DNA from: Polaromonas sp.
Lineage (GTDB): Bacteria > Pseudomonadota > Gammaproteobacteria > Burkholderiales > Burkholderiaceae_C
DNA length: 64,000 nt
Reading direction: 5' to 3'
NCBI RefSeq assembly: GCF_016185115.1
Contig: NZ_JACPOF010000004.1
Span: 613,979 to 677,978 of the forward strand
Positions 1 through 64,000 of this stretch are shown here, piece by piece (position 1 is the stretch's first letter; every line of letters starts with the position of its first letter). Under the pieces are notes generated by a model, which had not been told where the DNA came from, searched no databases, and saw only the letters and a program-made list of their open reading frames with translations. The position numbers and the translations under genes are program-made.

Positions 1-216
1 TCACCTGATTCGCCTTTTTCACTGCCCCGTGCAGCGCCGGTTTTTCCTGTCATAATCCCCAACATTCGCTAGCTGGCTATTTGCCAGCATGCCCGAACCC
101 CGGTTTGTGAAGCCGCCGATCTAACTGGCTTCCGTTCAAACCTCCCCCGTTTCCCAGATGTACTCCGCAAGGAGTTCCTTTCTCGCACCCCTCACGCACT
201 TCCAGGCGGTAAATCC

Positions 217-1479
217 ATGCACTTAAATGAACTCAAGGCACTGCACGTGTCTGAAGTCCTCAAGCAGGCCGAAGCACTTGAAATCGAAAACGTAGGCCGC
301 ATGCGCAAGCAGGAGCTGATGTTTGCCATCATCAAAAAGCGCTCCAAGACCGGTGAAACCATCGTCGCCGACGGCGTACTCGAAGTACTGCCCGACGGCT
401 TCGGCTTTTTGCGCGCACCTGATTCGAGCTACACCGCCTCGACCGACGATATCTACATCAGCCCCAGCCAGATCCGTCGCTTCAACCTGCACACCGGCGA
501 CATGATTGAAGGCGAGGTCCGCACACCGAAAGACGGCGAGCGCTACTTTGCACTGAACAAGCTGGACAAGGTCAACGACGGTGCACCTGAAGCCAACAAG
601 CACAAGGTGATGTTCGAGAATCTGACGCCGCTGTTCCCGCGCGAGCAGTTCAAGCTTGAGCGCGACATCAAGGGCGAAGAAAACCTGACCAGCCGCATCA
701 TCGACATCATTGCCCCCATCGGCAAAGGCCAGCGCGCCCTGCTGGTTGCACCGCCAAAGTCCGGCAAGACGGTGATGATGCAACATATTGCCCACGCGAT
801 TACCGCCAACTATCCCGATGTGGTGATGATGGTTTTGCTGGTTGACGAGCGCCCTGAAGAAGTGACCGAAATGCAGCGCAGCGTGCGCGGTGAAGTTATT
901 TCATCCACCTTTGACGAACCCGCCGCACGCCACGTGCACGTCGCTGAAATGGTGATCGAGCGCGCCAAGCGCCTGGTTGAGCTCGGCAAGGACGTCGTCA
1001 TCCTGCTGGACTCCATCACCCGCCTGGCCCGCGCCTACAACAATGTGCTGCCGTCATCGGGCAAGGTGCTGACCGGCGGTGTGGATGCCAATGCCCTGCA
1101 GCGCCCCAAGCGCTTTTTCGGCGCAGCCCGCAAGATTGAAGAAGGCGGCAGCCTGACCATCATAGGCACCGCGCTGGTCGATACCGGCAGCCGCATGGAT
1201 GAAGTGATTTTTGAAGAATTCAAGGGTACCGGCAACTGCGAAATCCACCTGGACCGCCGCTTGTACGAAAAACGCGTGTTCCCGGCCATTCACCTGAACC
1301 GCAGCGGCACCCGCAAGGAGGAATTGCTCCTGGCCCCCGAAATCCTGCAAAAGTCGCGGATTTTGCGCCAATTCATGTACAACATGGACGAAATCGAATC
1401 CATGGAACTGATGCTCAAGAACATGAAAGCGACCAAAAACAACCACGAGTTCTTCGACATGATGCGTAGGGGTGGTTAG
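217..1479 (+). CDS. rho: Transcription termination factor Rho
   Basis: ATP-dependent RNA helicase that ends transcription of untranslated RNA; it acts as a hexamer on nascent transcripts. The 420-residue product has the usual family length. The N-terminal RNA-binding domain carries the RNP-like DGFGFLR at residues 60-66, and the ATPase core has the Walker A motif APPKSGKT at about 178-185 followed by the [14 protein letters not shown] and [11 protein letters not shown] segments. A purine-rich stretch (AGGCGG) precedes the ATG. The 216 bases upstream hold no gene and are probably the leader of rho. The gene is followed directly by a hairpin-rich intergenic repeat and then rpmE2. Confidence 0.98.
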
Positions 1480-1573
1480 CCCCCACGCTCCCCCACTTCG
1501 TGTGGTTCGCTGCCCCCCGAGGGGGCGCTGCTTCTGCGGCCCGGCTAAGCCGGTTCCGCGGACCCGGCTGGCC
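1480..1573 (+). repeat. Comamonadaceae-type hairpin repeat, copy A
   Basis: The stretch directly after the rho stop codon contains CACTTCGTGTGG, then the inverted pair GCCCCC/GGGGGC, then CCGGC-taa-GCCGG and TTCCGCGGACCC. The same ordered blocks recur at 8996-9093 (reverse orientation), 43025-43112 and, degenerate, at 15667-15740. All copies are intergenic. I regard them as one REP-like family; the hairpin lacks a T tract, so it is not a classical intrinsic terminator. Confidence 0.75.
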
Positions 1574-1597
1574 TAAATCCCCAAACTGCCTTAAATC

Positions 1598-1627
1598 TTG
1601 CATAAGTGCTTGATTTCATGGCATAAT
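1598..1627 (+). promoter_or_regulatory. Putative sigma-70 promoter of rpmE2
   Basis: TTGCAT (1598-1603) and CATAAT (1622-1627) are separated by 18 bases and lie about 65 bases before the rpmE2 start. Both elements are close to the TTGACA/TATAAT consensus. Transcription start not determinable from sequence alone. Confidence 0.5.
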
Positions 1628-1692
1628 ATGCGGCTTGGCGGAAAGTGTCTGGAACGGTTTCAGATGGCTCCCGCAACGAATAAGGAAAGACC

Positions 1693-1974
1693 ATGAAAGA
1701 AGGCATTCACCCCAATTACCGCGAAGTTTGTTTCCAGGACTTGTCCAACAACTTCAAGTTCGTGACCCGCTCATGCGTAAACACGAAAGAGATGATCAAG
1801 ATGGAAGACGGCCGCGAACTGCCGCTGTACAAGCTTGATACCTCCAGCGAATCGCACCCTTTTTACACCGGCACACAAAAATCCGTGGACAACATGGGCG
1901 GCCGCGTAGAAAAATTCCGCAACCGCTTCGGCAAGACTGCAGCCAAGGAAGCCGCACCGGCTGCTGCCGAGTAA
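1693..1974 (+). CDS. rpmE2: 50S ribosomal protein L31 type B
   Basis: Component of the large ribosomal subunit. The 93-residue protein begins [18 protein letters not shown] and has the FKFVTRSC and [10 protein letters not shown] segments of the type B family. It lacks the CxxC zinc ribbon of type A L31, so it is the zinc-independent form, which in other bacteria is often controlled by zinc supply. An AAGGAAAG ribosome binding site sits 5 bases before the ATG. The gene is monocistronic: it has its own promoter and ends at a strong intrinsic terminator. Confidence 0.95.
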
Positions 1975-1995
1975 GCTGCGAATTAGCGCTCCCAA

Positions 1996-2027
1996 AAAGC
2001 AGCCTGAGTTCCAGGCTGCTTTTTTTT
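1996..2027 (+). terminator. Intrinsic terminator of rpmE2
   Basis: AGCAGCCTG (1998-2006), a 5-base loop and CAGGCTGCT (2012-2020) form a perfect 9-bp stem, extendable into the flanking A and T runs, followed by seven further T residues. It lies about 20 bases after the rpmE2 stop. Confidence 0.9.
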
Positions 2028-2032
2028 GGCTC

Positions 2033-2137
2033 ATTCCAATTCCCATTAAAAACGATAACTGCGTTGCTTCGTCTTGCCGTGCTACAGCACTGTCCGCGAC
2101 TTCTCGCCTTGTTCTCGCTTCTGATGGAAATTGGAAT
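2033..2137. repeat. 105-bp element bounded by 14-bp inverted repeats
   Basis: ATTCCAATTCCCAT (2033-2046) and ATGGAAATTGGAAT (2124-2137) are inverted copies with 13 of 14 positions paired. They enclose about 77 bp with no gene. The size and ends fit a non-autonomous MITE-like or REP-like element inserted between the rpmE2 terminator and the next gene. No target-site duplication is evident. Confidence 0.55.
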
Positions 2138-2229
2138 AAAAACAGCGTTGACGGCCTGATGGCGTCGCGCAAGAATGACCGCTGCTTCAGGCCCTGAACG
2201 CCTGTGCATCCTCCGGACAATTACCTGTT

Positions 2230-4008
2230 TTGAACAAACCCTCACCCGCCATCATTGCCCAGTCAGCCGTACGCCGCCTCCCACGGCTTGCACTGCTGCT
2301 GTTCTGCCTGGCCTATGTGCTGCCCGGTTTCTTTGGCCGGGCACCCTGGAAGGTTGAAGACATCGCCACCTTCGGCGTGACACAGGAACTCGCCTCCGCT
2401 GCGGGCAACTGGCTGGCGCCGCAACTGCTGGGCCAGGCCAATGGCTTTGATGCACTGGCGCCTTACTGGCTGGGAGCGGTGGCGATCAAGGCGCTGCCTT
2501 TCCTCGACCCCGCGATGGCGATCCGCGTGCCTTTTGGTTTGCTGCTCATCCTGACGCTGCTGGCGACCTGGTATGCGGTTTACTACCTTGCACGCAGCCC
2601 GCAGGCCCAGCCTGTAGCGTTTGCCTTTGGCGGGGAGGCCAACCCACTTGACTATGCCCGAGCCATCGCCGATGCCGGCGTGCTGGCCCTGATTGCAAGC
2701 CTGGGCCTGGCCCAACTCTCGCATGAAACAACGCCTGCCCTGGCGCAGCTTGGCTTCACGGCGCTGGTTTTTTATGCCATGGCGGCCAGCCCCTATCGCC
2801 GGGCGACCAAGGTGTTCGGCCCCTCACTCGGTCTGCTGGTCGGCATGACAGGTCTTGCATTGAGCGGCGCACCCACCCTCGCCCTGCTCTTCGGCATGGG
2901 CGGCGCGCTGGTCGAATGGACCCACATGCGATGGGGCAACATATCCCCTTCAGGCGAGATTGATGTGGGCGCGCAGCGGCGCTCCCGGCAATGGGTGCTT
3001 GTGATAGTCGGCATGACCGTATTCGTCAGTGCCCTGGCCCATGTTCTGGATTTGTGGCGGTGGCGTATACATTTCCCCGGAAGCAGCGGGCAGGCAGCGT
3101 GGACGGACTGGCGCAAGCTGGGGCGTCTCCTGCTCTGGTTCACCTGGCCCACATGGCCGCTGGCCTTGTGGACGCTCTATCGCTGGCGCAGGCAGCTCGC
3201 CAGCCGCCACGTGGCCCTGCCGCTGTGGTTTGCAGCCATGGCCATTGGCGCCACCCTCACCACGCCAGCGGCAGACCGGAGTTTGCTGCTGAGCCTGCCG
3301 GCTCTGGCGGCGTTGGCCGCATTCGCGCTGCCCACGTTCAAACGCAGTGTGGCCTCATTGATTGACTGGTTCACCCTGCTTTTTTTCACCGGCTGCGCCT
3401 TCATCATCTGGGTGGTGTGGATTGCCATGCAGACGGGTGTGCCCCGGCAGCCGGCAGCCAACGTCGCCCGCCTGGCACCTGGTTTTGAGCCCAGCTTTTC
3501 ATGGCTTGCCTTTCTGGCCGCAGCGCTCGCAACACTCGCCTGGGCCTGGCTGGTGAAGTGGCGTGCCGGCAAGCACCGCGCCGCCGTCTGGAAATCACTT
3601 GTGCTGCCTGCGGGGGGTGCCACGCTGTGCTGGCTGCTGCTGATGACCCTCTGGCTGCCGCTGCTGGACTACGCACGCAGCTATGCGCCCATGGCCCGGC
3701 AGCTGGCGCGCCTTGTAGACAGGAATGCGTGCGTTGAAATTTATGGCGTCAGCAGCGCACAGGCTGCCGCCCTTCAGTACCACGGCAAACTTGATCTGCG
3801 GCAGGCTGCGTCGCAACCGGCCTGCCCCTACCTTGTCGTCAATGCAGACGCACAAGCCAGCCTGAGCAATGCGGTCCACTTGCCGGACTGGGCCTTTCTG
3901 GCAACCATCAGGCGACCTACCGACAAAAACGAAACCGTGCTGCTCTACAGGCGCGTGACAGAAGCTACTGCATCTCCCGGTCCAACCCGTACCAAAACCA
4001 CCCTGTGA
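2230..4008 (+). CDS. ArnT-like polytopic membrane glycosyltransferase (putative)
   Basis: A 592-residue protein with about ten to twelve hydrophobic segments. Its N-terminal part (a hydrophobic helix, then PGFFGRAPWKVEDIATFG and ELASAAGNWLAPQLLG) resembles the first membrane and periplasmic segments of ArnT/GT39-type enzymes, which transfer sugars from a polyprenyl carrier to lipid or protein at the inner membrane. Burkholderiales carry a conserved family of this kind, often annotated only as membrane protein. The start taken here is a TTG without a clear ribosome binding site, so the N-terminus is uncertain. The stop overlaps the start of the MATE gene by 4 bases (GTGA), which indicates translational coupling. 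Substrate unknown. Confidence 0.65.
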   Translation: MNKPSPAIIAQSAVRRLPRLALLLFCLAYVLPGFFGRAPWKVEDIATFGVTQELASAAGNWLAPQLLGQANGFDALAPYWLGAVAIKALPFLDPAMAIRVPFGLLLILTLLATWYAVYYLARSPQAQPVAFAFGGEANPLDYARAIADAGVLALIASLGLAQLSHETTPALAQLGFTALVFYAMAASPYRRATKVFGPSLGLLVGMTGLALSGAPTLALLFGMGGALVEWTHMRWGNISPSGEIDVGAQRRSRQWVLVIVGMTVFVSALAHVLDLWRWRIHFPGSSGQAAWTDWRKLGRLLLWFTWPTWPLALWTLYRWRRQLASRHVALPLWFAAMAIGATLTTPAADRSLLLSLPALAALAAFALPTFKRSVASLIDWFTLLFFTGCAFIIWVVWIAMQTGVPRQPAANVARLAPGFEPSFSWLAFLAAALATLAWAWLVKWRAGKHRAAVWKSLVLPAGGATLCWLLLMTLWLPLLDYARSYAPMARQLARLVDRNACVEIYGVSSAQAAALQYHGKLDLRQAASQPACPYLVVNADAQASLSNAVHLPDWAFLATIRRPTDKNETVLLYRRVTEATASPGPTRTKTTL

Positions 4009-5369
4009 GCGAGCTGAAAATCATCAGCCAGCATGCGGGAACCGTGCTGGTCGGGCAGTTGGCCGTGATGGCGTTTGGCGTGGCCGATACCGTGATTGCG
4101 GGGCGGTACAGCGACGCAGCGCTCGCGGCTCTTTCAGTGGGCTCGGCCCTCTACATCAGCGTTTATGTTGGCCTGATTGGCATCGTGCAGGCCCTGCTTC
4201 CCATTTGGGCCGAAATGCTGGGCGCACGCCGGCACGAGGCCGTCGGCCAGTCACTGCGGCAAAGCCTGTACCTGTGCGTTTTCATCACCATCGCTGGGAT
4301 GGCAGCCATGCTGTTTCCCGGCCCATTGCTGCGCTGGGCACAGGTCCCCGATGCCATGCGTGACGAGGTGCAGCGATACCTGACGGTGCTGGCATTTGCG
4401 TTCGCGCCTTCCCTGCTCTTTCGGGTGTACAGCAGCTTCAACCAGTCGCTGGGCAAACCCTTGTTGGTGACCTGGCTGCAGGTCGGTGCCCTTGCCATCA
4501 AGGTTCCACTGTCGATCTGGCTGGTCGCGGGGGGCGGCGGCATTGAACCCATGGGTGCGGTCGGCTGCGCCTGGGCAACACTGATCGTCAATTACCTTTT
4601 GCTGATACTGGCCATCGTCATGCTTCGCACGCAGGCCCTCTACAGGCCCTTTCATGTCTGGCAGAGAATGGAACGCCCCGACTGGCGGCAGATCGGCAAC
4701 TTTGCACGCCTGGGAATTCCCGGCGGCCTGGCTTATCTGGTGGAAGTCACCTCCTTCACATTGATGGCCCTGTTCATCGCCAGGCTCGGGACCACGGCAT
4801 CCGCCAGCCACCAGATTGCAGCCAGCGTGGCTGCCGTTCTCTACATGATGCCGCTGTCGATGGCCATTGCCTGCAGCGCGCGCGTGTCCTTCTGGCTCGG
4901 TGCCGGCAAACCGGTCTATGCAAAGCGGGCGGTGGTGCTGGGACTCAAGCTCACCATGCTGTTGTCAATCGGGCTGGCGGCCACGGTGGCACTGGCTGGC
5001 CGCATGCTGGCTGGCTGGTATTCCGTCAATCCTGCAGTCGTGGCACTGGCGTCTGGTTTGCTGGTCTGGGTGGCCCTCTACCACATAGCCGATGCCACGC
5101 AGGCCCTGTGCGCGTTCCTCCTCAGGTGTTACCGCATCACCATCACGCCGCTGGCGCTGTATGGTGTGCTGCTGTGGGGGCTGGGCCTGTACGGTGGTTA
5201 CCAGCTGGCCTATGTGGGTGCGGGCACCCTGGAAGCCACACAGTCGGCTGCAAGCTTCTGGACTGCCAGCACCATGGCCCTGTGGCTGGTGGCGCTTTGC
5301 CTGCTGCTGGTGCTAGGGCTGGCTGTTCGCAAAAGCCTGCGCCCGGCGACGAAGCTTCAGCCGGGCTGA
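4005..5369 (+). CDS. MATE family multidrug/drug:cation antiporter
   Basis: A 454-residue inner-membrane protein with about twelve transmembrane helices in two halves, typical of MATE exporters. The opening segment HAGTVLVGQLAVMAFGVADTVIAGRYSDAALAA matches the MATE helix-1 pattern (shown here as motif positions about 8-40). It begins with GTG overlapping the preceding stop by 4 bases and is probably co-transcribed with the ArnT-like gene. Its 3' end overlaps that of phoR by 13 bases in a tail-to-tail arrangement, and both stop codons lie in one perfect palindrome. The substrate cannot be told from sequence; a lipid-linked or drug substrate is possible. Confidence 0.9.
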   Translation: MSELKIISQHAGTVLVGQLAVMAFGVADTVIAGRYSDAALAALSVGSALYISVYVGLIGIVQALLPIWAEMLGARRHEAVGQSLRQSLYLCVFITIAGMAAMLFPGPLLRWAQVPDAMRDEVQRYLTVLAFAFAPSLLFRVYSSFNQSLGKPLLVTWLQVGALAIKVPLSIWLVAGGGGIEPMGAVGCAWATLIVNYLLLILAIVMLRTQALYRPFHVWQRMERPDWRQIGNFARLGIPGGLAYLVEVTSFTLMALFIARLGTTASASHQIAASVAAVLYMMPLSMAIACSARVSFWLGAGKPVYAKRAVVLGLKLTMLLSIGLAATVALAGRMLAGWYSVNPAVVALASGLLVWVALYHIADATQALCAFLLRCYRITITPLALYGVLLWGLGLYGGYQLAYVGAGTLEATQSAASFWTASTMALWLVALCLLLVLGLAVRKSLRPATKLQPG

Positions 5370-5370
5370 A
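5356..5370. terminator. Palindrome containing both stop codons of the MATE gene and phoR
   Basis: TTCAGCCGGGCTGAA is a perfect 15-bp palindrome (7-bp arms, one-base centre). The MATE stop (TGA 5367-5369) and the phoR stop (TGA on the minus strand, 5359-5357) lie in opposite arms. There is no T tract, so it is at best a weak bidirectional hairpin. Confidence 0.35.
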
Positions 5371-6700
5371 TCCTGCGCACCCGCGCCGCCGGAAAGGTCA
5401 TCACGAAACATGAGCCCTGTCCCAGCCGGCTTTCGATGTGAAGCTCTGCGGAATGGCGCTGCGTGACATGTTTGACAATCGCCAGCCCCAGACCCGTGCC
5501 ACCCGTTTCGCGTGAGCGGCTGCGGTCAACGCGGTAAAAGCGTTCAGTCAACCTGGGCAGGTGTTCGGGGGCAATGCCAGGGCCGCTGTCCCTGACCTTG
5601 AACTCGCCGCGGCCGTCGTCCAGGAGTTTCCAGCTGACTTCAACCTTGCCGCCGTCGGGTGTGTAGCGAACGGCATTGGTCACCAGATTGGACATTGCAC
5701 TGTAGATTTCCGCCTGAACACCCGCAATCTCGCAGGGTGGCCCGAGGTCGAACGCCAGCTGATGCCCCTGCGGCGCCAGCAACACCGACAGGGCTTTGGC
5801 CTCCTGCTCGCATTGCGCAAGCAAGGCACCTGTTGTGATCCACTCATTGATGCCTGGAAACGGGCTGCCTTCCAGCCTCGACAGGGTGAGCAGGTCATTC
5901 ACCAGCGTCTGCATGCGCTGGGACTGCTGCGCCATCATGGCCAGGTAGCGTGAGCGCTCAGGCTCTGTCAACGGCAAGGTCTGCAGGGTTTCGATGAACC
6001 CTGAGAGCACTGTCAGCGGCGTGCGTATCTCGTGCGACACGTTGGCAACAAAATCGCGCCGCATGGCTTCGGCCAGTTCGACAGCAGTGATGTCGCGTGA
6101 CAGCAGCAGCTTGCGATCCTTGCCATAGGAATGCACATGGACCGACAGCTTCACGGGACGCGTCGGCGTACTGGCACTGCCGGGAATCACCACATCATGC
6201 GAAAAATCAGCCAGAGCCATGTAGGCCTTGAAGGCTGGTTCACGAACCAGGTTGGCGATATGCTGCATCACATCACGCTGGGCATCAAATCCAAAATGCT
6301 GGGTGGCGATCTGGTTACACCATTCGATGCGGCCCTGCGCATCAAGCAGTACCACGCCACTGGGAGACGCCTGCATTGCTGCCAGAAATTCATCGAGCCG
6401 CGCCTGGCTCTCCAGCAAGCGCTGGTCGCGGCTTTTCAGCAGCCTGCGTGTGCGATCGGCGGCTTCTCCCCAGACCCCGGGCATGGCCGGCACCCGGCTG
6501 GCCATGGCTACAGGGCCTTCATCGCTCTGCTCGACGCGCAACCACTTCAGCAGGCGGGCAACGTAAAAACTGTCAAGCATCAGCCAGACCAGCGCTCCCA
6601 GCACCACGCCCGCAACCAGCCCGTCTTTTGAATACGTCCAGAAGCCCAAGCCGCCCCCTGCAAACATGCAGGCGGCAAACACCAGCCAACGATTGATCAT
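5357..6700 (-). CDS. phoR: Phosphate regulon sensor histidine kinase PhoR
   Basis: Inner-membrane histidine kinase that senses phosphate status through Pst/PhoU and phosphorylates PhoB. The 447 residues show two hydrophobic N-terminal segments (about 5-48), a PAS domain (about 105-200), the HisKA box FVANVSHEIRTPLT with phospho-accepting His223, and the ATPase motifs NLVTNAVRYTPDGG, DSGPGIAP and TGGTGLGLAIVKH. It follows phoB with a 4-base overlap and is the last gene of the pst-pho operon. Confidence 0.97.
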   Translation of the reverse strand: MINRWLVFAACMFAGGGLGFWTYSKDGLVAGVVLGALVWLMLDSFYVARLLKWLRVEQSDEGPVAMASRVPAMPGVWGEAADRTRRLLKSRDQRLLESQARLDEFLAAMQASPSGVVLLDAQGRIEWCNQIATQHFGFDAQRDVMQHIANLVREPAFKAYMALADFSHDVVIPGSASTPTRPVKLSVHVHSYGKDRKLLLSRDITAVELAEAMRRDFVANVSHEIRTPLTVLSGFIETLQTLPLTEPERSRYLAMMAQQSQRMQTLVNDLLTLSRLEGSPFPGINEWITTGALLAQCEQEAKALSVLLAPQGHQLAFDLGPPCEIAGVQAEIYSAMSNLVTNAVRYTPDGGKVEVSWKLLDDGRGEFKVRDSGPGIAPEHLPRLTERFYRVDRSRSRETGGTGLGLAIVKHVTQRHSAELHIESRLGQGSCFVMTFPAARVRRIQPG

Positions 6701-7422
6701 GTGCCGGATTGTGCCGGAGCTACCGCCGGGTTTGAGGCCAGGGCTGTGAGGCGGTAACCGGCTCCGCGAACGGTCTCCACCATCGCGCCGGCTGCGCCCA
6801 ATGCCTCGCGCAAGCGCTTGACATGCACATCGACCGTCCGCTCTTCAATGAAGACATGGTCGCCCCATACCTTGTCCAGCAGGGAACTACGGCTGTGCAC
6901 ACGTTCGGCATGCTTCATCAGGTAGTGAAGCAGCTTGAACTCGGTTGGGCCGAGTTTCAGTTCCTGCGCCTGATACGAAATACGGTGAGTAGCTGCATCA
7001 AGAACCAGCGCACCAACCGTGACGCTGTCGTTGACGGACTCCGGGGACCGCCTGCGCAGCACCGCACGAATACGGGCGAGCAATTCCTGTGTCGAAAAGG
7101 GCTTGGTGATGTAGTCATCCGCGCCAGCATCGAGGCCGGCGACCTTGTCCGGCTCATCGCCACGCGCCGTCAACATCAGGATGGGGATGCTCTTGGTGCG
7201 AGCCTGCTTGCGCCAGTGGCGCGCCAGGGCGACGCCGCTCTGCCCGGGCAGCATCCAGTCAAGCAGGATGGCATCAGGCAACACGGCATCGAGTTCGCGC
7301 TGCGCCGTCACGCTGTCCTGGGCCACCACGGGGTCAAAGCCACCATGCCGCAAGTTAACGGCAATAAGCTCTGCAATCGCAGGCTCGTCTTCAACAATCA
7401 GTATGCGTGGCTGGTGCTTCAT
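6697..7422 (-). CDS. phoB: Phosphate regulon response regulator PhoB
   Basis: Two-component regulator of phosphate-starvation genes. The 241 residues comprise a receiver domain with the acidic pair Glu11-Asp12, phospho-acceptor Asp55 in LLDWMLPG, a Thr in MLTARGDE and the conserved Lys in ITKPF, followed by an OmpR-type winged helix with GPTEFKLLHYLMKH and RTVDVHVKRLREAL. It would bind the 11-bp-periodic Pho boxes described at 12.2, 12.3, 18.4 and 21.6 kb. It overlaps phoR by 4 bases and lies 20 bases after phoU. Confidence 0.97.
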   Translation of the reverse strand: MKHQPRILIVEDEPAIAELIAVNLRHGGFDPVVAQDSVTAQRELDAVLPDAILLDWMLPGQSGVALARHWRKQARTKSIPILMLTARGDEPDKVAGLDAGADDYITKPFSTQELLARIRAVLRRRSPESVNDSVTVGALVLDAATHRISYQAQELKLGPTEFKLLHYLMKHAERVHSRSSLLDKVWGDHVFIEERTVDVHVKRLREALGAAGAMVETVRGAGYRLTALASNPAVAPAQSGT

Positions 7423-7442
7423 TCTCTTGCCATGTTCACTGA

Positions 7443-8144
7443 TTACCTGACTGCAGACTCAATCTGGTCCATCGGCGTATGGCGAACGTCGGCGCCCTTG
7501 ACCACATAGATGATGAATTCTGCAATGTTTTTGGCATGGTCGCCCACCCGCTCAATGGCCTTGGCCACAAACAGCAGGTCCAGGCTGGGCGAGATGGTGC
7601 GCGGGTCTTCCATCATGTAGGTGATGAGTTTTCGCACAAAGCCATCGAACTCCTGATCGATCTGGTCGTCCTCCTTGAGGATGGATACAGCCACAGCCGT
7701 GTCCAGCCGTGCAAATGCATCGAGGGCCTTGCGCAGCAAGCCGCTGGCAAGCTCTGCGGCCACCCGCAGATCAGACGATGGCAGTGAACGGGCCGAGCCG
7801 CTTTCAATGATGGATTTCACCATGCGCGCGATTTTTTCAGCCTCATCCCCGGCACGTTCAAGGTTTGCCGTGGTTTTTGAAATGGCAATCAGCAGGCGCA
7901 AATCACGTGCTGTCGGCTGGCGGCGCGCGATGATGGAAGAGAGCTCGCGGTCAATGTCGACTTCCATCGCGTTGACGCGAGACTCCGCCTCTATCACCTG
8001 GTTGGCGCTATCGGCGCTGAACTGGGACAGCGCATAGATCGCCAGGCGAATCTGCGCTTCAACCAGCCCGCCAAGCTCCATCACGCGTGAAGAAACGCCA
8101 TTGAGCTCGCTGTCGAACTGGGTGGACAAGTGTTTATCGGACAT
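7443..8144 (-). CDS. phoU: Phosphate-specific transport accessory regulator PhoU
   Basis: Cytoplasmic helical protein that links the Pst transporter to PhoR and keeps the Pho regulon off when phosphate is plentiful. The start chosen (ATG at 8144, MSDKHLSTQFDSELNG) gives 233 residues, the usual length; a longer reading frame upstream runs through the pstB-phoU gap and is unlikely. Two PhoU repeats are visible, with metal-ligand-rich segments such as LERAGDEAEKIARM and IERVGDHAKNIAEF. It sits between pstB and phoB, 19 and 20 bases away. Confidence 0.96.
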   Translation of the reverse strand: MSDKHLSTQFDSELNGVSSRVMELGGLVEAQIRLAIYALSQFSADSANQVIEAESRVNAMEVDIDRELSSIIARRQPTARDLRLLIAISKTTANLERAGDEAEKIARMVKSIIESGSARSLPSSDLRVAAELASGLLRKALDAFARLDTAVAVSILKEDDQIDQEFDGFVRKLITYMMEDPRTISPSLDLLFVAKAIERVGDHAKNIAEFIIYVVKGADVRHTPMDQIESAVR

Positions 8145-8163
8145 GTTGTTTCCTGTTGCCTGA

Positions 8164-8946
8164 TCAGCCGAACCGGCCTGTGATGTAGTCTTCGGTTTCT
8201 TTTCGTTTGGGCTTGAAGAAGAGTTCTTCAGTAGCGCCAAATTCCACCAGGTCACCCAGATACATATAGGCTGTGTAGTCGCTGCAACGGGCAGCCTGCT
8301 GCATGTTGTGCGTGACGATCACCACGGTGTATTCGTTTTTCAGCTCGGCAATCAGTTCTTCAACCTTCGCTGTCGAGATGGGGTCAAGCGCGGAGCATGG
8401 CTCGTCCAGCAGCAGGACCTCGGGCTTGATGGCAATGCCGCGTGCGATGCACAGGCGTTGCTGCTGTCCGCCAGACAGGCTTGAACCGCTCTGGTTAAGC
8501 TTGTCTTTCACCTCCGTCCACAAGGCGGCCTTGCGCAAGGCCCATTCGACACGTTCGTCCATGTCGGCCGAGTTCAGGCTTTCAAACAGCTTCACGCCAA
8601 AGGCAATGTTGTCGTAAATCGACATCGGGAAAGGCGTAGGTTTCTGGAACACCATGCCGACCTTGGCGCGGATCAGGGCGACGTCCTTTTTCGAGGTCAG
8701 CAGGTTCTCGCCGTCAAACATGATCTCGCCTTCAGCACGCTGCTCGGGATAGAGCTCATACATGCGGTTGAAGATGCGGAGCAAGGTGGATTTGCCGCAA
8801 CCGGACGGGCCAATAAAAGCTGTGACTTTCTTCTCGGGAATCTCTAGGTTGATGCCTTTGAGTGCGTGAAATTTCCCGTAATAAAAATCGAGATTCTTGA
8901 CCGATATTTTTGAAGCACTGACAGGAGGGGAAAGAGTTGCGACCAT
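8164..8946 (-). CDS. pstB: Phosphate ABC transporter ATP-binding protein PstB
   Basis: ATPase of the high-affinity phosphate importer. The 260 residues include Walker [10 protein letters not shown] (about 46-54), the Q loop [11 protein letters not shown], the ABC signature [10 protein letters not shown], Walker [13 protein letters not shown] and the switch histidine in VIVTHNM. It is downstream of pstA with a 152-base gap that holds repeat copy B, an unusual interruption in an otherwise tight operon. Confidence 0.98.
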
Positions 8947-8995
8947 GAGTATGTCTTTTTAAGGTTACGCGACACCGCATTCGCGGCAAACTAAA

Positions 8996-9093
8996 CAATG
9001 CTTGTTCAACAAACACCGCAGAACCGGCTTTGCCGGGCTGCAGGTGTTGCCCCCTTGAAGGGGGGAAGGTGCCACACGAAGTGGGCAAACGAC
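8996..9093 (-). repeat. Comamonadaceae-type hairpin repeat, copy B (inside pst operon)
   Basis: Read on the minus strand this is CCCACTTCGTGTGG, CCCCCC/GGGGG arms, CTGCAGCCCGGC-aaa-GCCGG and TTCTGCGG, the same block order as copies A and C. It lies between pstA (stop 9099) and pstB (start 8946), in the direction of transcription of the operon. It could cap or stabilise the upstream mRNA and so lower expression of the distal genes. Confidence 0.75.
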
Positions 9094-9098
9094 AGGGG

Positions 9099-9980
9099 TC
9101 ATGATTTATTGCGAGTCAGGACTCGCGCCAGGATGTTCAGGCCCAGGACCGCCAGGGTGATAAGGAACACCCCTGCCCATGCCAGTTGCTGCCAGTTCTC
9201 ATAAGGACTCAATGCAAATTTGAAGATCGTGACCGGCAGGCTGGCCATGGGCTGGCTCAGGTCAGAAGTCCAGAACTGGTTGTTGAGGGCGGTAAAGAGC
9301 AGAGGAGCCGTTTCACCTGCAATACGGGCGACGGCCAGCAATACGCCGGTAGTGACGCCTGCACGGGCGGCGCGCAATGTGATGCTTGTGATGACCTTCC
9401 ACTTGGGTGCACCCAAAGCGTATGCCGCTTCACGCAAACCCGGCGGCACCAGTTGCAGCATGTTTTCAGTCGTACGGATCACCACCGGAATGACGATGAG
9501 CGCAAGGGCCAGCACACCTGCCCAGCCTGAATAGGACTTGAACTGCGACACCACAACGGTATACACAAACAGGCCAATCACGATGGACGGCGCTGACAGC
9601 AAAATGTCGTTGACGAAGCGCGTTATGGATGCGAGCCAGCCCTTGGTGTTGTATTCGGCGAGGTAAATGCCAGCCATGATGCCTACGGGCGTGCCGACAA
9701 ATGTCGCCAGCAGCACCATCAGGAAAGATCCGTAAATGGCATTGGCGATGCCGCCCGGGTCGTTGGGCGCTGGCGTCATTTGCGTCAGGGTCGCAATCGA
9801 CAGGCCGCCAATGCCAAGGCGTATGGTTTCAAACAATATCCACGCCAGCCAGAACAAACCAAAGGCCATGGCCCCCAGCGAAAGGACCAGCGCAATCCTG
9901 TTGACCATCTTGCGGCGGGCAAACTTTGCCAGGCGCGCGTCGTTGTGCGCACTGTTTTTGTTTGGCATGACGGCGCTCAT
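9099..9980 (-). CDS. pstA: Phosphate ABC transporter permease PstA
   Basis: Membrane subunit of the phosphate importer. The 293-residue protein has six predicted transmembrane segments and the permease loop [22 protein letters not shown], where the EAA motif contacts PstB. The N-terminus overlaps the end of pstC by 4 bases, as expected for partners made in equal amounts. Confidence 0.97.
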
Positions 9981-11008
9981 GTTTTTGCTCCCTCACTCTT
10001 GCGCAACTGGGCCAGCAGCAGCTTGGACAGCGACAGCACAACAAAGGTGATGAAGAACAGCACAAGGCCCAGATAAATCAGCGCTGCCTGGTGCAGGCCT
10101 TCTCCCGCTTCAGCGAACTCGTTGGCCAGTGCAGAGGTGATGCTGTTGGCGGCCTGAAACAGGCTCAGGGAATCAAGCTGGTTGAAGTTGCCGATGACAA
10201 AGGTCACGGCCATGGTCTCGCCCAACGCACGGCCCAGACCCAGCATGATGCCGCCAATGACGCCCGCCTTGGTGTAGGGCAAAACGACTTTGGAAACAAC
10301 TTCCCAGGTGGTGGAGCCCAGCCCGTAAGCCGACTCCTTGAGCAGTACCGGCGTGACCTCAAACACATCCCGCATGACAGATGCGATGAAGGGAATGATC
10401 ATGATGGCCAGGATGATGCCTGCCGACAAAATGCCAATGCCGACAGGTGGTCCGGAAACCAGCGCGCCGAGATAAGGCACGCCCTTGAACAGGCTTTGCA
10501 GCGGCTGCTGCACATAGGTCGCCAGGATGGGACCAAACACAAGCAGGCCCCACATGCCGTACACGATGGACGGTACGGCAGCCAGCAATTCAATCGCGGT
10601 ACCCAGCGGGCGCTTGAGCCAGGCCGGCGACAACTCCGTCAGGAACAACGCGATGCCAAAGCTGACGGGCACGGCAATCACCAGCGCAATGATGGAGGTC
10701 GCCAGCGTGCCGTAAATCATCACGAGGCCACCGTACTCGTTCTTGACCGGGTCCCAGGTTGTACTGGTCAGAAAGCCAAGGCCGTATTTGCTGATGGCAG
10801 GCCAGGCGCCTATTACCAGCGACACCAGGATGCCGATCAGCAAACCCAGGGTCAGCAGGGCGGCGCCTTGTGCGGCCCAGCCAAACAGCCGGTCTGCAAC
10901 AGGGCTCCTGCGTACAGGCTTGACGGGAGGAGGAGTGGTCATGGCGCGTCCGGTCACTTTTGCCGGGTGGTCAAAAGCAGCCCGGCTTGCCGGAAGTGTA
11001 GAGGACAC
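9977..11008 (-). CDS. pstC: Phosphate ABC transporter permease PstC
   Basis: Second membrane subunit of the phosphate importer, 343 residues, with six core transmembrane segments and the EAA-type loop [22 protein letters not shown]. An internal ATG at 10942 (MTTPPPVKP) would give a product shortened by 22 residues and is equally plausible as the start. It lies after pstS, from which it is separated by a hairpin with a T tract that likely lowers its expression relative to the binding protein. Confidence 0.97.
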
Positions 11009-11031
11009 GTGTGGAAGCCCTGATGTGTTCT

Positions 11032-11052
11032 AAAAAAACCGGGTTGCCCCGG
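11032..11052 (-). terminator. Intrinsic terminator or attenuator between pstS and pstC
   Basis: On the minus strand CCGGG, loop GCAA and CCCGG are followed by seven T residues. It starts 8 bases after the pstS stop. Partial termination here would explain the excess of PstS over the permeases that is usual for this system. Confidence 0.8.
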
Positions 11053-11060
11053 ATTTGTAT

Positions 11061-12104
11061 TTACTTGAACGCAACGGCCTTGCCGGAGGTGTCCTTGATG
11101 TCGGCCCATGATTTTTCAACCGTGGTCTTCACCGCTGCAGGCATGGGCACGTAGTCCAGGTCGTCAGCGGTCTTGTCACCGTTCTTGTAGGCCCATTCAA
11201 AGAACTTCAGCGAAGCGGTGGCCTGGGCTGGCTTGTCCTGGGCTTTTTGCATCAGGATGAAGGTGGCGCCAGTGATGGGCCACGAATCCTTGCCAGGCTG
11301 CTCGGTCAGGATCTGGTAGAAGCTCTTTGCCCAATCGGCGCCAGCGGCGGCTGCCTTGAATGCGGTGTCATCAGGCGCTACAAAATTGCCGGCCGCATTC
11401 TTCAGGACGGCGTAGGTCATCTTGTTTTGCTTGACGTAGGCGTACTCAACGTAGCCGATGGAGTTTGGCAGGCGACCCACAAATGCGGCCACGCCTTCAT
11501 TGCCCTTGCCACCAGCGCCCACTGGCCAGTTCACGGCCGTGCCTTCGCCGACCTTGCTCTTCCATTCAGCGTTGACCTTGCTCAGGTAGTTCGTGAAGAT
11601 GAAGCTGGTGCCGGAGCCATCAGCACGGCGAACCTGTGCGATGTCAGCATCGGGCAACGCCAGCGTCGGGTTCAGCGCCTTGATGGCCGGGTCAGTCCAT
11701 TTGGTGATCTTGCCGAGGTAGATGTCGCCCAGCACCTGGCCGCTCAGCTTGAGCTGGCCAGCTGCAATGCCCTTGATATTGACCACAGGCACGACACCGC
11801 CAATGACCATGGGGAACTGGACCAGGTTCTTGGCCTTGAGTTCTTCGTCTTTCAGGGGCGCATCGGATGCGCCGAAGTCCACGGTTTTGGCTTCGATCTG
11901 CTTGATGCCTGCGCCGGAGCCTACGGACTGGTAGTTGATCTTGACGCCGGTGGCCTTGTTGTAGTCAGCGGCCCATTTCGCATACAGCGGTGCAGGGAAG
12001 CTGGCGCCGGCGCCAGTGACGTCCTGTGCAGCCGCAAGGCTGGCAAACGAGAAGGCGGCAAGGCCGAGAACAGCAGTCATGGAAAGTTTGAAACCTGATT
12101 TCAT
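11061..12104 (-). CDS. pstS: Phosphate-binding periplasmic protein PstS
   Basis: Captures phosphate in the periplasm and delivers it to PstCAB. The ATG at 12104 gives 347 residues with a clear signal peptide ([15 protein letters not shown]..., cleavage after ASLAAA). Mature segments [39 protein letters not shown] and [16 protein letters not shown] contain the phosphate-binding loops of the family. The longer frame reaching back to 12275 covers the Pho box and is not coding. First gene of the pst-pho operon. Confidence 0.97.
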
Positions 12105-12207
12105 CAAAACACCTCGTTGGGTTATGGAAGAACTAAAAAAGAAAGGATGGGGACTGGAACAGGAAAGTACAAATCGATGAGAGATGCCGTGACTGTAGAA
12201 AGCTTGT

Positions 12208-12225
12208 GTGACAGGCATATGACAC
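12208..12225 (-). promoter_or_regulatory. Pho box (PhoB site) of pstS
   Basis: The minus-strand sequence GTGTCATATGCCTGTCAC matches 15 of 18 positions of the PhoB consensus CTGTCATAWAWCTGTCAY. A further TGTCA half-site lies 9 bases upstream (12233-12229). A possible -10 element TACAGT is found about 11 bases downstream, the usual distance for PhoB-activated promoters. The pstS start is about 105 bases away. Confidence 0.85.
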
Positions 12226-12269
12226 CCCTGACATGCCATTGAGGGGCAAAACCGCACCTTCTGCGTGCA

Positions 12270-12319
12270 TGTCACAAAAGCTTCAAAAAAGAGTCAAAGT
12301 CCGGTCACGGCCCTGTCAT
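12270..12319 (+). promoter_or_regulatory. Five-unit Pho-box-like array facing the divergent gene
   Basis: TGTCA (12270), CTTCA (12281), AGTCA (12292), GGTCA (12303) and TGTCA (12314) follow each other at an exact 11-base period on the plus strand, the spacing of PhoB half-sites. The last pair, 12302-12319, ends in CTGTCAT. The array is oriented toward the binding-protein gene at 12470, with about 150 bases of leader. Weakness: individual half-sites are degenerate and the nearby -10 (TACTCT) is poor. Confidence 0.6.
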
Positions 12320-12469
12320 GGGAGCGCCCTACTCTTGGGCGTGTCCCGGGCCCCCAGTTGGCACAGACCGCCAGCCAAATGTCCCTGTTGGCGCTTTTTC
12401 CGGCTGTCTTGCCCCCGCAAGCCCGATCCCGTCAATTATTTCAGGGCGCCTGCGCCCGAGGAACCCACC

Positions 12470-13618
12470 ATGCCTTTCCAGAACACCCCCATCAAACGCA
12501 GGCACTTGCTACAGGGCGCGGGCCTGGCAGCCGCGACGAGCGCCCTGCCCGCCTGGTCGCAACCCGGCAAACCCGCTGCCGCATCCCGCAATGTGGTGGT
12601 CGCGCAGATCGTCGACTTTTCACAGGCCCAGCAGGATGTATCCAAAGACTTCCTGATTGGCTCCCGTGCCGCCTGGCAGGACATCAACCAGCGCGGTGGC
12701 ATCAGGGGCAGGCAGGTCCAGCACCTGGCCATCGAAACTGACGGCACCTCGGCCAGCCTGCGCACCGCCCTCGAATCCATCAAGTCCAACCCCGCCTGCG
12801 TGGTCATGTCGGGCAGCGTGGGCGACCAGATGGCCGCCGAAGCCGTCACACAGATACGCAAGGACGGCCTGAACATGGCCCATGCTGCCCCCTGGCTGCA
12901 GAACTCCAGCCTGGAGGTCGATGACAACACATTCCCCATCTTTGCCGCCCGGCAGGAGCAGATTGCACATGCGCTGAAGACACTCTCGGTCATGGGCCTC
13001 AAGGAGCTGGGCGCGATTTACGGTACTGCGCGCGACCACGCCGCCTACCACGCCGAAGTCGAGCGTATTGCAGCGGGAATGCAGCTCAGGTTGCAGTCCT
13101 ATCAGGGCGCAGGGCAATTGCGCGGTCTGGGACAGAAACTGACACCGCAAACGCCCGCCGTGCTGCTGTTTGTGGGCGGTACGCCGGAATTGGCGGAGTT
13201 CACACAGGGCCTGGACAAACAATCACGGCAGCGATATGTCGTGGCGCTGGCCGATGTCAACCTGCAGATCATGCAGCAGATGGGCGCAGCGAAAAATACA
13301 CCTGTCATCGCCACACAGCCTGTCCCCATGGTCACCGCCAGCATGCCGGTGGTGCGGAGCTACCGCGAAATCCTGGCGCGCCTGTTTGATGAGCCCCCAA
13401 CCTCGCTGAGCCTGGCTGGTTTCATCGCCGCCCGCTATACGTTTGAAGTGCTCAACGACGTGGATGGTCCACTCACACGCCAGAGCGCACTGACGGCCTT
13501 CCAGCGCCGTACGGCGATGGATGTCGGTGGTTTCCGCGTGAGCTTCAACCCCCAGCGGCGCAGCAGCACATACGTGACCCAAAGCATGATGACGATTGAC
13601 GGACGCGTCATTGGATAG
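12470..13618 (+). CDS. Periplasmic amino-acid-type substrate-binding protein (LivK-like), putative Tat substrate
   Basis: A 382-residue protein of the type 1 periplasmic binding fold (Leu/Ile/Val receptor family): VVVAQIVDFSQAQQDVSK, RAAWQDINQRGGIRGRQV and SGSVGDQMAAEAV are typical first-lobe elements. The N-terminus KRRHLLQGAGLAAATSALPAWSQ has a twin-arginine-like pattern at about residues 9-31 and a signal cleavage site. No permease or ATPase gene is adjacent, so it may serve a remote transporter or act as a receptor. The ATG at 12470 is preferred over an upstream frame that crosses the regulatory region. The Pho-box-like array upstream suggests induction by phosphate starvation; the ligand is unknown. 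Confidence 0.75.
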   Translation: MPFQNTPIKRRHLLQGAGLAAATSALPAWSQPGKPAAASRNVVVAQIVDFSQAQQDVSKDFLIGSRAAWQDINQRGGIRGRQVQHLAIETDGTSASLRTALESIKSNPACVVMSGSVGDQMAAEAVTQIRKDGLNMAHAAPWLQNSSLEVDDNTFPIFAARQEQIAHALKTLSVMGLKELGAIYGTARDHAAYHAEVERIAAGMQLRLQSYQGAGQLRGLGQKLTPQTPAVLLFVGGTPELAEFTQGLDKQSRQRYVVALADVNLQIMQQMGAAKNTPVIATQPVPMVTASMPVVRSYREILARLFDEPPTSLSLAGFIAARYTFEVLNDVDGPLTRQSALTAFQRRTAMDVGGFRVSFNPQRRSSTYVTQSMMTIDGRVIG

Positions 13619-13698
13619 AAAGCAGGGAACGAGCGGCGCACGACCCCATGCGGATACCGCGCGAATGCTATGCTGAAAGGTCACACAGAAACCCAGAC

Positions 13699-15198
13699 AT
13701 GCAAAATGGAACGCTACTGGCGGCTGTGGACCTTGGGTCCAACAGCTTTCGCCTCGAAATTGGCCGATTTGACCGTGGCCAGATCAACCGCACCGAATAC
13801 CTCAAGGAAACTGTCAGGCAGGGCAACGGCCTGGACGCCGACCGCAACCTGACCCAGGATGCCATGCAGCGCGGCTGGGACTGCCTGGCGCGCTTTGGTG
13901 AACGCCTTGCAGGTTTCAAAAAAAGCCAGGTACGTGCCGTTGCCACCCAGACCTTGCGCGAAGCCCGCAACCGCGAGGAGTTTCTCGCCAAAGCCAACCG
14001 GATTCTCGGCTTCCCGATTGATGTGATCTCCGGCCGCGAAGAAGCCCGGCTGATTTACCAGGGCGTGGCCCACATGCTGCCGCAGTCCGATGAACGCCGT
14101 CTGGTGGTGGACATCGGCGGACGCTCCACCGAGATGATTGTCGGCAAAGGCCTTGACGCGCTGAACATGGAGTCTTACCGGGTCGGCAGCGTCGCCTGGT
14201 CGATGAAATACTTCCCGGATGGCCAGTTCACCTCACGCGCCTTCAATATGGCCGAAGTGGCCGCCAAAGCCGTGCTGGAAGAAGCCATCAACGCCTACGA
14301 GGCAAAAAGCTGGGACGTTGCTTACGGCTCCTCAGGCACGATTGGGGCCGTGAGCGACGTGCTGACGGCGTCTGGCTGGGCTGCGGGCATCGTGACACGC
14401 GAGGGCCTGGACTGGCTGCTTGACCGCCTTGTGAAAGCCCAAAGCGCAGACCGCCTGAAGATCGAGGGCATGAAGGACGACAGACGCGCGGTTATCGGCG
14501 GCGGCGTCAGCGTGCTGAGGGCGGTTTTCAACCTGCTGGGCATTGAAAAAATGGAAGCAGCACAAGGTGCGCTCCGGCATGGCGTGCTGTATGACCTTCT
14601 GGACCGCGAAAAAGACATCGCCGACCTGCGCTCCAGCAGCGTACAGCGCCTGGCTGTGCGTTTTGACACCGATGCAGTCCAGTCCGCACGCGTGAGCAGG
14701 GTCGCCAGACAGCTCTTCAAAATGTCCGTCACCGAATTGCAGCCAGCAGAGACAGACCGCCTCCAGCGCAAGCTGGAATGGGCGGCCCAGCTGCATGAAA
14801 TCGGCAGCCAGATATCACACAGCGACTACCACAAGCATGGGGCTTACATTCTCGACAACGCCGATGCGCCGGGCTTTGCCTTGCCCGAGTTGCACCGGCT
14901 GAGCCTGCTGGTGCTGGGCCACCGCGGGAAGCTGCGAAAGCTGGAAGCCGACTTCGAGGACCGCCTGCTCATCCAGCAGCTGATGTGCCTGCGCATGGCT
15001 GTCATCTTTTGCCACGCCAGGCGCGACCCCGACCTGAAGGGCCTGCAGCTTGAATGCGCGGTCAGCCCCGGCAAGCTGTTCGTGCTGAACTGCCGTCCAG
15101 GCTGGTCGGAAGCCTTTCCGCAATCAGCCTACCTGCTGCAAGAAGAGGTCGTCGCCTGGCAAAAAACCCCCTGGTCGCTGGTGGTTTCGGGGCTTTGA
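13699..15198 (+). CDS. ppx: Exopolyphosphatase
   Basis: Hydrolyses terminal phosphate from polyphosphate (and possibly pppGpp), the opposite of Ppk. From ATG 13699 the protein has 499 residues: the actin-like nucleotide-fold motifs AAVDLGSNSFRLEIG and VVDIGGRSTEMIVG, the catalytic-region TQTLREARN and SGREEARLIYQG, and a C-terminal HD-like helical domain (WAAQLHEIGSQISHSDYHKHGAYIL). An ATG at 13648 in the same frame would add 17 residues that do not resemble the family. It stands alone on the plus strand, opposite to ppk. Confidence 0.93.
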   Translation: MQNGTLLAAVDLGSNSFRLEIGRFDRGQINRTEYLKETVRQGNGLDADRNLTQDAMQRGWDCLARFGERLAGFKKSQVRAVATQTLREARNREEFLAKANRILGFPIDVISGREEARLIYQGVAHMLPQSDERRLVVDIGGRSTEMIVGKGLDALNMESYRVGSVAWSMKYFPDGQFTSRAFNMAEVAAKAVLEEAINAYEAKSWDVAYGSSGTIGAVSDVLTASGWAAGIVTREGLDWLLDRLVKAQSADRLKIEGMKDDRRAVIGGGVSVLRAVFNLLGIEKMEAAQGALRHGVLYDLLDREKDIADLRSSSVQRLAVRFDTDAVQSARVSRVARQLFKMSVTELQPAETDRLQRKLEWAAQLHEIGSQISHSDYHKHGAYILDNADAPGFALPELHRLSLLVLGHRGKLRKLEADFEDRLLIQQLMCLRMAVIFCHARRDPDLKGLQLECAVSPGKLFVLNCRPGWSEAFPQSAYLLQEEVVAWQKTPWSLVVSGL

Positions 15199-15228
15199 CT
15201 TGCGCCACAACCAGCCGGCTTTCAACAA

Positions 15229-15255
15229 CGGTATAAACGGTATAAACTGTTTACC
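15229..15255 (+). promoter_or_regulatory. Tandem/inverted repeat upstream of the 15281 gene
   Basis: CGGTATAAA occurs twice in tandem (15229-15237, 15238-15246). The second copy also forms an imperfect palindrome with the following bases (GGTATAAAC-T-GTTTACC, 15239-15255). It lies about 25-50 bases before the ATG and looks like an operator or promoter core; no regulator is assigned. Confidence 0.4.
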
Positions 15256-15280
15256 CCGTTATCAAAAGAAGGAAGTAAAA

Positions 15281-15666
15281 ATGGCTACCGTAAAAAAGCT
15301 GCAAACCCCGTTGTGAAAAAGCCTGCGGCCGCGCCTGCAAAACCCAGGGCAGCTGTCAAAAAGCAGCCCGCCAGGGCGCCGCTCAACAAAACCGTCCAGG
15401 CCAGGCCAGTAAAAGCCGTCAAGCCAGTGAAGGTTGAGAAACCCAAGAAGCCAAAGTTGGTACGCGACAGCTTCACCATTCCCAAGGCTGAGTACGTGGT
15501 GCTGGATGCGCTCAAGCTGCGTGCGACCAAGCTCACACGTCCTGCGAAGAAGAGTGAGTTGCTGCGGGCTGGTATCAAGGCATTGGCGGCCTTTTCTGAT
15601 GCTGCGTTTTTGACAGCGCTTGAGCAGGTACCGGCTATCAAGACAGGCCGGCCAAGGCTGGACTAA
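15281..15666 (+). CDS. Lys/Ala/Pro-rich small protein, needs -1 frameshift at A AAA AAG
   Basis: A good ribosome binding site (GAAGGAAG) precedes ATG 15281, but that frame stops after eleven codons at 15314-15316. The codons GTA AAA AAG (15290-15298) make a perfect -1 slippery heptamer A AAA AAG. A -1 shift there continues as A-A-N-P-V-V-K-K and joins the long frame that ends at 15666, giving about 128 residues: MATVKK, then a histone-H1-like Lys/Ala/Pro tail to about residue 60, then a conserved domain LVRDSFTIPKAEYVVLDALK ... RPAKKSELLRAGIKAL known from Burkholderiales hypothetical proteins. Alternatives are a GTG start at 15313 (117 residues) or a lost A in a run that was originally seven. 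Probably nucleic-acid-binding; function unknown. Confidence 0.7.
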
Positions 15667-15740
15667 CCCCCTCCCAGTCTCACTGCGTGTAGCCTGTACC
15701 CCCTTTCAGGGGACGGCGCTTTTGGGCTGGCGGAGCCAGA
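15667..15740 (+). repeat. Degenerate hairpin repeat, copy D
   Basis: CTCACTGCGTGTAGCCT, a CCCCC/GGGG arm pair, CGGCGC and the hairpin CTGGC-gga-GCCAG follow in the block order of copy C at 43025. It fills the space between the frameshifted gene and sixA. Similarity is weaker than among copies A-C. Confidence 0.5.
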
Positions 15741-15771
15741 CCCTCGCGCCCACTGGCCTGGTACCGCAGCC

Positions 15772-16245
15772 CTACAGCACTTCAGGCGACTGCACAGTCA
15801 CAACAACAGTCTGACAAGTCCCGTCCCTATCCCGGTTCCGCAGCCACCAGATGGCGCCCTTCTTCACAGGACACTCGCTCTCCTGCAAACCGAGAAGTTG
15901 CGCAATCGTCTGGCCCAGCATCGGCTGGTGGCCGACCACCACGACAGGGCCTTTGGCTGACGGCCATTGCACCAGCTCCAGCAACTGGGCGGGCGTGGCA
16001 TCCGGCCCCAGTTCCTGGCGGATCTTGTATTTGCGGCCCAGGGCCAGCACGGTCTGTTCGCAGCGCCTGGCCGGGCTGACCAGAATGCGGGCGCCGTCGG
16101 GCAACTGCCGGTCCAGCCAGCCAGCCATGCGGACCGCCTGCTTTTCGCCGCGTGGAGTGAGAGAACGCTCCAGATCCTGCGCTGCGGTCAAACCGCTGTC
16201 GGGCCTTTCTTCAGCCTCTGCGTGACGCCACAGGATCAGGTCCAT
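15772..16245 (-). CDS. sixA: Phosphohistidine phosphatase SixA
   Basis: Histidine phosphatase of the phosphoglycerate mutase-like superfamily that removes phosphate from phosphohistidine. The 157-residue protein has the catalytic LILWRHAEAEE at the N-terminus, the conserved Arg in SPARRCEQT and the second His in VVVVGHQPMLG. It begins 2 bases after the ppk stop, so the two are co-transcribed from the Pho-box promoter upstream of ppk. Because Ppk works through an autophosphorylated histidine, the pairing may be functional; this is inference. Confidence 0.9.
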   Translation of the reverse strand: MDLILWRHAEAEERPDSGLTAAQDLERSLTPRGEKQAVRMAGWLDRQLPDGARILVSPARRCEQTVLALGRKYKIRQELGPDATPAQLLELVQWPSAKGPVVVVGHQPMLGQTIAQLLGLQESECPVKKGAIWWLRNRDRDGTCQTVVVTVQSPEVL

Positions 16246-16247
16246 CG

Positions 16248-18377
16248 CTACTTCTGCCTTTGCCCCGGTGCGAAGTAGCGTGCCATCAGGGCTGCTTGCG
16301 CACCGTGTCCTGTGTTGTCAGATTTTCCGACGCGGACATAAGTTCCGTCGGGCTGCAGGTCCCAGGCATCCCGCCCGTCATGCAGGTAGGCCACCAGGCA
16401 TTCGTCGATGATGCGCTGGCGGATGGCGGGGTCGGTCACAGGCCAGGCCAGTTCTACCCGGCGCAGCATGTTGCGGTTCATCCAGTCGGCGCTGGAGAGG
16501 TACAGCTCTTCCACGCCATCACAGCGGAAATAGAACACCCGCGAATGCTCCAGGAAGCGCCCGATGATGGAGCGCACGCGGATGTTGTCGGTGACGCCCG
16601 GCACGCGAGCCGGCAACATGCAGGCGCCGCGCACGATCAGGTCTATCTTCACGCCGCGCTGGCCAGCCCTCACCAGTGCCAGCATCAGGTCTTCGTCGGT
16701 CAGCGCATTCATCTTGATGACGATGCGGGCATCCTTGCCCTGCCCTGCGGCTTCTGCGGCGCCGTCAATCTTTTCGACCAGTTTTTTCTGCAACTGGAAA
16801 GGCGCCAGCAGCACATGGTGCAGCTTCGGCAGCCTGCTCTGGCTGGCCAGATGCACAAATACGTTGTCGATGTCGGCCGTCAGCTCGGGCGATGCGGTGA
16901 GGTAGCTCACATCGGTGTACAAACGCGCCGTCTTCGGGTTGTAGTTGCCGGTTGAGAGGTGTCCGTAGCGCACCAGGTTACGACCTTCGCGGCGTGTTAC
17001 CAGCAGCATCTTGGCGTGGGTCTTGAGCCCCACCACACCATATACCACCTGGGCGCCAATCGACTCCAGCATTTCGGCCCAGTTGATGTTGGCCTCTTCA
17101 TCGAAGCGGGCCTTGAGCTCCACCACCACGGTGACTTCCTTGCCACGGCGCACGGCTTCACGCAGCAGCACCATCAGTTCGGAATCGGTCCCCGTGCGGT
17201 AAATGGTCTGCTTGATGGCCAGCACCTGCGGGTCATTGACGGCTTCGCGCAGAAAGGTCAGCACACCGTCAAAACTCTCAAACGGCTGATGAATGGACAC
17301 ATCGCCCTGCTTGAGCCGTTCGAAGAACGATTGCCCCTGCACCAGTTGGGTCGGGTAACACGCGCTGTACTGCGGAAACAAAAGATCTGGATCGTTCACC
17401 AGGTCAACCAGCTGCGTCAGGCGCACCAGATTGACGGGGCCGTGCACACGGTACAGCGCGGGTTCGGGCAGGTTGAACTGGGTCAGCAAAAAATTGGCAA
17501 GGTAATCAGAGCAGCCCGCCGACACCTCAAGGCGCACGGCCTGGCCGTAATGCCGCTGCTCCAGCCCCTGGCGCAGGGCGGTGCGCAGGTTCTTGACGTC
17601 GTCTTCATCGACCGCCAGGTCTGAATGCCGGGTGACACGAAACTGCGAGAACTGCCCCACTGAACGGCCGGGGAACAGTTCATTCAGGTGCGCGCGGATG
17701 ATGCTTGAGAGCGATACAAAAAGCGTGCCCTTGTTGGTACCGCGCGCAGGCATATGGATAAAGCGCGGCAAGACACGCGGCACCTTGACGATGGCGATTT
17801 CGTTCTCGCGGCCAAAGGCATCACGACCGCCCAGGCGCACGATGAAGTTGAGTGACTTGTTGGCCACCTGCGGAAACGGATGAGAAGGGTCAAGCCCGAC
17901 CGGGATCAGCAGCGGGCGCACTTCCCTCTCAAAATATTCTTTCACCCATTTGCGCTGGGCTACATTACGCTCGCCATGCGAGACGATGCGTATGCCGTGC
18001 TTGCCGAAAGCAGGCAGCAGCTCATCGTTGTAGACCGCGTATTGCCGCGCCACCATGTCATGCGCGGCATCTGACAATGCCTTGAAGCTCTGGGCGGTGT
18101 ACTCGCCCTTGGGATCTTCGCCCTGGGCTGCCGTCAGATGAGGCGCAGCCCGCACTTCAAAAAACTCGTCAAGGTTGGACGACACGATACACAGGTAACG
18201 AAGGCGCTCCAGCAGCGGTACATCCGCGCGCCTTGCCCAGTCCAGCACCCGCTCATTGAAGGCCAGGATGCTGTGGTCGCGGTCCAGAAACTGCAACACA
18301 GGCGCAGGGGTATGCGCCGAGGCATTCAGGACCGGCAACGGGTGGGAATGGGGCATTGACAGACTGTAACTTTGCAT
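16248..18377 (-). CDS. ppk: Polyphosphate kinase 1
   Basis: Reversibly polymerises the gamma-phosphate of ATP into polyphosphate. The 709 residues match the family (about 690): N-terminal FLDRDHSILAFNERVLDWA, the segment VVVELKARFDEEANINWAEML, GLKTHAKMLLVTRREG and YGHLSTGNYNPKTARLYTD, where the HLSTGNYN histidine is the phosphorylated residue. ATG 18377 is taken as the start; 18356 (MPHSHPLP) is possible. It follows agt closely and has its own Pho box within the 3' end of agt. Confidence 0.97.
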   Translation of the reverse strand: MQSYSLSMPHSHPLPVLNASAHTPAPVLQFLDRDHSILAFNERVLDWARRADVPLLERLRYLCIVSSNLDEFFEVRAAPHLTAAQGEDPKGEYTAQSFKALSDAAHDMVARQYAVYNDELLPAFGKHGIRIVSHGERNVAQRKWVKEYFEREVRPLLIPVGLDPSHPFPQVANKSLNFIVRLGGRDAFGRENEIAIVKVPRVLPRFIHMPARGTNKGTLFVSLSSIIRAHLNELFPGRSVGQFSQFRVTRHSDLAVDEDDVKNLRTALRQGLEQRHYGQAVRLEVSAGCSDYLANFLLTQFNLPEPALYRVHGPVNLVRLTQLVDLVNDPDLLFPQYSACYPTQLVQGQSFFERLKQGDVSIHQPFESFDGVLTFLREAVNDPQVLAIKQTIYRTGTDSELMVLLREAVRRGKEVTVVVELKARFDEEANINWAEMLESIGAQVVYGVVGLKTHAKMLLVTRREGRNLVRYGHLSTGNYNPKTARLYTDVSYLTASPELTADIDNVFVHLASQSRLPKLHHVLLAPFQLQKKLVEKIDGAAEAAGQGKDARIVIKMNALTDEDLMLALVRAGQRGVKIDLIVRGACMLPARVPGVTDNIRVRSIIGRFLEHSRVFYFRCDGVEELYLSSADWMNRNMLRRVELAWPVTDPAIRQRIIDECLVAYLHDGRDAWDLQPDGTYVRVGKSDNTGHGAQAALMARYFAPGQRQK

Positions 18378-18408
18378 CTGAAGGTAAACGGGACAACCAC
18401 CCCAGTGT

Positions 18409-19515
18409 TTACCGGTTTGATGACAGTGGTGTGACAGTTGTGGATACTGATGTGACAGCCGGGGCTTTGCAAGCGGTGCTTGTGCTGCCGGGACGGGTGG
18501 GCACCAGGTGATCGTGGAAAAGCCTTGACGCCTGCGCCCAGCTGAAATCCAGCGACCTCAGTCGGGCCTGGTGGCGCGGTACGGCCAGCGCCCCATGACA
18601 GGCCTGCTGCAGGTCTTCATGCATGACACCCCCGTGACAGCTGCCGTCGGGCTTGCCCAGCACTTCCAGTGGGCCGTCCACCGGGTAGGCCGCGACAGGT
18701 GTGCCGCTGGCCATGGCCTCGAGCATCACCAGACCAAAGGTTTCCGACCGGCTCGGAAAGACAAACACGTCTGCGGCGGCATAGACCTTTGCCAGCTCAT
18801 CGCGCGGCAGTACGCCCATCCAGCGTACCTGCGGGTAACGTTCTTTCAGCGAAGCCTCCAGCGGCCCCACGCCGCAAACCACCTTGGTGCCAGGCATATC
18901 GAGCTTGAGGAAGGCGTCTATATTCTTCTCATAAGACACGCGGCCCACAAACAGCGCTACGGGCCGGCTCAGCGCGCCCATGGGTGGATACAGGCGCGCA
19001 TCGGGCTGGTAAGTAAAAAGGCTGGTGTCGACACCATGCGTCCAGCCGCGCAGATTGCGCAACCCGCGCTGCTCCAGCATGCGCAGCACGCCGTCAGTCG
19101 GCACCATCACCCCGGACGAATGTTTGTGAAAGTGCCTGAAGAGTGCATAGCCCCAGGCCAGTGGCACCTTGAGCGCAGCCTTGAGGATTTCAGGGAATTT
19201 CGTGTGGAAAGCCGTGGTGAAAGCCAGCCGTCGCTTGAGGCAATAGCTGCGTGCCGCCCAGCCCAGCGGGCCTTCGGTGGCGATGTGTATGGCTTCGGGC
19301 TGGAAAGCATCAAGCCTTTCAGTCAGTACCTTTTTTGGCGATACCGCGAGGTCTATGCCTGCATAACCGGGGCACGGCCTCGTCTTGAAGAGGCCGGGGT
19401 GAATCACCTCGACCTGGTGGCCCAGCAGTTCAAGCTCACGCACCAGCTCGACCAGCGTGGTGACGACGCCATTGACCTGTGGTTGCCACGCGTCGGTAAT
19501 CAGTGCGATCTTCAT
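18409..19515 (-). CDS. agt: GT4 glycosyltransferase, diacylglycerol glycosyltransferase (Agt-type)
   Basis: Predicted to transfer a sugar from a nucleotide donor to diacylglycerol, giving phosphorus-free glycolipids during phosphate starvation. The 368-residue GT-B protein has the N-terminal ITDAWQPQVNGVVTTL, the glycine-rich FVGRVSYEKNID (about 189-200) and the EX7E donor-site motif E258-TFGLVML-E266. It overlaps plcP by 4 bases (ATGA), as plcP and agt are neighbours in many bacteria that replace phospholipids. The last 25 codons are low-complexity Thr/Ser/Pro-rich and contain the Pho box of ppk. The sugar donated cannot be told. Alternative: another alpha-mannosyl/glucosyl transferase of the PimB/MgtA type. 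Confidence 0.8.
   Translation of the reverse strand: MKIALITDAWQPQVNGVVTTLVELVRELELLGHQVEVIHPGLFKTRPCPGYAGIDLAVSPKKVLTERLDAFQPEAIHIATEGPLGWAARSYCLKRRLAFTTAFHTKFPEILKAALKVPLAWGYALFRHFHKHSSGVMVPTDGVLRMLEQRGLRNLRGWTHGVDTSLFTYQPDARLYPPMGALSRPVALFVGRVSYEKNIDAFLKLDMPGTKVVCGVGPLEASLKERYPQVRWMGVLPRDELAKVYAAADVFVFPSRSETFGLVMLEAMASGTPVAAYPVDGPLEVLGKPDGSCHGGVMHEDLQQACHGALAVPRHQARLRSLDFSWAQASRLFHDHLVPTRPGSTSTACKAPAVTSVSTTVTPLSSNR
18420..18437 (-). promoter_or_regulatory. Pho box of ppk-sixA inside the 3' end of agt
   Basis: Minus-strand CTGTCACACCACTGTCAT matches 15 of 18 positions of the PhoB consensus, with half-sites 11 bases apart. A third TGTCA lies 21 bases further upstream (18457-18453). The site ends 43 bases before the ppk ATG, and a weak -10 (TAAACA) lies between. 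It provides a PhoB-dependent internal promoter for ppk-sixA. Confidence 0.8.
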
Positions 19516-20411
19516 GGGCTGGCCTTTGCGGTAACGGTGGAAGTTGACGTCGCCGCATGGTGGCCCCTGCCCTGTGTTTCATGTGCCGGCGCCCAGTGCA
19601 CCAGTTCCAGCGAACCGTCGTAGTTTTCTACCAGCGCGCTGCGGCTTTCTACCCAGTCGCCGTCATTGCAATACAGCACCCCGTTGATCTCGCGGATCTC
19701 CGCCCGGTGGATGTGCCCACAGACCACGCCCTGATGACCGCGCCGCCGCGCCTCGTTGGCGACCGCCTCTTCAAAGTCGGTGACATAGTTGAGCGCGCTT
19801 TTGACCTTTTGCTTCAGGTAGGCCGAAAGTGACCAGTACGGCAGGCCCATGCGTGCGCGCAGGCTGTTGAGGTGGCGGTTGAGCTTGAGCGTGAATTCAT
19901 ACAGGTTATCGCCCACATAGGCCAGCCATTTGGCGCACTGGACGACGGCGTCGAAGTAGTCGCCATGGATGATCCAGAGCTGGCGGCCATCAGCGGTGGT
20001 GTGGACGGCTTCTTCCACCACTTCGATACCGCCAAACTGGTGGCCTATAAATTCACGCGCGAACTCATCATGGTTGCCCGGCACATAGATGACGCGGCAG
20101 CCCTTGCGCGCGCGCTTGAGCAGCTTTTGCACCACATCGTTGTGCGACTGCGGCCAGTACCACTTGCGGCGCAGCTGCCAGCCGTCGACGATGTCGCCCA
20201 CCAGGTAAAGGTTGTCGCTGGGGTGGGCTTTCAGAAAGTCGAGCAGCGCTGCTGCCTGGCAACCGGGCGTGCCCAAATGCAGGTCGGATATGAAGATGCT
20301 GCGGTAGCGCTTGCGCAGCGAGTCGTCGTCGCTGTCCGGGCCACCATCCGGCCCGACCCCGCCGTTGCCCGACATGCCCATGGGCCCCATGGCGTCAAAC
20401 ATGTTGCGCAT
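19512..20411 (-). CDS. plcP: Calcineurin-like metallophosphoesterase, phospholipase C PlcP-type
   Basis: Predicted Mn-dependent phospholipase C that releases diacylglycerol from membrane phospholipids when phosphate is scarce. From ATG 20411 (TGATG overlap with olsB) the protein has 299 residues. Metal-site motifs in order: D43-L-H45, GD at 72-73, GNHDE 112-116, HGD 149-151 and GHIH 232-235. The segments YLVGDIVDGW and KWYWPQSHNDVVQKLLKRARKG are those I recognise from Sinorhizobium PlcP (SMc00171). Many databases label such proteins UDP-2,3-diacylglucosamine pyrophosphatase (LpxH-like), the main alternative; the location between olsB and agt favours PlcP. Confidence 0.85.
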   Translation of the reverse strand: MRNMFDAMGPMGMSGNGGVGPDGGPDSDDDSLRKRYRSIFISDLHLGTPGCQAAALLDFLKAHPSDNLYLVGDIVDGWQLRRKWYWPQSHNDVVQKLLKRARKGCRVIYVPGNHDEFAREFIGHQFGGIEVVEEAVHTTADGRQLWIIHGDYFDAVVQCAKWLAYVGDNLYEFTLKLNRHLNSLRARMGLPYWSLSAYLKQKVKSALNYVTDFEEAVANEARRRGHQGVVCGHIHRAEIREINGVLYCNDGDWVESRSALVENYDGSLELVHWAPAHETQGRGHHAATSTSTVTAKASP

Positions 20412-21268
20412 CAGGCGGTCGCGGCTTTGTTGAAATGCTTCTGATAACGCGGCGGCAAGTCGGCGATGCGCATCATCATGGGCAGGTCGGCCGAATTGAA
20501 GTCCGGGTCCCATGCGGGCGCGCCCAGCACCTTGGCGCCCAGGCGCAGGTAGCCCTTGATCAGCGCGGGAGGTTCGACCGTCATGGAATCATCAAGCTGC
20601 TCGACCGGCAGCGCCAGTCTCGGCGTAACACGGTACTCAATCGGCGCCAGATGGGTTTGCCTGACCTGCTTCCATATGCTGGCTGCCGCATGACCACTTG
20701 AAACACCGTTGTGCTGCATCGGGATGCTGGCGCAGCCGATCATGGTGTCGAGCTGGTTGCGGCCCATGAATTCGGCCAATGCGCCCCACAGCGCCAGTAT
20801 CACACCGCCGTGGCGGTGGTCGGCATGTACGCAGCTGCGGCCCAGCTCGACCATGCGCTCGCGCAGGCTGCGCAGGCGCGTGAGGTCGAACTCGGTGTCG
20901 CTGTAGGTGCTGCCGGCGCGTTTGGCCTGGGTCGGCGTCAGCACCCGGTAGGTGCCAATGACCGCCTGGCTTTCTTCGTCGCGCACCAGCAGGTGCTCGC
21001 AGTAGTCGTCGAACAGGTCGATGTCATGGCCGGGCACCGTGGCAGGCAGGTTGGCGCCCATCTCAAGTGCGAAAACCTCGTACCTCAGGCGCTGCGCCTG
21101 CCGGACTTCATCCTGGTGCCTGGCCCAGCTGACCTGGATTTTCCCCACGGCAGGCCTTTGAACAGCGGCTGGAACTGGAGCATGACCGCTTTGACAAAGT
21201 GACCCCCGTGAAAACTGGGGTGAGGCCACTGGTGAGAGTGCAAAGGTAGGGTTGGGCAGTTCTTTCAT
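20411..21268 (-). CDS. olsB: L-ornithine N-alpha-acyltransferase OlsB
   Basis: GNAT-fold enzyme that attaches a 3-hydroxyacyl chain from acyl carrier protein to ornithine, the first step of ornithine-lipid synthesis. ATG 21268 has an AGGAG ribosome binding site 7 bases upstream and gives 285 residues. Recognised segments are RLRYEVFALEMGA, DIDLFDDYCEHLLVRD, VIGTYRVLTP, ELGRSCVHADHR and IGCASIPM. No olsA is visible here; its acyltransferase could be elsewhere. First gene of the olsB-plcP-agt operon, each gene overlapping the next. Confidence 0.87.
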   Translation of the reverse strand: MKELPNPTFALSPVASPQFSRGSLCQSGHAPVPAAVQRPAVGKIQVSWARHQDEVRQAQRLRYEVFALEMGANLPATVPGHDIDLFDDYCEHLLVRDEESQAVIGTYRVLTPTQAKRAGSTYSDTEFDLTRLRSLRERMVELGRSCVHADHRHGGVILALWGALAEFMGRNQLDTMIGCASIPMQHNGVSSGHAAASIWKQVRQTHLAPIEYRVTPRLALPVEQLDDSMTVEPPALIKGYLRLGAKVLGAPAWDPDFNSADLPMMMRIADLPPRYQKHFNKAATA

Positions 21269-21320
21269 GGCGCGCTCCTGGTTGTCGTGTCTGTGGGTGT
21301 GTATAAAAAATTGCTTGCCG

Positions 21321-21345
21321 AAAAAAAGCCCCGGGAGTCGGGGCT
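21321..21345 (-). terminator. Intrinsic terminator between the Pho-controlled short transcript and olsB
   Basis: On the minus strand AGCCCCG, a 5-base loop and CGGGGCT form a perfect 7-bp stem directly followed by seven T residues. It lies 14 bases after the stop of the 78-codon ORF and about 50 bases before the olsB ATG. It ends a short transcript or acts as an attenuator of olsB. Confidence 0.85.
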
Positions 21346-21359
21346 GGGACGGAAGGATT

Positions 21360-21596
21360 TCATGCGGCGTCACCGATGGTCGGCAGGGCCTGCGTGCCCC
21401 GCCCTCTGGTGATGTTTTCAAGGCCCTCCAGCCACGGATGGGTGCCGGCCTTGAAGCGCAGGCCGCCGGGACTGCTGGCCATGGCTCTCGCCGTGCAGCG
21501 CAGGATGCGCAGGCACTGCTGGTAAACCGGATGGTGGCTAGCCCCGGCCGTCGTGGCCAGTGGCTGCTCTGCTTGCTGCGTGTCTGTGTTTGCCAT
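21360..21596 (-). CDS. Possible 78-residue protein or non-coding leader upstream of olsB
   Basis: An open frame of 78 codons (MANTDTQQAEQPLATTAGA...) with no recognised domain. Its ATG lies about 24 bases after a Pho-box array, so the predicted transcription start (after the -10-like CAGAAT) falls at or near the ATG. It has no clear ribosome binding site, and an internal ATG at 21482 is an alternative. The frame ends just before a strong terminator. The RNA may therefore be a leaderless small mRNA, an attenuator leader or a PhoB-induced small RNA. Coding status is uncertain. Confidence 0.35.
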   Translation of the reverse strand: MANTDTQQAEQPLATTAGASHHPVYQQCLRILRCTARAMASSPGGLRFKAGTHPWLEGLENITRGRGTQALPTIGDAA

Positions 21597-21619
21597 GCCG
21601 GAATTCTGGAATCCGGCCG

Positions 21620-21657
21620 TGACGCAGGCGTGTCAGTTCAATGGCAATTGCGTGACA
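21620..21657 (-). promoter_or_regulatory. Four-unit Pho-box array upstream of olsB
   Basis: Read on the minus strand, TGTCA (21657-21653), TGCCA (21646-21642), TGACA (21635-21631) and CGTCA (21624-21620) recur at an exact 11-base period. Each keeps at least 4 of 5 bases of the TGTCA half-site. A -10-like CAGAAT lies 11 bases after the last unit. Direction matches olsB-plcP-agt. Confidence 0.65.
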
Positions 21658-21732
21658 GTGCTTTCAGGCCTTGTTGTTGAGGCCATTCGGGCGTCCGGCC
21701 AGGACAGCCAAAAGGCTCGCAGGCCGGGTATT

Positions 21733-21780
21733 GCTATTAAATATATAGCTGCTCACGTGCGTATTTATTGGTCTGGAGCC
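21733..21780 (+). repeat. 48-bp intergenic repeat, copy 1
   Basis: Begins GCTATTAAAT, contains ATAGCTGCTCACG and ends TATTGGTCTGGAGCC. It matches the reverse complement of 46050-46097 at 41 of 48 positions. It lies in a gene-free stretch of 344 bp (21597-21940) that otherwise holds only the Pho array and an AT-rich tail. Confidence 0.7.
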
Positions 21781-21940
21781 CTAAAAGGCAGTCAAAAATG
21801 ACCCGAAAACGGCATTTCTGACGCCTGAAAACGCCTTCGGAGGCCGCCACAAGCTCGCGATGAAAATAATGCATCATATATAACCCATTAAACAGTTATG
21901 GTCTTATTTGTGATGCACTATTTTCTGCAAGCCTCGGAAC

Positions 21941-22615
21941 CTATGCATCAATGCCGGATGCCGCGGCATTGATGTCGCGCACTTCCAGAATCGGCCTCGA
22001 ATAACCAGCCCTGGCGACGTTCAACATGGCCAGCCCCATGCGCTCGGTCGTGGTGATGCTGTCAGGCCGCAGGCTGCGCATCACGGGAAACAGCGGTTTG
22101 AAGATTGCGATCAGCACGCGGTAAGCCACGGTTTTCGATACCTCGCCGTTCATGGGCTGGATGGCGCCCGGCCTGAACATGAAGGCCTTGAGCGGCAGGC
22201 GCAGCAGCTCGTTCTCGGTACGGCCCTTGACCCGCGCCCACATGATGCGGCCCTGCCCGGTGCTGTCTGTGCCGGCCCCTGAGACATAAACAAACGTCAT
22301 GCCGGGCTTGATGCGCGCCAGCGCGGTGCCCGCAGCGACCGGAATGGCGTGGTTGATGGCGGCATATTCGGCTTCGCTGCGGCCCGCAGCCGTCGCGCCC
22401 AGGCAGAAAAAGCAGGCGTCGTAACCCGCCAGCTGTTTCTCTACAGCGCTGTAATCCAGCAAATCCTTGTGCACCAACTCTTTCAGCTTCGCGTGCTGAA
22501 GACCGGTCAGCGTTCGCCCCACAGACAGAACCTCCGTCACGCCCGCATCCTGCAGGCATTCACGCATAACGCCCTGGCCCACCATGCCGGTGGCGCCGAA
22601 TAATATGACTTTCAT
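21941..22615 (-). CDS. NAD(P)-binding oxidoreductase (atypical SDR, NAD(P)H-binding)
   Basis: A 224-residue Rossmann protein starting MKVILFGATGMVGQGVMREC with the GATGMVG nucleotide-binding motif at residues 7-13, then ACFFCLGATAAGRSEAEY and FVYVSGAGTDS. The family resembles yeast and bacterial NmrA/HTATIP2-like epimerases of unknown substrate. ATG 22615 is preferred because the Rossmann motif starts there. It is monocistronic and divergent from the 22778 gene. Confidence 0.75.
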   Translation of the reverse strand: MKVILFGATGMVGQGVMRECLQDAGVTEVLSVGRTLTGLQHAKLKELVHKDLLDYSAVEKQLAGYDACFFCLGATAAGRSEAEYAAINHAIPVAAGTALARIKPGMTFVYVSGAGTDSTGQGRIMWARVKGRTENELLRLPLKAFMFRPGAIQPMNGEVSKTVAYRVLIAIFKPLFPVMRSLRPDSITTTERMGLAMLNVARAGYSRPILEVRDINAAASGIDA

Positions 22616-22777
22616 GGTTTGTCTCCTTGTCGTTAGAAGGCTGCTTGCCTGCTTATAGCCTGTTTGAGGGTGCGCCCTGCCGTAGGACATGACCCACCTG
22701 TTTTTGAGCGTCCCCGTGCCGTCGTGTACCGACGTACGCATTAGCTTTGGGGTTCCCCGCAACCAAAGGAGAACATC

Positions 22778-23086
22778 ATGCCAAGAGGCGACAAATCTTC
22801 ATACACCGACAAGCAAAAACGTCAGGCTGAACATATTGAAGAAGGCTACGAGGACCGCGGACTGGGCAAGGAAGAAGCGGAGCGCAGGGCCTGGGCCACC
22901 GTCAACAAAGAAACCGGCGGCGGAAAAAAGTCAGGCTCTGGCCGTGGCAAGGGAGAAAATCACGCACCGTCCCGCAAGGGTGGCCGTCTGGGCGGTGCAG
23001 CCGCTGCTTCACGTAATTCTGCAGAACGCTCGGCCTCAGCGCGCAAGGGCGCAGCCACACGCAAGCGAAACGCTGCCGCAAAATAA
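22778..23086 (+). CDS. Small basic KGG-like protein (often annotated plasmid stabilisation protein)
   Basis: 102 residues beginning MPRGDKSSYTDKQKRQAEHI, then a predicted helix EEGYEDRGLGKEEAERRAWATVN and a Gly/Lys/Ser/Ala-rich basic tail (KKSGSGRGKGEN ... ARKGAATRKRNAAAK). Proteins with this opening are widespread in Proteobacteria and usually called plasmid stabilisation proteins, without proof. The charge suggests nucleic-acid binding or a stress role. A ribosome binding site (AAAGGAG) precedes the ATG. Confidence 0.7.
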   Translation: MPRGDKSSYTDKQKRQAEHIEEGYEDRGLGKEEAERRAWATVNKETGGGKKSGSGRGKGENHAPSRKGGRLGGAAAASRNSAERSASARKGAATRKRNAAAK

Positions 23087-23105
23087 CCATCCTGCAAGGA
23101 GCGCG

Positions 23106-23585
23106 ATGCCTGCATCATATGAACCCGTGATCGTTACCCTCAAGCAGCGCATGCCCGCCACTGATGAGGCCGTTTTTGATGCATGGGTGACGCCAGAGAT
23201 GGCCAAACAGTTTTTCTTCACCACCCCAACCGGCGAAATCCTGGTCTATGAGATGAACGCCGTCACTGCGGGCGGTTTCACCATCACCGAGCGACGGCCC
23301 AAACCCGATGGACAGCCAGGCACCATGGATGTGAAGCATGTCGGCCACTACATCGAGATTGCGCGCCCGTCCCGGCTGGTGTTCAGCTTCAGCGTGCCGC
23401 AGTTCCCGGGCGATGAAACCGTGGCGGCGCTGGATTTGGTCTCGCTGTCGTCAGGCGAATGCGACCTGACGCTGACGCACAGCCTGGGCAGCAGCGACAC
23501 TGCGCGGCAAGTCAGGGACAAGACAGCGGCGGGATGGAGGGCGGTGCTGGGGCGGCTTGAAAAAGCCTTGGCCAGCCAGGCCTGA
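23106..23585 (+). CDS. SRPBCC/AHSA1 family protein
   Basis: 159 residues of the activator-of-Hsp90 ATPase 1-like START fold: TLKQRMPATDEAVFDAWVTPEMAKQFFF at the N-terminus, GHYIEIARPSRLVFSFSV in the middle and a C-terminal helix TAAGWRAVLGRLEKAL. Such proteins bind small hydrophobic ligands; the function here is unknown. It starts 19 bases after the basic protein, with AAGGAG before the ATG, so the two genes probably share a transcript. Confidence 0.75.
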   Translation: MPASYEPVIVTLKQRMPATDEAVFDAWVTPEMAKQFFFTTPTGEILVYEMNAVTAGGFTITERRPKPDGQPGTMDVKHVGHYIEIARPSRLVFSFSVPQFPGDETVAALDLVSLSSGECDLTLTHSLGSSDTARQVRDKTAAGWRAVLGRLEKALASQA

Positions 23586-23777
23586 GCGCGCGCCCTTGGG
23601 CTGCTGTACGGCGAGGGGCAGGCTGTCATTGACATGCATCAAGGCAGCGCAGCGCTGCAAAGCCTAATCTTGACGTTTACTGCGAGGCCCCATGTCCCAC
23701 CCTTTCCCCAAAATGGAATTTGCCGTCGTGCCCACACCAGGCGCGACCTCAACGCCCGCCATCATCCGCCATCCGTC

Positions 23778-25613
23778 ATGATTGATGACACCATTGTGCA
23801 AAGTGGCCAACTGCCTTCCCCGGACGAAAACCAAATCTGGCTGAGGTCCCAAGCGCCCGGCTTTCTCAATCTGCCAACCAGGCACATTTTTTTTACCGGG
23901 AAAGGGGGGGTCGGCAAGACGTCGCTGTCTACTGCTACTGCCCTGGCCATGGCGGACGCAGGCAAAAAGGTGCTGCTGGTCAGCACAGATGCGGCGTCCA
24001 ACCTCGATGAAATGCTGGGCATAGAGTTTGGGAGTCTGCCCGCAGCTGTACCCGGAGCACCCGGCCTGTCGGTATTGAATATCGATCCCGACACCGCCGC
24101 GAATGCCTATCGGGAGCGCGTTCTGGCACAGATGGGCGCGGCAGCGAGTGAAACCGATCTGGCTACCGTACGGGAGCAGCTGTCCGGAGCCTGCACCACG
24201 GAAATCGCATCCTTCGATGAGTTCGCGGCGCTCTTGTCTGAAGATGAACATCATTTTGATCACATCGTGTTCGACACGGCGCCCACCGGGCACACATTGC
24301 GACTGCTGAGCCTGCCCAAGGCATGGAGCGGGTTTCTCGATAACAACGACAAGGGTGCATCCTGCCTGGGTCCACACTCCGGCCTCAAGATGCAGGAGGC
24401 CCGCTTCAAGGCCGCGCTTGACGCCCTGAGTGACCCGGCTGTCACGACAGTCATTCTTGTCACCCGCCCGGACAAGGGCGCCATTGCCGAGGCGGCGCAC
24501 GCATCTGAAGAGCTGTACGCGCTCGGCCTGAAAAACCAGCGTCTTGTGATCAACGGAGATTTTCACGCCAGTGATCACACCGACGCTGTTGCTGTGGCCA
24601 TTGAGGCACTTGGGCAGCAGGCACTGAAAGAGATGCCGCCTTCACTTCTTGAACTGCCCCAAGACAGGGTACCGCTTCGGGCATTCGACACAGTAGGTTT
24701 GCCTGCCCTGCGTGCACTTCTTTCTACTGCGGCTCCACGCATTGAGCCCGGCGAGGCCGTCATGCCCGGACACCTCGAACATCTTAGGGGACTGGATGCT
24801 TTGGCAGACGAGCTGTCAGCTACCGGCCACGGGCTGATCATGGTCATGGGCAAAGGCGGGGTTGGCAAAACGACTGTCGCGGCAGCACTCGCGGTTGGAT
24901 TGGTCCAGCGTGGACACAGCGTGCACCTGAGCACCACCGACCCGGCGGCACATGTGGCAGCCACAGTGAACGGGGATATGCAGGGTTTGCGCGTGGACCG
25001 CATCGACCCCAAAGTCGAAACACAGCGCTACATCGACAAGATCATGGCGGCAAAATCGCCAGCACTTGATGCGCAGGCGCAAGCCCTGCTGCTGGAGGAC
25101 CTTCGCTCCCCCTGCACCGAAGAAGTGGCTGTCTTTCATGCCTTCTCACGTGTCGTCGGTGAGGCGCGCAGTGCATTTGTCGTTCTGGATACCGCGCCCA
25201 CCGGCCATTCACTTTTGCTGATGGACGCCACAGGTGCCTACCACCGGCAAATGATGCAGGAGTTTGCGAACCACGGCGCGGGACGGGTCATCACGCCCTT
25301 AATGAGGTTGCAGGATGCAAATTACACAAAAATCATTCTGGTCGCCCTTCCTGAGGTGACCCCGGTCACCCAGGCCGCAGCCTTGCAGGACGACTTGCGA
25401 CGCGCTGGTATTGAGCCCTACGCCTGGGTACTGAACAAAAGCGTGATGGCCGCAGGGACACACGACCCGCTGCTGGCGGCGCGCCTCGCAGGGGAAAGCA
25501 AACAGATAAATCGTATCTCCGGCGGACTTGCAAAACGTCTTTTCATACTGCCGTGGTTGACACGCCCGCCTATCGGCCTTGTCGAACTGTCCAGACTTGT
25601 CGTTCAAAGGTAA
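23778..25613 (+). CDS. arsA: Arsenite-activated ATPase ArsA
   Basis: Soluble ATPase that couples ATP hydrolysis to arsenite export through ArsB. ATG 23778 gives 611 residues (Escherichia coli plasmid ArsA has 583). Two tandem halves are seen, each with a P-loop GKGGVGKT (41-48 and 358-365) and a DTAPTGH signal-transduction motif (about 166-172 and in the second half). Cys139, Cys196 and Cys446 correspond in context to the three metalloid-binding cysteines. No arsD chaperone gene is present, and arsB lies 2.2 kb away in another transcript. It converges with arsH. Confidence 0.93.
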   Translation: MIDDTIVQSGQLPSPDENQIWLRSQAPGFLNLPTRHIFFTGKGGVGKTSLSTATALAMADAGKKVLLVSTDAASNLDEMLGIEFGSLPAAVPGAPGLSVLNIDPDTAANAYRERVLAQMGAAASETDLATVREQLSGACTTEIASFDEFAALLSEDEHHFDHIVFDTAPTGHTLRLLSLPKAWSGFLDNNDKGASCLGPHSGLKMQEARFKAALDALSDPAVTTVILVTRPDKGAIAEAAHASEELYALGLKNQRLVINGDFHASDHTDAVAVAIEALGQQALKEMPPSLLELPQDRVPLRAFDTVGLPALRALLSTAAPRIEPGEAVMPGHLEHLRGLDALADELSATGHGLIMVMGKGGVGKTTVAAALAVGLVQRGHSVHLSTTDPAAHVAATVNGDMQGLRVDRIDPKVETQRYIDKIMAAKSPALDAQAQALLLEDLRSPCTEEVAVFHAFSRVVGEARSAFVVLDTAPTGHSLLLMDATGAYHRQMMQEFANHGAGRVITPLMRLQDANYTKIILVALPEVTPVTQAAALQDDLRRAGIEPYAWVLNKSVMAAGTHDPLLAARLAGESKQINRISGGLAKRLFILPWLTRPPIGLVELSRLVVQR

Positions 25614-25662
25614 AAGGTATTCCCCAACGCTTTACCCTTCGCGCCGGACGCCGTGCGCCTGA

Positions 25663-26397
25663 TCAGATGGACTTCTGGTTCACACGCTTTGACAGGGCCT
25701 CCGCGCTTTCAACACGCTCGCTATAGCGGTCGGTCAGCCAGGACGATGCATCGCGCGTGAGCAGTGTGAACTTGACAAGTTCTTCCATCACATCGACCAC
25801 TCGGTCATAGTAGGCCGAGGGCTTCATGCGCCCTGCTTCGTCAAACTCAAGGAATGCTTTGGCAATCGACGACTGGTTGGGAATGGTCAGCATGCGCATC
25901 CAGCGGCCGAGCACGCGCATCTGGTTGACGGCGTTAAAGGACTGCGAGCCGCCCGAGACCTGCATCACCGCAAGCGTCTTGCCCTGCGTGGGCCTGACCG
26001 CGCCGCTGGTGAGCGGAATCCAGTCGATCTGCGACTTCATGATGCCCGTCATGGCACCGTGGCGTTCGGGCGAACACCAGACCATGCCTTCAGACCACTC
26101 GGCAAGTTGCCGCAACTCCTGCACCTTGGGATGCGACTCGGGCGCGTCGTCGGGCAGCGGCAAACCGCTGGGGTTGAAAGTCCTGGTTTCTGCGCCCATG
26201 GCCTGCAGCAAGCGCGCTGCTTCTTCGCTGGCCAGGCGGCTGTAGGAGCGCTCGCGCACCGAGCCATACAGCACAAGGATGCGCGGCGGGTGGGTGGCGC
26301 GAGGCGGCAGCGCCTGCAGGCCGGCTACGGGTTGTTTGAACAGATCGTTTGCGATGTTGGGCAGCACATCTGCCGGCGAACTACTGCCCGGCAACAC
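25663..26397 (-). CDS. arsH: Arsenical resistance NADPH-dependent FMN reductase ArsH
   Basis: Flavoprotein that oxidises trivalent organoarsenicals and is common in arsenic islands. The 244 residues have the flavodoxin-like [20 protein letters not shown] (FMN phosphate loop), [18 protein letters not shown] and [23 protein letters not shown]. The start overlaps the end of arsC by 17 bases, so the pair is translationally linked. Confidence 0.93.
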
Positions 26398-26812
26398 GCT
26401 CTCCCCGCTCGTTCACGACCTGCTCGCCATCTTCTTTTGCAAAGGCACCGCGCTGCGGCAACGGCAGAATGTCGAGCACCGCTTCTGACGGGCGGCACAA
26501 ACGTGTGGCCAGTGGCGTCACAACGACCGGACGGTTCATGAGGATGGGGTGGGCCACGATGGCATCGACCAGCGCGTCGTCACTCAGCGCGGCATCGTCC
26601 AGACCCAGTTCGTCATAGGGCGTGCCTTTGCGTCGCAGCAGTTCGCGCACGGGAATCGCCATTCGCGTCAGCAGTTCCACCAGTTTCTCGCGGGTGGGCG
26701 GGGTCTTGAGGTATTCAATGACTTCGGGCTCGACACCCGTGTTGCGTATCAGCGCAAGCACGTTGCGCGAGGTGCCGCAGTTGGGGTTGTGGTAGATCGT
26801 GATGCTGCTCAT
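26381..26812 (-). CDS. arsC: Arsenate reductase, glutaredoxin-dependent type
   Basis: Reduces arsenate to arsenite with glutathione/glutaredoxin. The 143-residue protein carries the nucleophile Cys12 in [15 protein letters not shown] and the arginines of the substrate pocket ([33 protein letters not shown]). It is divergent from arsR across a 48-bp region with an operator-like palindrome, and precedes arsH. Confidence 0.95.
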
Positions 26813-26832
26813 GCAGTGCTCCTGGTTGCCTC

Positions 26833-26860
26833 ATTTCAATAATTCAATTATATTTGAAAT
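26833..26860. promoter_or_regulatory. ArsR operator in the arsC/arsR divergent region
   Basis: ATTTCAA (26833-26839) and TTTGAAAT (26853-26860) are inverted arms around an AT-rich centre and abut the arsR ATG. The only space between the two divergent genes is 48 bp, so one ArsR-bound site could control both directions. Confidence 0.6.
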
Positions 26861-27217
26861 ATGGAAAAATTAGACCACGTAGCCTTTGACATGGACGAGT
26901 CCAGTGCCGTCAAAGCCCTCGCAGCGCTGGCGCAGGCGCAGCGACTCCGCGCCTTTCGCGCACTGGTCGTGGCCGGGCCGGATGGCCTGACGCCGGGCGT
27001 GATGGCTGATCAACTGGGCTTGGCACCCAGTGCGCTCTCATTTCACCTCAAGGAACTGGCGCACTCAGGTCTGGTCAGCAGCGAAGCGCGCGGCCGCAAC
27101 CTGATTTACCGGGCCGACTTCGCGCAGATGAACGCCCTGTTGGGCTACCTGACGGAGCATTGCTGCGAAGGTGGTGCCTGCGAGGTCAAGAGCGACCCGG
27201 CCTGCAGCGAGTGCTGA
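26861..27217 (+). CDS. arsR: Arsenic-responsive repressor ArsR
   Basis: Winged-helix repressor released from DNA by arsenite. The 118 residues include the recognition helix in LGLAPSALSFHLKELAHSGLV and the wing EARGRNLIYRAD. The classical ELCVCDL site is missing; cysteines 101, 102 and 107 in HCCEGGAC near the C-terminus probably bind arsenite, as in the Acidithiobacillus-type ArsR. Cys115 and Cys118 are extra. The ATG lies at the edge of the operator, leaving almost no leader. Confidence 0.92.
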   Translation: MEKLDHVAFDMDESSAVKALAALAQAQRLRAFRALVVAGPDGLTPGVMADQLGLAPSALSFHLKELAHSGLVSSEARGRNLIYRADFAQMNALLGYLTEHCCEGGACEVKSDPACSEC

Positions 27218-27298
27218 GCTCCCGCCCCTGACTGTCTGGGCGCAGACAGGAGCTCCCCACGCCCAACATATTGTTTTTCAAATCACGCACACCACACC

Positions 27299-27799
27299 AT
27301 GTCTGACAAACCCATCAACGTCCTGTTTCTATGCACCCACAACTCGGCACGCAGCATATTGGCCGAAGCCACCCTCAACCACATAGGCAGGGGCCGGTTC
27401 AAGGCGTTCTCGGCCGGCAGCAGCCCACGTGAGAACCAGCAACCCAACCCGTTGGCCCTCGCCACGCTGCAGACCGCAGGCATCTCCATCGACGGACTGC
27501 ACAGCAAAAGCTGGGACGAATTCGGCAAGCCGGATGCCCCGCAAATGGACCTGGTGATCACCGTGTGCGACAACGCAGCAGGGGAAGTCTGCCCCTTCTG
27601 GCCAGGCCACCCGGCAACGGCGCATTGGGGCTACCCTGACCCGTCTGATGCCGAAGGAAACAGTGAACAAAAAGCCGAAGCGTTTCGCCAGACCCTGCAC
27701 GCCATCAAAAGACGACTGGAGTTACTGGTCAACCTGCCCGCTGCCGGACTGGACAAACTGATGCTTGAGACGCACGCCCGCGGACTGGCGAAATCCTGA
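27299..27799 (+). CDS. Arsenate reductase, low-molecular-weight phosphatase type
   Basis: 166 residues with the CX5R phosphatase loop C12-THNSA-R18-S, the acidic loop segment YPDPSD and two further cysteines (about 90 and 98) in [13 protein letters not shown], the redox relay of thioredoxin-coupled ArsC. It therefore reduces arsenate by a mechanism different from the arsC at 26381. It lies between arsR and arsB on the plus strand and is probably one operon with them. It could be an ordinary tyrosine phosphatase, but the relay cysteines and context argue against that. Confidence 0.88.
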
Positions 27800-27843
27800 A
27801 GTTTTCTTTTTTTTGTTTGATTCTGCTGTTCAAGGAAGCACCT

Positions 27844-29133
27844 GTGCTCACTGCATCACTGATTTTTCTGTTCACCATCACGCTGGTGATCTGGCAGCCG
27901 CGCGGGCTGGGCATTGGCTGGAGCGCCAGCGCAGGCGCCCTGCTGGCGATCGTTTTTGATGTGGTTGAGCTCACCGACATCGCTGCGGTATGGCACATCG
28001 TCTGGAACGCCACTGCGACCTTCATCGCCATCATCATCACCAGCCTGCTACTGGACGAAGCCGGTTTTTTTGAATGGTCTGCCCTGCATGTGGCGCGTTG
28101 GGGCAATGGTCACGGGCGCTGGCTGTTTGTGCTGATCGTATTGCTGGGCGCGGCGGTGTCGGCCCTGTTTGCCAATGACGGCGCGGCATTGATACTGACA
28201 CCCATCGTGATGGCCATGCTGCTGGCGCTGGGCTTTGGCCCCGGCGCCACGCTGGCCTTTGTGATGGCGGCGGGTTTTATCGCTGACATCGGCAGCCTGC
28301 CACTTGTGGTCTCCAACCTGGTGAACATCGTTTCAGCAGATTTCTTCAAGATCGGCTTTGGCCGCTACGCATCAGTGATGGTGCCGGTGAACGTGGCTGC
28401 TGTACTTTCGGCGCTGGTGGTGTTGCTGCTGTACTTTCGCCGCAGCATTCCGCAAGGCTACGAGGTGGCGCAACTCAAACAACCGAAAGAAGCCATTCGT
28501 GATGTGGCGACCTTTCGCATGGGCTGGCTGGTGCTGGCTTTGCTGCTGATCGGTTTTTTCTGGCTGGAGCCCAAGGGTGTGCCCATCAGCGTCATTGCCG
28601 CAATGGGCTCGCTCCTGCTTATGGCAGTGGCTGCACGCGGGCATGTGATCAGCGTCAGAAAGGTGATGCGCGAGGCACCGTGGCAGATCGTTGTTTTTTC
28701 TCTCGGCATGTACCTGGTGGTCTACGGCCTGCGCAACCAGGGCCTGACGGCATACCTTGCAGGCTGGCTGGACTTTTTTGCACGCGGCGGCATCTGGGGC
28801 GCGGCATTTGGCACCGGCTTTCTCACGGCGCTGCTGTCTTCAGTGATGAACAACATGCCGACCGTTCTGGTCGGTGCGCTGTCTATTGATGCCACGCAAA
28901 CCACGGGGGCGGTGCGTGAAGCCATGATCTACGCCAACGTGATCGGCAGCGATCTGGGTCCGAAGATCACGCCGATCGGCTCGCTGGCCACCCTACTCTG
29001 GCTGCATGTGCTGGCCCGCAAGGGCATGACCATCACCTGGGGCTATTATTTCAGGGTGGGCATTGTGCTGACGGTGCCCGTGCTGGGCGTGACGCTGGCG
29101 GCGCTGGCATTGAGGCTCAGCGCGGGCGGTTAA
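27844..29133 (+). CDS. arsB: Arsenite efflux pump ArsB
   Basis: Inner-membrane arsenite/antimonite exporter with about twelve transmembrane helices. The GTG at 27844, preceded by AAGGAAG, gives 429 residues, the length of Escherichia coli ArsB, and aligns with its N-terminus ([19 protein letters not shown]). Strong family segments include [35 protein letters not shown] and [14 protein letters not shown]. It can work alone on the proton gradient or with ArsA. A TTG nine codons upstream is open but unlikely. Confidence 0.96.
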
Positions 29134-29144
29134 AGGATTGGTAT

Positions 29145-29912
29145 TTAGAACCTGGTACCGACAGACAGCCTGAACATGTCCTGCAGTGTGAAATTGACCT
29201 TCGGGTCCCAGGCGGCACGCACAAAAAACTTCGGCCAGTCATAGGTGGCTGAAAAGCCCACCTCACGCACCCCGACACCTGCGACCAGGCCGGTTTTATA
29301 AAGCCCGTCAAGCGTCAGGCGCTGGCCGCCGCTGATGGGCGTGCGGTAGACCAGGTGCACGTTCTGCTGGTCAGGGTTAAGCCTGTTGTCGCGTATCAAT
29401 GACAGGATGAGCGACCTGCTGTCTGCCCATCTGTAGCCGCCCGCAAGCGTGTATGCATCACCCGGGTCGAAGTTGAGGTTGATGAAATTCTGCAGGTTGG
29501 TGCGGCTCAGGCCGACACCTGCAACCCAGGTGCGCCCGGCTTCAAGATAGGCGCTACCGCCCACATAACCGCCCGTTGCAACTTCCAGCGAAGGCGTGAG
29601 GCGCACCGCGCCGAAATCGAACTGGCGGTCCCAGCCCAGCCGTGTTTGTGTGATGGACTGTGAAGGTGAGCGGAACTGGCCCACCCATGCGTTGCCAAAG
29701 CTGCCGCTGACGCGCAGGTTGAGGTCGAGTGCCCCCGCATTGGGCAGGCCGCCGCCGCGCAACTGGTAAAGGCCGCTGGTGAATTTGAAGGCGACGCCCT
29801 GCCCTGCGTCCCCCGCCGCTGCGGGCTCATCAGCGGCCAGGCATGAAAGGGGCGCCAACAAAGCCAGCGCCAGAACGACAGGACGGGTGCAGGATTGAAA
29901 CATGGCGTGCAT
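29145..29912 (-). CDS. Outer-membrane beta-barrel-like secreted protein of unknown function
   Basis: 255 residues from ATG 29912, which overlaps the stop of the upstream GNAT gene (TGATG). A signal peptide (TRPVVLALALLAPLSCLAA) is followed by alternating-residue strands such as GALDLNLRVSGSFGNAWVGQF and SLILSLIRDN, and the chain ends in an aromatic residue (VGTRF), all typical of an outer-membrane barrel. I do not recognise a named family. Its 3' end faces arsB at 11 bases, but it belongs to the GNAT-glmM strand group. Confidence 0.7.
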   Translation of the reverse strand: MHAMFQSCTRPVVLALALLAPLSCLAADEPAAAGDAGQGVAFKFTSGLYQLRGGGLPNAGALDLNLRVSGSFGNAWVGQFRSPSQSITQTRLGWDRQFDFGAVRLTPSLEVATGGYVGGSAYLEAGRTWVAGVGLSRTNLQNFINLNFDPGDAYTLAGGYRWADSRSLILSLIRDNRLNPDQQNVHLVYRTPISGGQRLTLDGLYKTGLVAGVGVREVGFSATYDWPKFFVRAAWDPKVNFTLQDMFRLSVGTRF

Positions 29913-30418
29913 CAGGTCGACTCCGGCGTAAGCCATTTTTGTAAAAACTGCGCATGACCCATGGCCGGGTCCAGCTCGTAGCCGGCAAAGCCGATGCGCT
30001 GATACAGCTTTATGGCGCTGCTGTTGCCCTGAAGAACTTCAAGCGTCAATTTGCAGGCACCCCGCGCGCGGGCGATCTGCTCGACCAGTGACAGCATCTT
30101 TTCACCCACGCGCTGGCCACGGTGGCTGGCAAGCACCACGACATCGTGCACATTGACCAGTGGTTTGCAGGCAAAAGTCGAGAAACCTTCAAAACAGTTG
30201 ACAAGGCCTACCGCATCAAGACCGTCAAAGGCCAGCACGCTGAAGGCCTGACGGCGCGCGGCGAGTGATGAAGGCAGGTTTGCTTTTGCAAATTCACTCA
30301 GCGGCTGGCCGCCGCCTGCAACATCACACGCATACGCATCAAGCAGCTGCACCAGAGCGGCTGCATGCGCGGGGTCTGTGTAGTCGACCCGGCAAACCTG
30401 CAACTCCTGCGGTGCCAT
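29912..30418 (-). CDS. GNAT family N-acetyltransferase
   Basis: 168-residue acetyltransferase with the acetyl-CoA loop VVVLASHRGQRVGEKML at about residues 92-108 and the C-terminal motif B NSSAIKLYQRIGFAGYEL. Substrate unknown. It starts 12 bases after the glmM stop and overlaps the next gene by one base, so it probably sits on a folP-glmM-GNAT transcript. Confidence 0.85.
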   Translation of the reverse strand: MAPQELQVCRVDYTDPAHAAALVQLLDAYACDVAGGGQPLSEFAKANLPSSLAARRQAFSVLAFDGLDAVGLVNCFEGFSTFACKPLVNVHDVVVLASHRGQRVGEKMLSLVEQIARARGACKLTLEVLQGNSSAIKLYQRIGFAGYELDPAMGHAQFLQKWLTPEST

Positions 30419-30430
30419 GACGATTTGCGC

Positions 30431-31762
30431 TCAGGCCTTGATGGTGCTGGCAATGCGCTCTGCGCACGCCAGCGCCTGGTCGGCATCACGCGCCTCAACC
30501 ATCACGCGCAGCAGCGGCTCGGTGCCGCTGGCGCGTATCAACACCCTGCCGGTATCGCCCAATTCTGATTCCACCGCGACTGTCTCGACCTTGAGCTTCG
30601 CGTTGGACTGCCAGTCAAGACCGGCGCTGATGCGAACGTTCAACAATGTTTGCGGGAACAGCACCACATCGCCCAGCAGCTCCGCAATGGTTTTGCCGCT
30701 GCGCACACAGGCCTGCAGCACCTGCAAGGCGCTGATGAGGCCGTCGCCGGTCGAGTGTTTGTCAAGCGCCAGCAGATGGCCGGAGCCCTCACCGCCGAGC
30801 AGCCAGCCGCGTTTTTCAAGTTCTTCAAGCACGTAGCGGTCGCCCACCTTGGCGCGTACGAACTCGACGCCCTTCTGTTTGAGGGCTACCTCAACCGCCA
30901 TATTGGTCATCAATGTACCGACGGCGCCCGGCACGGCTTCGCCGCGCGCCAGACGTTCATCGACCATCAGGTACAGCACTTCGTCGCCGTTGAACAGCCG
31001 CCCCTCAGCATCAACGAGCTGCAGCCGGTCGGCATCGCCATCGAGTGCGATGCCGTAATGTGCGCCGTACGCTTTCACCGCCTTGATCAGCGACTCGGGA
31101 TGCGTGGCACCCACCTCGTGATTGATGTTCAAGCCGTCAGGAGAGCAGCCAATGCAGGTGACATCAGCGCCCAGCTCATGAAACACCTGGGGGGCGATGT
31201 GATAGGCCGCGCCATGGGCCGCATCGACCACGATTTTCATGCCCTTGAGCGTGAGGTCATTGGCGAATGTGCTTTTGCAGAATTCGATGTAACGGCCGGC
31301 CGCGTCGTCAAGCCGCCGGGTTTTGCCGAGGTTGGCTGAATCGATCCACACCGGCGCCTCCTCCAGCGCGGCTTCTACACTGAGTTCCCAGTCGTCGTCG
31401 AGTTTGGCGCCCTGGGCACTGAAAAACTTGATGCCGTTGTCGGCAAAAGGGTTGTGGCTGGCGCTGATGACCACGCCCAGGCTGGCGCGCTGTGTGCGCG
31501 TCAGATACGCCACGCCGGGCGTTGGCAGCGGCCCCAGAAGCACGACATCCACGCCCGCGGAATTGAAGCCCGACTCAAGCGCACTTTCCAGCATGTAGCC
31601 GGAGATGCGGGTGTCCTTGCCTATCAGTACCACCGGCCGCGATTCAGTGCGCTTGAGCACCCGCCCCACGGCATGCGCCAGCCTCAAGACAAAATCCGGC
31701 GTAATCGGCGCCTGGCCCACAGTGCCGCGTATGCCGTCAGTGCCAAAGTATTTTCTGGTCAT
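30431..31762 (-). CDS. glmM: Phosphoglucosamine mutase
   Basis: Converts glucosamine-6-phosphate to glucosamine-1-phosphate for peptidoglycan and lipopolysaccharide. The 443 residues contain the phosphoserine loop [15 protein letters not shown] with Ser102, the metal loop DGDADR and the C-terminal phosphate-binding [12 protein letters not shown]. It is downstream of folP with a 92-base gap, the usual bacterial order ftsH-folP-glmM. Confidence 0.98.
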
Positions 31763-31854
31763 GTGTTGTTGCCCCTGGGCACCTTGTTATTTTTTGAAAG
31801 AACAATATTTTAGGATGCGGCCCTGCCCTCAAGCGTAGGCCGCCTTACCCAGTT

Positions 31855-32712
31855 TCAACATGCTGCAGACCAGACCTTCAATGCCTGAACGGTTTCGCGG
31901 ACATCATGTACACGCACCACGCGCGCGCCCCGGTCCACCGCCAGCAGGGCCGCCGCCACGCTGGGAACCATGCGGTCTGTGACATCAAGCGTCGCCACCG
32001 ACGCCAGCGAGTCATTGACGACGGCGGCCAGCGACGACTTGCGTGACCAGCCTGCAAGTACCGGGTAACCAGCCGCCAACAGCTCACGCTGCCGGGCGAG
32101 CAGGGAGAAGTTCTGCGCCACCGTCTTGCCAAAACCTATGCCGGGGTCAAGCACGATGCGCGACCTGTCGACGCCGAGCGCCTCAAGTTGTGCTGCGCTT
32201 TTTTTCAGGAAATCCAGCACCTGCTCGGGCACATTGCCGGTCATGGGCGAGACCTGCATGGTTGTCGGCTCACGGTGCATGTGCATCAGGCAGACGCCAC
32301 AGGTCGGGTGCAGGGAGACCACCTCATGCGCCCCCTCTTGGCGCAGCGCCCAGATGTCATTGATGATGTCTGCGCCAAGATCCAGCACGGCCTGCATGAC
32401 CTCGGGCTTGTAGGTATCTACCGAGACCGGTACACCAAGCCGCACCGCGTGGCGCACGACCGGCAACACGCGGGCGAGTTCCTCTTCAAGGGGCAATGGC
32501 GTGGCGCCAGGGCGGGTCGATTCACCACCTATATCAAGAATGTCAGCGCCCTCGTCGATCAGTTGCGCGCAACGCTCAAAGATGCCCAGCACGCTGCCGT
32601 CAGGACGATAAAACTTGCCGCCGTCAGAAAACGAATCAGGCGTGGTGTTGATGATGCCCATGACCCGCGGACGGGTCAGGTCAATCTGAAAGCGTGAGGT
32701 TTGCCAGAACAC
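31855..32712 (-). CDS. folP: Dihydropteroate synthase
   Basis: Joins p-aminobenzoate to the pterin pyrophosphate in folate synthesis and is the target of sulfonamides. The 285 residues show MGIINTTPDSFSDGGKF, DILDIGGESTRPGA, VSVDTYKPEVMQAVLDLGADIIND, ILDPGIGFGKT-like RIVLDPGIGFGKTVAQN and a C-terminal VVRVHDV. It follows ftsH behind an intrinsic terminator and precedes glmM. Confidence 0.98.
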   Translation of the reverse strand: MFWQTSRFQIDLTRPRVMGIINTTPDSFSDGGKFYRPDGSVLGIFERCAQLIDEGADILDIGGESTRPGATPLPLEEELARVLPVVRHAVRLGVPVSVDTYKPEVMQAVLDLGADIINDIWALRQEGAHEVVSLHPTCGVCLMHMHREPTTMQVSPMTGNVPEQVLDFLKKSAAQLEALGVDRSRIVLDPGIGFGKTVAQNFSLLARQRELLAAGYPVLAGWSRKSSLAAVVNDSLASVATLDVTDRMVPSVAAALLAVDRGARVVRVHDVRETVQALKVWSAAC

Positions 32713-32750
32713 AAAAATCTCTGTAAAAAATCAGCCGAACCAGATAAAAG

Positions 32751-32774
32751 AAAACCCGGGACCAGCCCGGGTTT
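32751..32774 (-). terminator. Intrinsic terminator of ftsH
   Basis: On the minus strand AAACCCGGG, loop CTGGT and CCCGGGTTT form a 9-bp perfect stem followed by TCTTTT. It lies 20 bases after the ftsH stop and 39 bases before the folP start, so folP-glmM may need read-through or its own promoter. Confidence 0.8.
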
Positions 32775-32794
32775 GTCAAAGTCTCAAAGCGGCA

Positions 32795-34720
32795 TCAGGC
32801 CACCGTGGGCGCAGGGTCTGTACTGACCGCCGGAGTGCCACCCGTCGGGCCGCCGCCACTGCTGTCCACCGACGGGTTACGCGGTGTCCAGTCCTTGGGC
32901 GGGCGCGGCTCCTTGCCCGCGATGATGTCATCAAGCTGGTCGCCGTCGATGGTTTCCCATTCGAGCAGGGCCTTGGCCATGGCGTGCATCTTGTCCTTGT
33001 TTTCCTCAATCAGCGTACGCGCAACGGTGTACTGCTGGTCGATGATGCGGCGCACTTCGCTGTCCACCTTTTGCAGGGTCGCTTCGCTCATGTTGTTGGT
33101 CTTGGTAACCGAACGGCCCAGAAACACTTCGCCTTCATTCTCGGCGTAGACCATGGGGCCCAGGGCTTCGGTCATGCCGTAGCGGGTCACCATGTCGCGG
33201 GCCAGTGACGTGGCGCGCTCGAAGTCATTGCTGGCGCCGGTCGTCATCTGGTTCATGAACACTTCTTCAGCGATTCGGCCACCAAAAAGCATGCTGATCT
33301 GGCTCAACATGAATTCGCGGTCATAGCTGTAGCGATCCTGCGCGGGCAGGCTCATGGTGACGCCAAGGGCGCGGCCACGTGGAATGATGGTGACCTTGTG
33401 CACAGGGTCGCACTTGGGCAGCATCTTGCCGATCAGTGCGTGGCCGGACTCGTGATACGCGGTATTGCGGCGCTCTTCCTCGGGCATGACCATGCTCTTG
33501 CGCTCAGGGCCCATGAGGATCTTGTCCTTGGCCTTTTCGAAATCCTGCATTTCCACCGTGCGTGCGCTGCGGCGTGCGGCCATCAGTGCGGCTTCGTTGC
33601 AGAGATTGGCCAGGTCGGCACCGGACATGCCGGGTGTGCCACGGGCGATCACGCCAGGGCTGACATCCTGGCCAAGCGGGACCTTGCGCATGTGCACGTT
33701 GAGAATCTGTTCGCGGCCGCGAATGTCAGGCAGTGTGACATAGACCTGGCGGTCAAAACGGCCGGGGCGCAGCAAGGCGGCATCAAGAATGTCGGGGCGG
33801 TTGGTCGCAGCGACGACGATCACGCCGACGTTGGTTTCAAAACCGTCCATCTCGACCAACATCTGGTTGAGGGTCTGTTCACGCTCGTCGTTACCGCCAC
33901 CCAGGCCGGCGCCACGCTGGCGTCCGACGGCATCGATTTCATCGATAAAGATGATGCAGGGGGCGTTTTTCTTGGCGTTGTCGAACATGTCGCGAACGCG
34001 GGAAGCGCCCACGCCGACAAACATTTCCACGAAGTCGGAACCCGAGATCGAAAAGAAAGGAACCTTGGCTTCACCTGCAATGCTCTTGGCCAACAAAGTC
34101 TTGCCGGTGCCCGGCGGGCCGACCAGCAGCAGGCCGCGTGGAATGCGTCCGCCCAGTTTCTGGAATTTTTGCGGGTCTTTCAGGAAGTCGACGACCTCCT
34201 TGACCTCTTCCTTGGCCTCGTCGCAACCGGCAACGTCGGCGAAGGTCACGGGATTGGTCGATTCGTCAAGCAGGCGCGCCTTGGATTTGCCGAAGCTGAA
34301 CGCCCCGCCCTTACCGCCGCCCTGCATCTGGCGCATGAAATAAACCCAGACGCCGATCAACAGCAGCATGGGGCCCCAGCTGACCAGCAGCGTCATGAGC
34401 AGGGAGCCTTCTTCACGGGCCTTGACATCGAACTTGACGTCGTTGGCGATCAGGTCGCCGACCAGGCCGCGGTCAAGGTAGGTGGCCGTCGTGCGAACCT
34501 TGCGGTCATCAGTGGTGGTGGCGATGATCTCGGTGCCGCCCTGGCCTTCGGCGATGGTGGCCTGCTTGATGCGTTTGCCGCGAACCTCTTCGAGAAATTC
34601 GGAGTAACCCAATGAAGTCGCATTGGCACCACCGCGCGTATCAAACTGCTTGAATACGGTGAACAGCACCATGGCGATCACCAGCCAGATTGCAATTTTG
34701 GAAAACCACTGATTATTCAA
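32795..34720 (-). CDS. ftsH: ATP-dependent zinc metalloprotease FtsH
   Basis: Membrane-anchored AAA protease that degrades misfolded membrane proteins and regulators. The 641 residues have two transmembrane helices (about 7-25 and 107-128), Walker A GPPGTGKT (201-208), Walker [11 protein letters not shown] (255-264), the second region of homology [21 protein letters not shown] and the zinc site H423-ESG-H427. The C-terminal tail is Pro/Gly/Thr-rich. It is downstream of rlmE, the widespread rlmE-ftsH pairing. Confidence 0.99.
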
Positions 34721-34898
34721 GGATGACTCCGATGACTAAGAACCCAAAGCAGATGGGATGGCACATGCGACTGATTTTAGGCCTTTCAAGGGTCAAAACC
34801 GCATAAAACGGCTGTTTCATCCCTTGGCTTGAAGCGGGTTTAGGCTTTTTTGGCATTTATGCCGAATGCCGATGCTGCCATTTGCATCTTTGCAGGAG

Positions 34899-35591
34899 CT
34901 ATTTGAGACCCAGGCCGACGAGGAATGTTTCAGACGACCCGGGCCGGGAAGCCTTGGGCTTGAAGCGCTTGAACACCTTGAACGTGTCCTTGAACAGTTT
35001 GACCATGGGGTCATAGGCACCGCCATGAAAGAGCTTGACGACCAGCGCGCCGTCAGGCTTGAGGTGGTTGACCGAAAAATCAACAGCCAGTTCCACCAGG
35101 TCGCTGATGCGGGCCGCATCTGCCGACTCAATGCCGGACAGATTGGGCGCCATGTCAGAGATCACCACGTCGACCTTGCGGTCACCCGCCGTTGCCGCCA
35201 GCGTCTGCTCCAGCGCCTGCAGAACCTCTGTTTCACGGAAATCGCCCTGTATGAAGACAACACCCTCGATCGGCTCCATGGGCAGCAGGTCAAGCGCCAC
35301 GATTTTGCCGTTGAGGCCGCCCGCAGCGGCCCCTGATGGTGAGAGCTTGCGCCGGGCATACTGGCTCCAGGCGCCCGGCGTACTGCCCAGATCCACCACC
35401 ACGTAGCCCGGGCGGATCAGGTTAAGGTTCTCGTCGATTTCCTTGAGCTTGTAGGCGGCACGCGCCCGATAGCCCTCTTTTTGCGCCAGTTTTACATAGG
35501 GGTCGTTGATGTGCTCGTGCAGCCAGGCCTTGTTGACCTTGCCACCGGTTTTTGCCGGTGTTTTGGCGGCTGGCTTCGTATTTGCTTTCAT
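34899..35591 (-). CDS. rlmE: 23S rRNA (uridine-2552-2'-O)-methyltransferase RlmE
   Basis: Methylates U2552 of the 23S rRNA late in large-subunit assembly. The 230 residues have a basic N-terminal tail, the SAM loop [15 protein letters not shown], the catalytic-tetrad regions DVVISDMAP and [11 protein letters not shown], and [10 protein letters not shown] at the C-terminus. A Gly/Ala insertion follows RRKLSPSG. It is divergent from yhbY over 51 bases and lies 178 bases upstream of ftsH. Confidence 0.97.
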
Positions 35592-35642
35592 GCCCCGATT
35601 GTCGCCCCTTCAAAAACCTGCGCCAGCGTCGATAATCAGGCC

Positions 35643-36119
35643 ATGGCTCAAATACAACTTACCCCCGCCCAGCGCAAGGACCACCGGTCTGACGCACATC
35701 ACCTCAACCCCGTGGTGATGATTGGCTCCGACGGCCTTACCCCTGCCGTCCAGAAAGAAATCAATGCGGCCCTGAACGCCCACGGGCTGATCAAGGTTCG
35801 TGTGCAATCCGATGACCGCCCCGGACGCGAAGCCATCTTCCAGACGCTGGCAGATGAACTCAATGCCGCGCCCATACAGCACATCGGCAAGCTGCTGGTG
35901 CTCTGGCGACCCATGCCCGAGAAGGAAAAGAAGGTCAACGAAGACCGCATGCCCGGCCCGCGCGACATCAAGGTGCTTAAAAACAGCTCACGCTACGGCC
36001 AGCGCCCGGAGGTCAAAACCCTGCGTGTTCTGGGCAACCAGCGCCTGACGCCGGGCGGCACAGTCAAACGCGCCAAAAAACGCCTGCAGACCAGCGTCAA
36101 GAAACGCGCGCAAGACTAG
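35643..36119 (+). CDS. yhbY: CRM-domain RNA-binding protein YhbY
   Basis: Ribosome-assembly RNA-binding protein of the CRS1-YhbY family. From ATG 35643 it has 158 residues; the CRM domain (about residues 3-95) includes RSDAHHLNPVVMIGSDGLTPAV, the GxxG-like turn and HGLIKVRVQSDDR. The C-terminal 60 residues are basic and extend beyond the roughly 97-residue Escherichia coli protein, as is common in Burkholderiales. Confidence 0.93.
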   Translation: MAQIQLTPAQRKDHRSDAHHLNPVVMIGSDGLTPAVQKEINAALNAHGLIKVRVQSDDRPGREAIFQTLADELNAAPIQHIGKLLVLWRPMPEKEKKVNEDRMPGPRDIKVLKNSSRYGQRPEVKTLRVLGNQRLTPGGTVKRAKKRLQTSVKKRAQD

Positions 36120-36199
36120 CGCCTTCTTCGCCTTCATTTTCCTTCGGGAATGTGTTTTTGGCCCTTTTTATTGCGCTGGCAACCCTTAAATAGTCTTTC

Positions 36200-38251
36200 A
36201 TGACCAATCCACTTCTTGATTTCTCCGGCCTGCCGCTGTTTGACCGTATCCAGCCCGAGCATGTTGCCCCAGCCATTGATGAGTTGCTGTTGCAGGCCAA
36301 TGCAGCCCTTGAAAAAGTCACGGCGGCAGACTTTCCGTCTGACTGGAATGCAATTTCTGCGGTGCTGGACGTGGCCACTGAAAAATTGGGAAAGGCGTGG
36401 AGCTCGGTCAGCCACCTCAACAGCGTGGCAGACACGCCTGAACTGAGGGCTGCCTACAACGCAGACCTGCCAAAAGTCACGGAATTCTGGACACGCCTGG
36501 GTGCCGACGAACGCCTGTACGCGAAGTACAAGGCGATTGACACCAAGACGCTCAATGCCGAACAGCTTCAGGCGCACAAAAACGCCATGCGCAACTTCGT
36601 GCTGTCAGGCGCCGAACTGACGGGTGCGGCGAAAGAACGCTTTGCAAAAATCCAGGAACGCCAGGCCGAACTGAGCCAGAAGTTCAGCGAAAACTCGCTG
36701 GACGCCACCGACGCGTTTGCGTATTACGCACAGGAAAGCGAGCTTGAAGGTGTTCCGGCCGACACCATCCAGACAGCCCGGGAGCTTGCCAAAGCCGAAG
36801 GCAAGGACGGCTACAAGATCACACTGAAAATGCCCAGCTACCTGCCGGTGATGCAGTTCGCGCACAGCAGCGCATTGCGCGAAATCATTTACAGAGCCTA
36901 CAGCACACGCGCCAGCGACCAGGCACCTGCAGAGTTCAGCAAGTTCGATAACACTGCTGTGATGCAGGAAATCCTCGCGCTGCGGCTCGAAGAAGCGCAG
37001 TTGCTGGGCTATAAAAATTTCGGTGAAGTGTCGGTCGTCGCCAAGATGGCCAAGTCGCCAGAAGAAGTCATCACTTTCTTGCGTGATCTTGCTCACCGGG
37101 CCAAGCCGTATGGCGAAAAAGATGTTGCAGATCTGCGCGCTTTCGCTGCCGAGCGCATGGGCATCACGGAACCGCAGGCCTGGGACTACGCCTATATCGG
37201 CGAAAAACTCAAGGAAGAGCGTTATGCCTTCAGCGAGCAGGAAGTCAAACAGTACTTCACGGCGCCCAAGGTGCTGGCCGGCCTCTTCAAGATTGTTGAA
37301 ACACTGTTTGAAGTCGCGATCAGCAAGGATTCGGCCCCCGTGTGGAAGCCGGGCGTGGAGTTCTATCGCATTGAGCGCGCGGGGGAACTGGTCGGCCAGT
37401 TTTACCTCGACCAGCCCGCCCGTACCGGTAAGCGCGGCGGCGCCTGGATGGACGATGTACGTACCCGCTGGCTGCGCCCGGACAACGGCCAGTTGCAGAC
37501 GCCGGTGGCACACCTGGTCTGCAACTTTGCCGATGGGGTTGGCGGTAAACCCGCCCTGCTGACACACGATGACGTCACCACGCTGTTCCACGAATTCGGT
37601 CACGGCCTGCACCACATGCTGACGCAGATCAACGAGCGCGATGTCTCCGGCATCAGCGGTGTCGAGTGGGACGCAGTCGAGTTGCCCAGCCAGTTCATGG
37701 AGAATTTCTGCTGGGAGTGGGATGTGCTCAAGCACATGACTTCGCACGTAGACACCGGCGAGCCCCTGCCACGCGCACTGTTCGACAAGATGCTGGCGGC
37801 CAAGAACTTCCAGAGCGGCATGCAGACCCTGCGGCAGGTCGAGTTCTCGCTGTTCGACATGCTGCTGCATACCGGCTACAAGCCCGGCGATGACGTTATG
37901 GCCGTACTCAACAAAGTTCGTGACGAGGTTGCCGTCATCAAGTCGCCCGCCTACACCCGTACGCCCAACACCTTCGGCCATATCTTTTCAGGTGGTTATG
38001 CCGCGGGTTACTACAGCTACAAATGGGCGGAGGTGCTTTCCGCAGATGCCTATGCGGCGTTTGAGGAAAGCGCAGTGCCTACCGGCGACAGCGAAGGGTC
38101 TGCCAGCACGGTGACAGTGGAAACCGGCCGCAAATACCGTCGCGCCATCCTGGAAGCGGGCGGCAGCCGTCCAGCCATGGAGTCATTCAAGGCATTTCGT
38201 GGCCGCGAACCGACGATTGATGCACTCCTGCGTCATCAGGGAATGGCCTGA
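36200..38251 (+). CDS. prlC: Oligopeptidase A (M3 metallopeptidase)
   Basis: Cytoplasmic zinc endopeptidase that clears peptides, including cleaved signal peptides. The 683-residue protein matches the family length; the zinc site is H464-EFG-H468 in TLFHEFGHGLHHML, followed by the third ligand region EWDAVELPSQFMENF. Other conserved parts are the PLFDRIQPEHVAPAID opening and SGGYAAGYYSYKWAEVLSADAY. It lies downstream of yhbY and appears monocistronic. Confidence 0.97.
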   Translation: MTNPLLDFSGLPLFDRIQPEHVAPAIDELLLQANAALEKVTAADFPSDWNAISAVLDVATEKLGKAWSSVSHLNSVADTPELRAAYNADLPKVTEFWTRLGADERLYAKYKAIDTKTLNAEQLQAHKNAMRNFVLSGAELTGAAKERFAKIQERQAELSQKFSENSLDATDAFAYYAQESELEGVPADTIQTARELAKAEGKDGYKITLKMPSYLPVMQFAHSSALREIIYRAYSTRASDQAPAEFSKFDNTAVMQEILALRLEEAQLLGYKNFGEVSVVAKMAKSPEEVITFLRDLAHRAKPYGEKDVADLRAFAAERMGITEPQAWDYAYIGEKLKEERYAFSEQEVKQYFTAPKVLAGLFKIVETLFEVAISKDSAPVWKPGVEFYRIERAGELVGQFYLDQPARTGKRGGAWMDDVRTRWLRPDNGQLQTPVAHLVCNFADGVGGKPALLTHDDVTTLFHEFGHGLHHMLTQINERDVSGISGVEWDAVELPSQFMENFCWEWDVLKHMTSHVDTGEPLPRALFDKMLAAKNFQSGMQTLRQVEFSLFDMLLHTGYKPGDDVMAVLNKVRDEVAVIKSPAYTRTPNTFGHIFSGGYAAGYYSYKWAEVLSADAYAAFEESAVPTGDSEGSASTVTVETGRKYRRAILEAGGSRPAMESFKAFRGREPTIDALLRHQGMA

Positions 38252-38360
38252 ACACGTTAAGGAGCTGGATATAGTGCGCTCTGGACAATGATGGCGCATC
38301 CAAACACCCCACACCCATGATGCCGCGCCATGCGCGCAACGATTACCGGGAAGAGACAAC

Positions 38361-39014
38361 ATGAAAGCAATCCTTAGCAAACTCATCACCACTGGCGCTG
38401 TTGCGGTCGCAGCCGGCCTGCTGATGACGGTCGCCCATGCACAGCAGGTGTATCGCATCGTAGGCCCGGATGGCAAGGTCACTTTTTCCGACAAACCGCC
38501 TCCTGCCGCCACCGCAGCCAAAGTTACCTCAGGTGGAGGCGGTTCGCCCGCAGGCTCGGGCAGCTCTGCCCTGCCTTTCGAGTTGCGCCAGATTGCCTCG
38601 AAATACCCCGTGACCCTCTACACAAGCGCCGCTTGCGGCCCCTGCGGCTCGGCCCGCAACATGCTCAATGCGCGCGGCATTCCGTTTACCGAAAAAACCG
38701 TCAACACCCCCGCAGACGGCCAGGCTCTTCAGCGCATCAGCGGCGACAACGCCCTGCCCTTTGCAACCATAGGCGGCCAGCAGCTCAAGGGCTATTCGGA
38801 TACGGAGTGGACGCAGTTCCTCAATGCTGCGGGCTACCCGGAAACATCAGCACTGCCTTCAGGCTATCGCCAGGCACCGGCGACGCCACTGGTCGTGGTG
38901 GCAACCCCGCCCCCGCCAACGGCAACCGCAGGCCCCGGCAACCCGGAAGCCGAGCGTCCCGCCCCGCCACCGATTCAGCCGCCCCCCAGCAACCCGGCCG
39001 GCATCAAGTTCTAG
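38361..39014 (+). CDS. Secreted DUF4124/glutaredoxin-like protein with CGPC motif and Pro-rich tail
   Basis: 217 residues: a signal peptide (residues about 1-27), a DUF4124-like segment VYRIVGPDGKVTFSDKPPP, a Gly/Ser linker, a thioredoxin-fold glutaredoxin domain with C-G-P-C in YTSAACGPCGSARNMLNARGI, the cis-Pro region NALPFATIGG, and a Pro-rich C-terminus. It is predicted to be a periplasmic disulfide oxidoreductase of unknown substrate. An imperfect hairpin without T tract follows at about 39043-39058. Confidence 0.8.
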   Translation: MKAILSKLITTGAVAVAAGLLMTVAHAQQVYRIVGPDGKVTFSDKPPPAATAAKVTSGGGGSPAGSGSSALPFELRQIASKYPVTLYTSAACGPCGSARNMLNARGIPFTEKTVNTPADGQALQRISGDNALPFATIGGQQLKGYSDTEWTQFLNAAGYPETSALPSGYRQAPATPLVVVATPPPPTATAGPGNPEAERPAPPPIQPPPSNPAGIKF

Positions 39015-39131
39015 TGGTGGTGGCGTTTCAATAGCTTGTCCCCCGGAGTGGTCCGGGAGACTGGCGTTACCGGGGCTTGAGCACTCGCAGTGGGGTCAAA
39101 CCTGCGTCCCCGGGTTCCTGCCACTTCATAA

Positions 39132-41408
39132 CTAGCGCTTGGGCGGTTTGGGTTTGCCTGTCGGGTCTATGGACAACTGGTAGGAGTCAAACTCTATCGA
39201 GTTGTCCAGGTGCGCTGCGGCTGGCGGCGATGCAGGACTTGCCTGCGCTGGCGGAGGAATGGCAATATCCGCTGCGAACTGCGCAAAGAACCTTGAATCA
39301 GACTCTTCTTCCACTGCCGGCGGTGCTGCTGCACTTTCGTTGTCAAAAAGGCTCAGGTCAAGATCAAGCCCGAGGTTTGGTGATGAAGGCGGTATGACGG
39401 ACTCAAGAAAGGGTTGGCTGTATTCCCGTGCTTCGGGCACGGACACCGATGCCGACAGCGGCTGGATGGACGTAGAAACGAATTTGGTGGTCTTGATTTC
39501 ATTGTCAAACCCGGAATCCGGCAGATCAAACTTCGGCAAGGCGTTACCGGCATTCGCCTCCGGGTTAATAATCTCCCTGGCAACCGAATAAAGCATCAGC
39601 AGCTCACGATAGGCTTCAAGGTCAAAGGCTTCCGCCCCGGCGTCGGGTTTGCGGAAAATCGACTCCTCAATGATGTCGAGCACCTTGGGGGACGGCCACA
39701 GTGCTTCAATACGCGACATCGCTATCTGATAGGCCTCCAGGCCGGCCCCTGAATCCTTGTCCGTGTAAAACTGGAAGGCTGGAATCTTGGAATTGAAAAG
39801 CTGGTTGAAGGTCTGGCGCAAATCTTCATAATCTTCTTCGCGCCCAAGCTGGTGGTACAGCTTGAACAGGTCCAGATAGACAAGCGCACTGGTCTGAACG
39901 TTCTCGCTGATATGCTCACGGAGCACCTCAACGGCCTGCTCGGTCTGGCCCAGGGATACAAAAAAGTCCGCCTGTTGCTGGACGTCAAAGAGCTCTTCCG
40001 CCTTTACCGCCCGCGACGGGTGGGTCATGCTCATCGCAAAATCGGACCGATCCCGGCGGGACAGCGGTGGCACCGAATCGGAATTACCCACCTGCGACAG
40101 GTGCTTGACTTCAGTGAACCCCGACTCGTTTGCCCCGAGATCCAGGTCGAGGTCAGAAGACGGTTCCGCCGATCCTTTACTGATCTTCCCCGCTTTCAGG
40201 GTCTTGACAGCCCTCTTTGCTGCCTGCGCCTGCTCAGCTGGCGTCAGTGCATCAATGTCAGGCGCACTGCTGGCCCAGCCTTTGTCAAGCGGCTCCTTTT
40301 TCCGCCACCACGGCAGGTCACCGTCATCACTGCGCTTCAGCAGGAGCCAGCCGCGCACAAAGTAAGCCAGGGCCGCCACCGCAAGCAGTAACAGTGCAGC
40401 CAGCGCATACACCAGCACATTGGCATAACGATCGGCCTCGGCCTGCTTGACCTGCCCATTCAGCGTTTCGATAGCGAGCCGGTTCTTCTGGCTTTGGACC
40501 CGCAAGGTCTGTACCGATGCTTCCAGGCTCTGGAGCTTTTCAGCATCCCGCAGCATGTCCTGCGGCTGCAGGGTCAGGGCGCGCCAGAGTGCAGCAGCAG
40601 CCGAGCGCTCCTGCGGGCTCGATGACGGCGTGCTGAGCATTTCGGTCGAGGCCTTCAGGGACGGATCCCGCTCGATGGTGAGATCCAGCGGTTCAAGCTT
40701 GAGGCGGGCACCTGTTTTGGCTGCCGCTTTTGCTTCCCTCGCCTCTTTGGCGCGCTGGCTCCGGCTGATGACAGGTGCGGTGCCTTTTCCTGGCGCAGCC
40801 GCAGCGGCAACCACGGGTGGGCGGCTGCTCGCCTGCGGCGCGGTCGCTGCCGAACCTGCTTCAGCCGCAACAGCCCGGTTGCGGGACCGGCGCGTTGCGC
40901 TTGCGGCAGAAGGTACGGAACCTGGCGAGGTCGCCGTGGCGGACGCGGCGGGCGCCGCAGGGCCAGGTGCAGCGACCGGCGCGGATATGGCCTGCCGGAC
41001 AGCAATGCCAGGAGCCTGCATCTGTGGTGCCTGCTCGGACACCAGATCAGCCAGCACAACAAACTTCTTCTCGTTTTTCTGCAGGCAGCCCGCACGCAGA
41101 TAGATGCTGACGACAGGCTCATCTATCGGTACCGAGGTGCGGACGTGAATCACGGCATCCTGGCCGCTGCCGACTCTTTCAGAGCTGACCTGAACCCGCC
41201 CTCTTGACAGCTTGGTGTCCGAATAAAAAACATCGGCGTCAATGCACGCCGTAGCCAGGTCTTCCTGGGCATCAAGCACGGCCTGTATGGAAATGTCCAG
41301 AGGACGGCCAATGATGGCGGCGCCGCGGTGTCGTCCAAGCGACATGGCCATGCTGCTGGATGCAGCAAACAACAGCAGACAGGCAAGGACAATCTGGCTC
41401 TTTTTCAC
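39132..41408 (-). CDS. fimV: FimV-like motility/polar protein
   Basis: 758-residue inner-membrane protein with a signal sequence (MKKSQIVLACLLLFAASSSM), a FimV-type N-terminal domain (GRPLDISIQAVLDAQED, about residues 30-125), an Ala/Pro/Ser-rich linker (about 130-230), a coiled coil (about 285-326), a transmembrane helix (331-356) and a long acidic cytoplasmic part with a TPR-like segment ADFFVSLGQTEQAVEVLREHI. FimV/HubP relatives organise type IV pili and cell poles. No LysM is seen, so this is a variant; the name is by architecture. Confidence 0.7.
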   Translation of the reverse strand: MKKSQIVLACLLLFAASSSMAMSLGRHRGAAIIGRPLDISIQAVLDAQEDLATACIDADVFYSDTKLSRGRVQVSSERVGSGQDAVIHVRTSVPIDEPVVSIYLRAGCLQKNEKKFVVLADLVSEQAPQMQAPGIAVRQAISAPVAAPGPAAPAASATATSPGSVPSAASATRRSRNRAVAAEAGSAATAPQASSRPPVVAAAAAPGKGTAPVISRSQRAKEAREAKAAAKTGARLKLEPLDLTIERDPSLKASTEMLSTPSSSPQERSAAAALWRALTLQPQDMLRDAEKLQSLEASVQTLRVQSQKNRLAIETLNGQVKQAEADRYANVLVYALAALLLLAVAALAYFVRGWLLLKRSDDGDLPWWRKKEPLDKGWASSAPDIDALTPAEQAQAAKRAVKTLKAGKISKGSAEPSSDLDLDLGANESGFTEVKHLSQVGNSDSVPPLSRRDRSDFAMSMTHPSRAVKAEELFDVQQQADFFVSLGQTEQAVEVLREHISENVQTSALVYLDLFKLYHQLGREEDYEDLRQTFNQLFNSKIPAFQFYTDKDSGAGLEAYQIAMSRIEALWPSPKVLDIIEESIFRKPDAGAEAFDLEAYRELLMLYSVAREIINPEANAGNALPKFDLPDSGFDNEIKTTKFVSTSIQPLSASVSVPEAREYSQPFLESVIPPSSPNLGLDLDLSLFDNESAAAPPAVEEESDSRFFAQFAADIAIPPPAQASPASPPAAAHLDNSIEFDSYQLSIDPTGKPKPPKR

Positions 41409-41495
41409 AGGGGCTTCACAGTCGCTTGGATAAGTTCACTCATACGATTTTGGCACAGCTGTTACAGGTCGGGCGCTGCGTAATAATACTTTTCC

Positions 41496-43016
41496 ATGAA
41501 ACCCATTTATAAAACAGTAGGCGTTGTTGGCACCGGTGCCATGGGACGCGGAATTGCACAAATCGCCGCCCAGGCCGGCAGCACCGTCAAATTGTTCGAT
41601 TTGCAGGCTGACGCAGGCGTAAAGGCCAAGGCCGCCCTCCACGACCAGTGGGACAAGCTGGTCGCCAAAGGCAGGCTGGAGGACAGCGTCGCTGCCGGCC
41701 ACAAATCACGTGTTCTCACCCTTGCCACTCTGGCAGAACTGGCTGACTGCGACCTGATCGTTGAGGCCGTGGTCGAGCGTCTTGACGTCAAACAATCCCT
41801 GTTTGCGGAACTCGAAGGGCTGGTGTCACCCGAGGCGGTGCTCGTCACCAATACCTCATCGCTGTCTGTCACGGCCATTGCGGCCAAACTCAAACACCCT
41901 GGCCGTTTTGCCGGTTACCATTTTTTCAACCCCGTGCCGCTCATGAAGGTGGTCGAAGTGATCGCCGGTCTCAAAACCAGCGCTGCCGTGTGCACCCAGC
42001 TGATGGACTACGCCCGCCAGATGGGCCACACGCCGGTGCTGGCCCAAGACACACCGGGCTTCATCGTGAACCATGCCGGCCGCGGTTACGGCACCGAAGC
42101 CCTGCGTATCGTCAGCGAAGGCATTGCCGATTTCGCCACCATTGACCGCATCCTGCGCGACCAGGTCGGGTTCAAGCTCGGCCCTTTCGAACTGATGGAC
42201 CTGACGGCGCTTGACGTGTCGCACCCGGTCATGGAGTCGGTCTATCGCCAGTATTACGACGAAGCGCGTTACCGCCCGAGCGTGATCACCGCGCAACGCC
42301 TGGCCGGCGGCATGCTGGGACGCAAGACCGGTGAAGGCTTTTACAAATACGAAGGTGGTGTCATGCAGACCACACCCGAAGCGCCGGCGCCCGTTGTTGC
42401 AGAAATGCCGCCAGTCTGGGTTTCCCCGCGCGCGGCGCGCCGTGCCGAGTTGCTGCAGCTGCTCAAAGATCTGGGCGCAAAAATCGAAACCGGCGCGTCT
42501 GCCTCGCCCCAGGCACTGACACTGGTCGCACCGCTGGGTTTTGACATCACCACGGTCGCCGTGGTCGAGCGGCTGGACCCGGCCCGCACCATAGGCATTG
42601 ACATGCTGATTGACGATGCTGCGACCAAACGCCGCGTGCTGGCGACCAACCCCGCCACCCGCACCGACATGCGCGACGCCGCACACGCCCTCTTCGCCCG
42701 CGACGGCAAGGCCGTGAGCGTGATTCGCGACAGCGGCGGTTTTGTCACCCAGCGCGTGGTGGCGACCATCGTCAACATCGCCAGCGACATCTGCCAGCAG
42801 GGCATCTGCAGTCCGAAAGACCTTGAGACGGCCGTGACGCTAGGCCTAGGCTACCCCATGGGCCCGCTGGCCATGGGTGACCGCTACGGCCCGACCAATG
42901 TGCTGGAGGTGCTGTTCAACATGCAGACGGTGTACGGCGACCAGCGCTACCGCCCCTCTCCATGGCTGCGCAGGCGTGGCGCGATAGGCCTGAGTCTCAT
43001 GCATGAGGAGAGTTGA
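41496..43016 (+). CDS. 3-hydroxyacyl-CoA dehydrogenase (PaaH-type)
   Basis: NAD-dependent oxidation of 3-hydroxyacyl-CoA in beta-oxidation or phenylacetate-type pathways. The 506 residues have the NAD fold GVVGTGAMGRGIAQIAAQAG, ADCDLIVEAVVE, NTSSLSVTAIA and the catalytic His in GRFAGYHFFNP, followed by two copies of the C-terminal dimerisation domain (FIVNHAGRGYGTEALRI and GGFVTQRVVATIVNIASD). This length is that of PaaH-like, not short human-like, enzymes. It is followed by repeat copy C and an enoyl-CoA hydratase. Confidence 0.92.
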   Translation: MKPIYKTVGVVGTGAMGRGIAQIAAQAGSTVKLFDLQADAGVKAKAALHDQWDKLVAKGRLEDSVAAGHKSRVLTLATLAELADCDLIVEAVVERLDVKQSLFAELEGLVSPEAVLVTNTSSLSVTAIAAKLKHPGRFAGYHFFNPVPLMKVVEVIAGLKTSAAVCTQLMDYARQMGHTPVLAQDTPGFIVNHAGRGYGTEALRIVSEGIADFATIDRILRDQVGFKLGPFELMDLTALDVSHPVMESVYRQYYDEARYRPSVITAQRLAGGMLGRKTGEGFYKYEGGVMQTTPEAPAPVVAEMPPVWVSPRAARRAELLQLLKDLGAKIETGASASPQALTLVAPLGFDITTVAVVERLDPARTIGIDMLIDDAATKRRVLATNPATRTDMRDAAHALFARDGKAVSVIRDSGGFVTQRVVATIVNIASDICQQGICSPKDLETAVTLGLGYPMGPLAMGDRYGPTNVLEVLFNMQTVYGDQRYRPSPWLRRRGAIGLSLMHEES

Positions 43017-43024
43017 ACACCCCC

Positions 43025-43112
43025 TTCGGATGCTCACTTCGTGTAGCACCTTCCCCCCTTGCAGGGGGCGGCGCCTGCAGTCCGGCAAAGCCGGTCCTGC
43101 GGCACCCGCTTG
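43025..43112 (+). repeat. Comamonadaceae-type hairpin repeat, copy C
   Basis: CTCACTTCGTGTAGC, CCCCCC/GGGGG arms, GGCGCC, CTGCAGTCCGGC-aaa-GCCGG and TCCTGCGGCACCCG follow each other as in copy B. It is located between the two acyl-CoA genes. Confidence 0.75.
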
Positions 43113-43145
43113 CACCGGACCCAACTCAACACTTTGGAAGACTTA

Positions 43146-43925
43146 ATGGCAGGCGCAATCAAAAGTACCAGTGAGGGCCAGACCCTCATCCTGACGATCA
43201 GCAACCCCGAGTTCAAAAACGCCCTGGGGCCCGAGATCTACAGCGCAGGGGTTGAAGCGCTCAACGCTGCCGAGAACAACCCGGACATCCGCAGCGTCGT
43301 CATCACCGGCGAAGGCAGCATGTTCTGCGCGGGCGGCAACCTGCAGCGCCTGCAGGGCAACCGGCGCGAGCCCAAAGAAGTCCAGGCGCAAAGCATAGAC
43401 AGCCTGCACAGCTGGATCGACTCCATACGCACCTACCCCAAACCTGTTATCGCGGCGGTCGAGGGGGCTGCCGCTGGCGCGGGTTTCTCGCTGGCCCTGG
43501 CCTGCGATTTCTGCGTCGCGGCCGACAACGCGGTATTTGTGATGTCGTACAGCACCGTGGGCCTGTCGCCGGACGGCGGCGGCAGCTGGAGCCTGGCGCG
43601 CGCCCTGCCCCGTCCACTGGCGAGCGAGTTGCTGATGGCCGGCGAGCGCATCGGTGCGCAGCGGCTGTTTGATTTTGGCCTCGTCAACCGCGTGACAGGC
43701 GCGGGCTCGGCCCTGACGGAGGCCCTCAAGCTGGCAGAACGCCTCAATGCACGTGCGCCCAATGCGCTGTCCAGCATCAAGGAACTGATCAACGATGCCG
43801 CCGGCAATACGCTGGGCCAGCAACTGATCAGCGAGCGGGATCATTTTGTCGATAACCTGCACGATTCCAACGGCGGCGAAGGCATCAGCGCCTTCCTCGA
43901 GAAGCGTACCCCGCAATACCGCTAG
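43146..43925 (+). CDS. Enoyl-CoA hydratase/isomerase family protein
   Basis: 259-residue crotonase-fold enzyme. Oxyanion-hole segments are SMFCAGGNLQRL and AAVEGAAAGAGFSLALACD; the usual catalytic glutamate region reads STVGLSPDGGGSW, closer to PaaG-type isomerase or hydratase variants. ATG 43146 is chosen because the upstream frame runs through repeat copy C. It probably works with the 3-hydroxyacyl-CoA dehydrogenase upstream. Confidence 0.9.
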   Translation: MAGAIKSTSEGQTLILTISNPEFKNALGPEIYSAGVEALNAAENNPDIRSVVITGEGSMFCAGGNLQRLQGNRREPKEVQAQSIDSLHSWIDSIRTYPKPVIAAVEGAAAGAGFSLALACDFCVAADNAVFVMSYSTVGLSPDGGGSWSLARALPRPLASELLMAGERIGAQRLFDFGLVNRVTGAGSALTEALKLAERLNARAPNALSSIKELINDAAGNTLGQQLISERDHFVDNLHDSNGGEGISAFLEKRTPQYR

Positions 43926-44052
43926 GACCAGCGGTCAGCAGACACGCGACACCCATGCGACAGCCATACGGCTGCCGCATGCTCCGGGCAGTGTGACAGA
44001 GGCGACAATGAATGCCCGGCGCTTCATTCCCCAGTCACCCAAAAGACAGCCC

Positions 44053-44778
44053 ATGGACGATCCCATCCTTACGATAGAAGAACGCACAGCGATCAACGAA
44101 GGTCGCTGGTTTTCTTCGCTCTCGCCGTCCCTGCGGCACGACATACTCCGATGCGCCTACGTCCAGCGGTACAAGGATGGCGACCTGATCGCCGCGCGCG
44201 GCGACCCGCCCGAACAATGGATTGCCTGCGCCAAGGGTGCGGTGCGCATCAGCTCGACCTCGATATCGGGCAAACAGATCACGCTGACCTATGTGGAGCC
44301 GGGCATCTGGTTCGGCGATGTGGCGATCTTCGACGGCGACCGGCGCACCCACGATGCCTATGCGCATGGCGAGACCACCATACTCTGCGTGGCCAAGGCC
44401 GATTTCAAGAAAATACTGGCGACGCACGTGGAGCTTTACGAGGCCATGCTGCGCCTGCATGCGCGCCGCATACGCCAGCTCTTCGGCCTGGTCGAAGACC
44501 TCAACACCTTGCCGCTGCGCGCACGCCTGGCCAAGCAGTTGCTGCACCTGGTGCGCAGCTACGGCGTGCCCAGCCTGTCGGACAACAGCGAGATGCGTAT
44601 CAGCCTGCAACTGGCGCAGGAAGAACTTGCCCAGTTGCTGGGCGCATCACGTCAGCGCGTGAACCAGGAACTCAAGGCCATGGAGCGCGAAGACGCCATC
44701 CGCATAGAGCCTGCCGGACTGGTGGTGCGCGACCGGGACGCCCTGCTGCGCATCTCGGAAACCGATCTTGAAAAATAA
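44053..44778 (+). CDS. Crp/Fnr family transcriptional regulator
   Basis: 241 residues from ATG 44053 (256 from 44008): a cyclic-nucleotide-binding-like beta barrel (about 25-130, RYKDGDLIAARGDPPEQWIACAKG) and a C-terminal helix-turn-helix with LAQEELAQLLGASRQRVNQELKAMERE. The Fnr-type N-terminal cysteine cluster is absent, so it is not an oxygen-sensing iron-sulfur protein. It lies between acyl-CoA genes that it may control. Confidence 0.9.
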   Translation: MDDPILTIEERTAINEGRWFSSLSPSLRHDILRCAYVQRYKDGDLIAARGDPPEQWIACAKGAVRISSTSISGKQITLTYVEPGIWFGDVAIFDGDRRTHDAYAHGETTILCVAKADFKKILATHVELYEAMLRLHARRIRQLFGLVEDLNTLPLRARLAKQLLHLVRSYGVPSLSDNSEMRISLQLAQEELAQLLGASRQRVNQELKAMEREDAIRIEPAGLVVRDRDALLRISETDLEK

Positions 44779-44817
44779 ACGGCACGCAAGACGCCACACC
44801 GCACAAAGCACAGACAC

Positions 44818-45909
44818 ATGAGCAACTTTGACCATTTCGCCGGTACCCGTGCAGTGTCAGGCCAGCACCTCTTCGACACGGCAGCCCTCACCCGCTACCT
44901 TGAAACCAACCTGCCTGGTTTTGCGGGCCCGCTGACGGTCGAGATGTTCAACGGCGGGCAGTCCAACCCCACCTACAAGCTCCTCACGCCAGGCAAGTCT
45001 TATGTGATGCGTGCCAAGCCCGGGCCCGCCGCCAAACTGCTGCCATCAGCGCATGCGGTTGACCGCGAATTCGAGGTCATGAAGGGCCTGTACGGCACTG
45101 ATGTGCCTGTGGCGCAGATGTACTGCCTGTGCGAGGATGAAGCCATCATTGGCCGCGCCTTCTACGTGATGGAGTTTGTCGCTGGCCGCGTGCTCTGGGA
45201 CCAGTCCCTGCCCGGCCTGAGCAATACCCAGCGCGGCGGGATCTACAACGAGATGAACCGCGTCATCTCGGCCCTGCACAAGGTCAAATTCGCCGAGCGA
45301 GGCCTTGCCGACTACGGCAAGCCCGGCAATTACTTTGAGCGCCAGATTGGCCGCTGGAGCAAGCAGTACGTCGCCTCCATCACCAAACCGATTCCCGAGA
45401 TGGATCAGCTCATGGCCTGGCTACCCGCCAATATGCCGGCCAGCGCACGCGATGAAAGCATGGTCTCCATCGTGCATGGCGACTACCGCCTCGACAACCT
45501 GATGTTCCACCCCACGGAGCCACGCGTGCTGGCGGTGCTGGACTGGGAGTTGTCAACGCTGGGCCACCCGCTGGCCGATTTCAGCTACCACTGCATGGCC
45601 TGGCATATCCCGCCGGGCTCCTTCCGAGGCATAGGCGGGCTGGACCTGGCCAGCCTGGGGATACCGAGCGAAGCCGAATACATACGCCTGTACTGCGAAC
45701 GCACCGGACTGACGACGCCGGAAGCGCTCAAGCCCGACTGGGACTTTTACCTGGCCTACAACCTGTTTCGCATCGCGGCCATCCTGCAGGGCATTGCCAA
45801 GCGGGTTGAAGCCGGCACGGCATCGAGCCCGCAGGCCGTTGCATCGGCCGCAGGCGCGCCCTTGCTGGCAAAGATGGCCTGGGACTTTGCCCAAAAGAGC
45901 GGCAACTGA
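44818..45909 (+). CDS. Phosphotransferase family protein (APH fold, ACAD10/FadE-associated)
   Basis: 363 residues of the aminoglycoside-phosphotransferase/choline-kinase fold: nucleotide-loop MFNGGQSNPTYKLLT, catalytic IVHGDYRLDNLMFHP and metal site VLDWELSTLGHPLADFSY. Close relatives are usually found beside acyl-CoA dehydrogenases and are thought to phosphorylate small hydroxylated acyl or aromatic molecules rather than antibiotics. It follows the Crp/Fnr regulator by 39 bases. Confidence 0.85.
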   Translation: MSNFDHFAGTRAVSGQHLFDTAALTRYLETNLPGFAGPLTVEMFNGGQSNPTYKLLTPGKSYVMRAKPGPAAKLLPSAHAVDREFEVMKGLYGTDVPVAQMYCLCEDEAIIGRAFYVMEFVAGRVLWDQSLPGLSNTQRGGIYNEMNRVISALHKVKFAERGLADYGKPGNYFERQIGRWSKQYVASITKPIPEMDQLMAWLPANMPASARDESMVSIVHGDYRLDNLMFHPTEPRVLAVLDWELSTLGHPLADFSYHCMAWHIPPGSFRGIGGLDLASLGIPSEAEYIRLYCERTGLTTPEALKPDWDFYLAYNLFRIAAILQGIAKRVEAGTASSPQAVASAAGAPLLAKMAWDFAQKSGN

Positions 45910-46049
45910 GGGCCACCGCCAAAATTTAATGTATACGGCAAATTTTTAATGTGTATGTTAAAAAATTGATCTACAGCCTGAAAACAAGCCAAAACGGCGT
46001 CCCAAAACCCTGAAAATGGCCAAAAACACTCATTTTCAGGCATTAAATC

Positions 46050-46097
46050 GGCTGTAGACCAATAGATACGCGCGTGAGCAGCTATCAATTCAATAGC
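46050..46097 (-). repeat. 48-bp intergenic repeat, copy 2
   Basis: On the minus strand it begins GCTATTGAAT, contains ATAGCTGCTCACGCGCG and ends TATTGGTCTACAGCC, matching 41 of 48 positions of 21733-21780. The adjoining 100 bases toward 45950 are AT-rich with CCTGAAAATG/CATTTTCAGG inverted pairs and no gene. The repeat ends just before the stop codon of the LysR gene. Confidence 0.7.
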
Positions 46098-46099
46098 GA

Positions 46100-47047
46100 T
46101 CAGTTTTCCTGAACAGCCTCTTCTGTCGTCGCGGCCCTGATTCTGGGGCTTTTGAACGGCGTTCCGGACGCCCGCTCAAACAGGGTCGCCAGCTTTTCGG
46201 CCATGGGCGTGAGGGGCATGGCGCTGCGCCTGATCAGCACAATGTCCGGCCCCTGCAGTTCTTCCTCTACAGGAATCTGTTGAAGCGAATCCCTGAACAG
46301 CGCATTGCTGGTCCATTGCGGCGGCAAAAAAGCCAGGGCATCGGTAGAGGTCAGCAGCGCCACGATAGGCAGGGTGGTCAGCGTTTCGGTGACGGACCGG
46401 GGTGCAGGCAGGCCATGGACGGCGAACTGCTCCACAAACTCCACATCCACCGGCTGGCGTACGCCCGTCATGATCCACTCCGCGCCAGTCAGCTCGCGCA
46501 GGCTGCGCGCCTTGCCCAGCGGGTGCCCCTTGCGGGCCACCACCACACGCGGGTTGTGGAACAGCAGTTCAGCGGTGTAGAAGCGGTCAATATCGCCAAC
46601 GGGTCGTGGGCCGACATAAAAATCCAGGCTGCCATCCTTGAGTTGCGGCTCCATCGCCGGGAACAGGCCCTCGGTCAGGCTCAGCCGGGCATCGGGGTAT
46701 TCCTTGCGGAAACTGTCATACACCTGCGGCACCAAGGACAGGAACACGGCGCCGGACAGGCCGGCGCTGACCCTTCCTTCTCCCTTGCCCTTGAGCTGCT
46801 CGATTTCCTGCCTGCCCCGCTCGACGTCGTGCAATATCGACCGGGCACGCACCACAAAAGACTGGCCGTAGGCATTGAGCGACACACCCTTGCCATGCCG
46901 CTCCAGCAGCGGCACGCCGAGTTCTTTCTCAAGGTCGCGCAGGCCGCGGGTGATGGCCGGCTGGGCCAGGCCCTGTGCACGCGCTGCGCCACGGATGCTG
47001 TTGGCGTCGGCCACGGCGACAAGGTTACGCAAATGATGCAACTTCAT
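46100..47047 (-). CDS. LysR family transcriptional regulator
   Basis: 315 residues from ATG 47047: winged helix MKLHHLRNLVAVADANSIRGAARAQGLAQPAITRGLRDLEKELG (residues about 1-44) and a periplasmic-binding-like effector domain. It is divergent from the TctC gene at 47167 over 119 bases, so it most likely controls that gene and the monooxygenase behind it. The long frame reaching 47179 overlaps the divergent gene and is not used. Confidence 0.9.
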   Translation of the reverse strand: MKLHHLRNLVAVADANSIRGAARAQGLAQPAITRGLRDLEKELGVPLLERHGKGVSLNAYGQSFVVRARSILHDVERGRQEIEQLKGKGEGRVSAGLSGAVFLSLVPQVYDSFRKEYPDARLSLTEGLFPAMEPQLKDGSLDFYVGPRPVGDIDRFYTAELLFHNPRVVVARKGHPLGKARSLRELTGAEWIMTGVRQPVDVEFVEQFAVHGLPAPRSVTETLTTLPIVALLTSTDALAFLPPQWTSNALFRDSLQQIPVEEELQGPDIVLIRRSAMPLTPMAEKLATLFERASGTPFKSPRIRAATTEEAVQEN

Positions 47048-47166
47048 GTGATGCCTGTTGGGTATCGAAATAATGATTTTGCACTCTTTTGGTTTTTTCC
47101 GCTTCAAACTACAGTACGCCAGTCCGGCAGACCGCAGCCGGGCATCACAACAATCTGGAGACAAGC

Positions 47167-48144
47167 ATGAAACAGACATTTGCCGCCCTGACGGCCGCCG
47201 CAGGCATGAGCCTTGCCCTGATCGCCGGCCCTTCGCTGGCGCAGACCTTTCCCGCGCAACCCATACGCATCATTTCGCCCTTCCCCGCAGGCAGCGGCCC
47301 TGACGCCGTGGCCCGCATCGTTGGTGACAAGCTTGCCGCCAGCCTGAAGCAGCCCATCGTGATCGATCCACGTCCGGGCGCTAATGGTTTCCTGGCTGCC
47401 AATGCTGTCAAGGCCGCCGCGCCCACAGGCTACGACCTGTTTCTGGCCGATATCGGCCACCTCACCATCAACCCCTCGCTGTTCAAAAAGCTGCCGTATG
47501 ACCCCAAGGCCGACTTTGTGCCTGTGAGCGGTGTCTACAGGGCTTCCTTTTTTATTGCCGTGGGCGCCAACAGCCCAATCAAGAACGTGAAGGACCTGAT
47601 CGCCGCGGCCGCCGTGCCGGGCAGGGTGACCTACGGCTCCAACTCCATCGGCAGCCCCCTGCACCTGGGCGCAGCACAGATCGAGGCGGCCACCAACACA
47701 AAGATGGTGCATGTGCCGTACAAGGAAATCTCGCAGCTCTACGCCGCAGTGTCCACCGGTGAAGTCGACTGGGCGCTGGGCAGCATCGCCAGCGCCGGCC
47801 CGCTGCTGCGTGCTGGCAAGCTGCGCTTTATTGCCATTGCAGACACCGCCCGTAACGCCACCCTGCCCGATATCCCTACCTTTGACCAGGCCGGCGGCCC
47901 ACGCCCCCTGTCTGCCAACAGCTGGGTTTCTCTCGTCGCGCCCAAAGGCACACCGCCAGCCGTGGTCACAACACTCAACCGCGCCATCAACGACGCACTG
48001 AAGCAGCCTGACGTGGTCGAAAAACTGGCCGGTTTTGGCTTCACGCCGTTTTTGTCCACGCCCGCAGACCTTGCCAAAGTCATAGATACCGACACCGTGT
48101 CCAACGCCGCGCTCGTCAAGCGCACCGGCGCCAGTGTGGACTGA
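47167..48144 (+). CDS. Bug/TctC family periplasmic binding protein (1)
   Basis: 325 residues with a signal peptide (MKQTFAALTAAAGMSLALIAGPSLA) and the family blocks PIRIISPFPAGSGPDAVARIV, PGANGFLAANAV and VHVPYKEISQLYAAV. Such proteins bind organic acids or aromatics for tripartite tricarboxylate transport or sensing. No tctA or tctB is in the window. It ends in KRTGASVD, almost the same as the third copy at 52020, so the two are close paralogues. First gene of an operon with the monooxygenase 37 bases downstream. Confidence 0.92.
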   Translation: MKQTFAALTAAAGMSLALIAGPSLAQTFPAQPIRIISPFPAGSGPDAVARIVGDKLAASLKQPIVIDPRPGANGFLAANAVKAAAPTGYDLFLADIGHLTINPSLFKKLPYDPKADFVPVSGVYRASFFIAVGANSPIKNVKDLIAAAAVPGRVTYGSNSIGSPLHLGAAQIEAATNTKMVHVPYKEISQLYAAVSTGEVDWALGSIASAGPLLRAGKLRFIAIADTARNATLPDIPTFDQAGGPRPLSANSWVSLVAPKGTPPAVVTTLNRAINDALKQPDVVEKLAGFGFTPFLSTPADLAKVIDTDTVSNAALVKRTGASVD

Positions 48145-48181
48145 ACGCAGCGCGACCAGAGAACCAGGAAAGAAACGAATC

Positions 48182-49870
48182 ATGAAAACAACCGACGTTG
48201 CCATCATCGGCGGAGGCCCCGCAGGGCTGATGCTGGCCATTGAACTGGGCTGCCGCGGCATTGACTGCGTGGTGCTTGAAGAAGATGTGGCAGCGCCGGA
48301 TTTCCCCAAGGCCAACGCCACCTCGTCGCGCACCATGGAGCATTACCGGCGACGGGGCTTCTCGAAAAAAATCCGCGCGCTGGGTCTGGAACCCGATCAC
48401 CCGCAAGACGTTGTCTACTGCACCACGCTTTCGGGCCGGGAACTGACCCGGTTTGCGATTCCCTCGCGCAAGGAAGCACTGAACCGCACATCGTTTGGTG
48501 ATTACGGCGAAGAGTCCTGGCCGACACCCGAACTGCCGCACCGCAGCCAGCAGATGTTCATCGAACCCATACTGCGCGAGCAGGCGCTGCAACACAAGTC
48601 CGTCAAGCTCATGCTGGGCTGGCAGGCCGGCACGATAGACATGGATGCCACGGGAGTGACCATTGCGGCGCACCACACCGTCAACAACGAAGAGATGACC
48701 TTGCGCGCCCGCTATGTCGTGGGTTGCGACGGCCCTCGCAGCATGGTGCGCAAGAGCTGCGGCATACGCTACAGCGGCCAGAGCGAAGAGGTGCGCGAAT
48801 TTTTCGGCGGCCAGATGCTGTCTGTTTTCTTCACATCGAGCTCCCTCTATGATGTGCTCGGCAAGAAGCGAGCGTGGCAATACTGGGCAGTCAATGCGGT
48901 CCAGCGCGGCCTGTTGATTGCCATCGACGGCGTGGACAAATTCCTTTTTTGCCTGCAAATGCAGCCAGGCGAGACGCGCGAGTCGGTGGACTATGAAACC
49001 GCCATGTTCAAGGCCATAGGCGCAAAGTTCGACTATGAGCTCATCGCCGTCGAGCCGTGGAATGCCGGCTTCACGCTGGTGGCTGATGCTTTCTCCAAAG
49101 ACCGCGCCTTCATCGCCGGCGATGCGGCCCATCTGTTCACGCCCACAGGCGGCATGGGTTACAACACCAGCGTCGATGACGCTGTCAATCTGGGCTGGAA
49201 GCTGGCCGCCGTGGTACAGGGCTGGGGCGGCGAAGGCCTGCTCGACTCGTATCAGGCCGAACGCAAGCCGATTGGCCATCGCAACACCGCATTTGCCCGC
49301 TCCATGGCCGACAGCATAGGCGGCATCAAGGTGCCGCCCAATGTCGATGACAACACGCCGGAAGCGGAACAGCTGCGTGAAAAAATGGGCGCAGCGCTAT
49401 ACCAGCATGTCCGCAACGAGTTCAACATTCCCGGCCTGCAACTGGGCCTGCGTTACGAAGGCAGCCCCATCGTGGCGGCAGAGGCCGAGGCGCAGACGCC
49501 TGACCAGCCCAACACTTACATACCCACTGCGCGGCCCGGCTCGCGTGCACCGCATATCTGGCTGGGCGATCAGTCCATCTTCGACCTGTTTGGCCGCGAC
49601 TACACCTTGCTGTGCTTCACCAGCCAGGACAAGGCCTCAGCAGCGCTTGACGCTGCAAACTGGGAAAAAGAAGCCGCCGCGCTCGGCATGCCAATGGAAA
49701 CCCTCTACTGCGATAACGCCGATGCACGCAAACTCTACGGTGCCGACTGCGTGCTGGTCAGACCCGACCACCATGTGGCCTGGCGCGGTGCCAGGAGTGC
49801 AGATGCCCATGCCGTGCTTGCCATGGCTTGCGCGAGACCCGCCAAAGAGCAGCAACGCAAGGCAGCGTGA
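48182..49870 (+). CDS. Class A FAD-dependent aromatic monooxygenase
   Basis: 562-residue flavoprotein of the PheA/UbiH/MhpA group that hydroxylates aromatic rings with NAD(P)H. FAD-binding motifs are VAIIGGGPAGLMLAIELG (GxGxxG), the middle DG motif VVGCDGPRSMVRK and the GD motif FIAGDAAHLFTPTGGMGYNTSVDDA. A thioredoxin-like C-terminal domain follows (from about 440). It lies between two TctC genes, suggesting that they import its substrate. Confidence 0.92.
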   Translation: MKTTDVAIIGGGPAGLMLAIELGCRGIDCVVLEEDVAAPDFPKANATSSRTMEHYRRRGFSKKIRALGLEPDHPQDVVYCTTLSGRELTRFAIPSRKEALNRTSFGDYGEESWPTPELPHRSQQMFIEPILREQALQHKSVKLMLGWQAGTIDMDATGVTIAAHHTVNNEEMTLRARYVVGCDGPRSMVRKSCGIRYSGQSEEVREFFGGQMLSVFFTSSSLYDVLGKKRAWQYWAVNAVQRGLLIAIDGVDKFLFCLQMQPGETRESVDYETAMFKAIGAKFDYELIAVEPWNAGFTLVADAFSKDRAFIAGDAAHLFTPTGGMGYNTSVDDAVNLGWKLAAVVQGWGGEGLLDSYQAERKPIGHRNTAFARSMADSIGGIKVPPNVDDNTPEAEQLREKMGAALYQHVRNEFNIPGLQLGLRYEGSPIVAAEAEAQTPDQPNTYIPTARPGSRAPHIWLGDQSIFDLFGRDYTLLCFTSQDKASAALDAANWEKEAAALGMPMETLYCDNADARKLYGADCVLVRPDHHVAWRGARSADAHAVLAMACARPAKEQQRKAA

Positions 49871-49904
49871 ATCAACAGGACAAGTCATTGACGGAGACAA
49901 GGCC

Positions 49905-50903
49905 ATGAGCAAAATTACAAGACGCCAGGCACTGGCAGCCAGCCTGGCCTTCAGCGCCCCCGCATTGACCCCAACAGTTTTTGCCCAGACGTCTGCCAGC
50001 AACTTCCCTTCGCGCCCGGTGATGCTGGTCGTGCCGTTTACCCCTGGCAGCGGCAGCGACACCATCTCACGCATCATCGGCCCGCGCCTGGCCGACCGCT
50101 GGAAGCAGGCCGTTGTCGTCGAGAACCGCGCCGGTGCCAGCGGCAACCTGGGTGCAGACCGTGTCGCCAAGGCTGCGCCCGACGGCCTGACGCTGCTCAT
50201 GGCCATCAATACCTTCACCATGACGCCGGCGCTGTACAAGTCGCTGCCCTACAACCCCATCGCAGATTTCACGCCCATCACCAGACTGGCATCGGCAAAC
50301 TTTGCACTCGTCGTCAACAGCGATGTACCTGCGAAAGACGTCAAGTCACTGGTCGCCTGGGTCAAGAGCCAGCCTGCCGGCAAACTGAATTACGGCTCAC
50401 CCGGCAACGGCACGCCGCACCACCTGGGCATGGAACTCATGAAGTCCAGCGTCGGCATCGATGTGGTGCATGTGCCGTACAAGGGTATTTCAGGAGCGCT
50501 GACCGACCTTCTGGGCGGCCAGGTGCAGATGATGTTTGCCTCTTTCCATTCAGTGTTGCCGCAGGTGCGGGCCGGCAAGCTGCGCATGCTGGGCCTGACC
50601 GGCGCCACCCGGTCCACGTTGCTCCCCGATGTCCCCACGTTCCGCGAACAGGGCCTGACGGTGCTGGAGGCCGTTGATGCCTGGTACGCGGTCATGGCAC
50701 CCGCCGGTGTTGCCCCCGCCCTTGCAGAGCGCCTGCACAGGGATTTTGTCGAGGTCATGCAGGAGGGTGACGTGCGCAGCAAACTTGCCGAGCAGGGGCT
50801 CATCGTACAAACAGGTACCCCAGCCGAATTGCGTGACCTGATTGCCAGCGACATTGCCCGCTGGAAAAAGGTGGTGGCCGACGCCCGCATACAGGCCGAA
50901 TAG
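49905..50903 (+). CDS. Bug/TctC family periplasmic binding protein (2)
   Basis: 332 residues with a Tat-like signal (MSKITRRQALAASLAFSAPALT) and the blocks PVMLVVPFTPGSGSDTISRII, NRAGASGNLGADRVAKA and VHVPYKGISGALTDLLGGQVQMMFAS. It is more diverged from the other two TctC proteins and may bind a different acid. It starts 34 bases after the monooxygenase. Confidence 0.92.
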   Translation: MSKITRRQALAASLAFSAPALTPTVFAQTSASNFPSRPVMLVVPFTPGSGSDTISRIIGPRLADRWKQAVVVENRAGASGNLGADRVAKAAPDGLTLLMAINTFTMTPALYKSLPYNPIADFTPITRLASANFALVVNSDVPAKDVKSLVAWVKSQPAGKLNYGSPGNGTPHHLGMELMKSSVGIDVVHVPYKGISGALTDLLGGQVQMMFASFHSVLPQVRAGKLRMLGLTGATRSTLLPDVPTFREQGLTVLEAVDAWYAVMAPAGVAPALAERLHRDFVEVMQEGDVRSKLAEQGLIVQTGTPAELRDLIASDIARWKKVVADARIQAE

Positions 50904-50990
50904 GAAAGCAGCAGTGTCTGCTGTGGCAAAGCGTTTTCGATGATGCAGTTGCTGGACTAGCTGCGGGCTCTTTTGCCTCACAATCCGGCC

Positions 50991-51899
50991 ATGAACAAAG
51001 CCACCGGACTTGACCGCCTCGACTTTCTTCTGATCTTCGAGGCCATTCTTGAACAGAAAACCATCACCAGGGCGGCTGACAGGCTGGGCATCAGCCAGTC
51101 AGCGCTCAGCCATGCACTGACACGCCTGCGCGGCAAATTCAATGACCCGCTGTTTGTGCGGACTGGCACCACCATGCAGCCCACGCCGCTGGTCATCGGC
51201 CTGTCCGAGCCACTTCAGCGATCCATGGCCATCGTGCGCAACGAAATCATGTCGGCCGCACAATTTGACCCGGCAACGACAACGCGCACTTTCAAATTGT
51301 GTGTCAATGAGGTGGGTGCGTTTCTGCTGGCGCCTAAAGTCATCAGGATGCTGCAGAAAAGCGCGCCGCATGCTTCACTGACACCGCTTGAAATTCCGCG
51401 CGCAGATATCTCCGGGGCGCTGGAGTCCGGGCGCGTCGATCTGGCGATTGGCCATTACCCGGAACTGAAAACCGGCATCTACCAGCAGCTGCTGTTCAGG
51501 CGCAGCTACGTTGCCATCGTGCGCAGGAACCACCCGTACATAGGGGCCAGCATGACGGACAGGCAGTTCTTCCAGACACCGCTGATCCGGTGCACAGCGA
51601 CGGTGGCCATCAGCCAGTGGCTGGACCATCGGTTTACCGTCGCCGGGCAGCCCCAGATCATCGCGCTCGAAACGCCCTACGTCATGGCACTGGCCACGCT
51701 CGCGGTGGCCACGGACTGGATGGCATTTGTGCCTGAGGAGCTCGTCACCGCGCTGAAAAACATCGCCGCCGTAAAAGTGGTCAATGTGCCGCACAAGCCG
51801 CCCGTTCTGGACCTGAAGCAGCACTGGCACAGGCGCTTCAAGGACGACGGCGCCAACAAGTTCCTGAGGCAGATCGTGCATCAGGCGCTGTATGAATAG
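50991..51899 (+). CDS. LysR family transcriptional regulator (NodD/PcaQ-like size)
   Basis: 302 residues from ATG 50991, DNA-binding part LDFLLIFEAILEQKTITRAADRLGISQSALSHALTRLRGKF near the N-terminus (residues about 10-50) and an effector domain. It is co-directional with, and 120 bases upstream of, the third TctC gene, with an imperfect palindrome in the gap. It probably regulates that gene and the SDR-hydrolase set. Confidence 0.9.
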   Translation: MNKATGLDRLDFLLIFEAILEQKTITRAADRLGISQSALSHALTRLRGKFNDPLFVRTGTTMQPTPLVIGLSEPLQRSMAIVRNEIMSAAQFDPATTTRTFKLCVNEVGAFLLAPKVIRMLQKSAPHASLTPLEIPRADISGALESGRVDLAIGHYPELKTGIYQQLLFRRSYVAIVRRNHPYIGASMTDRQFFQTPLIRCTATVAISQWLDHRFTVAGQPQIIALETPYVMALATLAVATDWMAFVPEELVTALKNIAAVKVVNVPHKPPVLDLKQHWHRRFKDDGANKFLRQIVHQALYE

Positions 51900-51929
51900 G
51901 TTTACCACGGTATGCACAAATGTCATTTG

Positions 51930-51955
51930 GCGTATGAATCAAACCTGATTGACGC
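51930..51955. promoter_or_regulatory. Possible LysR-type operator upstream of the third TctC gene
   Basis: AATCA (51937-51941) and TGATT (51946-51950) are inverted arms, flanked by GCGT and ACGC. The site lies 65 bases before the start at 52020. Symmetry is imperfect in the outer arms. Confidence 0.35.
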
Positions 51956-52019
51956 ATAGTTGGGCACTCCATACGATGCAGGCCAGCACCATCGCCTGCA
52001 TCAAAAAAATGGAGACAAC

Positions 52020-53033
52020 ATGTTCAAGCCCCGTAGCCGCGCGCTGATTGCCGCAGCTTTTTTCGCATCCTTCTGCCTGGCATCCGCCCATGCACAGGCA
52101 CCGCTGACGGCAGCAGCGCCACCGCCAGCGACCTTCCCGACGCAGACCGTACGCATCATTGCGCCCTTCTCGCCCGGCAGCGGGCCTGACACTGCGATGC
52201 GCATCGTGGCGGACGAGCTTGCAAAACAGTGGAAGCAGGCGGTCATCATCGACAACCGCACCGGGGCCAGCGGCATCATTGCGGCGACAGCCGCCAAAGC
52301 AGCCGCCCCCACGGGTCATGAGCTGCTGCTGGCCGATGTCGGCCACATGTCGGTCAACCCCTCCATGTTTAAAAATCTTTCCTATGATCCCAAGGCGGAC
52401 TTCTTACCGGTCAGCACGATTTTCACGACCGCGTTTTTTGTGGCGGTCAGTTCCCAAAGCAAAATCCAGAGCATGAAGGAGTTGATAGCGCAGGCCGCCG
52501 CCAACCCCGACAAGGTCTCTTACGGTTCGTTTGCAGTCGGCTCAATCGGCCACCTGGGCGGCGCGCAACTGGAAGCGGCCACCGGCACAAAAATGGTCCA
52601 TGTCGCATTCAAGGAGGCCTCACAGCTGTACACCTCCATTGCGGCGGCCGACGTGACGTGGGGACTGGCCAGCATCGGCTCGGCGGGAGCGCTCTACAAG
52701 GCTGACAAACTCAGGTTTATAGCCGTGGCCGACAGCGTTCGATCACCCATTCTTCCCGCGGTGCCCACTATCCGTGAATCCGGCGGACCGGATGGCATCA
52801 ACGGCAAAACCTGGGTCGCCCTGTTCGCACCCAAAGGCACGCCCACAGCCGTCACCGAGCGTATACAGCGCAGTGTTGCAGCCATCCTCAGGCAGCCTGA
52901 GGTGATGGAGAAGTTCCGCGCGGCGGGGCTGCTCGCCAGCAGCAGCACGCAGGCCGAGCTGGCCACCCTGGTTGAACGGGATGCCGGTTACTACGGCGCA
53001 CTCGTCAAACGCACCGGCGCCAGCGCCAACTAA
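52020..53033 (+). CDS. Bug/TctC family periplasmic binding protein (3)
   Basis: 337 residues with a signal peptide (MFKPRSRALIAAAFFASFCLASAHA) and the blocks TVRIIAPFSPGSGPDTAMRIV, NRTGASGIIAATAAKAAAPTGHE and MVHVAFKEASQLYTSI. It is a close paralogue of the first copy: both share AAPTG, LLADVGHMSVNPSMFK-like and KADF segments and end in LVKRTGAS. It precedes the SDR gene by 62 bases. Confidence 0.92.
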   Translation: MFKPRSRALIAAAFFASFCLASAHAQAPLTAAAPPPATFPTQTVRIIAPFSPGSGPDTAMRIVADELAKQWKQAVIIDNRTGASGIIAATAAKAAAPTGHELLLADVGHMSVNPSMFKNLSYDPKADFLPVSTIFTTAFFVAVSSQSKIQSMKELIAQAAANPDKVSYGSFAVGSIGHLGGAQLEAATGTKMVHVAFKEASQLYTSIAAADVTWGLASIGSAGALYKADKLRFIAVADSVRSPILPAVPTIRESGGPDGINGKTWVALFAPKGTPTAVTERIQRSVAAILRQPEVMEKFRAAGLLASSSTQAELATLVERDAGYYGALVKRTGASAN

Positions 53034-53095
53034 AAAAACATGCCCGGCATGGTCCCGCATGTCGCGGGCCGGGCCGGGCTGCCTGCAATACATCC

Positions 53096-53833
53096 ATGAA
53101 CACTTCAAGACCCGCCATTCTCATCACCGGCGCAGGACGCGGCATAGGCGCCGCGACCGCGCTGCTCGCGGCTTCACGTGGCCATCCCGTGTCACTGTTG
53201 TACCGGGACCGCAGCGGTGATGCGCAAAACGTCGTCAACACCATTGAAGCAGCTGGTGGCCGCGCACTGGCGTTGCAGGCTGATGTCGGCATTGAAGCGG
53301 ATATCTGCAACGCTTTCGACAAGAGCATGGCTCACTGGGGCAGCCTGGGCGGGCTGGTCAACAACGCCGGCATGAACGGCGGGCTGTCGGCCGTGTCAGG
53401 CGTGAGTGCCGAGCAGCTGGCGCGGCTTTTTGCGGTCAACGTTTCGGGGGCTTTCCTGTGTGTGCGTGAAGCCTGCAAATACATGACGGCGGGCGGCGCC
53501 ATCGTGAACGTCTCGTCGCGCGCAGCCTGCCTTGGTGCGCCGCATACCTGGGTGCACTACGCGGCGACCAAAGGCGCACTGGACACCATGACCATAGGGC
53601 TGGCGAAAGAGCTCGCACCCCGGGGCATACGCGTCAATGGCGTGCGCCCCGGCTTTATCGATACCGAGATACATGCCCAGCGGCCAGAACACACGCTTGA
53701 CGCGCTGGTCAAAACCGTGCCTCTGGGCCGCATGGGCACACCGGCCGAAGTGGCACAGGCCATTGCATGGCTGCTCTCGAACGAAGCGTCGTATGTGACG
53801 GGCGCCACACTGGATGTCGCCGGCGGCGCATGA
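53096..53833 (+). CDS. Short-chain dehydrogenase/reductase
   Basis: 245-residue classical SDR: NAD(P) loop ITGAGRGIGAATALL, NNAGMNGGLS, the catalytic Ser in IVNVSSRAA, and Tyr-x3-Lys in HYAATKGALDTM. It resembles FabG-like or diol dehydrogenases and is likely to oxidise or reduce a pathway intermediate. It is the first of three close genes with the NTF2-like and DLH genes. Confidence 0.92.
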   Translation: MNTSRPAILITGAGRGIGAATALLAASRGHPVSLLYRDRSGDAQNVVNTIEAAGGRALALQADVGIEADICNAFDKSMAHWGSLGGLVNNAGMNGGLSAVSGVSAEQLARLFAVNVSGAFLCVREACKYMTAGGAIVNVSSRAACLGAPHTWVHYAATKGALDTMTIGLAKELAPRGIRVNGVRPGFIDTEIHAQRPEHTLDALVKTVPLGRMGTPAEVAQAIAWLLSNEASYVTGATLDVAGGA

Positions 53834-53881
53834 CCACACTTTCCGATTTTTCAATTTCAACAACTCTCCCAAAGGAAAAAA

Positions 53882-54382
53882 ATGGCTACGACCAAAGACT
53901 TCAATTTCACGGCAAAACTCGACATCTTCGACTCCGACAAGGCCCGTGCCAACTACCAGATGTTCTGCGACCACGCGGTTGCCGAATGGGGTGGTGACCT
54001 GGACGCCACCATGAAGACGGTGTCAAAAGACAACCCCTTCCAGATCTTCCAGACCACCGGCGCCGAGGTCTGGGGCTATGAAAATGTGCGCGAGTTTTAC
54101 CGCGACCGGCTGGTCACCTTCACCGGCCAGGGCTTTCACGCCAAACAATGGGTTTTTACCGACGATGTAGCCGTAGGCCGCGGCTGGTTCAAAGGCAGTC
54201 CCAAAGGGATGTTCTTCGGCACCATGACTTACGGCAAGCCGCTGTTTTTTGCCATGACCTTATGGCTTTACTTTGACGAACACAGCCTGATTCGTGGCGA
54301 GACAGCCTATTCGGACGGTGCAGAGCTGCACAGGCAGATCCGCGAAGGTCAGGACGGCGATGTGAGCCGGGAGCTGTATTGA
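53882..54382 (+). CDS. NTF2/SnoaL-like protein
   Basis: 166 residues, an alpha-plus-beta cone fold as in SnoaL or steroid-isomerase-like proteins: DHAVAEWGGDLDATMKTVS, EVWGYENVREFYRDRL and MTLWLYFDEHSLIRGETAYSD. Function unknown; such proteins are often found in aromatic catabolic clusters as isomerases or accessory proteins. An AAAGGAAA site precedes the ATG. Its stop overlaps the DLH start by one base (TGATG). Confidence 0.75.
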   Translation: MATTKDFNFTAKLDIFDSDKARANYQMFCDHAVAEWGGDLDATMKTVSKDNPFQIFQTTGAEVWGYENVREFYRDRLVTFTGQGFHAKQWVFTDDVAVGRGWFKGSPKGMFFGTMTYGKPLFFAMTLWLYFDEHSLIRGETAYSDGAELHRQIREGQDGDVSRELY

Positions 54383-55083
54383 TGCCTGCCACACCGTACA
54401 CCCGCAACACTCCGGCATATCCTGCAGAAGGCTGGATCACGCTGGCAACTGATGATGGACACACGCTGGATGCCTTCCAGGTCGTGCCCACCGCCCCCAA
54501 AGGCAGCGTCGTCGTACTGCAGGAGATTTTTGGGGTCAACCCACATATACAGCACGTCGCAAGGCAACTGGCCGCGCTGGGTTACGCCGCGATCGCGCCA
54601 GCCATGTTTGACCGCCTGCAAAAAAAAGTGTCGCTGCCTTATGACAAAACCGGCATTGAGCAGGGCAAGACATTGATGGGTGGCATGTCCCTTGATGTCG
54701 CAATGCACGATGTTGCTGCTGCCGTGAAGCATTCGGCACCGTTTGGCGCCGTCGCTGTGCTGGGTTTTTGCTGGGGCGGCTCGCTGGCCTGGCTGGCTGC
54801 GGGTCGTTTGCCGGTTGCAGGCGCCATTGCCTACTATGGCGGTCAGATAGGCGCACTGCTTGACCATGCGCCCAACAGACCCATGCTGACGCACTTCGGC
54901 GAGCTGGACGCCTCCATTCCCAAAGAGGTCGCTGGCGCCGTAACGGAGCGATTCGGCACAGTGGTCAACCACCTCTACCCCGCCGGCCACGGTTTCAATT
55001 GCGATGAGCGTGCGAGCTTCGATAAAGCCAGCTCAGCCCTGGCATGGCGCAGGACCAATGGATTCCTCGACGCCATCATCTGA
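54382..55083 (+). CDS. Dienelactone hydrolase family protein
   Basis: 233-residue alpha/beta hydrolase. The nucleophile elbow reads LGFCWGGS (Cys as in dienelactone hydrolase), an activating Glu occurs in VVLQEIFGVNPHIQ and the catalytic His in AGHGFNCDERA. It may hydrolyse a lactone made during ring cleavage. It is the last gene of the plus-strand set and is followed by 99 bases before the convergent aldolase. Confidence 0.9.
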   Translation: MPATPYTRNTPAYPAEGWITLATDDGHTLDAFQVVPTAPKGSVVVLQEIFGVNPHIQHVARQLAALGYAAIAPAMFDRLQKKVSLPYDKTGIEQGKTLMGGMSLDVAMHDVAAAVKHSAPFGAVAVLGFCWGGSLAWLAAGRLPVAGAIAYYGGQIGALLDHAPNRPMLTHFGELDASIPKEVAGAVTERFGTVVNHLYPAGHGFNCDERASFDKASSALAWRRTNGFLDAII

Positions 55084-55182
55084 CCTGCCAGCTAACGGCA
55101 AGACTGAAGGATACCAAGGCCCTTCACGGGGTGTACACCCGGAAGTACGCCACAGGAAAAAGCCGGGAGATTTCCCGGGGCT

Positions 55183-55905
55183 TCAGCCTTTGGCCAGGCC
55201 CAACTCCCGCTCCCACAAGGCCCAGGCGCGGCCTATCTGTGAATCGTTGGCAGCAGCGGCCAGTGCACCTTCGGCTTCAGTCAGGTACTGCACTTCCCCG
55301 AGCTTCATGCCTTCTGCCTGCAGTTTGGCATTCAGCTCGGCGTAAACCGCCCGGTACACCGCCTGCTCGATGGAGCCGCCAGCCACCGTGCTGCCATGGC
55401 CACGCATTAATACGCAAGCGCAATTACCCATGGCGGCCGCCAGGGCCTTGCCAAGTTCAGGGCTGCGTATAAGCAGGTCGCTTTCACCGGCGGTGTCGCG
55501 AATCTCGAAATGCGCAGAGCCGCTGCCCAGAAAACCCGACATGTGAAACACCGGCCGAAGGCGCTGGCCTGTGATGCCAAAGGGAATCACACTGGGTGAG
55601 TGGCTATGCACCACTGCGACGACTTCAGGCCTTGCGCGGTAGATTTCGCTGTGGATGAAGCGCTCAAGATAGGGGTTGCCGTCTACCGGCGTGAGCGGCT
55701 CGCCGTCAAGGTTGTAGCAACCAATGTCGCTGGCGTCGACCAGCGCAGGCGCGCGGCTGCGCGACAGCAAAAACACATCGGGCGTGCTGTTGTGGCGCAC
55801 GCTGATGTGGCCAAAACCATCGACCACGCCGCGCGCATACAGGATGCGGTTGGCAAGTGCGAGCTTGCGTACCAGTTCGGCATCCGGAGCGATGACGGTG
55901 CTCAT
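55183..55905 (-). CDS. Class II aldolase/adducin family protein
   Basis: 240 residues from ATG 55905: FGHISVRHNSTPDVF, metal ligands in VAVVHSHSPSVIPFGI and the third His in LMRGHGSTVAGGSIEQAV. Such enzymes cleave or decarboxylate hydroxy-keto acids; HpcH/4-hydroxy-2-oxo-acid aldolase or decarboxylase activity at the end of a meta pathway would fit. Its ATG overlaps the stop of the NTF2-like gene by 4 bases. Confidence 0.85.
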   Translation of the reverse strand: MSTVIAPDAELVRKLALANRILYARGVVDGFGHISVRHNSTPDVFLLSRSRAPALVDASDIGCYNLDGEPLTPVDGNPYLERFIHSEIYRARPEVVAVVHSHSPSVIPFGITGQRLRPVFHMSGFLGSGSAHFEIRDTAGESDLLIRSPELGKALAAAMGNCACVLMRGHGSTVAGGSIEQAVYRAVYAELNAKLQAEGMKLGEVQYLTEAEGALAAAANDSQIGRAWALWERELGLAKG

Positions 55906-56294
55906 GCCGCGGGAGCTGCAGCGGGCGTGCCCTGCAGCATCTGCAGCACCCAGCCGGAAGGACCATGCTCCCACACCGCCAGATAAGTGTTGAACACGCT
56001 CCGGCGGTTGCTGCCATCCCTGCCGGTCACGGTCGCGCGCATCGCGGCACTCACGAGACCGACCGTACCAATTACACGGGCCGAGGGCGACACGAATTCA
56101 ACCGTCTCGTAGCGGAGGTCACCGCTGGAGAGTTTCTTGAGGTAGCTCTGCTTGCTGTCCATACCGCCTGTGGAATGCACGTACGCCAGGCCATCGGCCA
56201 GCATGCTTTCCAGCTTGCCAATGTCGTTGTCAAGCATGGCCTGACGGCGGGCTTCTTCTGCGGCCAGCAGGCCTTGTTCATTGTTGGTTGTCAT
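55902..56294 (-). CDS. NTF2/SnoaL-like protein (nuclear transport factor 2 fold)
   Basis: 130 residues: RRQAMLDNDIGKLESMLADGLAYVHSTGG at the N-terminus and VFNTYLAVWEHGPSGWVLQML near the C-terminus, the pattern of DUF4440-like proteins. Role unknown, though translation is linked to the aldolase (4-base overlap) and to the FAH gene (3-base gap). Confidence 0.75.
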   Translation of the reverse strand: MTTNNEQGLLAAEEARRQAMLDNDIGKLESMLADGLAYVHSTGGMDSKQSYLKKLSSGDLRYETVEFVSPSARVIGTVGLVSAAMRATVTGRDGSNRRSVFNTYLAVWEHGPSGWVLQMLQGTPAAAPAA

Positions 56295-56297
56295 GTT

Positions 56298-57143
56298 TTA
56301 AAACTTTGTGGAATCAGGAGCTATGGAATTTACCAGTATGCCAACCTTGCCGACTTCGATCTCCACGGTGTCACCGGGTTTCATCCACACCGGCGGTACG
56401 CGCTTGGCGCCCACGCCGCCCGGCGTCCCTGTCACGATGACATCTCCCGGCTGCAGCGAGGTGAAGGCCGAGATGTATTCAATCAGTACCGGAATGCTGA
56501 AGATCATGGAGGCCGTGGTGGTCTTTTGCATGACCTGTCCGTTCAGGCGCGTTTCCAGCGTCAACTCTTCGCCATCTGCAATCTCGTCGCGCGTCACCAT
56601 CCAGGGACCGAAAGCGCCGGTACCGGTGAAGTTCTTCCCAGCGGTGAACTGCAGCGTGTGCTTTTGCCAGTCGCGCACCGAGCCGTCGTTGTAGGCGCTA
56701 TAGCCAGCAACGTAATTCCATGCGTCGGCTTCAGCGATGCGGCGCCCTGCCTTGCCGATGATGACTGCAATCTCCCCTTCGTAATCAAGCTGGGTGGACT
56801 CTGCAGGCATGAGGATAGGCTGCTGGTGACCTGCCTGCGACTCGCCTACGCGCAGGAAGAGCAGCGGGAATTTGGTCGGGTCGCGTCCGGTTTCAACGCG
56901 GTGCTCTTCGTAGTTGTGGCCGACGCAGAAGATCTTTCCGGGTTCTGGAATGACGGGCAGGAAGGTGATGTCGGCCAGCCTGATGGCTGCGCCTGTTGTT
57001 CCTGAAGCGGCTTCATCCAGTTTGCCGGCCTGCAATGCGCTGAGCAGCGTGGGGTATTCGCCGCTGGTAGCGGGGTTCACGGCATCGCCGTTGACAACGC
57101 CCCAGCCGGGTTTGTTCTGGTGCAGGAAGCTGATAACTTTCAT
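56298..57143 (-). CDS. Fumarylacetoacetate hydrolase family protein
   Basis: 281 residues: FCVGHNYEEHRVETG, acidic metal-binding residues in TQLDYEGEIAVIIGKAGR, and SLQPGDVIVTGTPGGVGAKR. Members hydrolyse acylpyruvates or hydrate/decarboxylate the ring-fission products of meta pathways. Location after the monooxygenase (32-base gap) supports a role downstream of ring cleavage. The exact reaction cannot be set by sequence. Confidence 0.9.
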   Translation of the reverse strand: MKVISFLHQNKPGWGVVNGDAVNPATSGEYPTLLSALQAGKLDEAASGTTGAAIRLADITFLPVIPEPGKIFCVGHNYEEHRVETGRDPTKFPLLFLRVGESQAGHQQPILMPAESTQLDYEGEIAVIIGKAGRRIAEADAWNYVAGYSAYNDGSVRDWQKHTLQFTAGKNFTGTGAFGPWMVTRDEIADGEELTLETRLNGQVMQKTTTASMIFSIPVLIEYISAFTSLQPGDVIVTGTPGGVGAKRVPPVWMKPGDTVEIEVGKVGILVNSIAPDSTKF

Positions 57144-57175
57144 GAGATCTTTCTTTTGTCGTTGTCGATTGAGGT

Positions 57176-58843
57176 TCAGGAGACAAGGGTTGAGGTGGTG
57201 CTGGCGTATTGCGCGAGCAGGCGCTGTATGCGGGCATGACTGTGGGTGGCTGCGTCGGCATAAGCCAGCACGTAGCGGTCTGGCCTCAGCAGCACCGCAT
57301 CGGCCCCTGCACTGCGCAGTATGTTCTCAAGCGTGCCTGTGAAGTCCTGTACAACCATGTCAGGTACCGCCACATCACCGGGCTGCCTCAGGAAGTCATC
57401 GCTTTTGGCAACCACTGCCACGTGTTTGCAGGCAAGACCCGCCGCACGGAACTTATCCAGCAAGCCAGCACCCGTGCTGCCCGCAAGGGTCAGCAGGGCA
57501 AAGCCGTCGCCCAGCACGTCGTCAAGCAGCGCATGCGCGCCGCCCGGCAACTCGATCATGGGCTGGGGCAACAACTGGCCGGCAGGCACAGCGGCATCCC
57601 GGGCCTCGCCAGCCACGAAGAAGCCTTCGAAAAAGCGCGGCTTGGGCTTGAATTTAAGCTGCAGTACGTAGTCACGAACAGGCTTGTAGATACTGGCAAC
57701 CCTGAGCGCGCCCTGGGTCAGCATGGCGGCCAGCGTTGATTTGGGCTGCATGAACTGGCCTATGCGCACGGCCATCTGTATCAGTGACCATGCGTGCGGT
57801 TTACGCTCCGGCTCATACGTATCGAGCAGTGATTCGGGCATCTGTCCCCTGACCACTGCAGCCAGCTTCCACGCCAGGTTGGCAGCGTCGCGCACGCCGC
57901 TGTTCATGCCCTGCCCTGCAAATGGCGGCGTCAGGTGGGCTGCATCGCCGGCCAGAAACACCCTGCCAACCCGCCAGCGTTCCGCCACCCGCGCATGGAA
58001 GGCGTAGACCACCTTGCGCGCAATCGCGAGTTGCGCGTCTGCCGGCTCGCGCGCACGGATGAGGCTGCGCACCACATCTTCTTCAATGATTTTTTCAGGG
58101 TCTTCACCCTCATGCAGCATGAACTCATAACGCAGCGTGCCCTCGGGCCCCGGCAGGCGGATCGCCGGGCGCACGGGGTCGCAGTAAGTGCGGGTGTGGC
58201 GAAATGCCGTACTGCGGTTGAGCAGGTCGACAATGAGCCACTTCTCGTCATAGGTACTGCCGGTGAGCTTGATGCCCAGTTGCTCGCGCACCGGGCTTCT
58301 GCCGCCGTCGCATGCAATCAGCCACTGGCAGCTGATATGTTTTGTCTCTTCGCCATGGCGAAGTTCCAGATGTACGGCGTCACCCGCCAGTCCTTCATCA
58401 CGAAAGCCCACCAGCTCGTGGCCGAACCAGATGCCGGTATGGCCAAAGCGCTGCAGGCCATCACGCAACTGCCCGACCAGTACCTGCTGGCGAAAGGCGT
58501 TGCGTTTGGGAAAGCCGTTTTCCATCGAGCTGGGCTCTATGCGCGCAAACTCCCTGTTGCGCCACGAGTAGTAGTGCACCCCATAACCCTGCACGACACT
58601 GGGCAGCACGGCGTTGATCAGCCCCGTCGCCTGGACGGTGCGCAGGCTTTCGTCATCAATCGTGACGGCACGCGGCTCGCCCACGGTATTGGTGCTGCGT
58701 TCTATCACCAGTGTCTGGATGCCATGCACACCCAGCAGGTTGGCGAGCATGAGGCCGGTAGGCCCGGCGCCAATGATCACGACCGGGAAATGATTCCCGC
58801 CAGCGATCTTGAGCAGTGATTCGGCGGACAGGGGGGCGTTCAT
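57176..58843 (-). CDS. Class A FAD-dependent monooxygenase (MhpA-like hydroxylase)
   Basis: 555 residues like 3-(3-hydroxyphenyl)propionate hydroxylase: VVIIGAGPTGLMLANLLG, middle DG motif WLIACDGGRSPVREQLGI and GD motif VFLAGDAAHLTPPFAGQGMNSGVRDAAN. It likely hydroxylates a phenol to a catechol that the VOC dioxygenase of the same operon opens. It overlaps the IclR gene upstream by 4 bases. The natural substrate is unknown. Confidence 0.92.
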   Translation of the reverse strand: MNAPLSAESLLKIAGGNHFPVVIIGAGPTGLMLANLLGVHGIQTLVIERSTNTVGEPRAVTIDDESLRTVQATGLINAVLPSVVQGYGVHYYSWRNREFARIEPSSMENGFPKRNAFRQQVLVGQLRDGLQRFGHTGIWFGHELVGFRDEGLAGDAVHLELRHGEETKHISCQWLIACDGGRSPVREQLGIKLTGSTYDEKWLIVDLLNRSTAFRHTRTYCDPVRPAIRLPGPEGTLRYEFMLHEGEDPEKIIEEDVVRSLIRAREPADAQLAIARKVVYAFHARVAERWRVGRVFLAGDAAHLTPPFAGQGMNSGVRDAANLAWKLAAVVRGQMPESLLDTYEPERKPHAWSLIQMAVRIGQFMQPKSTLAAMLTQGALRVASIYKPVRDYVLQLKFKPKPRFFEGFFVAGEARDAAVPAGQLLPQPMIELPGGAHALLDDVLGDGFALLTLAGSTGAGLLDKFRAAGLACKHVAVVAKSDDFLRQPGDVAVPDMVVQDFTGTLENILRSAGADAVLLRPDRYVLAYADAATHSHARIQRLLAQYASTTSTLVS

Positions 58844-59622
58844 GTGGTCTCCGTTTTCTTCATCGCGCGGGCTTTCTCGCGCTGGTCCTGCAGGCGGCCT
58901 TCGATGCGGCCGGCAGCGCTCTGCAGGCGGCTCAAGGTGCTCTTGCGAAGGGTATCAGTCATCAATGCCACCGGCATGACCACACTCAGGCTGCCGAGCA
59001 GATTCTCACCGTCGCGCAGCGGCACGGCAAAGCCCATGGCATCGGGGTCTACCTCGCCTTCGGTGACGTAATAGCCCACATCACGAATGCTGCGAAGCAC
59101 CTTCACAAGCTGCGCAAAGTCGTCGGGCAAACCTGCGGCAATCAGCGTCTTGCGCTCGGCCGTCCAGAGCTGCTTGAGCTGGGCTTGAGGCAGGCAGGCC
59201 AGAATGATTTTGGAAGTCGCACCACGGTACAGCGGCATGGCTCGGCCGCGTTCATAACTCACCGACAGTGCAGGGTTATGACCATTGACCTGCTGTATGC
59301 ACATGACCTTGTGGCCGTGAAAACGGCAAAGCAAAATAGCGCCGCCGGTCTCGCCGGCAAGCCGGTCCAGCAACTCCCCGGCGGCCTGGATCAGCGGATC
59401 GGCCAGGCGGATCTGCCTGTCCAGTTCAACGACCTTGGGGCCCAGCACATAACCCCGGTCAGCCACGCGCTCTATCAAGCCGGCGGCAGCCAGTTCGCCA
59501 AGGTCGCGATACACGCTGGCGCGTGACACGGCCAGTTCCCTGATCAGCCATTCTGGCGTGATGACGGGCCTGTCCTGCGAGAACAGACCCAGGATGCTGA
59601 GGGCGCGGTTGGTGCCGGGCAT
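58840..59622 (-). CDS. IclR family transcriptional regulator
   Basis: 260 residues from ATG 59622: winged helix MPGTNRALSILGLF ... ELAVSRASVYRDLGELAAAGLIE and the effector domain with LYRGATSKIILACL and GFAVPLRDGENLLGSLSVVMP. It lies inside the catabolic operon, 13 bases after the dioxygenase and overlapping the monooxygenase, so it probably regulates its own operon through the palindrome at 60535. Confidence 0.92.
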   Translation of the reverse strand: MPGTNRALSILGLFSQDRPVITPEWLIRELAVSRASVYRDLGELAAAGLIERVADRGYVLGPKVVELDRQIRLADPLIQAAGELLDRLAGETGGAILLCRFHGHKVMCIQQVNGHNPALSVSYERGRAMPLYRGATSKIILACLPQAQLKQLWTAERKTLIAAGLPDDFAQLVKVLRSIRDVGYYVTEGEVDPDAMGFAVPLRDGENLLGSLSVVMPVALMTDTLRKSTLSRLQSAAGRIEGRLQDQREKARAMKKTETT

Positions 59623-59635
59623 GTTGCTGTCCGTT

Positions 59636-60466
59636 TCAGCTGCGCAGGAAAGCCATGCCCCAGAGGTTGAGCGTGCGCTCTTCATGCGCCCACTGGCCTG
59701 CAGGGCGGCCCGGCTCGCAGTGCTCGATTTCTGCTGAAATTTCCGCCAGGTTGCCGTCCGGGTCACGCACCATGAAGAACACATCATTGCCGGGGCCGTG
59801 GCGGCCAATGCCCCAGACGATGGGCACCTTGATGGCCGCCATGTGGTCACCCCAGACCCGCATGCTCTGCCAGTCCGGCGCTTCGAAAGACTGGTGGTCA
59901 AAGCAGCTGACAGGCGCGAAAAACAGCGCCAGCGAGTGGTGCAGCGCATCGGTCCGCAGGAAGCAGGCGCGCAACACGCCTTCAGGGTCCTTCACCGCAT
60001 CGGACAACACAAAGCCCAATTGCTCTGTGTAGAAAGCCAGCATGGCCGGCAGGTTGGTCGTGCGCATGCCGAAATGCTGCAGCGTGGCCGGCGGCAGGGC
60101 TGCCGAAGCACCCTCAACTTTCACCGGCACTGGTGGCGTGAATACCATGATGTTGCCGTCCGGGTCCTTCAGGGCAATCGCATCCTTGCAGGCCGACATG
60201 GCTTCGGGCACAGGGTGGTGCTCAAGGCCCTTTACTCTTTGAGTGAAGGCTTTCCATGCCGCATCAGTCTGCAGGCCGTAGTGTGCGTATTTGAGGCGGC
60301 TGGCCTCGCCTTTCGACAGTTGCAGGGTGCGGGCAGGACCACGGCAAATAAAGCCGTCGCCCGCCGGGATTTGTGTCATCCCATAGGTGCCGCTGTAAAA
60401 GCGTGCCGCCTGCGCGGGGTCAGGCGAGGTGATGTGAAGACTTTGGAGTGAGGCTTGCAGTTCCAT
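59636..60466 (-). CDS. VOC-family extradiol-type ring-cleavage dioxygenase
   Basis: 276 residues with two VOC domains. The second has a plausible iron 2-His-1-Glu triad: His131 (LQHFGMRTTN), His176 or His177 (DALHHSLALFF) and Glu242 (DPDGNLAEISAEIEH). The set resembles catechol 2,3-dioxygenase and BphC-type enzymes. It is the first gene of the minus-strand operon and likely opens the ring of the hydroxylated aromatic. Confidence 0.87.
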   Translation of the reverse strand: MELQASLQSLHITSPDPAQAARFYSGTYGMTQIPAGDGFICRGPARTLQLSKGEASRLKYAHYGLQTDAAWKAFTQRVKGLEHHPVPEAMSACKDAIALKDPDGNIMVFTPPVPVKVEGASAALPPATLQHFGMRTTNLPAMLAFYTEQLGFVLSDAVKDPEGVLRACFLRTDALHHSLALFFAPVSCFDHQSFEAPDWQSMRVWGDHMAAIKVPIVWGIGRHGPGNDVFFMVRDPDGNLAEISAEIEHCEPGRPAGQWAHEERTLNLWGMAFLRS

Positions 60467-60534
60467 GGATGGCGCTCTGGTGATGAATCAATGTCACCAC
60501 TGTCGCCGCCCGATCAAACCCTGTCAATCAAAAA

Positions 60535-60549
60535 TCTCACCCAGTGAGA
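60535..60549. promoter_or_regulatory. Palindrome upstream of the catabolic operon, likely IclR operator
   Basis: TCTCACCCAGTGAGA is a perfect palindrome with 6-bp arms. It lies 69 bases upstream of the dioxygenase ATG, where no gene is present, and the operon contains an IclR-family regulator. It lacks a T tract, so it is not a terminator. Confidence 0.45.
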
Positions 60550-60568
60550 ATCCTGGATGTTTGAGGCA

Positions 60569-61267
60569 TCAGATCGTGATGTCTGCGCTCAAGCCGGCAA
60601 CCGCAGCTTCGCTGGCCGTTGTAAAGACCAGCATTGCGTGTTGAAGGGTGGGCAGATCAGCCGGTGTGTACTGCATGCGCAAATAGGATTTGCCCCGCAG
60701 GATCATGAGAATGAAAGGTACCTCGTCAGCCGGTGCGGGCTTTGGCCAGGACATCAGCAGTTCTGCCACCTTGGCGGTCACAAGTTGCTGGGCCTGCTCT
60801 TTCTGGTCGGCCAGCACCGAATACCGATCCCAAAACCCCTCAGGCATACCGTCCCACCCGGCTTCGGGGTACATGGCGAGCCAGCGCATCTCTTCGGGCA
60901 GGCTGGGGTCAGCTGTGGTCTGCAGGGTGTCGGTGTACATCTCATAAGCCTTTTTCTCAAGTGCTTCCTTGAGTGGCCGGTTCATGATGAGAACGGATGC
61001 GTCGTCATTGACCTTGAGCTCGCCGCGCGCCCGGAGTTCTTCGCCGCGGATGTAATCGCGCGAGGACTTGCCGCGCTCAAGCTTGAAGGGTTTGCCAGAG
61101 ACCCTGCCGCTCAGCGCGAAACCCCTGCCCTCGCCAAAACCTTCATAGGTAAACCCCAATCCGCCAGCCCATTCTGCAACCGGCTCCAGTTGGCCAGCCG
61201 GCTGAACCAAAGGCTGCGTTTCGGGTTTACCGGGACTGCCCAGGACTTTCTTGAGCCTATCAAACAT
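60569..61267 (-). CDS. Conserved protein of unknown function
   Basis: 232 residues from ATG 61267 (MFDRLKKVLGSPGKPE). No recognised domain. It has a charged N-terminal segment, a Gly-rich FGEGRGFALSGRVSGKPFKLERGKSSRDYI, and a C-terminal hydrophobic/mixed part. No signal peptide or membrane helix. It is transcribed separately, just upstream of the catabolic operon, and could be a house gene retained there. Confidence 0.6.
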   Translation of the reverse strand: MFDRLKKVLGSPGKPETQPLVQPAGQLEPVAEWAGGLGFTYEGFGEGRGFALSGRVSGKPFKLERGKSSRDYIRGEELRARGELKVNDDASVLIMNRPLKEALEKKAYEMYTDTLQTTADPSLPEEMRWLAMYPEAGWDGMPEGFWDRYSVLADQKEQAQQLVTAKVAELLMSWPKPAPADEVPFILMILRGKSYLRMQYTPADLPTLQHAMLVFTTASEAAVAGLSADITI

Positions 61268-61551
61268 GGTTTGGGGGTTTCTCTTGAAGTTCAGCAAACA
61301 TCATAGTGTTGATGGATTGGGGCGTGTCAACAATTAAACCAGTGATCAAAGTTTCTTCATGGCCCATAACAAATGGCGACAAGATCCAGGTCAGGCTGGA
61401 GGAATGCGGCATCAGGCTTGCCCGGACGGCTATTGGCGCGGGATTTGCTTGTAGTGGTAAACACTGCTTTCCGGGTCGCCCGACCTGCGGATCATTGAAT
61501 TATCCTTGGGCAGCAATTGCCCCGTAAGCCGCACTCTAAAAGGTTTTCATC
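61268..61551. other. Gene-free stretch before the right-hand IclR gene
   Basis: About 284 bases with no supported gene. Small inverted pairs are visible (AGTG-gtaaa-CACT and GGGTCG-cc-CGACC between about 61440 and 61490), which may be regulatory, but no recognisable site or terminator. Confidence 0.4.
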
Positions 61552-62406
61552 ATGGAGAGAAGTGCTCCCATACGATCCATCTGCCGCAGCATTGCCGTGC
61601 TGCAGGCCATCAACCGCGCGGGTTCGCTGACCCTGCAGGAAATCTCACGCAACGCCGATATCCCCTACCCCACCGCCTTTCGCATCATCCAGACGCTGGT
61701 GCATGAGGGACTGGTCGAATGCGAGCCTCACCGCAAACGTTACCGGGCTACCGCGCTGACACAGTCGCTGTCACTGGGCTTTCGCGACAGCGGCAAGCTG
61801 GTGGAGCATTCGCACTCGCCTATCGTTGCCATGACGAAAAAAATCGGCTGGCCCATGTCACTGACGACGCGTGCGGGCCAGACCATGATGGTCAGGGACT
61901 CCACTCACCTGCTGACCTCGCTGACGTTCAATAATTACTACCCCGGCTACACCCTGCCCATTCTGGGATGCTCATCAGGGCACGTGTACCTGGCCTACTG
62001 CGATGACGAGGAGCGCACAAGCATCCTCAACGGTATCAAGACCCTGGGCGACGAGTCGCCCATGCTGAAACTGTTCGAGTCGGGCAGCCTTCGTACCGTC
62101 ATACGTGAAAACGGTTATGCAACCATTGACCGGAACCGGAACAATGCCAACCCTGGCAAGACATCTTCGATTGCCGTGCCGGTGTTTGAAAACGGCCATA
62201 TTGCAGGCGCGTTGACGCTGATCTTTTTCTCGTCTGCGATGGCACCCACTGAGGCAGTGGCGCGCTACATGGACGACCTCAAGGAAACGGCCCGAAAGAT
62301 CGGGATGGCCGTCAGCGACCCCGACTTTGACCCGCATGCCGAATTGATTGAGGAAGAAAGCCCCGAACCGGAATTGCAGCCGGAAGCTTTCGCCGAAGCT
62401 GACTAA
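61552..62406 (+). CDS. IclR family transcriptional regulator (MhpR/PcaR-like)
   Basis: 284 residues: IRSICRSIAVLQAINRAGSLTLQEISRNADIPYPTAFRIIQTL forms the winged helix near the N-terminus (residues about 7-50), and SSIAVPVFENGHIAGALTLIF the effector domain. A long acidic tail (EEESPEPELQPEAFAEAD) follows. Convergent with the deacetylase gene, whose cluster, or the aromatic operon, it may control. Confidence 0.9.
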   Translation: MERSAPIRSICRSIAVLQAINRAGSLTLQEISRNADIPYPTAFRIIQTLVHEGLVECEPHRKRYRATALTQSLSLGFRDSGKLVEHSHSPIVAMTKKIGWPMSLTTRAGQTMMVRDSTHLLTSLTFNNYYPGYTLPILGCSSGHVYLAYCDDEERTSILNGIKTLGDESPMLKLFESGSLRTVIRENGYATIDRNRNNANPGKTSSIAVPVFENGHIAGALTLIFFSSAMAPTEAVARYMDDLKETARKIGMAVSDPDFDPHAELIEEESPEPELQPEAFAEAD

Positions 62407-62453
62407 CAGCACACTGCTGCAGGCGAGGCGTGGCCCGCCTCCGCTGGTTCCCG

Positions 62454-63368
62454 TTATTTCAACTGGCCAGGCATGTGGCTTTCATGATTTTCGAGATACC
62501 ACGCAGCCAGCTCTTCACGCTTGGGCCACCAGACGCCTTTGGTGCCCTTTACATGTTCGATGAACTCGCGCAGCGCGCGAATACGGTGTGCACGGCCGGA
62601 CACGTGCGGGTGCAGACCCACATTCATCAGGCGTCCGCTTTTGGCGCCTTCTGCATGCAGCACATCAAACTCCTCTATCAGCGCATCACGGAACTCATCT
62701 GTCGTGTAGTTCTTGCGGGTGATGAAGGTAAAGTCGTTGATCTCGTTTGAATACGGCGTTGAAACGATGGGGCCGTGCGGCGTCTTCAGCAGGTAGGGCT
62801 GGTCATCGTTCATGATGTCGCAGTAAAAGGTGCAACCGTACTCTGCCAGGATGTCCGCAGTCTGGGTTGTGCCGCGCAGGCTGGATGACAGCCAGCCTTT
62901 TGACTTGCGCCCGGTGAACTTTTCGAACTGCTCCAGTGATCGCAGCACGATGTCGCGCTCCTTGAGCGGGTCTTTGGCAAAGTCAGACAGCAGTTCGCCC
63001 TGCTCCCAGTTATGGCACAGCAATTCCCAGCCGCGTTCAAGCACGGCATCTGTCATGGCCTTGCGGCGCTCAAAGGTCACGGCATTGGTGGTGCACGACG
63101 CAGCCACACCCAGTTCATCAAACAGCTCTATCAGGCGCCAGATGCCGACACGCTGGCCGTATTCGCGCCAGCTGAAGTTGGGAAAGTCAGCCGTGTCACC
63201 CGGCAGGATGTCAGGCAGTATGGCCGGGCCGCCAGCATAGTAGGGCTTGGTGGTGGGCTTGGTCAGGTCCCAGGTTTCAAGGTTGAATGTCAGGATCAGC
63301 GCCAGCTGGGCACCGCCGGGAAACCTCAATGGCTGGCGCTGGGAGATGGGAATGTAGTTGTAATCCAT
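62454..63368 (-). CDS. Polysaccharide deacetylase (PuuE-like) family protein
   Basis: 304 residues of the NodB fold. The usual TFDD aspartate motif is replaced by ILTFNLETWD, while the second region reads LLCHNWEQGELL and a later His occurs in GLHPHVSGRAHRI. This matches PuuE-type, metal-independent amidohydrolase relatives rather than chitin deacetylases. It starts 5 bases after the racemase-like gene and was probably recruited for an amide or acetyl hydrolysis in the same pathway. Confidence 0.75.
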   Translation of the reverse strand: MDYNYIPISQRQPLRFPGGAQLALILTFNLETWDLTKPTTKPYYAGGPAILPDILPGDTADFPNFSWREYGQRVGIWRLIELFDELGVAASCTTNAVTFERRKAMTDAVLERGWELLCHNWEQGELLSDFAKDPLKERDIVLRSLEQFEKFTGRKSKGWLSSSLRGTTQTADILAEYGCTFYCDIMNDDQPYLLKTPHGPIVSTPYSNEINDFTFITRKNYTTDEFRDALIEEFDVLHAEGAKSGRLMNVGLHPHVSGRAHRIRALREFIEHVKGTKGVWWPKREELAAWYLENHESHMPGQLK

Positions 63369-63373
63369 GGTGT

Positions 63374-64000
63374 TCAGTGTTCCAGAAAGAGTGATCCAAA
63401 GTTTTCAAGCTTGTCGTTGATGCCCATGCTGCGCAGGGCATGCCAGTAAGTCGCGGTGTTGATGGCGATGACGGGCTTTTCAAGCCAGAACTCGGCGATA
63501 CCGGCAACACGGGCAAAAGCGAGATTGGTGCCGCACTGGACGATGGCGTCGGCGCCCTCGCTCAACTCTTCAACTGCACGTTTAAGAGTGCGCGGCGTTT
63601 CATGCGCAATCAGCATCGGCGAAGGCGATTTGAGGCCCTTGATCTGCGTGACTTCATAACCCAGGTCTTCAAAAAACTTTTGAACCTGCGCGTCACCCAC
63701 AGGCATGTAGGGCGTGAGGATGCCTATCTTTTTGATACCGCCATAAGCCTTGAGCGCCGCGTCAACTGCAGTCGACCCCATGACGACAGGCACGCCGCCC
63801 GTGCGCTCCAGCATTTTTTTATGCAGGCGGTCAGCGCCGTCAGCACCATCCCAGAACGTCTCCGCCGACATGCCCATGATCAGGCAGCCCGGCGACATGG
63901 TCATGGAGACATCCACGGCATCCAGGGTGGCGTTGCGTATGTTGTGGAGCATGACCATAAAGGAGTCATCGTCTGCCACTTTTGTATCGGGAATGGCGAT
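63374..64000 (-). CDS. Asp/Glu racemase/arylmalonate decarboxylase-type enzyme, 5' end outside window
   Basis: 208 visible residues; the reading frame runs out of the window on the upstream side, so the start and the first residues are missing. It carries LIMGMSAETFWDGADGADRL, where racemases and maleate isomerases have their first Cys but arylmalonate decarboxylase has Gly-Thr-Ser, and a single catalytic-type Cys in IVQCGTNLAFARV. The substrate is unknown; isomerase or decarboxylase activity is possible. Confidence 0.7.
   Translation of the reverse strand: MAIPDTKVADDDSFMVMLHNIRNATLDAVDVSMTMSPGCLIMGMSAETFWDGADGADRLHKKMLERTGGVPVVMGSTAVDAALKAYGGIKKIGILTPYMPVGDAQVQKFFEDLGYEVTQIKGLKSPSPMLIAHETPRTLKRAVEELSEGADAIVQCGTNLAFARVAGIAEFWLEKPVIAINTATYWHALRSMGINDKLENFGSLFLEH

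Follow-up and report, generated by a model that had tools for sequence, protein, structure and literature searches.

Known systems for phosphorus-free membrane lipids

The closest described systems are summarized here from the available parts of the cited reports. In Pseudomonas putida BIRD-1, PlcP, the ornithine-lipid enzymes OlsA and OlsB, and PhoX are all under Pho control in one cell, as is proposed here, but olsA and olsB (locus numbers 0974 and 0975) are far from plcP (1390) (PMC5082522). P. aeruginosa has a plcP-agt1 operon (PA3219-PA3218), which encodes PlcP and a GT4 glycosyltransferase and carries a Pho box (PMC8528852). A separate olsBA operon is named in another report (PMC9804370). 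In Methylosinus trichosporium OB3b, a plcP-agt operon is needed for the glycolipid GADG and ornithine lipid is raised in low phosphate, while olsA and olsB are named under their own locus tags and not within the plcP-agt operon (PMC9239053). In Burkholderia sensu lato, the beta-proteobacterial olsB is controlled by PhoB with predicted Pho boxes upstream, and Paraburkholderia xenovorans makes ornithine lipid in low phosphate; the main text of that paper does not mention plcP, and the parts covered here do not treat the glycolipid route (PMC7814305). In marine heterotrophs, plcP beside agt is a known neighbourhood type, and olsB is absent from the main text of that report (PMC4796936). No description of an olsB-plcP-agt operon was found in the literature covered. 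The pathways are already known; the operon form and a small protein encoded at its head are what is new.

The olsB-plcP-agt gene cluster

The window, a 64,000-nucleotide stretch of Polaromonas sp. DNA, has three overlapping genes on the minus strand: olsB (20411..21268; predicted ornithine N-acyltransferase), plcP (19512..20411; predicted PlcP-type phospholipase C), and agt (18409..19515; predicted GT4 diacylglycerol glycosyltransferase). An earlier note on this DNA had described this arrangement, and the open reading frames and junctions, read directly, agree with it. The olsB stop and plcP start codons share one base in TGATG (20413-20409), and the plcP stop and agt start codons overlap in ATGA (19515-19512). 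Among relatives in which the junctions can be measured, 34 of 38 retain the one-base overlap and 47 of 54 retain ATGA, conservation that exceeds chance.

The product families are also those given in the earlier note. OlsB belongs to Acetyltransf_5 (E 8.8e-36) and matches an OlsB model (E 7.6e-48), but stays below the NCBIfam equivalog cut-offs of its best models (163.5 vs 350 and 146.9 vs 320 bits), which, judging by their names, are for Rhodobacter and Brucella. An OlsA candidate is encoded on another contig (C13, an ORF of L005); its best matches are OlsA models, at 138.7 bits, below the cut-off of 300. PlcP is a calcineurin-like phosphoesterase by family search. Agt is a GT4/Glycos_transf_1 protein with the expected EX7E motif (ETFGLVMLE), and reaches no cut-off among the 25 NCBIfam models listed. 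PlcP and Agt are 58% (over 238 aa) and 48% identical to the PlcP-type protein and Agt1 of P. aeruginosa, the pair on L090 being presumably, from its position, the PA3219/PA3218 orthologues. The L090 locus differs in that neither olsB nor ppk nor the small-gene motif occurs within 4 kb. From its family, its EX7E motif, its place directly downstream of plcP, and its likeness to Agt1, Agt is predicted to transfer a sugar to diacylglycerol.

Of the 80 closest loci compared, 49 (mostly Comamonadaceae) have the order olsB>plcP>agt, as do at least 41 genomes in a sample of 200 from the same family as the window. Because the place of olsB was listed for 148 of the 162 OlsB genomes of this survey, its olsB adjacency counts are lower bounds. 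Many genomes have plcP and olsB at separate places (one class alone accounts for 41 of the 200). Other families of the order have plcP>agt>olsB (G108 and, with a wider gap, G031) or olsB>plcP>agt (G007). Note that one locus comparison kept 66 of 83 loci, those with olsB and plcP of set length. The earlier note knew of no detailed description of the three-gene form in Burkholderiales; the form itself proves to be common in the window's family.

Genes of phosphate metabolism lie beside the cluster at the places given in the earlier note. Polyphosphate kinase ppk1 (16248..18377, minus strand, by family match) follows agt in 40 of the 49 loci with olsB>plcP>agt. It is followed by a sixA-like histidine phosphatase gene (15772..16245, minus strand), ppx for an exopolyphosphatase of the Ppx/GppA family (13648..15198, plus strand), and pstSCAB-phoU with a histidine kinase/response regulator pair for phosphate uptake and sensing (5357..12275, minus strand). 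By its position, this pair is phoB-phoR.

PlcP and LpxH

In the public annotation of relatives, the plcP product appears as 'UDP-2,3-diacylglucosamine diphosphatase'. If it were LpxH, an enzyme of the lipid A pathway, the cluster would serve the outer membrane instead of phosphate saving. LpxH is indeed the NCBIfam model nearest to PlcP, and among PDB families it is the closest both in sequence and in fold, with the best fold match, the LpxH-family structure 5k8k, superposing poorly (rmsd 13.9) on a predicted structure of moderate quality (pLDDT 70.3). However, on the two LpxH models PlcP scores only 52.3 bits where the cut-off is 134 and 46.8 where it is 190.35. A separate LpxH, encoded elsewhere in the genome on contig C21, reaches 234.7 bits on the first of these models and falls slightly short on TIGR01854 (187.3 vs 190.35). 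PlcP is 27% identical to this LpxH over 73 aa.

All of the PlcP motifs listed in the earlier note are present (SDLHLG, GNHDE, HGD, GHIH, and KWYWPQSHND). In an alignment of 112 rows, which includes copies of the window protein, GNHDE occurs in 106 of 110 PlcP-type rows, and both LpxH rows have GNRDF in its place. The KWYWP motif is variable, its strict pattern fitting 22 of the 112 rows. The phylogeny that the earlier note had named as the test that could refute its reading puts the metallophosphoesterase with the relative of a characterised PlcP and apart from LpxH: the LpxH of this genome and that of E. coli split off with support 100/100, in a tree of 28 rows chosen by us from the 112, with two LpxH rows only and long branches flagged. 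From the motif, the tree, and the low identity to the genome's own LpxH, the enzyme is judged to be PlcP-type and the LpxH identity is rejected; that the cluster belongs to the lipid A pathway is highly improbable.

Pho boxes and the hairpin upstream of olsB

The genes listed in the earlier note all stand, but a small gene (21360..21596) and the promoter in front of it had been overlooked. The PhoB-type promoter (21603..21658, minus strand) has four half-sites at 11-bp spacing (21658-21652, 21647-21641, 21636-21630, and 21625-21619) and a -10-like CAGAAT (21608-21603), and ends 335 bp upstream of olsB. With tandem half-sites, 11-bp spacing, and a -10 box, as in the Pho regulon, it is predicted to bind PhoB. 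Its footprint recurs in 12 of the 13 small-gene loci, and the same layout is found upstream of phoX in L009 and L058. Another Pho box, CTGTCACACCACTGTCAT (18420..18437, minus strand), has the top score of the window; it lies within the 3' end of agt and precedes ppk. A second Pho-box-like site is inside agt (18623..18640, minus strand), with a similar site at L011:6859, and a further Pho box is upstream of pstS (12208-12225).

Pho boxes scoring at least 13 are found within 250 bp upstream of olsB in 23 of 63 loci and of ppk in 38 of 49, compared with 1 of 79 for plcP, 0 of 55 for agt, and 2.95% of random windows. Within 600 bp of olsB, the count is 27 of 62 against 5.4%. PhoB-type boxes are thus enriched upstream of olsB and ppk, and not upstream of plcP or agt. 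The other 40 of 63 loci have no box of this score within 250 bp of olsB, and the window's own box scores 13.7 at a distance of 373 bp. Since the window has five boxes scoring at least 12 where 4.5 are expected from a Markov model, which is no excess, the case for phosphate control rests on conservation. At 12000-24000, no RNA family reached the Rfam gathering score.

Between the small gene and olsB is a hairpin with a T run, like an intrinsic terminator (21327..21345, minus strand), which begins 14 nt past the small-gene stop codon. It is found upstream of olsB in eight of the 13 small-gene loci and is absent in the other five (L045, L048, L066, L080, and L085); it also occurs 3' of phoX in L009, L058, L025, and L026. 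Attenuation through alternative pairing with the hairpin 5' arm, the only pairing covered, was rejected, as eight leaders share no antiterminator pairing. The longest perfect upstream complement to this arm is 7 nt in the window (equalled by 15.5% of shuffles) and 6 nt in L110 (46.5%), and the other six leaders have none of 6 nt or more. The hairpin may end the small-gene transcript, with the genes phosphate-regulated but olsB read from its own, perhaps constitutive, promoter and not from 21658. The hairpins after the small gene and phoX and the lack of a shared antiterminator speak for such a promoter. On the other side, the window lacks a sigma-70-like site in the stretch from the hairpin to olsB and, by eye, the aligned relatives have no promoter-like sequence in common; three relatives without the small gene (L014, L028, and L046) have a Pho box 84-135 bp upstream of olsB; and five small-gene loci do without the hairpin. 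An olsB promoter of its own is possible, but we doubt it.

The small gene and PhoX

The small gene (minus strand; 78 codons, 78 aa, start codon uncertain; core QCLRILRCTARAMASSPGGLRFKAGTHPWLEGL) is located between the PhoB-type promoter and olsB. Counting the window, 13 loci have it in front of olsB. In Polaromonas sp. JS666 (L011), too, the small gene is found together with the operon. Its open frames have 67-109 codons across members, with variable N- and C-termini. The short length, the variable ends, and the hairpin close behind the stop codon in the window would fit an open frame that arose by chance or encodes a mere leader peptide. Against this, substitutions in seven close rows show a third-position excess (0.317, 0.246, and 0.445, DNA alignment), and the core has pS 0.59 and pN 0.14 (15 rows, two pairs of identical DNA), values biased because the core was chosen by motif. 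The core is also retained in the five loci without the hairpin. The small gene is, on these comparisons, under purifying selection, and a leader or chance frame is quite unlikely.

The small protein had no NCBIfam match at E <=1 and, in 11 members, no Pfam family save GAAD at E 0.22 in one; its best PDB match has E 0.59. Two Vibrio matches (E 0.6) in a plasmid search were taken as chance. The structure model is judged weak (mean pLDDT 60.7) and has one long helix at residues 23-41. Weak partial matches exist in four genomes (G214, G322, G473, and G558), and tblastn of about 3 kb around them gave no olsB, plcP, or agt. The genome screens scored at most 28 or at most 14 candidates per genome and so do not imply absence elsewhere.

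In five relatives the small-gene slot is occupied by phoX, which encodes the alkaline phosphatase PhoX (PF05787). PhoX is far longer (about 640-650 aa), and the small protein has no PF05787 match and is without the acidic residues found in the PhoX block that it matches. Still, there is a weak likeness to PhoX at either end of the small protein. BLASTP aligned two collinear pieces (E 0.002 and 0.022, as calculated for a single comparison). Among 862 open frames, the score of the C block alone was equalled by 0 (L009) and 1 (L058), and that of the N block alone by 3 and 2. For four PhoX, the joint two-block score was reached by 0, 0, 0, and 1 of 3000 shuffles and, in a set of 417 open frames that does not equal all genes, by 0, 0, 1, and 0. 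The blocks were delimited only once the likeness had been noticed, and the PhoX rows are mutually related. By hhalign, the C-terminal block alone was matched (probability 1.3%, E 0.04), the PhoX frame of L009 had E 3.4 by hmmsearch, and the more distant PhoX of L017, L019, and L021 do not share the likeness. One speculative reading, which we consider unlikely, makes this protein of 78 aa a new microprotein of the Pho regulon, derived in this slot from phoX by internal collapse, the N- and C-terminal pieces being joined and the catalytic middle lost; selection would then maintain it because it regulates ornithine-lipid or glycolipid synthesis or acts as a membrane partner in it.

A probable phosphate-saving lipid operon

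The block is very probably a PhoB-controlled membrane-lipid remodelling operon. The phosphate-saving lipid switch proposed in the earlier note gains support in silico from the split between PlcP and LpxH, the likeness of plcP-agt to the P. aeruginosa pair, the PhoB-type boxes, and the Pho dependence of PlcP, OlsA, and OlsB in P. putida BIRD-1 (PMC5082522). When phosphate is exhausted, PhoB would act on the four half-sites (21658-21619) and drive transcription of the small gene and then of olsB-plcP-agt, through or past the hairpin, while a second Pho box would drive that of ppk-sixA. PlcP would strip the phosphate head groups from phospholipids, leaving diacylglycerol, onto which Agt would place a sugar. 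OlsB would produce lyso-ornithine lipid, to be completed by OlsA encoded elsewhere.

Fresh and glacier-surface waters are often phosphate-poor. Comamonadaceae are described as ubiquitous in freshwater habitats (PMC5964084), and Polaromonas as abundant on glacier surfaces (PMC4921121). An operon that combines the predicted synthesis of ornithine lipid and of glycolipid, is located next to polyphosphate genes, and recurs across a family would be a genetic marker for phosphate-saving membranes in such waters. It also offers a compact system for testing how resources are divided between the two lipid routes, and the small protein encoded in front of olsB is a new candidate member of the Pho regulon that can be tested.

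Operon structure and the predicted enzymes

The minus-strand genes olsB (20411-21268), plcP (19512-20411) and agt (18409-19515) overlap as the earlier note had claimed: the window sequence confirms that the A of TGATG is common to olsB and plcP and that plcP and agt share an ATGA overlap. The products fall in Acetyltransf_5, the calcineurin-like phosphoesterases and GT4, respectively. The claimed ppk, ppx and pst-pho neighbourhood is likewise all found downstream of agt. ppk1 (16248-18377, minus strand) and sixA come first with ppx on the opposite strand, and pstSCAB-phoU and a two-component pair lie farther along.

The earlier note had called for a phylogeny of PlcP and LpxH, the other identity to be considered for the phosphoesterase. 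In a tree of 28 chosen rows, two of them LpxH, a split supported at 100/100 sets the LpxH pair apart; long branches are flagged, and much of the internal branching on the PlcP side is unresolved. A separate LpxH is encoded on contig C21 of the same genome. It scores 234.7 bits on an LpxH model (cut-off 134), against 52.3 for the window PlcP, and falls just short on TIGR01854 (187.3 versus 190.35). GNHDE is found in 106 of 110 PlcP-type rows of the alignment and GNRDF in both LpxH rows. The score of 52.3 bits, the GNHDE motif and the tree split speak strongly against LpxH as the identity of the window protein. Over 238 residues the window protein shares 58% identity with the PlcP-type protein of P. 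aeruginosa at locus L090, and over 73 residues 27% with the LpxH of its own genome. The nearest solved fold to its AlphaFold2 model (pLDDT 70.3, pTM 0.66) is LpxH 5k8k (20% identity, rmsd 13.9), which is compatible with a sister family.

Agt shares 48% identity over 336 residues with the GT4 adjoining P. aeruginosa PlcP (L090), and 32% with a GT4 next to plcR, which by its gene order is presumably Agt2/PA0842. OlsB shares 31% identity with a Sinorhizobium GNAT (presumably OlsB), and its best matches are OlsB models, with scores under their cut-offs. A PlsC-type ORF on contig C13 likewise matches OlsA models best, under cut-off. Because the OlsB and OlsA candidates score below the model cut-offs, the Agt, OlsB and C13 OlsA activities are termed predicted.

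A small gene ahead of olsB

A 78-codon ORF (21360-21596, minus strand), unlisted in the earlier note, lies between the Pho box of olsB and olsB itself. With tblastn it matched ten further loci of the set, with olsB immediately downstream in every one; these ten are among the 65 loci having olsB on the same strand. Among 200 genomes of the window's family it is present in G218, G243 and the window's own genome, plus one weak partial match; among 399 order genomes the own genome alone gives a good match and three others give weak partial ones. In the DNA alignment of seven close rows, differences by codon position are 0.317, 0.246 and 0.445, and the core, selected by motif, has a pS of 0.59 versus a pN of 0.14. 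Given this third-position excess and the higher pS, the ORF is very likely a real gene. An open frame in L124 (genome G473) with SPGGLRLQSGVRPY resembles the small-protein core (E 5.1e-6); olsB was not found in the 3.1 kb examined there.

In 12 of 13 small-gene rows the upstream sequence (21603-21658 in the window) is a PhoB-type promoter, with four half-sites spaced 11 bp apart and a CAnAAT box. Note that the anchor pattern covered only the final half-site and the -10 box and left out the three half-sites ahead of them; no anchor was found in L048. In the window the ATG is only six bases behind the -10 box. The transcript could therefore lack a leader, or translation could begin farther in. 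L012 and L066 favour later starts.

A hairpin with a GC stem and a T run stands between the small-gene core and olsB in 8 of 13 loci (the window, at 21327-21345 on the minus strand, L008, L010-L013, L110 and L111). None was found within 420 nt after the core in L045, L048, L066, L080 and L085. It begins 7-19 nt past the stop codon in six of the eight, overlaps it in L111, and is read through by the small-gene frame up to the olsB start in L008. In the five hairpin-less loci the frame stops within about 35 nt of the olsB start, as extrapolated from alignments beginning at residue 27-44. No pairing with the 5' arm is common to the leaders compared.

phoX in the same slot

In 5 of 66 loci phoX lies directly upstream of olsB, filling this slot and thus placing a phosphatase and the lipid genes in one stretch. 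It is located at 2087-4039 in L009 and 2127-4073 in L058 (PF05787 checked), and at 2168-4081 in L025 and L026 and 2157-4070 in L040 (75-78% identity to L009 PhoX). In L009 and L058 it follows the same four-half-site promoter layout as the small gene, and a hairpin is present 3' of phoX in L009, L058, L025 and L026. ppk is also within the stretch in these four.

In a quick olsB+plcP tree of the 66 loci, L009 and L058 are sisters of seven Polaromonas-like small-gene loci (99 for the nine-member clade, 86 for the seven), and the small gene is present in a second group too. Because of these two placements, the content of the slot has switched several times; the fewest changes over three states on this tree are 6. 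Two collinear blocks of the small protein show likeness to PhoX, but a comparison of profiles does not reach significance, so descent of the small gene from phoX is no more than a lead. The sole PhoX match in the own genome is a remote one at another place (58.4 bits). L017 and L021 have a more divergent phoX (about 34-35% identical to L009 PhoX) ahead of plcP-agt, and L019 has one ahead of plcP; olsB was not found beside it in these three loci.

Pho boxes

The top-scoring Pho box of the window is at the 3' end of agt, just ahead of ppk. There is another within agt, one at pstS and one 373 bp ahead of olsB. At score >=12 the whole window has no excess (5 seen vs 4.5 expected); therefore, box placement is what counts. 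Boxes scoring >=13 within 250 bp, found in 2.95% of random windows, precede olsB in 23/63 loci (40/63 have none), ppk in 38/49, plcP in 1/79 and agt in 0/55. Within 600 bp before olsB a box is found in 27/62 loci vs 5.4% of random windows. Because boxes cluster before olsB and ppk, not plcP and agt, the former appear to head one Pho unit each. A Pho-box-like site (12302-12319, plus strand, score 15.9) and the pstS box lie back to back; the site is at the 5' end of a Peripla_BP_6 ORF (12233-13618, plus strand). This ORF may encode a second binding protein under Pho control, in which case its start codon would be later than called.

In the accessible parts of earlier papers, plcP-agt operons [PMC8528852, PMC9239053], Pho boxes ahead of olsB in Burkholderia sensu lato [PMC7814305], and Pho-dependent PlcP, OlsA, OlsB and PhoX together in one Pseudomonas [PMC5082522] are already described. 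The accessible text of the literature searched, which covers few subscription journals, gave no description of the olsB-plcP-agt operon or the small gene.

Gene order in relatives

The locus set, from a scan of genome contigs, is biased to close kin because the best 80 of 589 relatives were retained; by record title they are mostly Comamonadaceae genera, Burkholderiales or beta-proteobacteria. In these best 80, considering the five genes searched for and with counts reduced by contig ends, olsB is ahead of plcP in 65, olsB>plcP>agt is found in 49 and the full olsB>plcP>agt>ppk>sixA string in 39. The olsB/plcP shared-base overlap is retained in 34 of 38 measurable loci and the plcP/agt ATGA overlap in 47 of 54. 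Three loci have peculiarities. In a Polaromonas MAG (L013:4860-5717) plcP reads as two pieces split by an in-frame stop. A 263-kb plasmid of Mitsuaria sp. 7 (L089) has plcP-ppk1 with ppx opposite; olsB and agt were not found in the 10.7 kb examined. Two contigs of one MAG (CAIPGC; L066 and L080) each carry small gene-olsB-plcP-agt, either because the locus is present twice or because the bin is mixed.

A survey of 200 genomes of the window's family detected PlcP in 147, OlsB in 162 and Agt in 73. The order olsB>plcP>agt, allowing gaps of up to 1 kb, occurs in at least 41, olsB>plcP in at least 58 and plcP>agt in 63. Among 120 order-level genomes (PlcP 57, OlsB 82, Agt 37), 31 have plcP and agt no more than 6 kb apart, and 12 have plcP and olsB no more than 10 kb apart. 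The order varies: plcP>agt>olsB in G108; plcP>agt and then olsB about 0.7 kb on in G031 and G076; olsB>plcP>agt in G007, a member of another family; olsB, a 0.7-kb gap, plcP and then pstS-pstC in G069 (pstS- and pstC-like ORFs directly downstream of plcP, L117); and olsB>agt>ppk with a distant plcP in G049 (same contig, at a distance of about 1.66 Mb; L112 and L113). That the same genes are joined in differing orders argues for a shared function.
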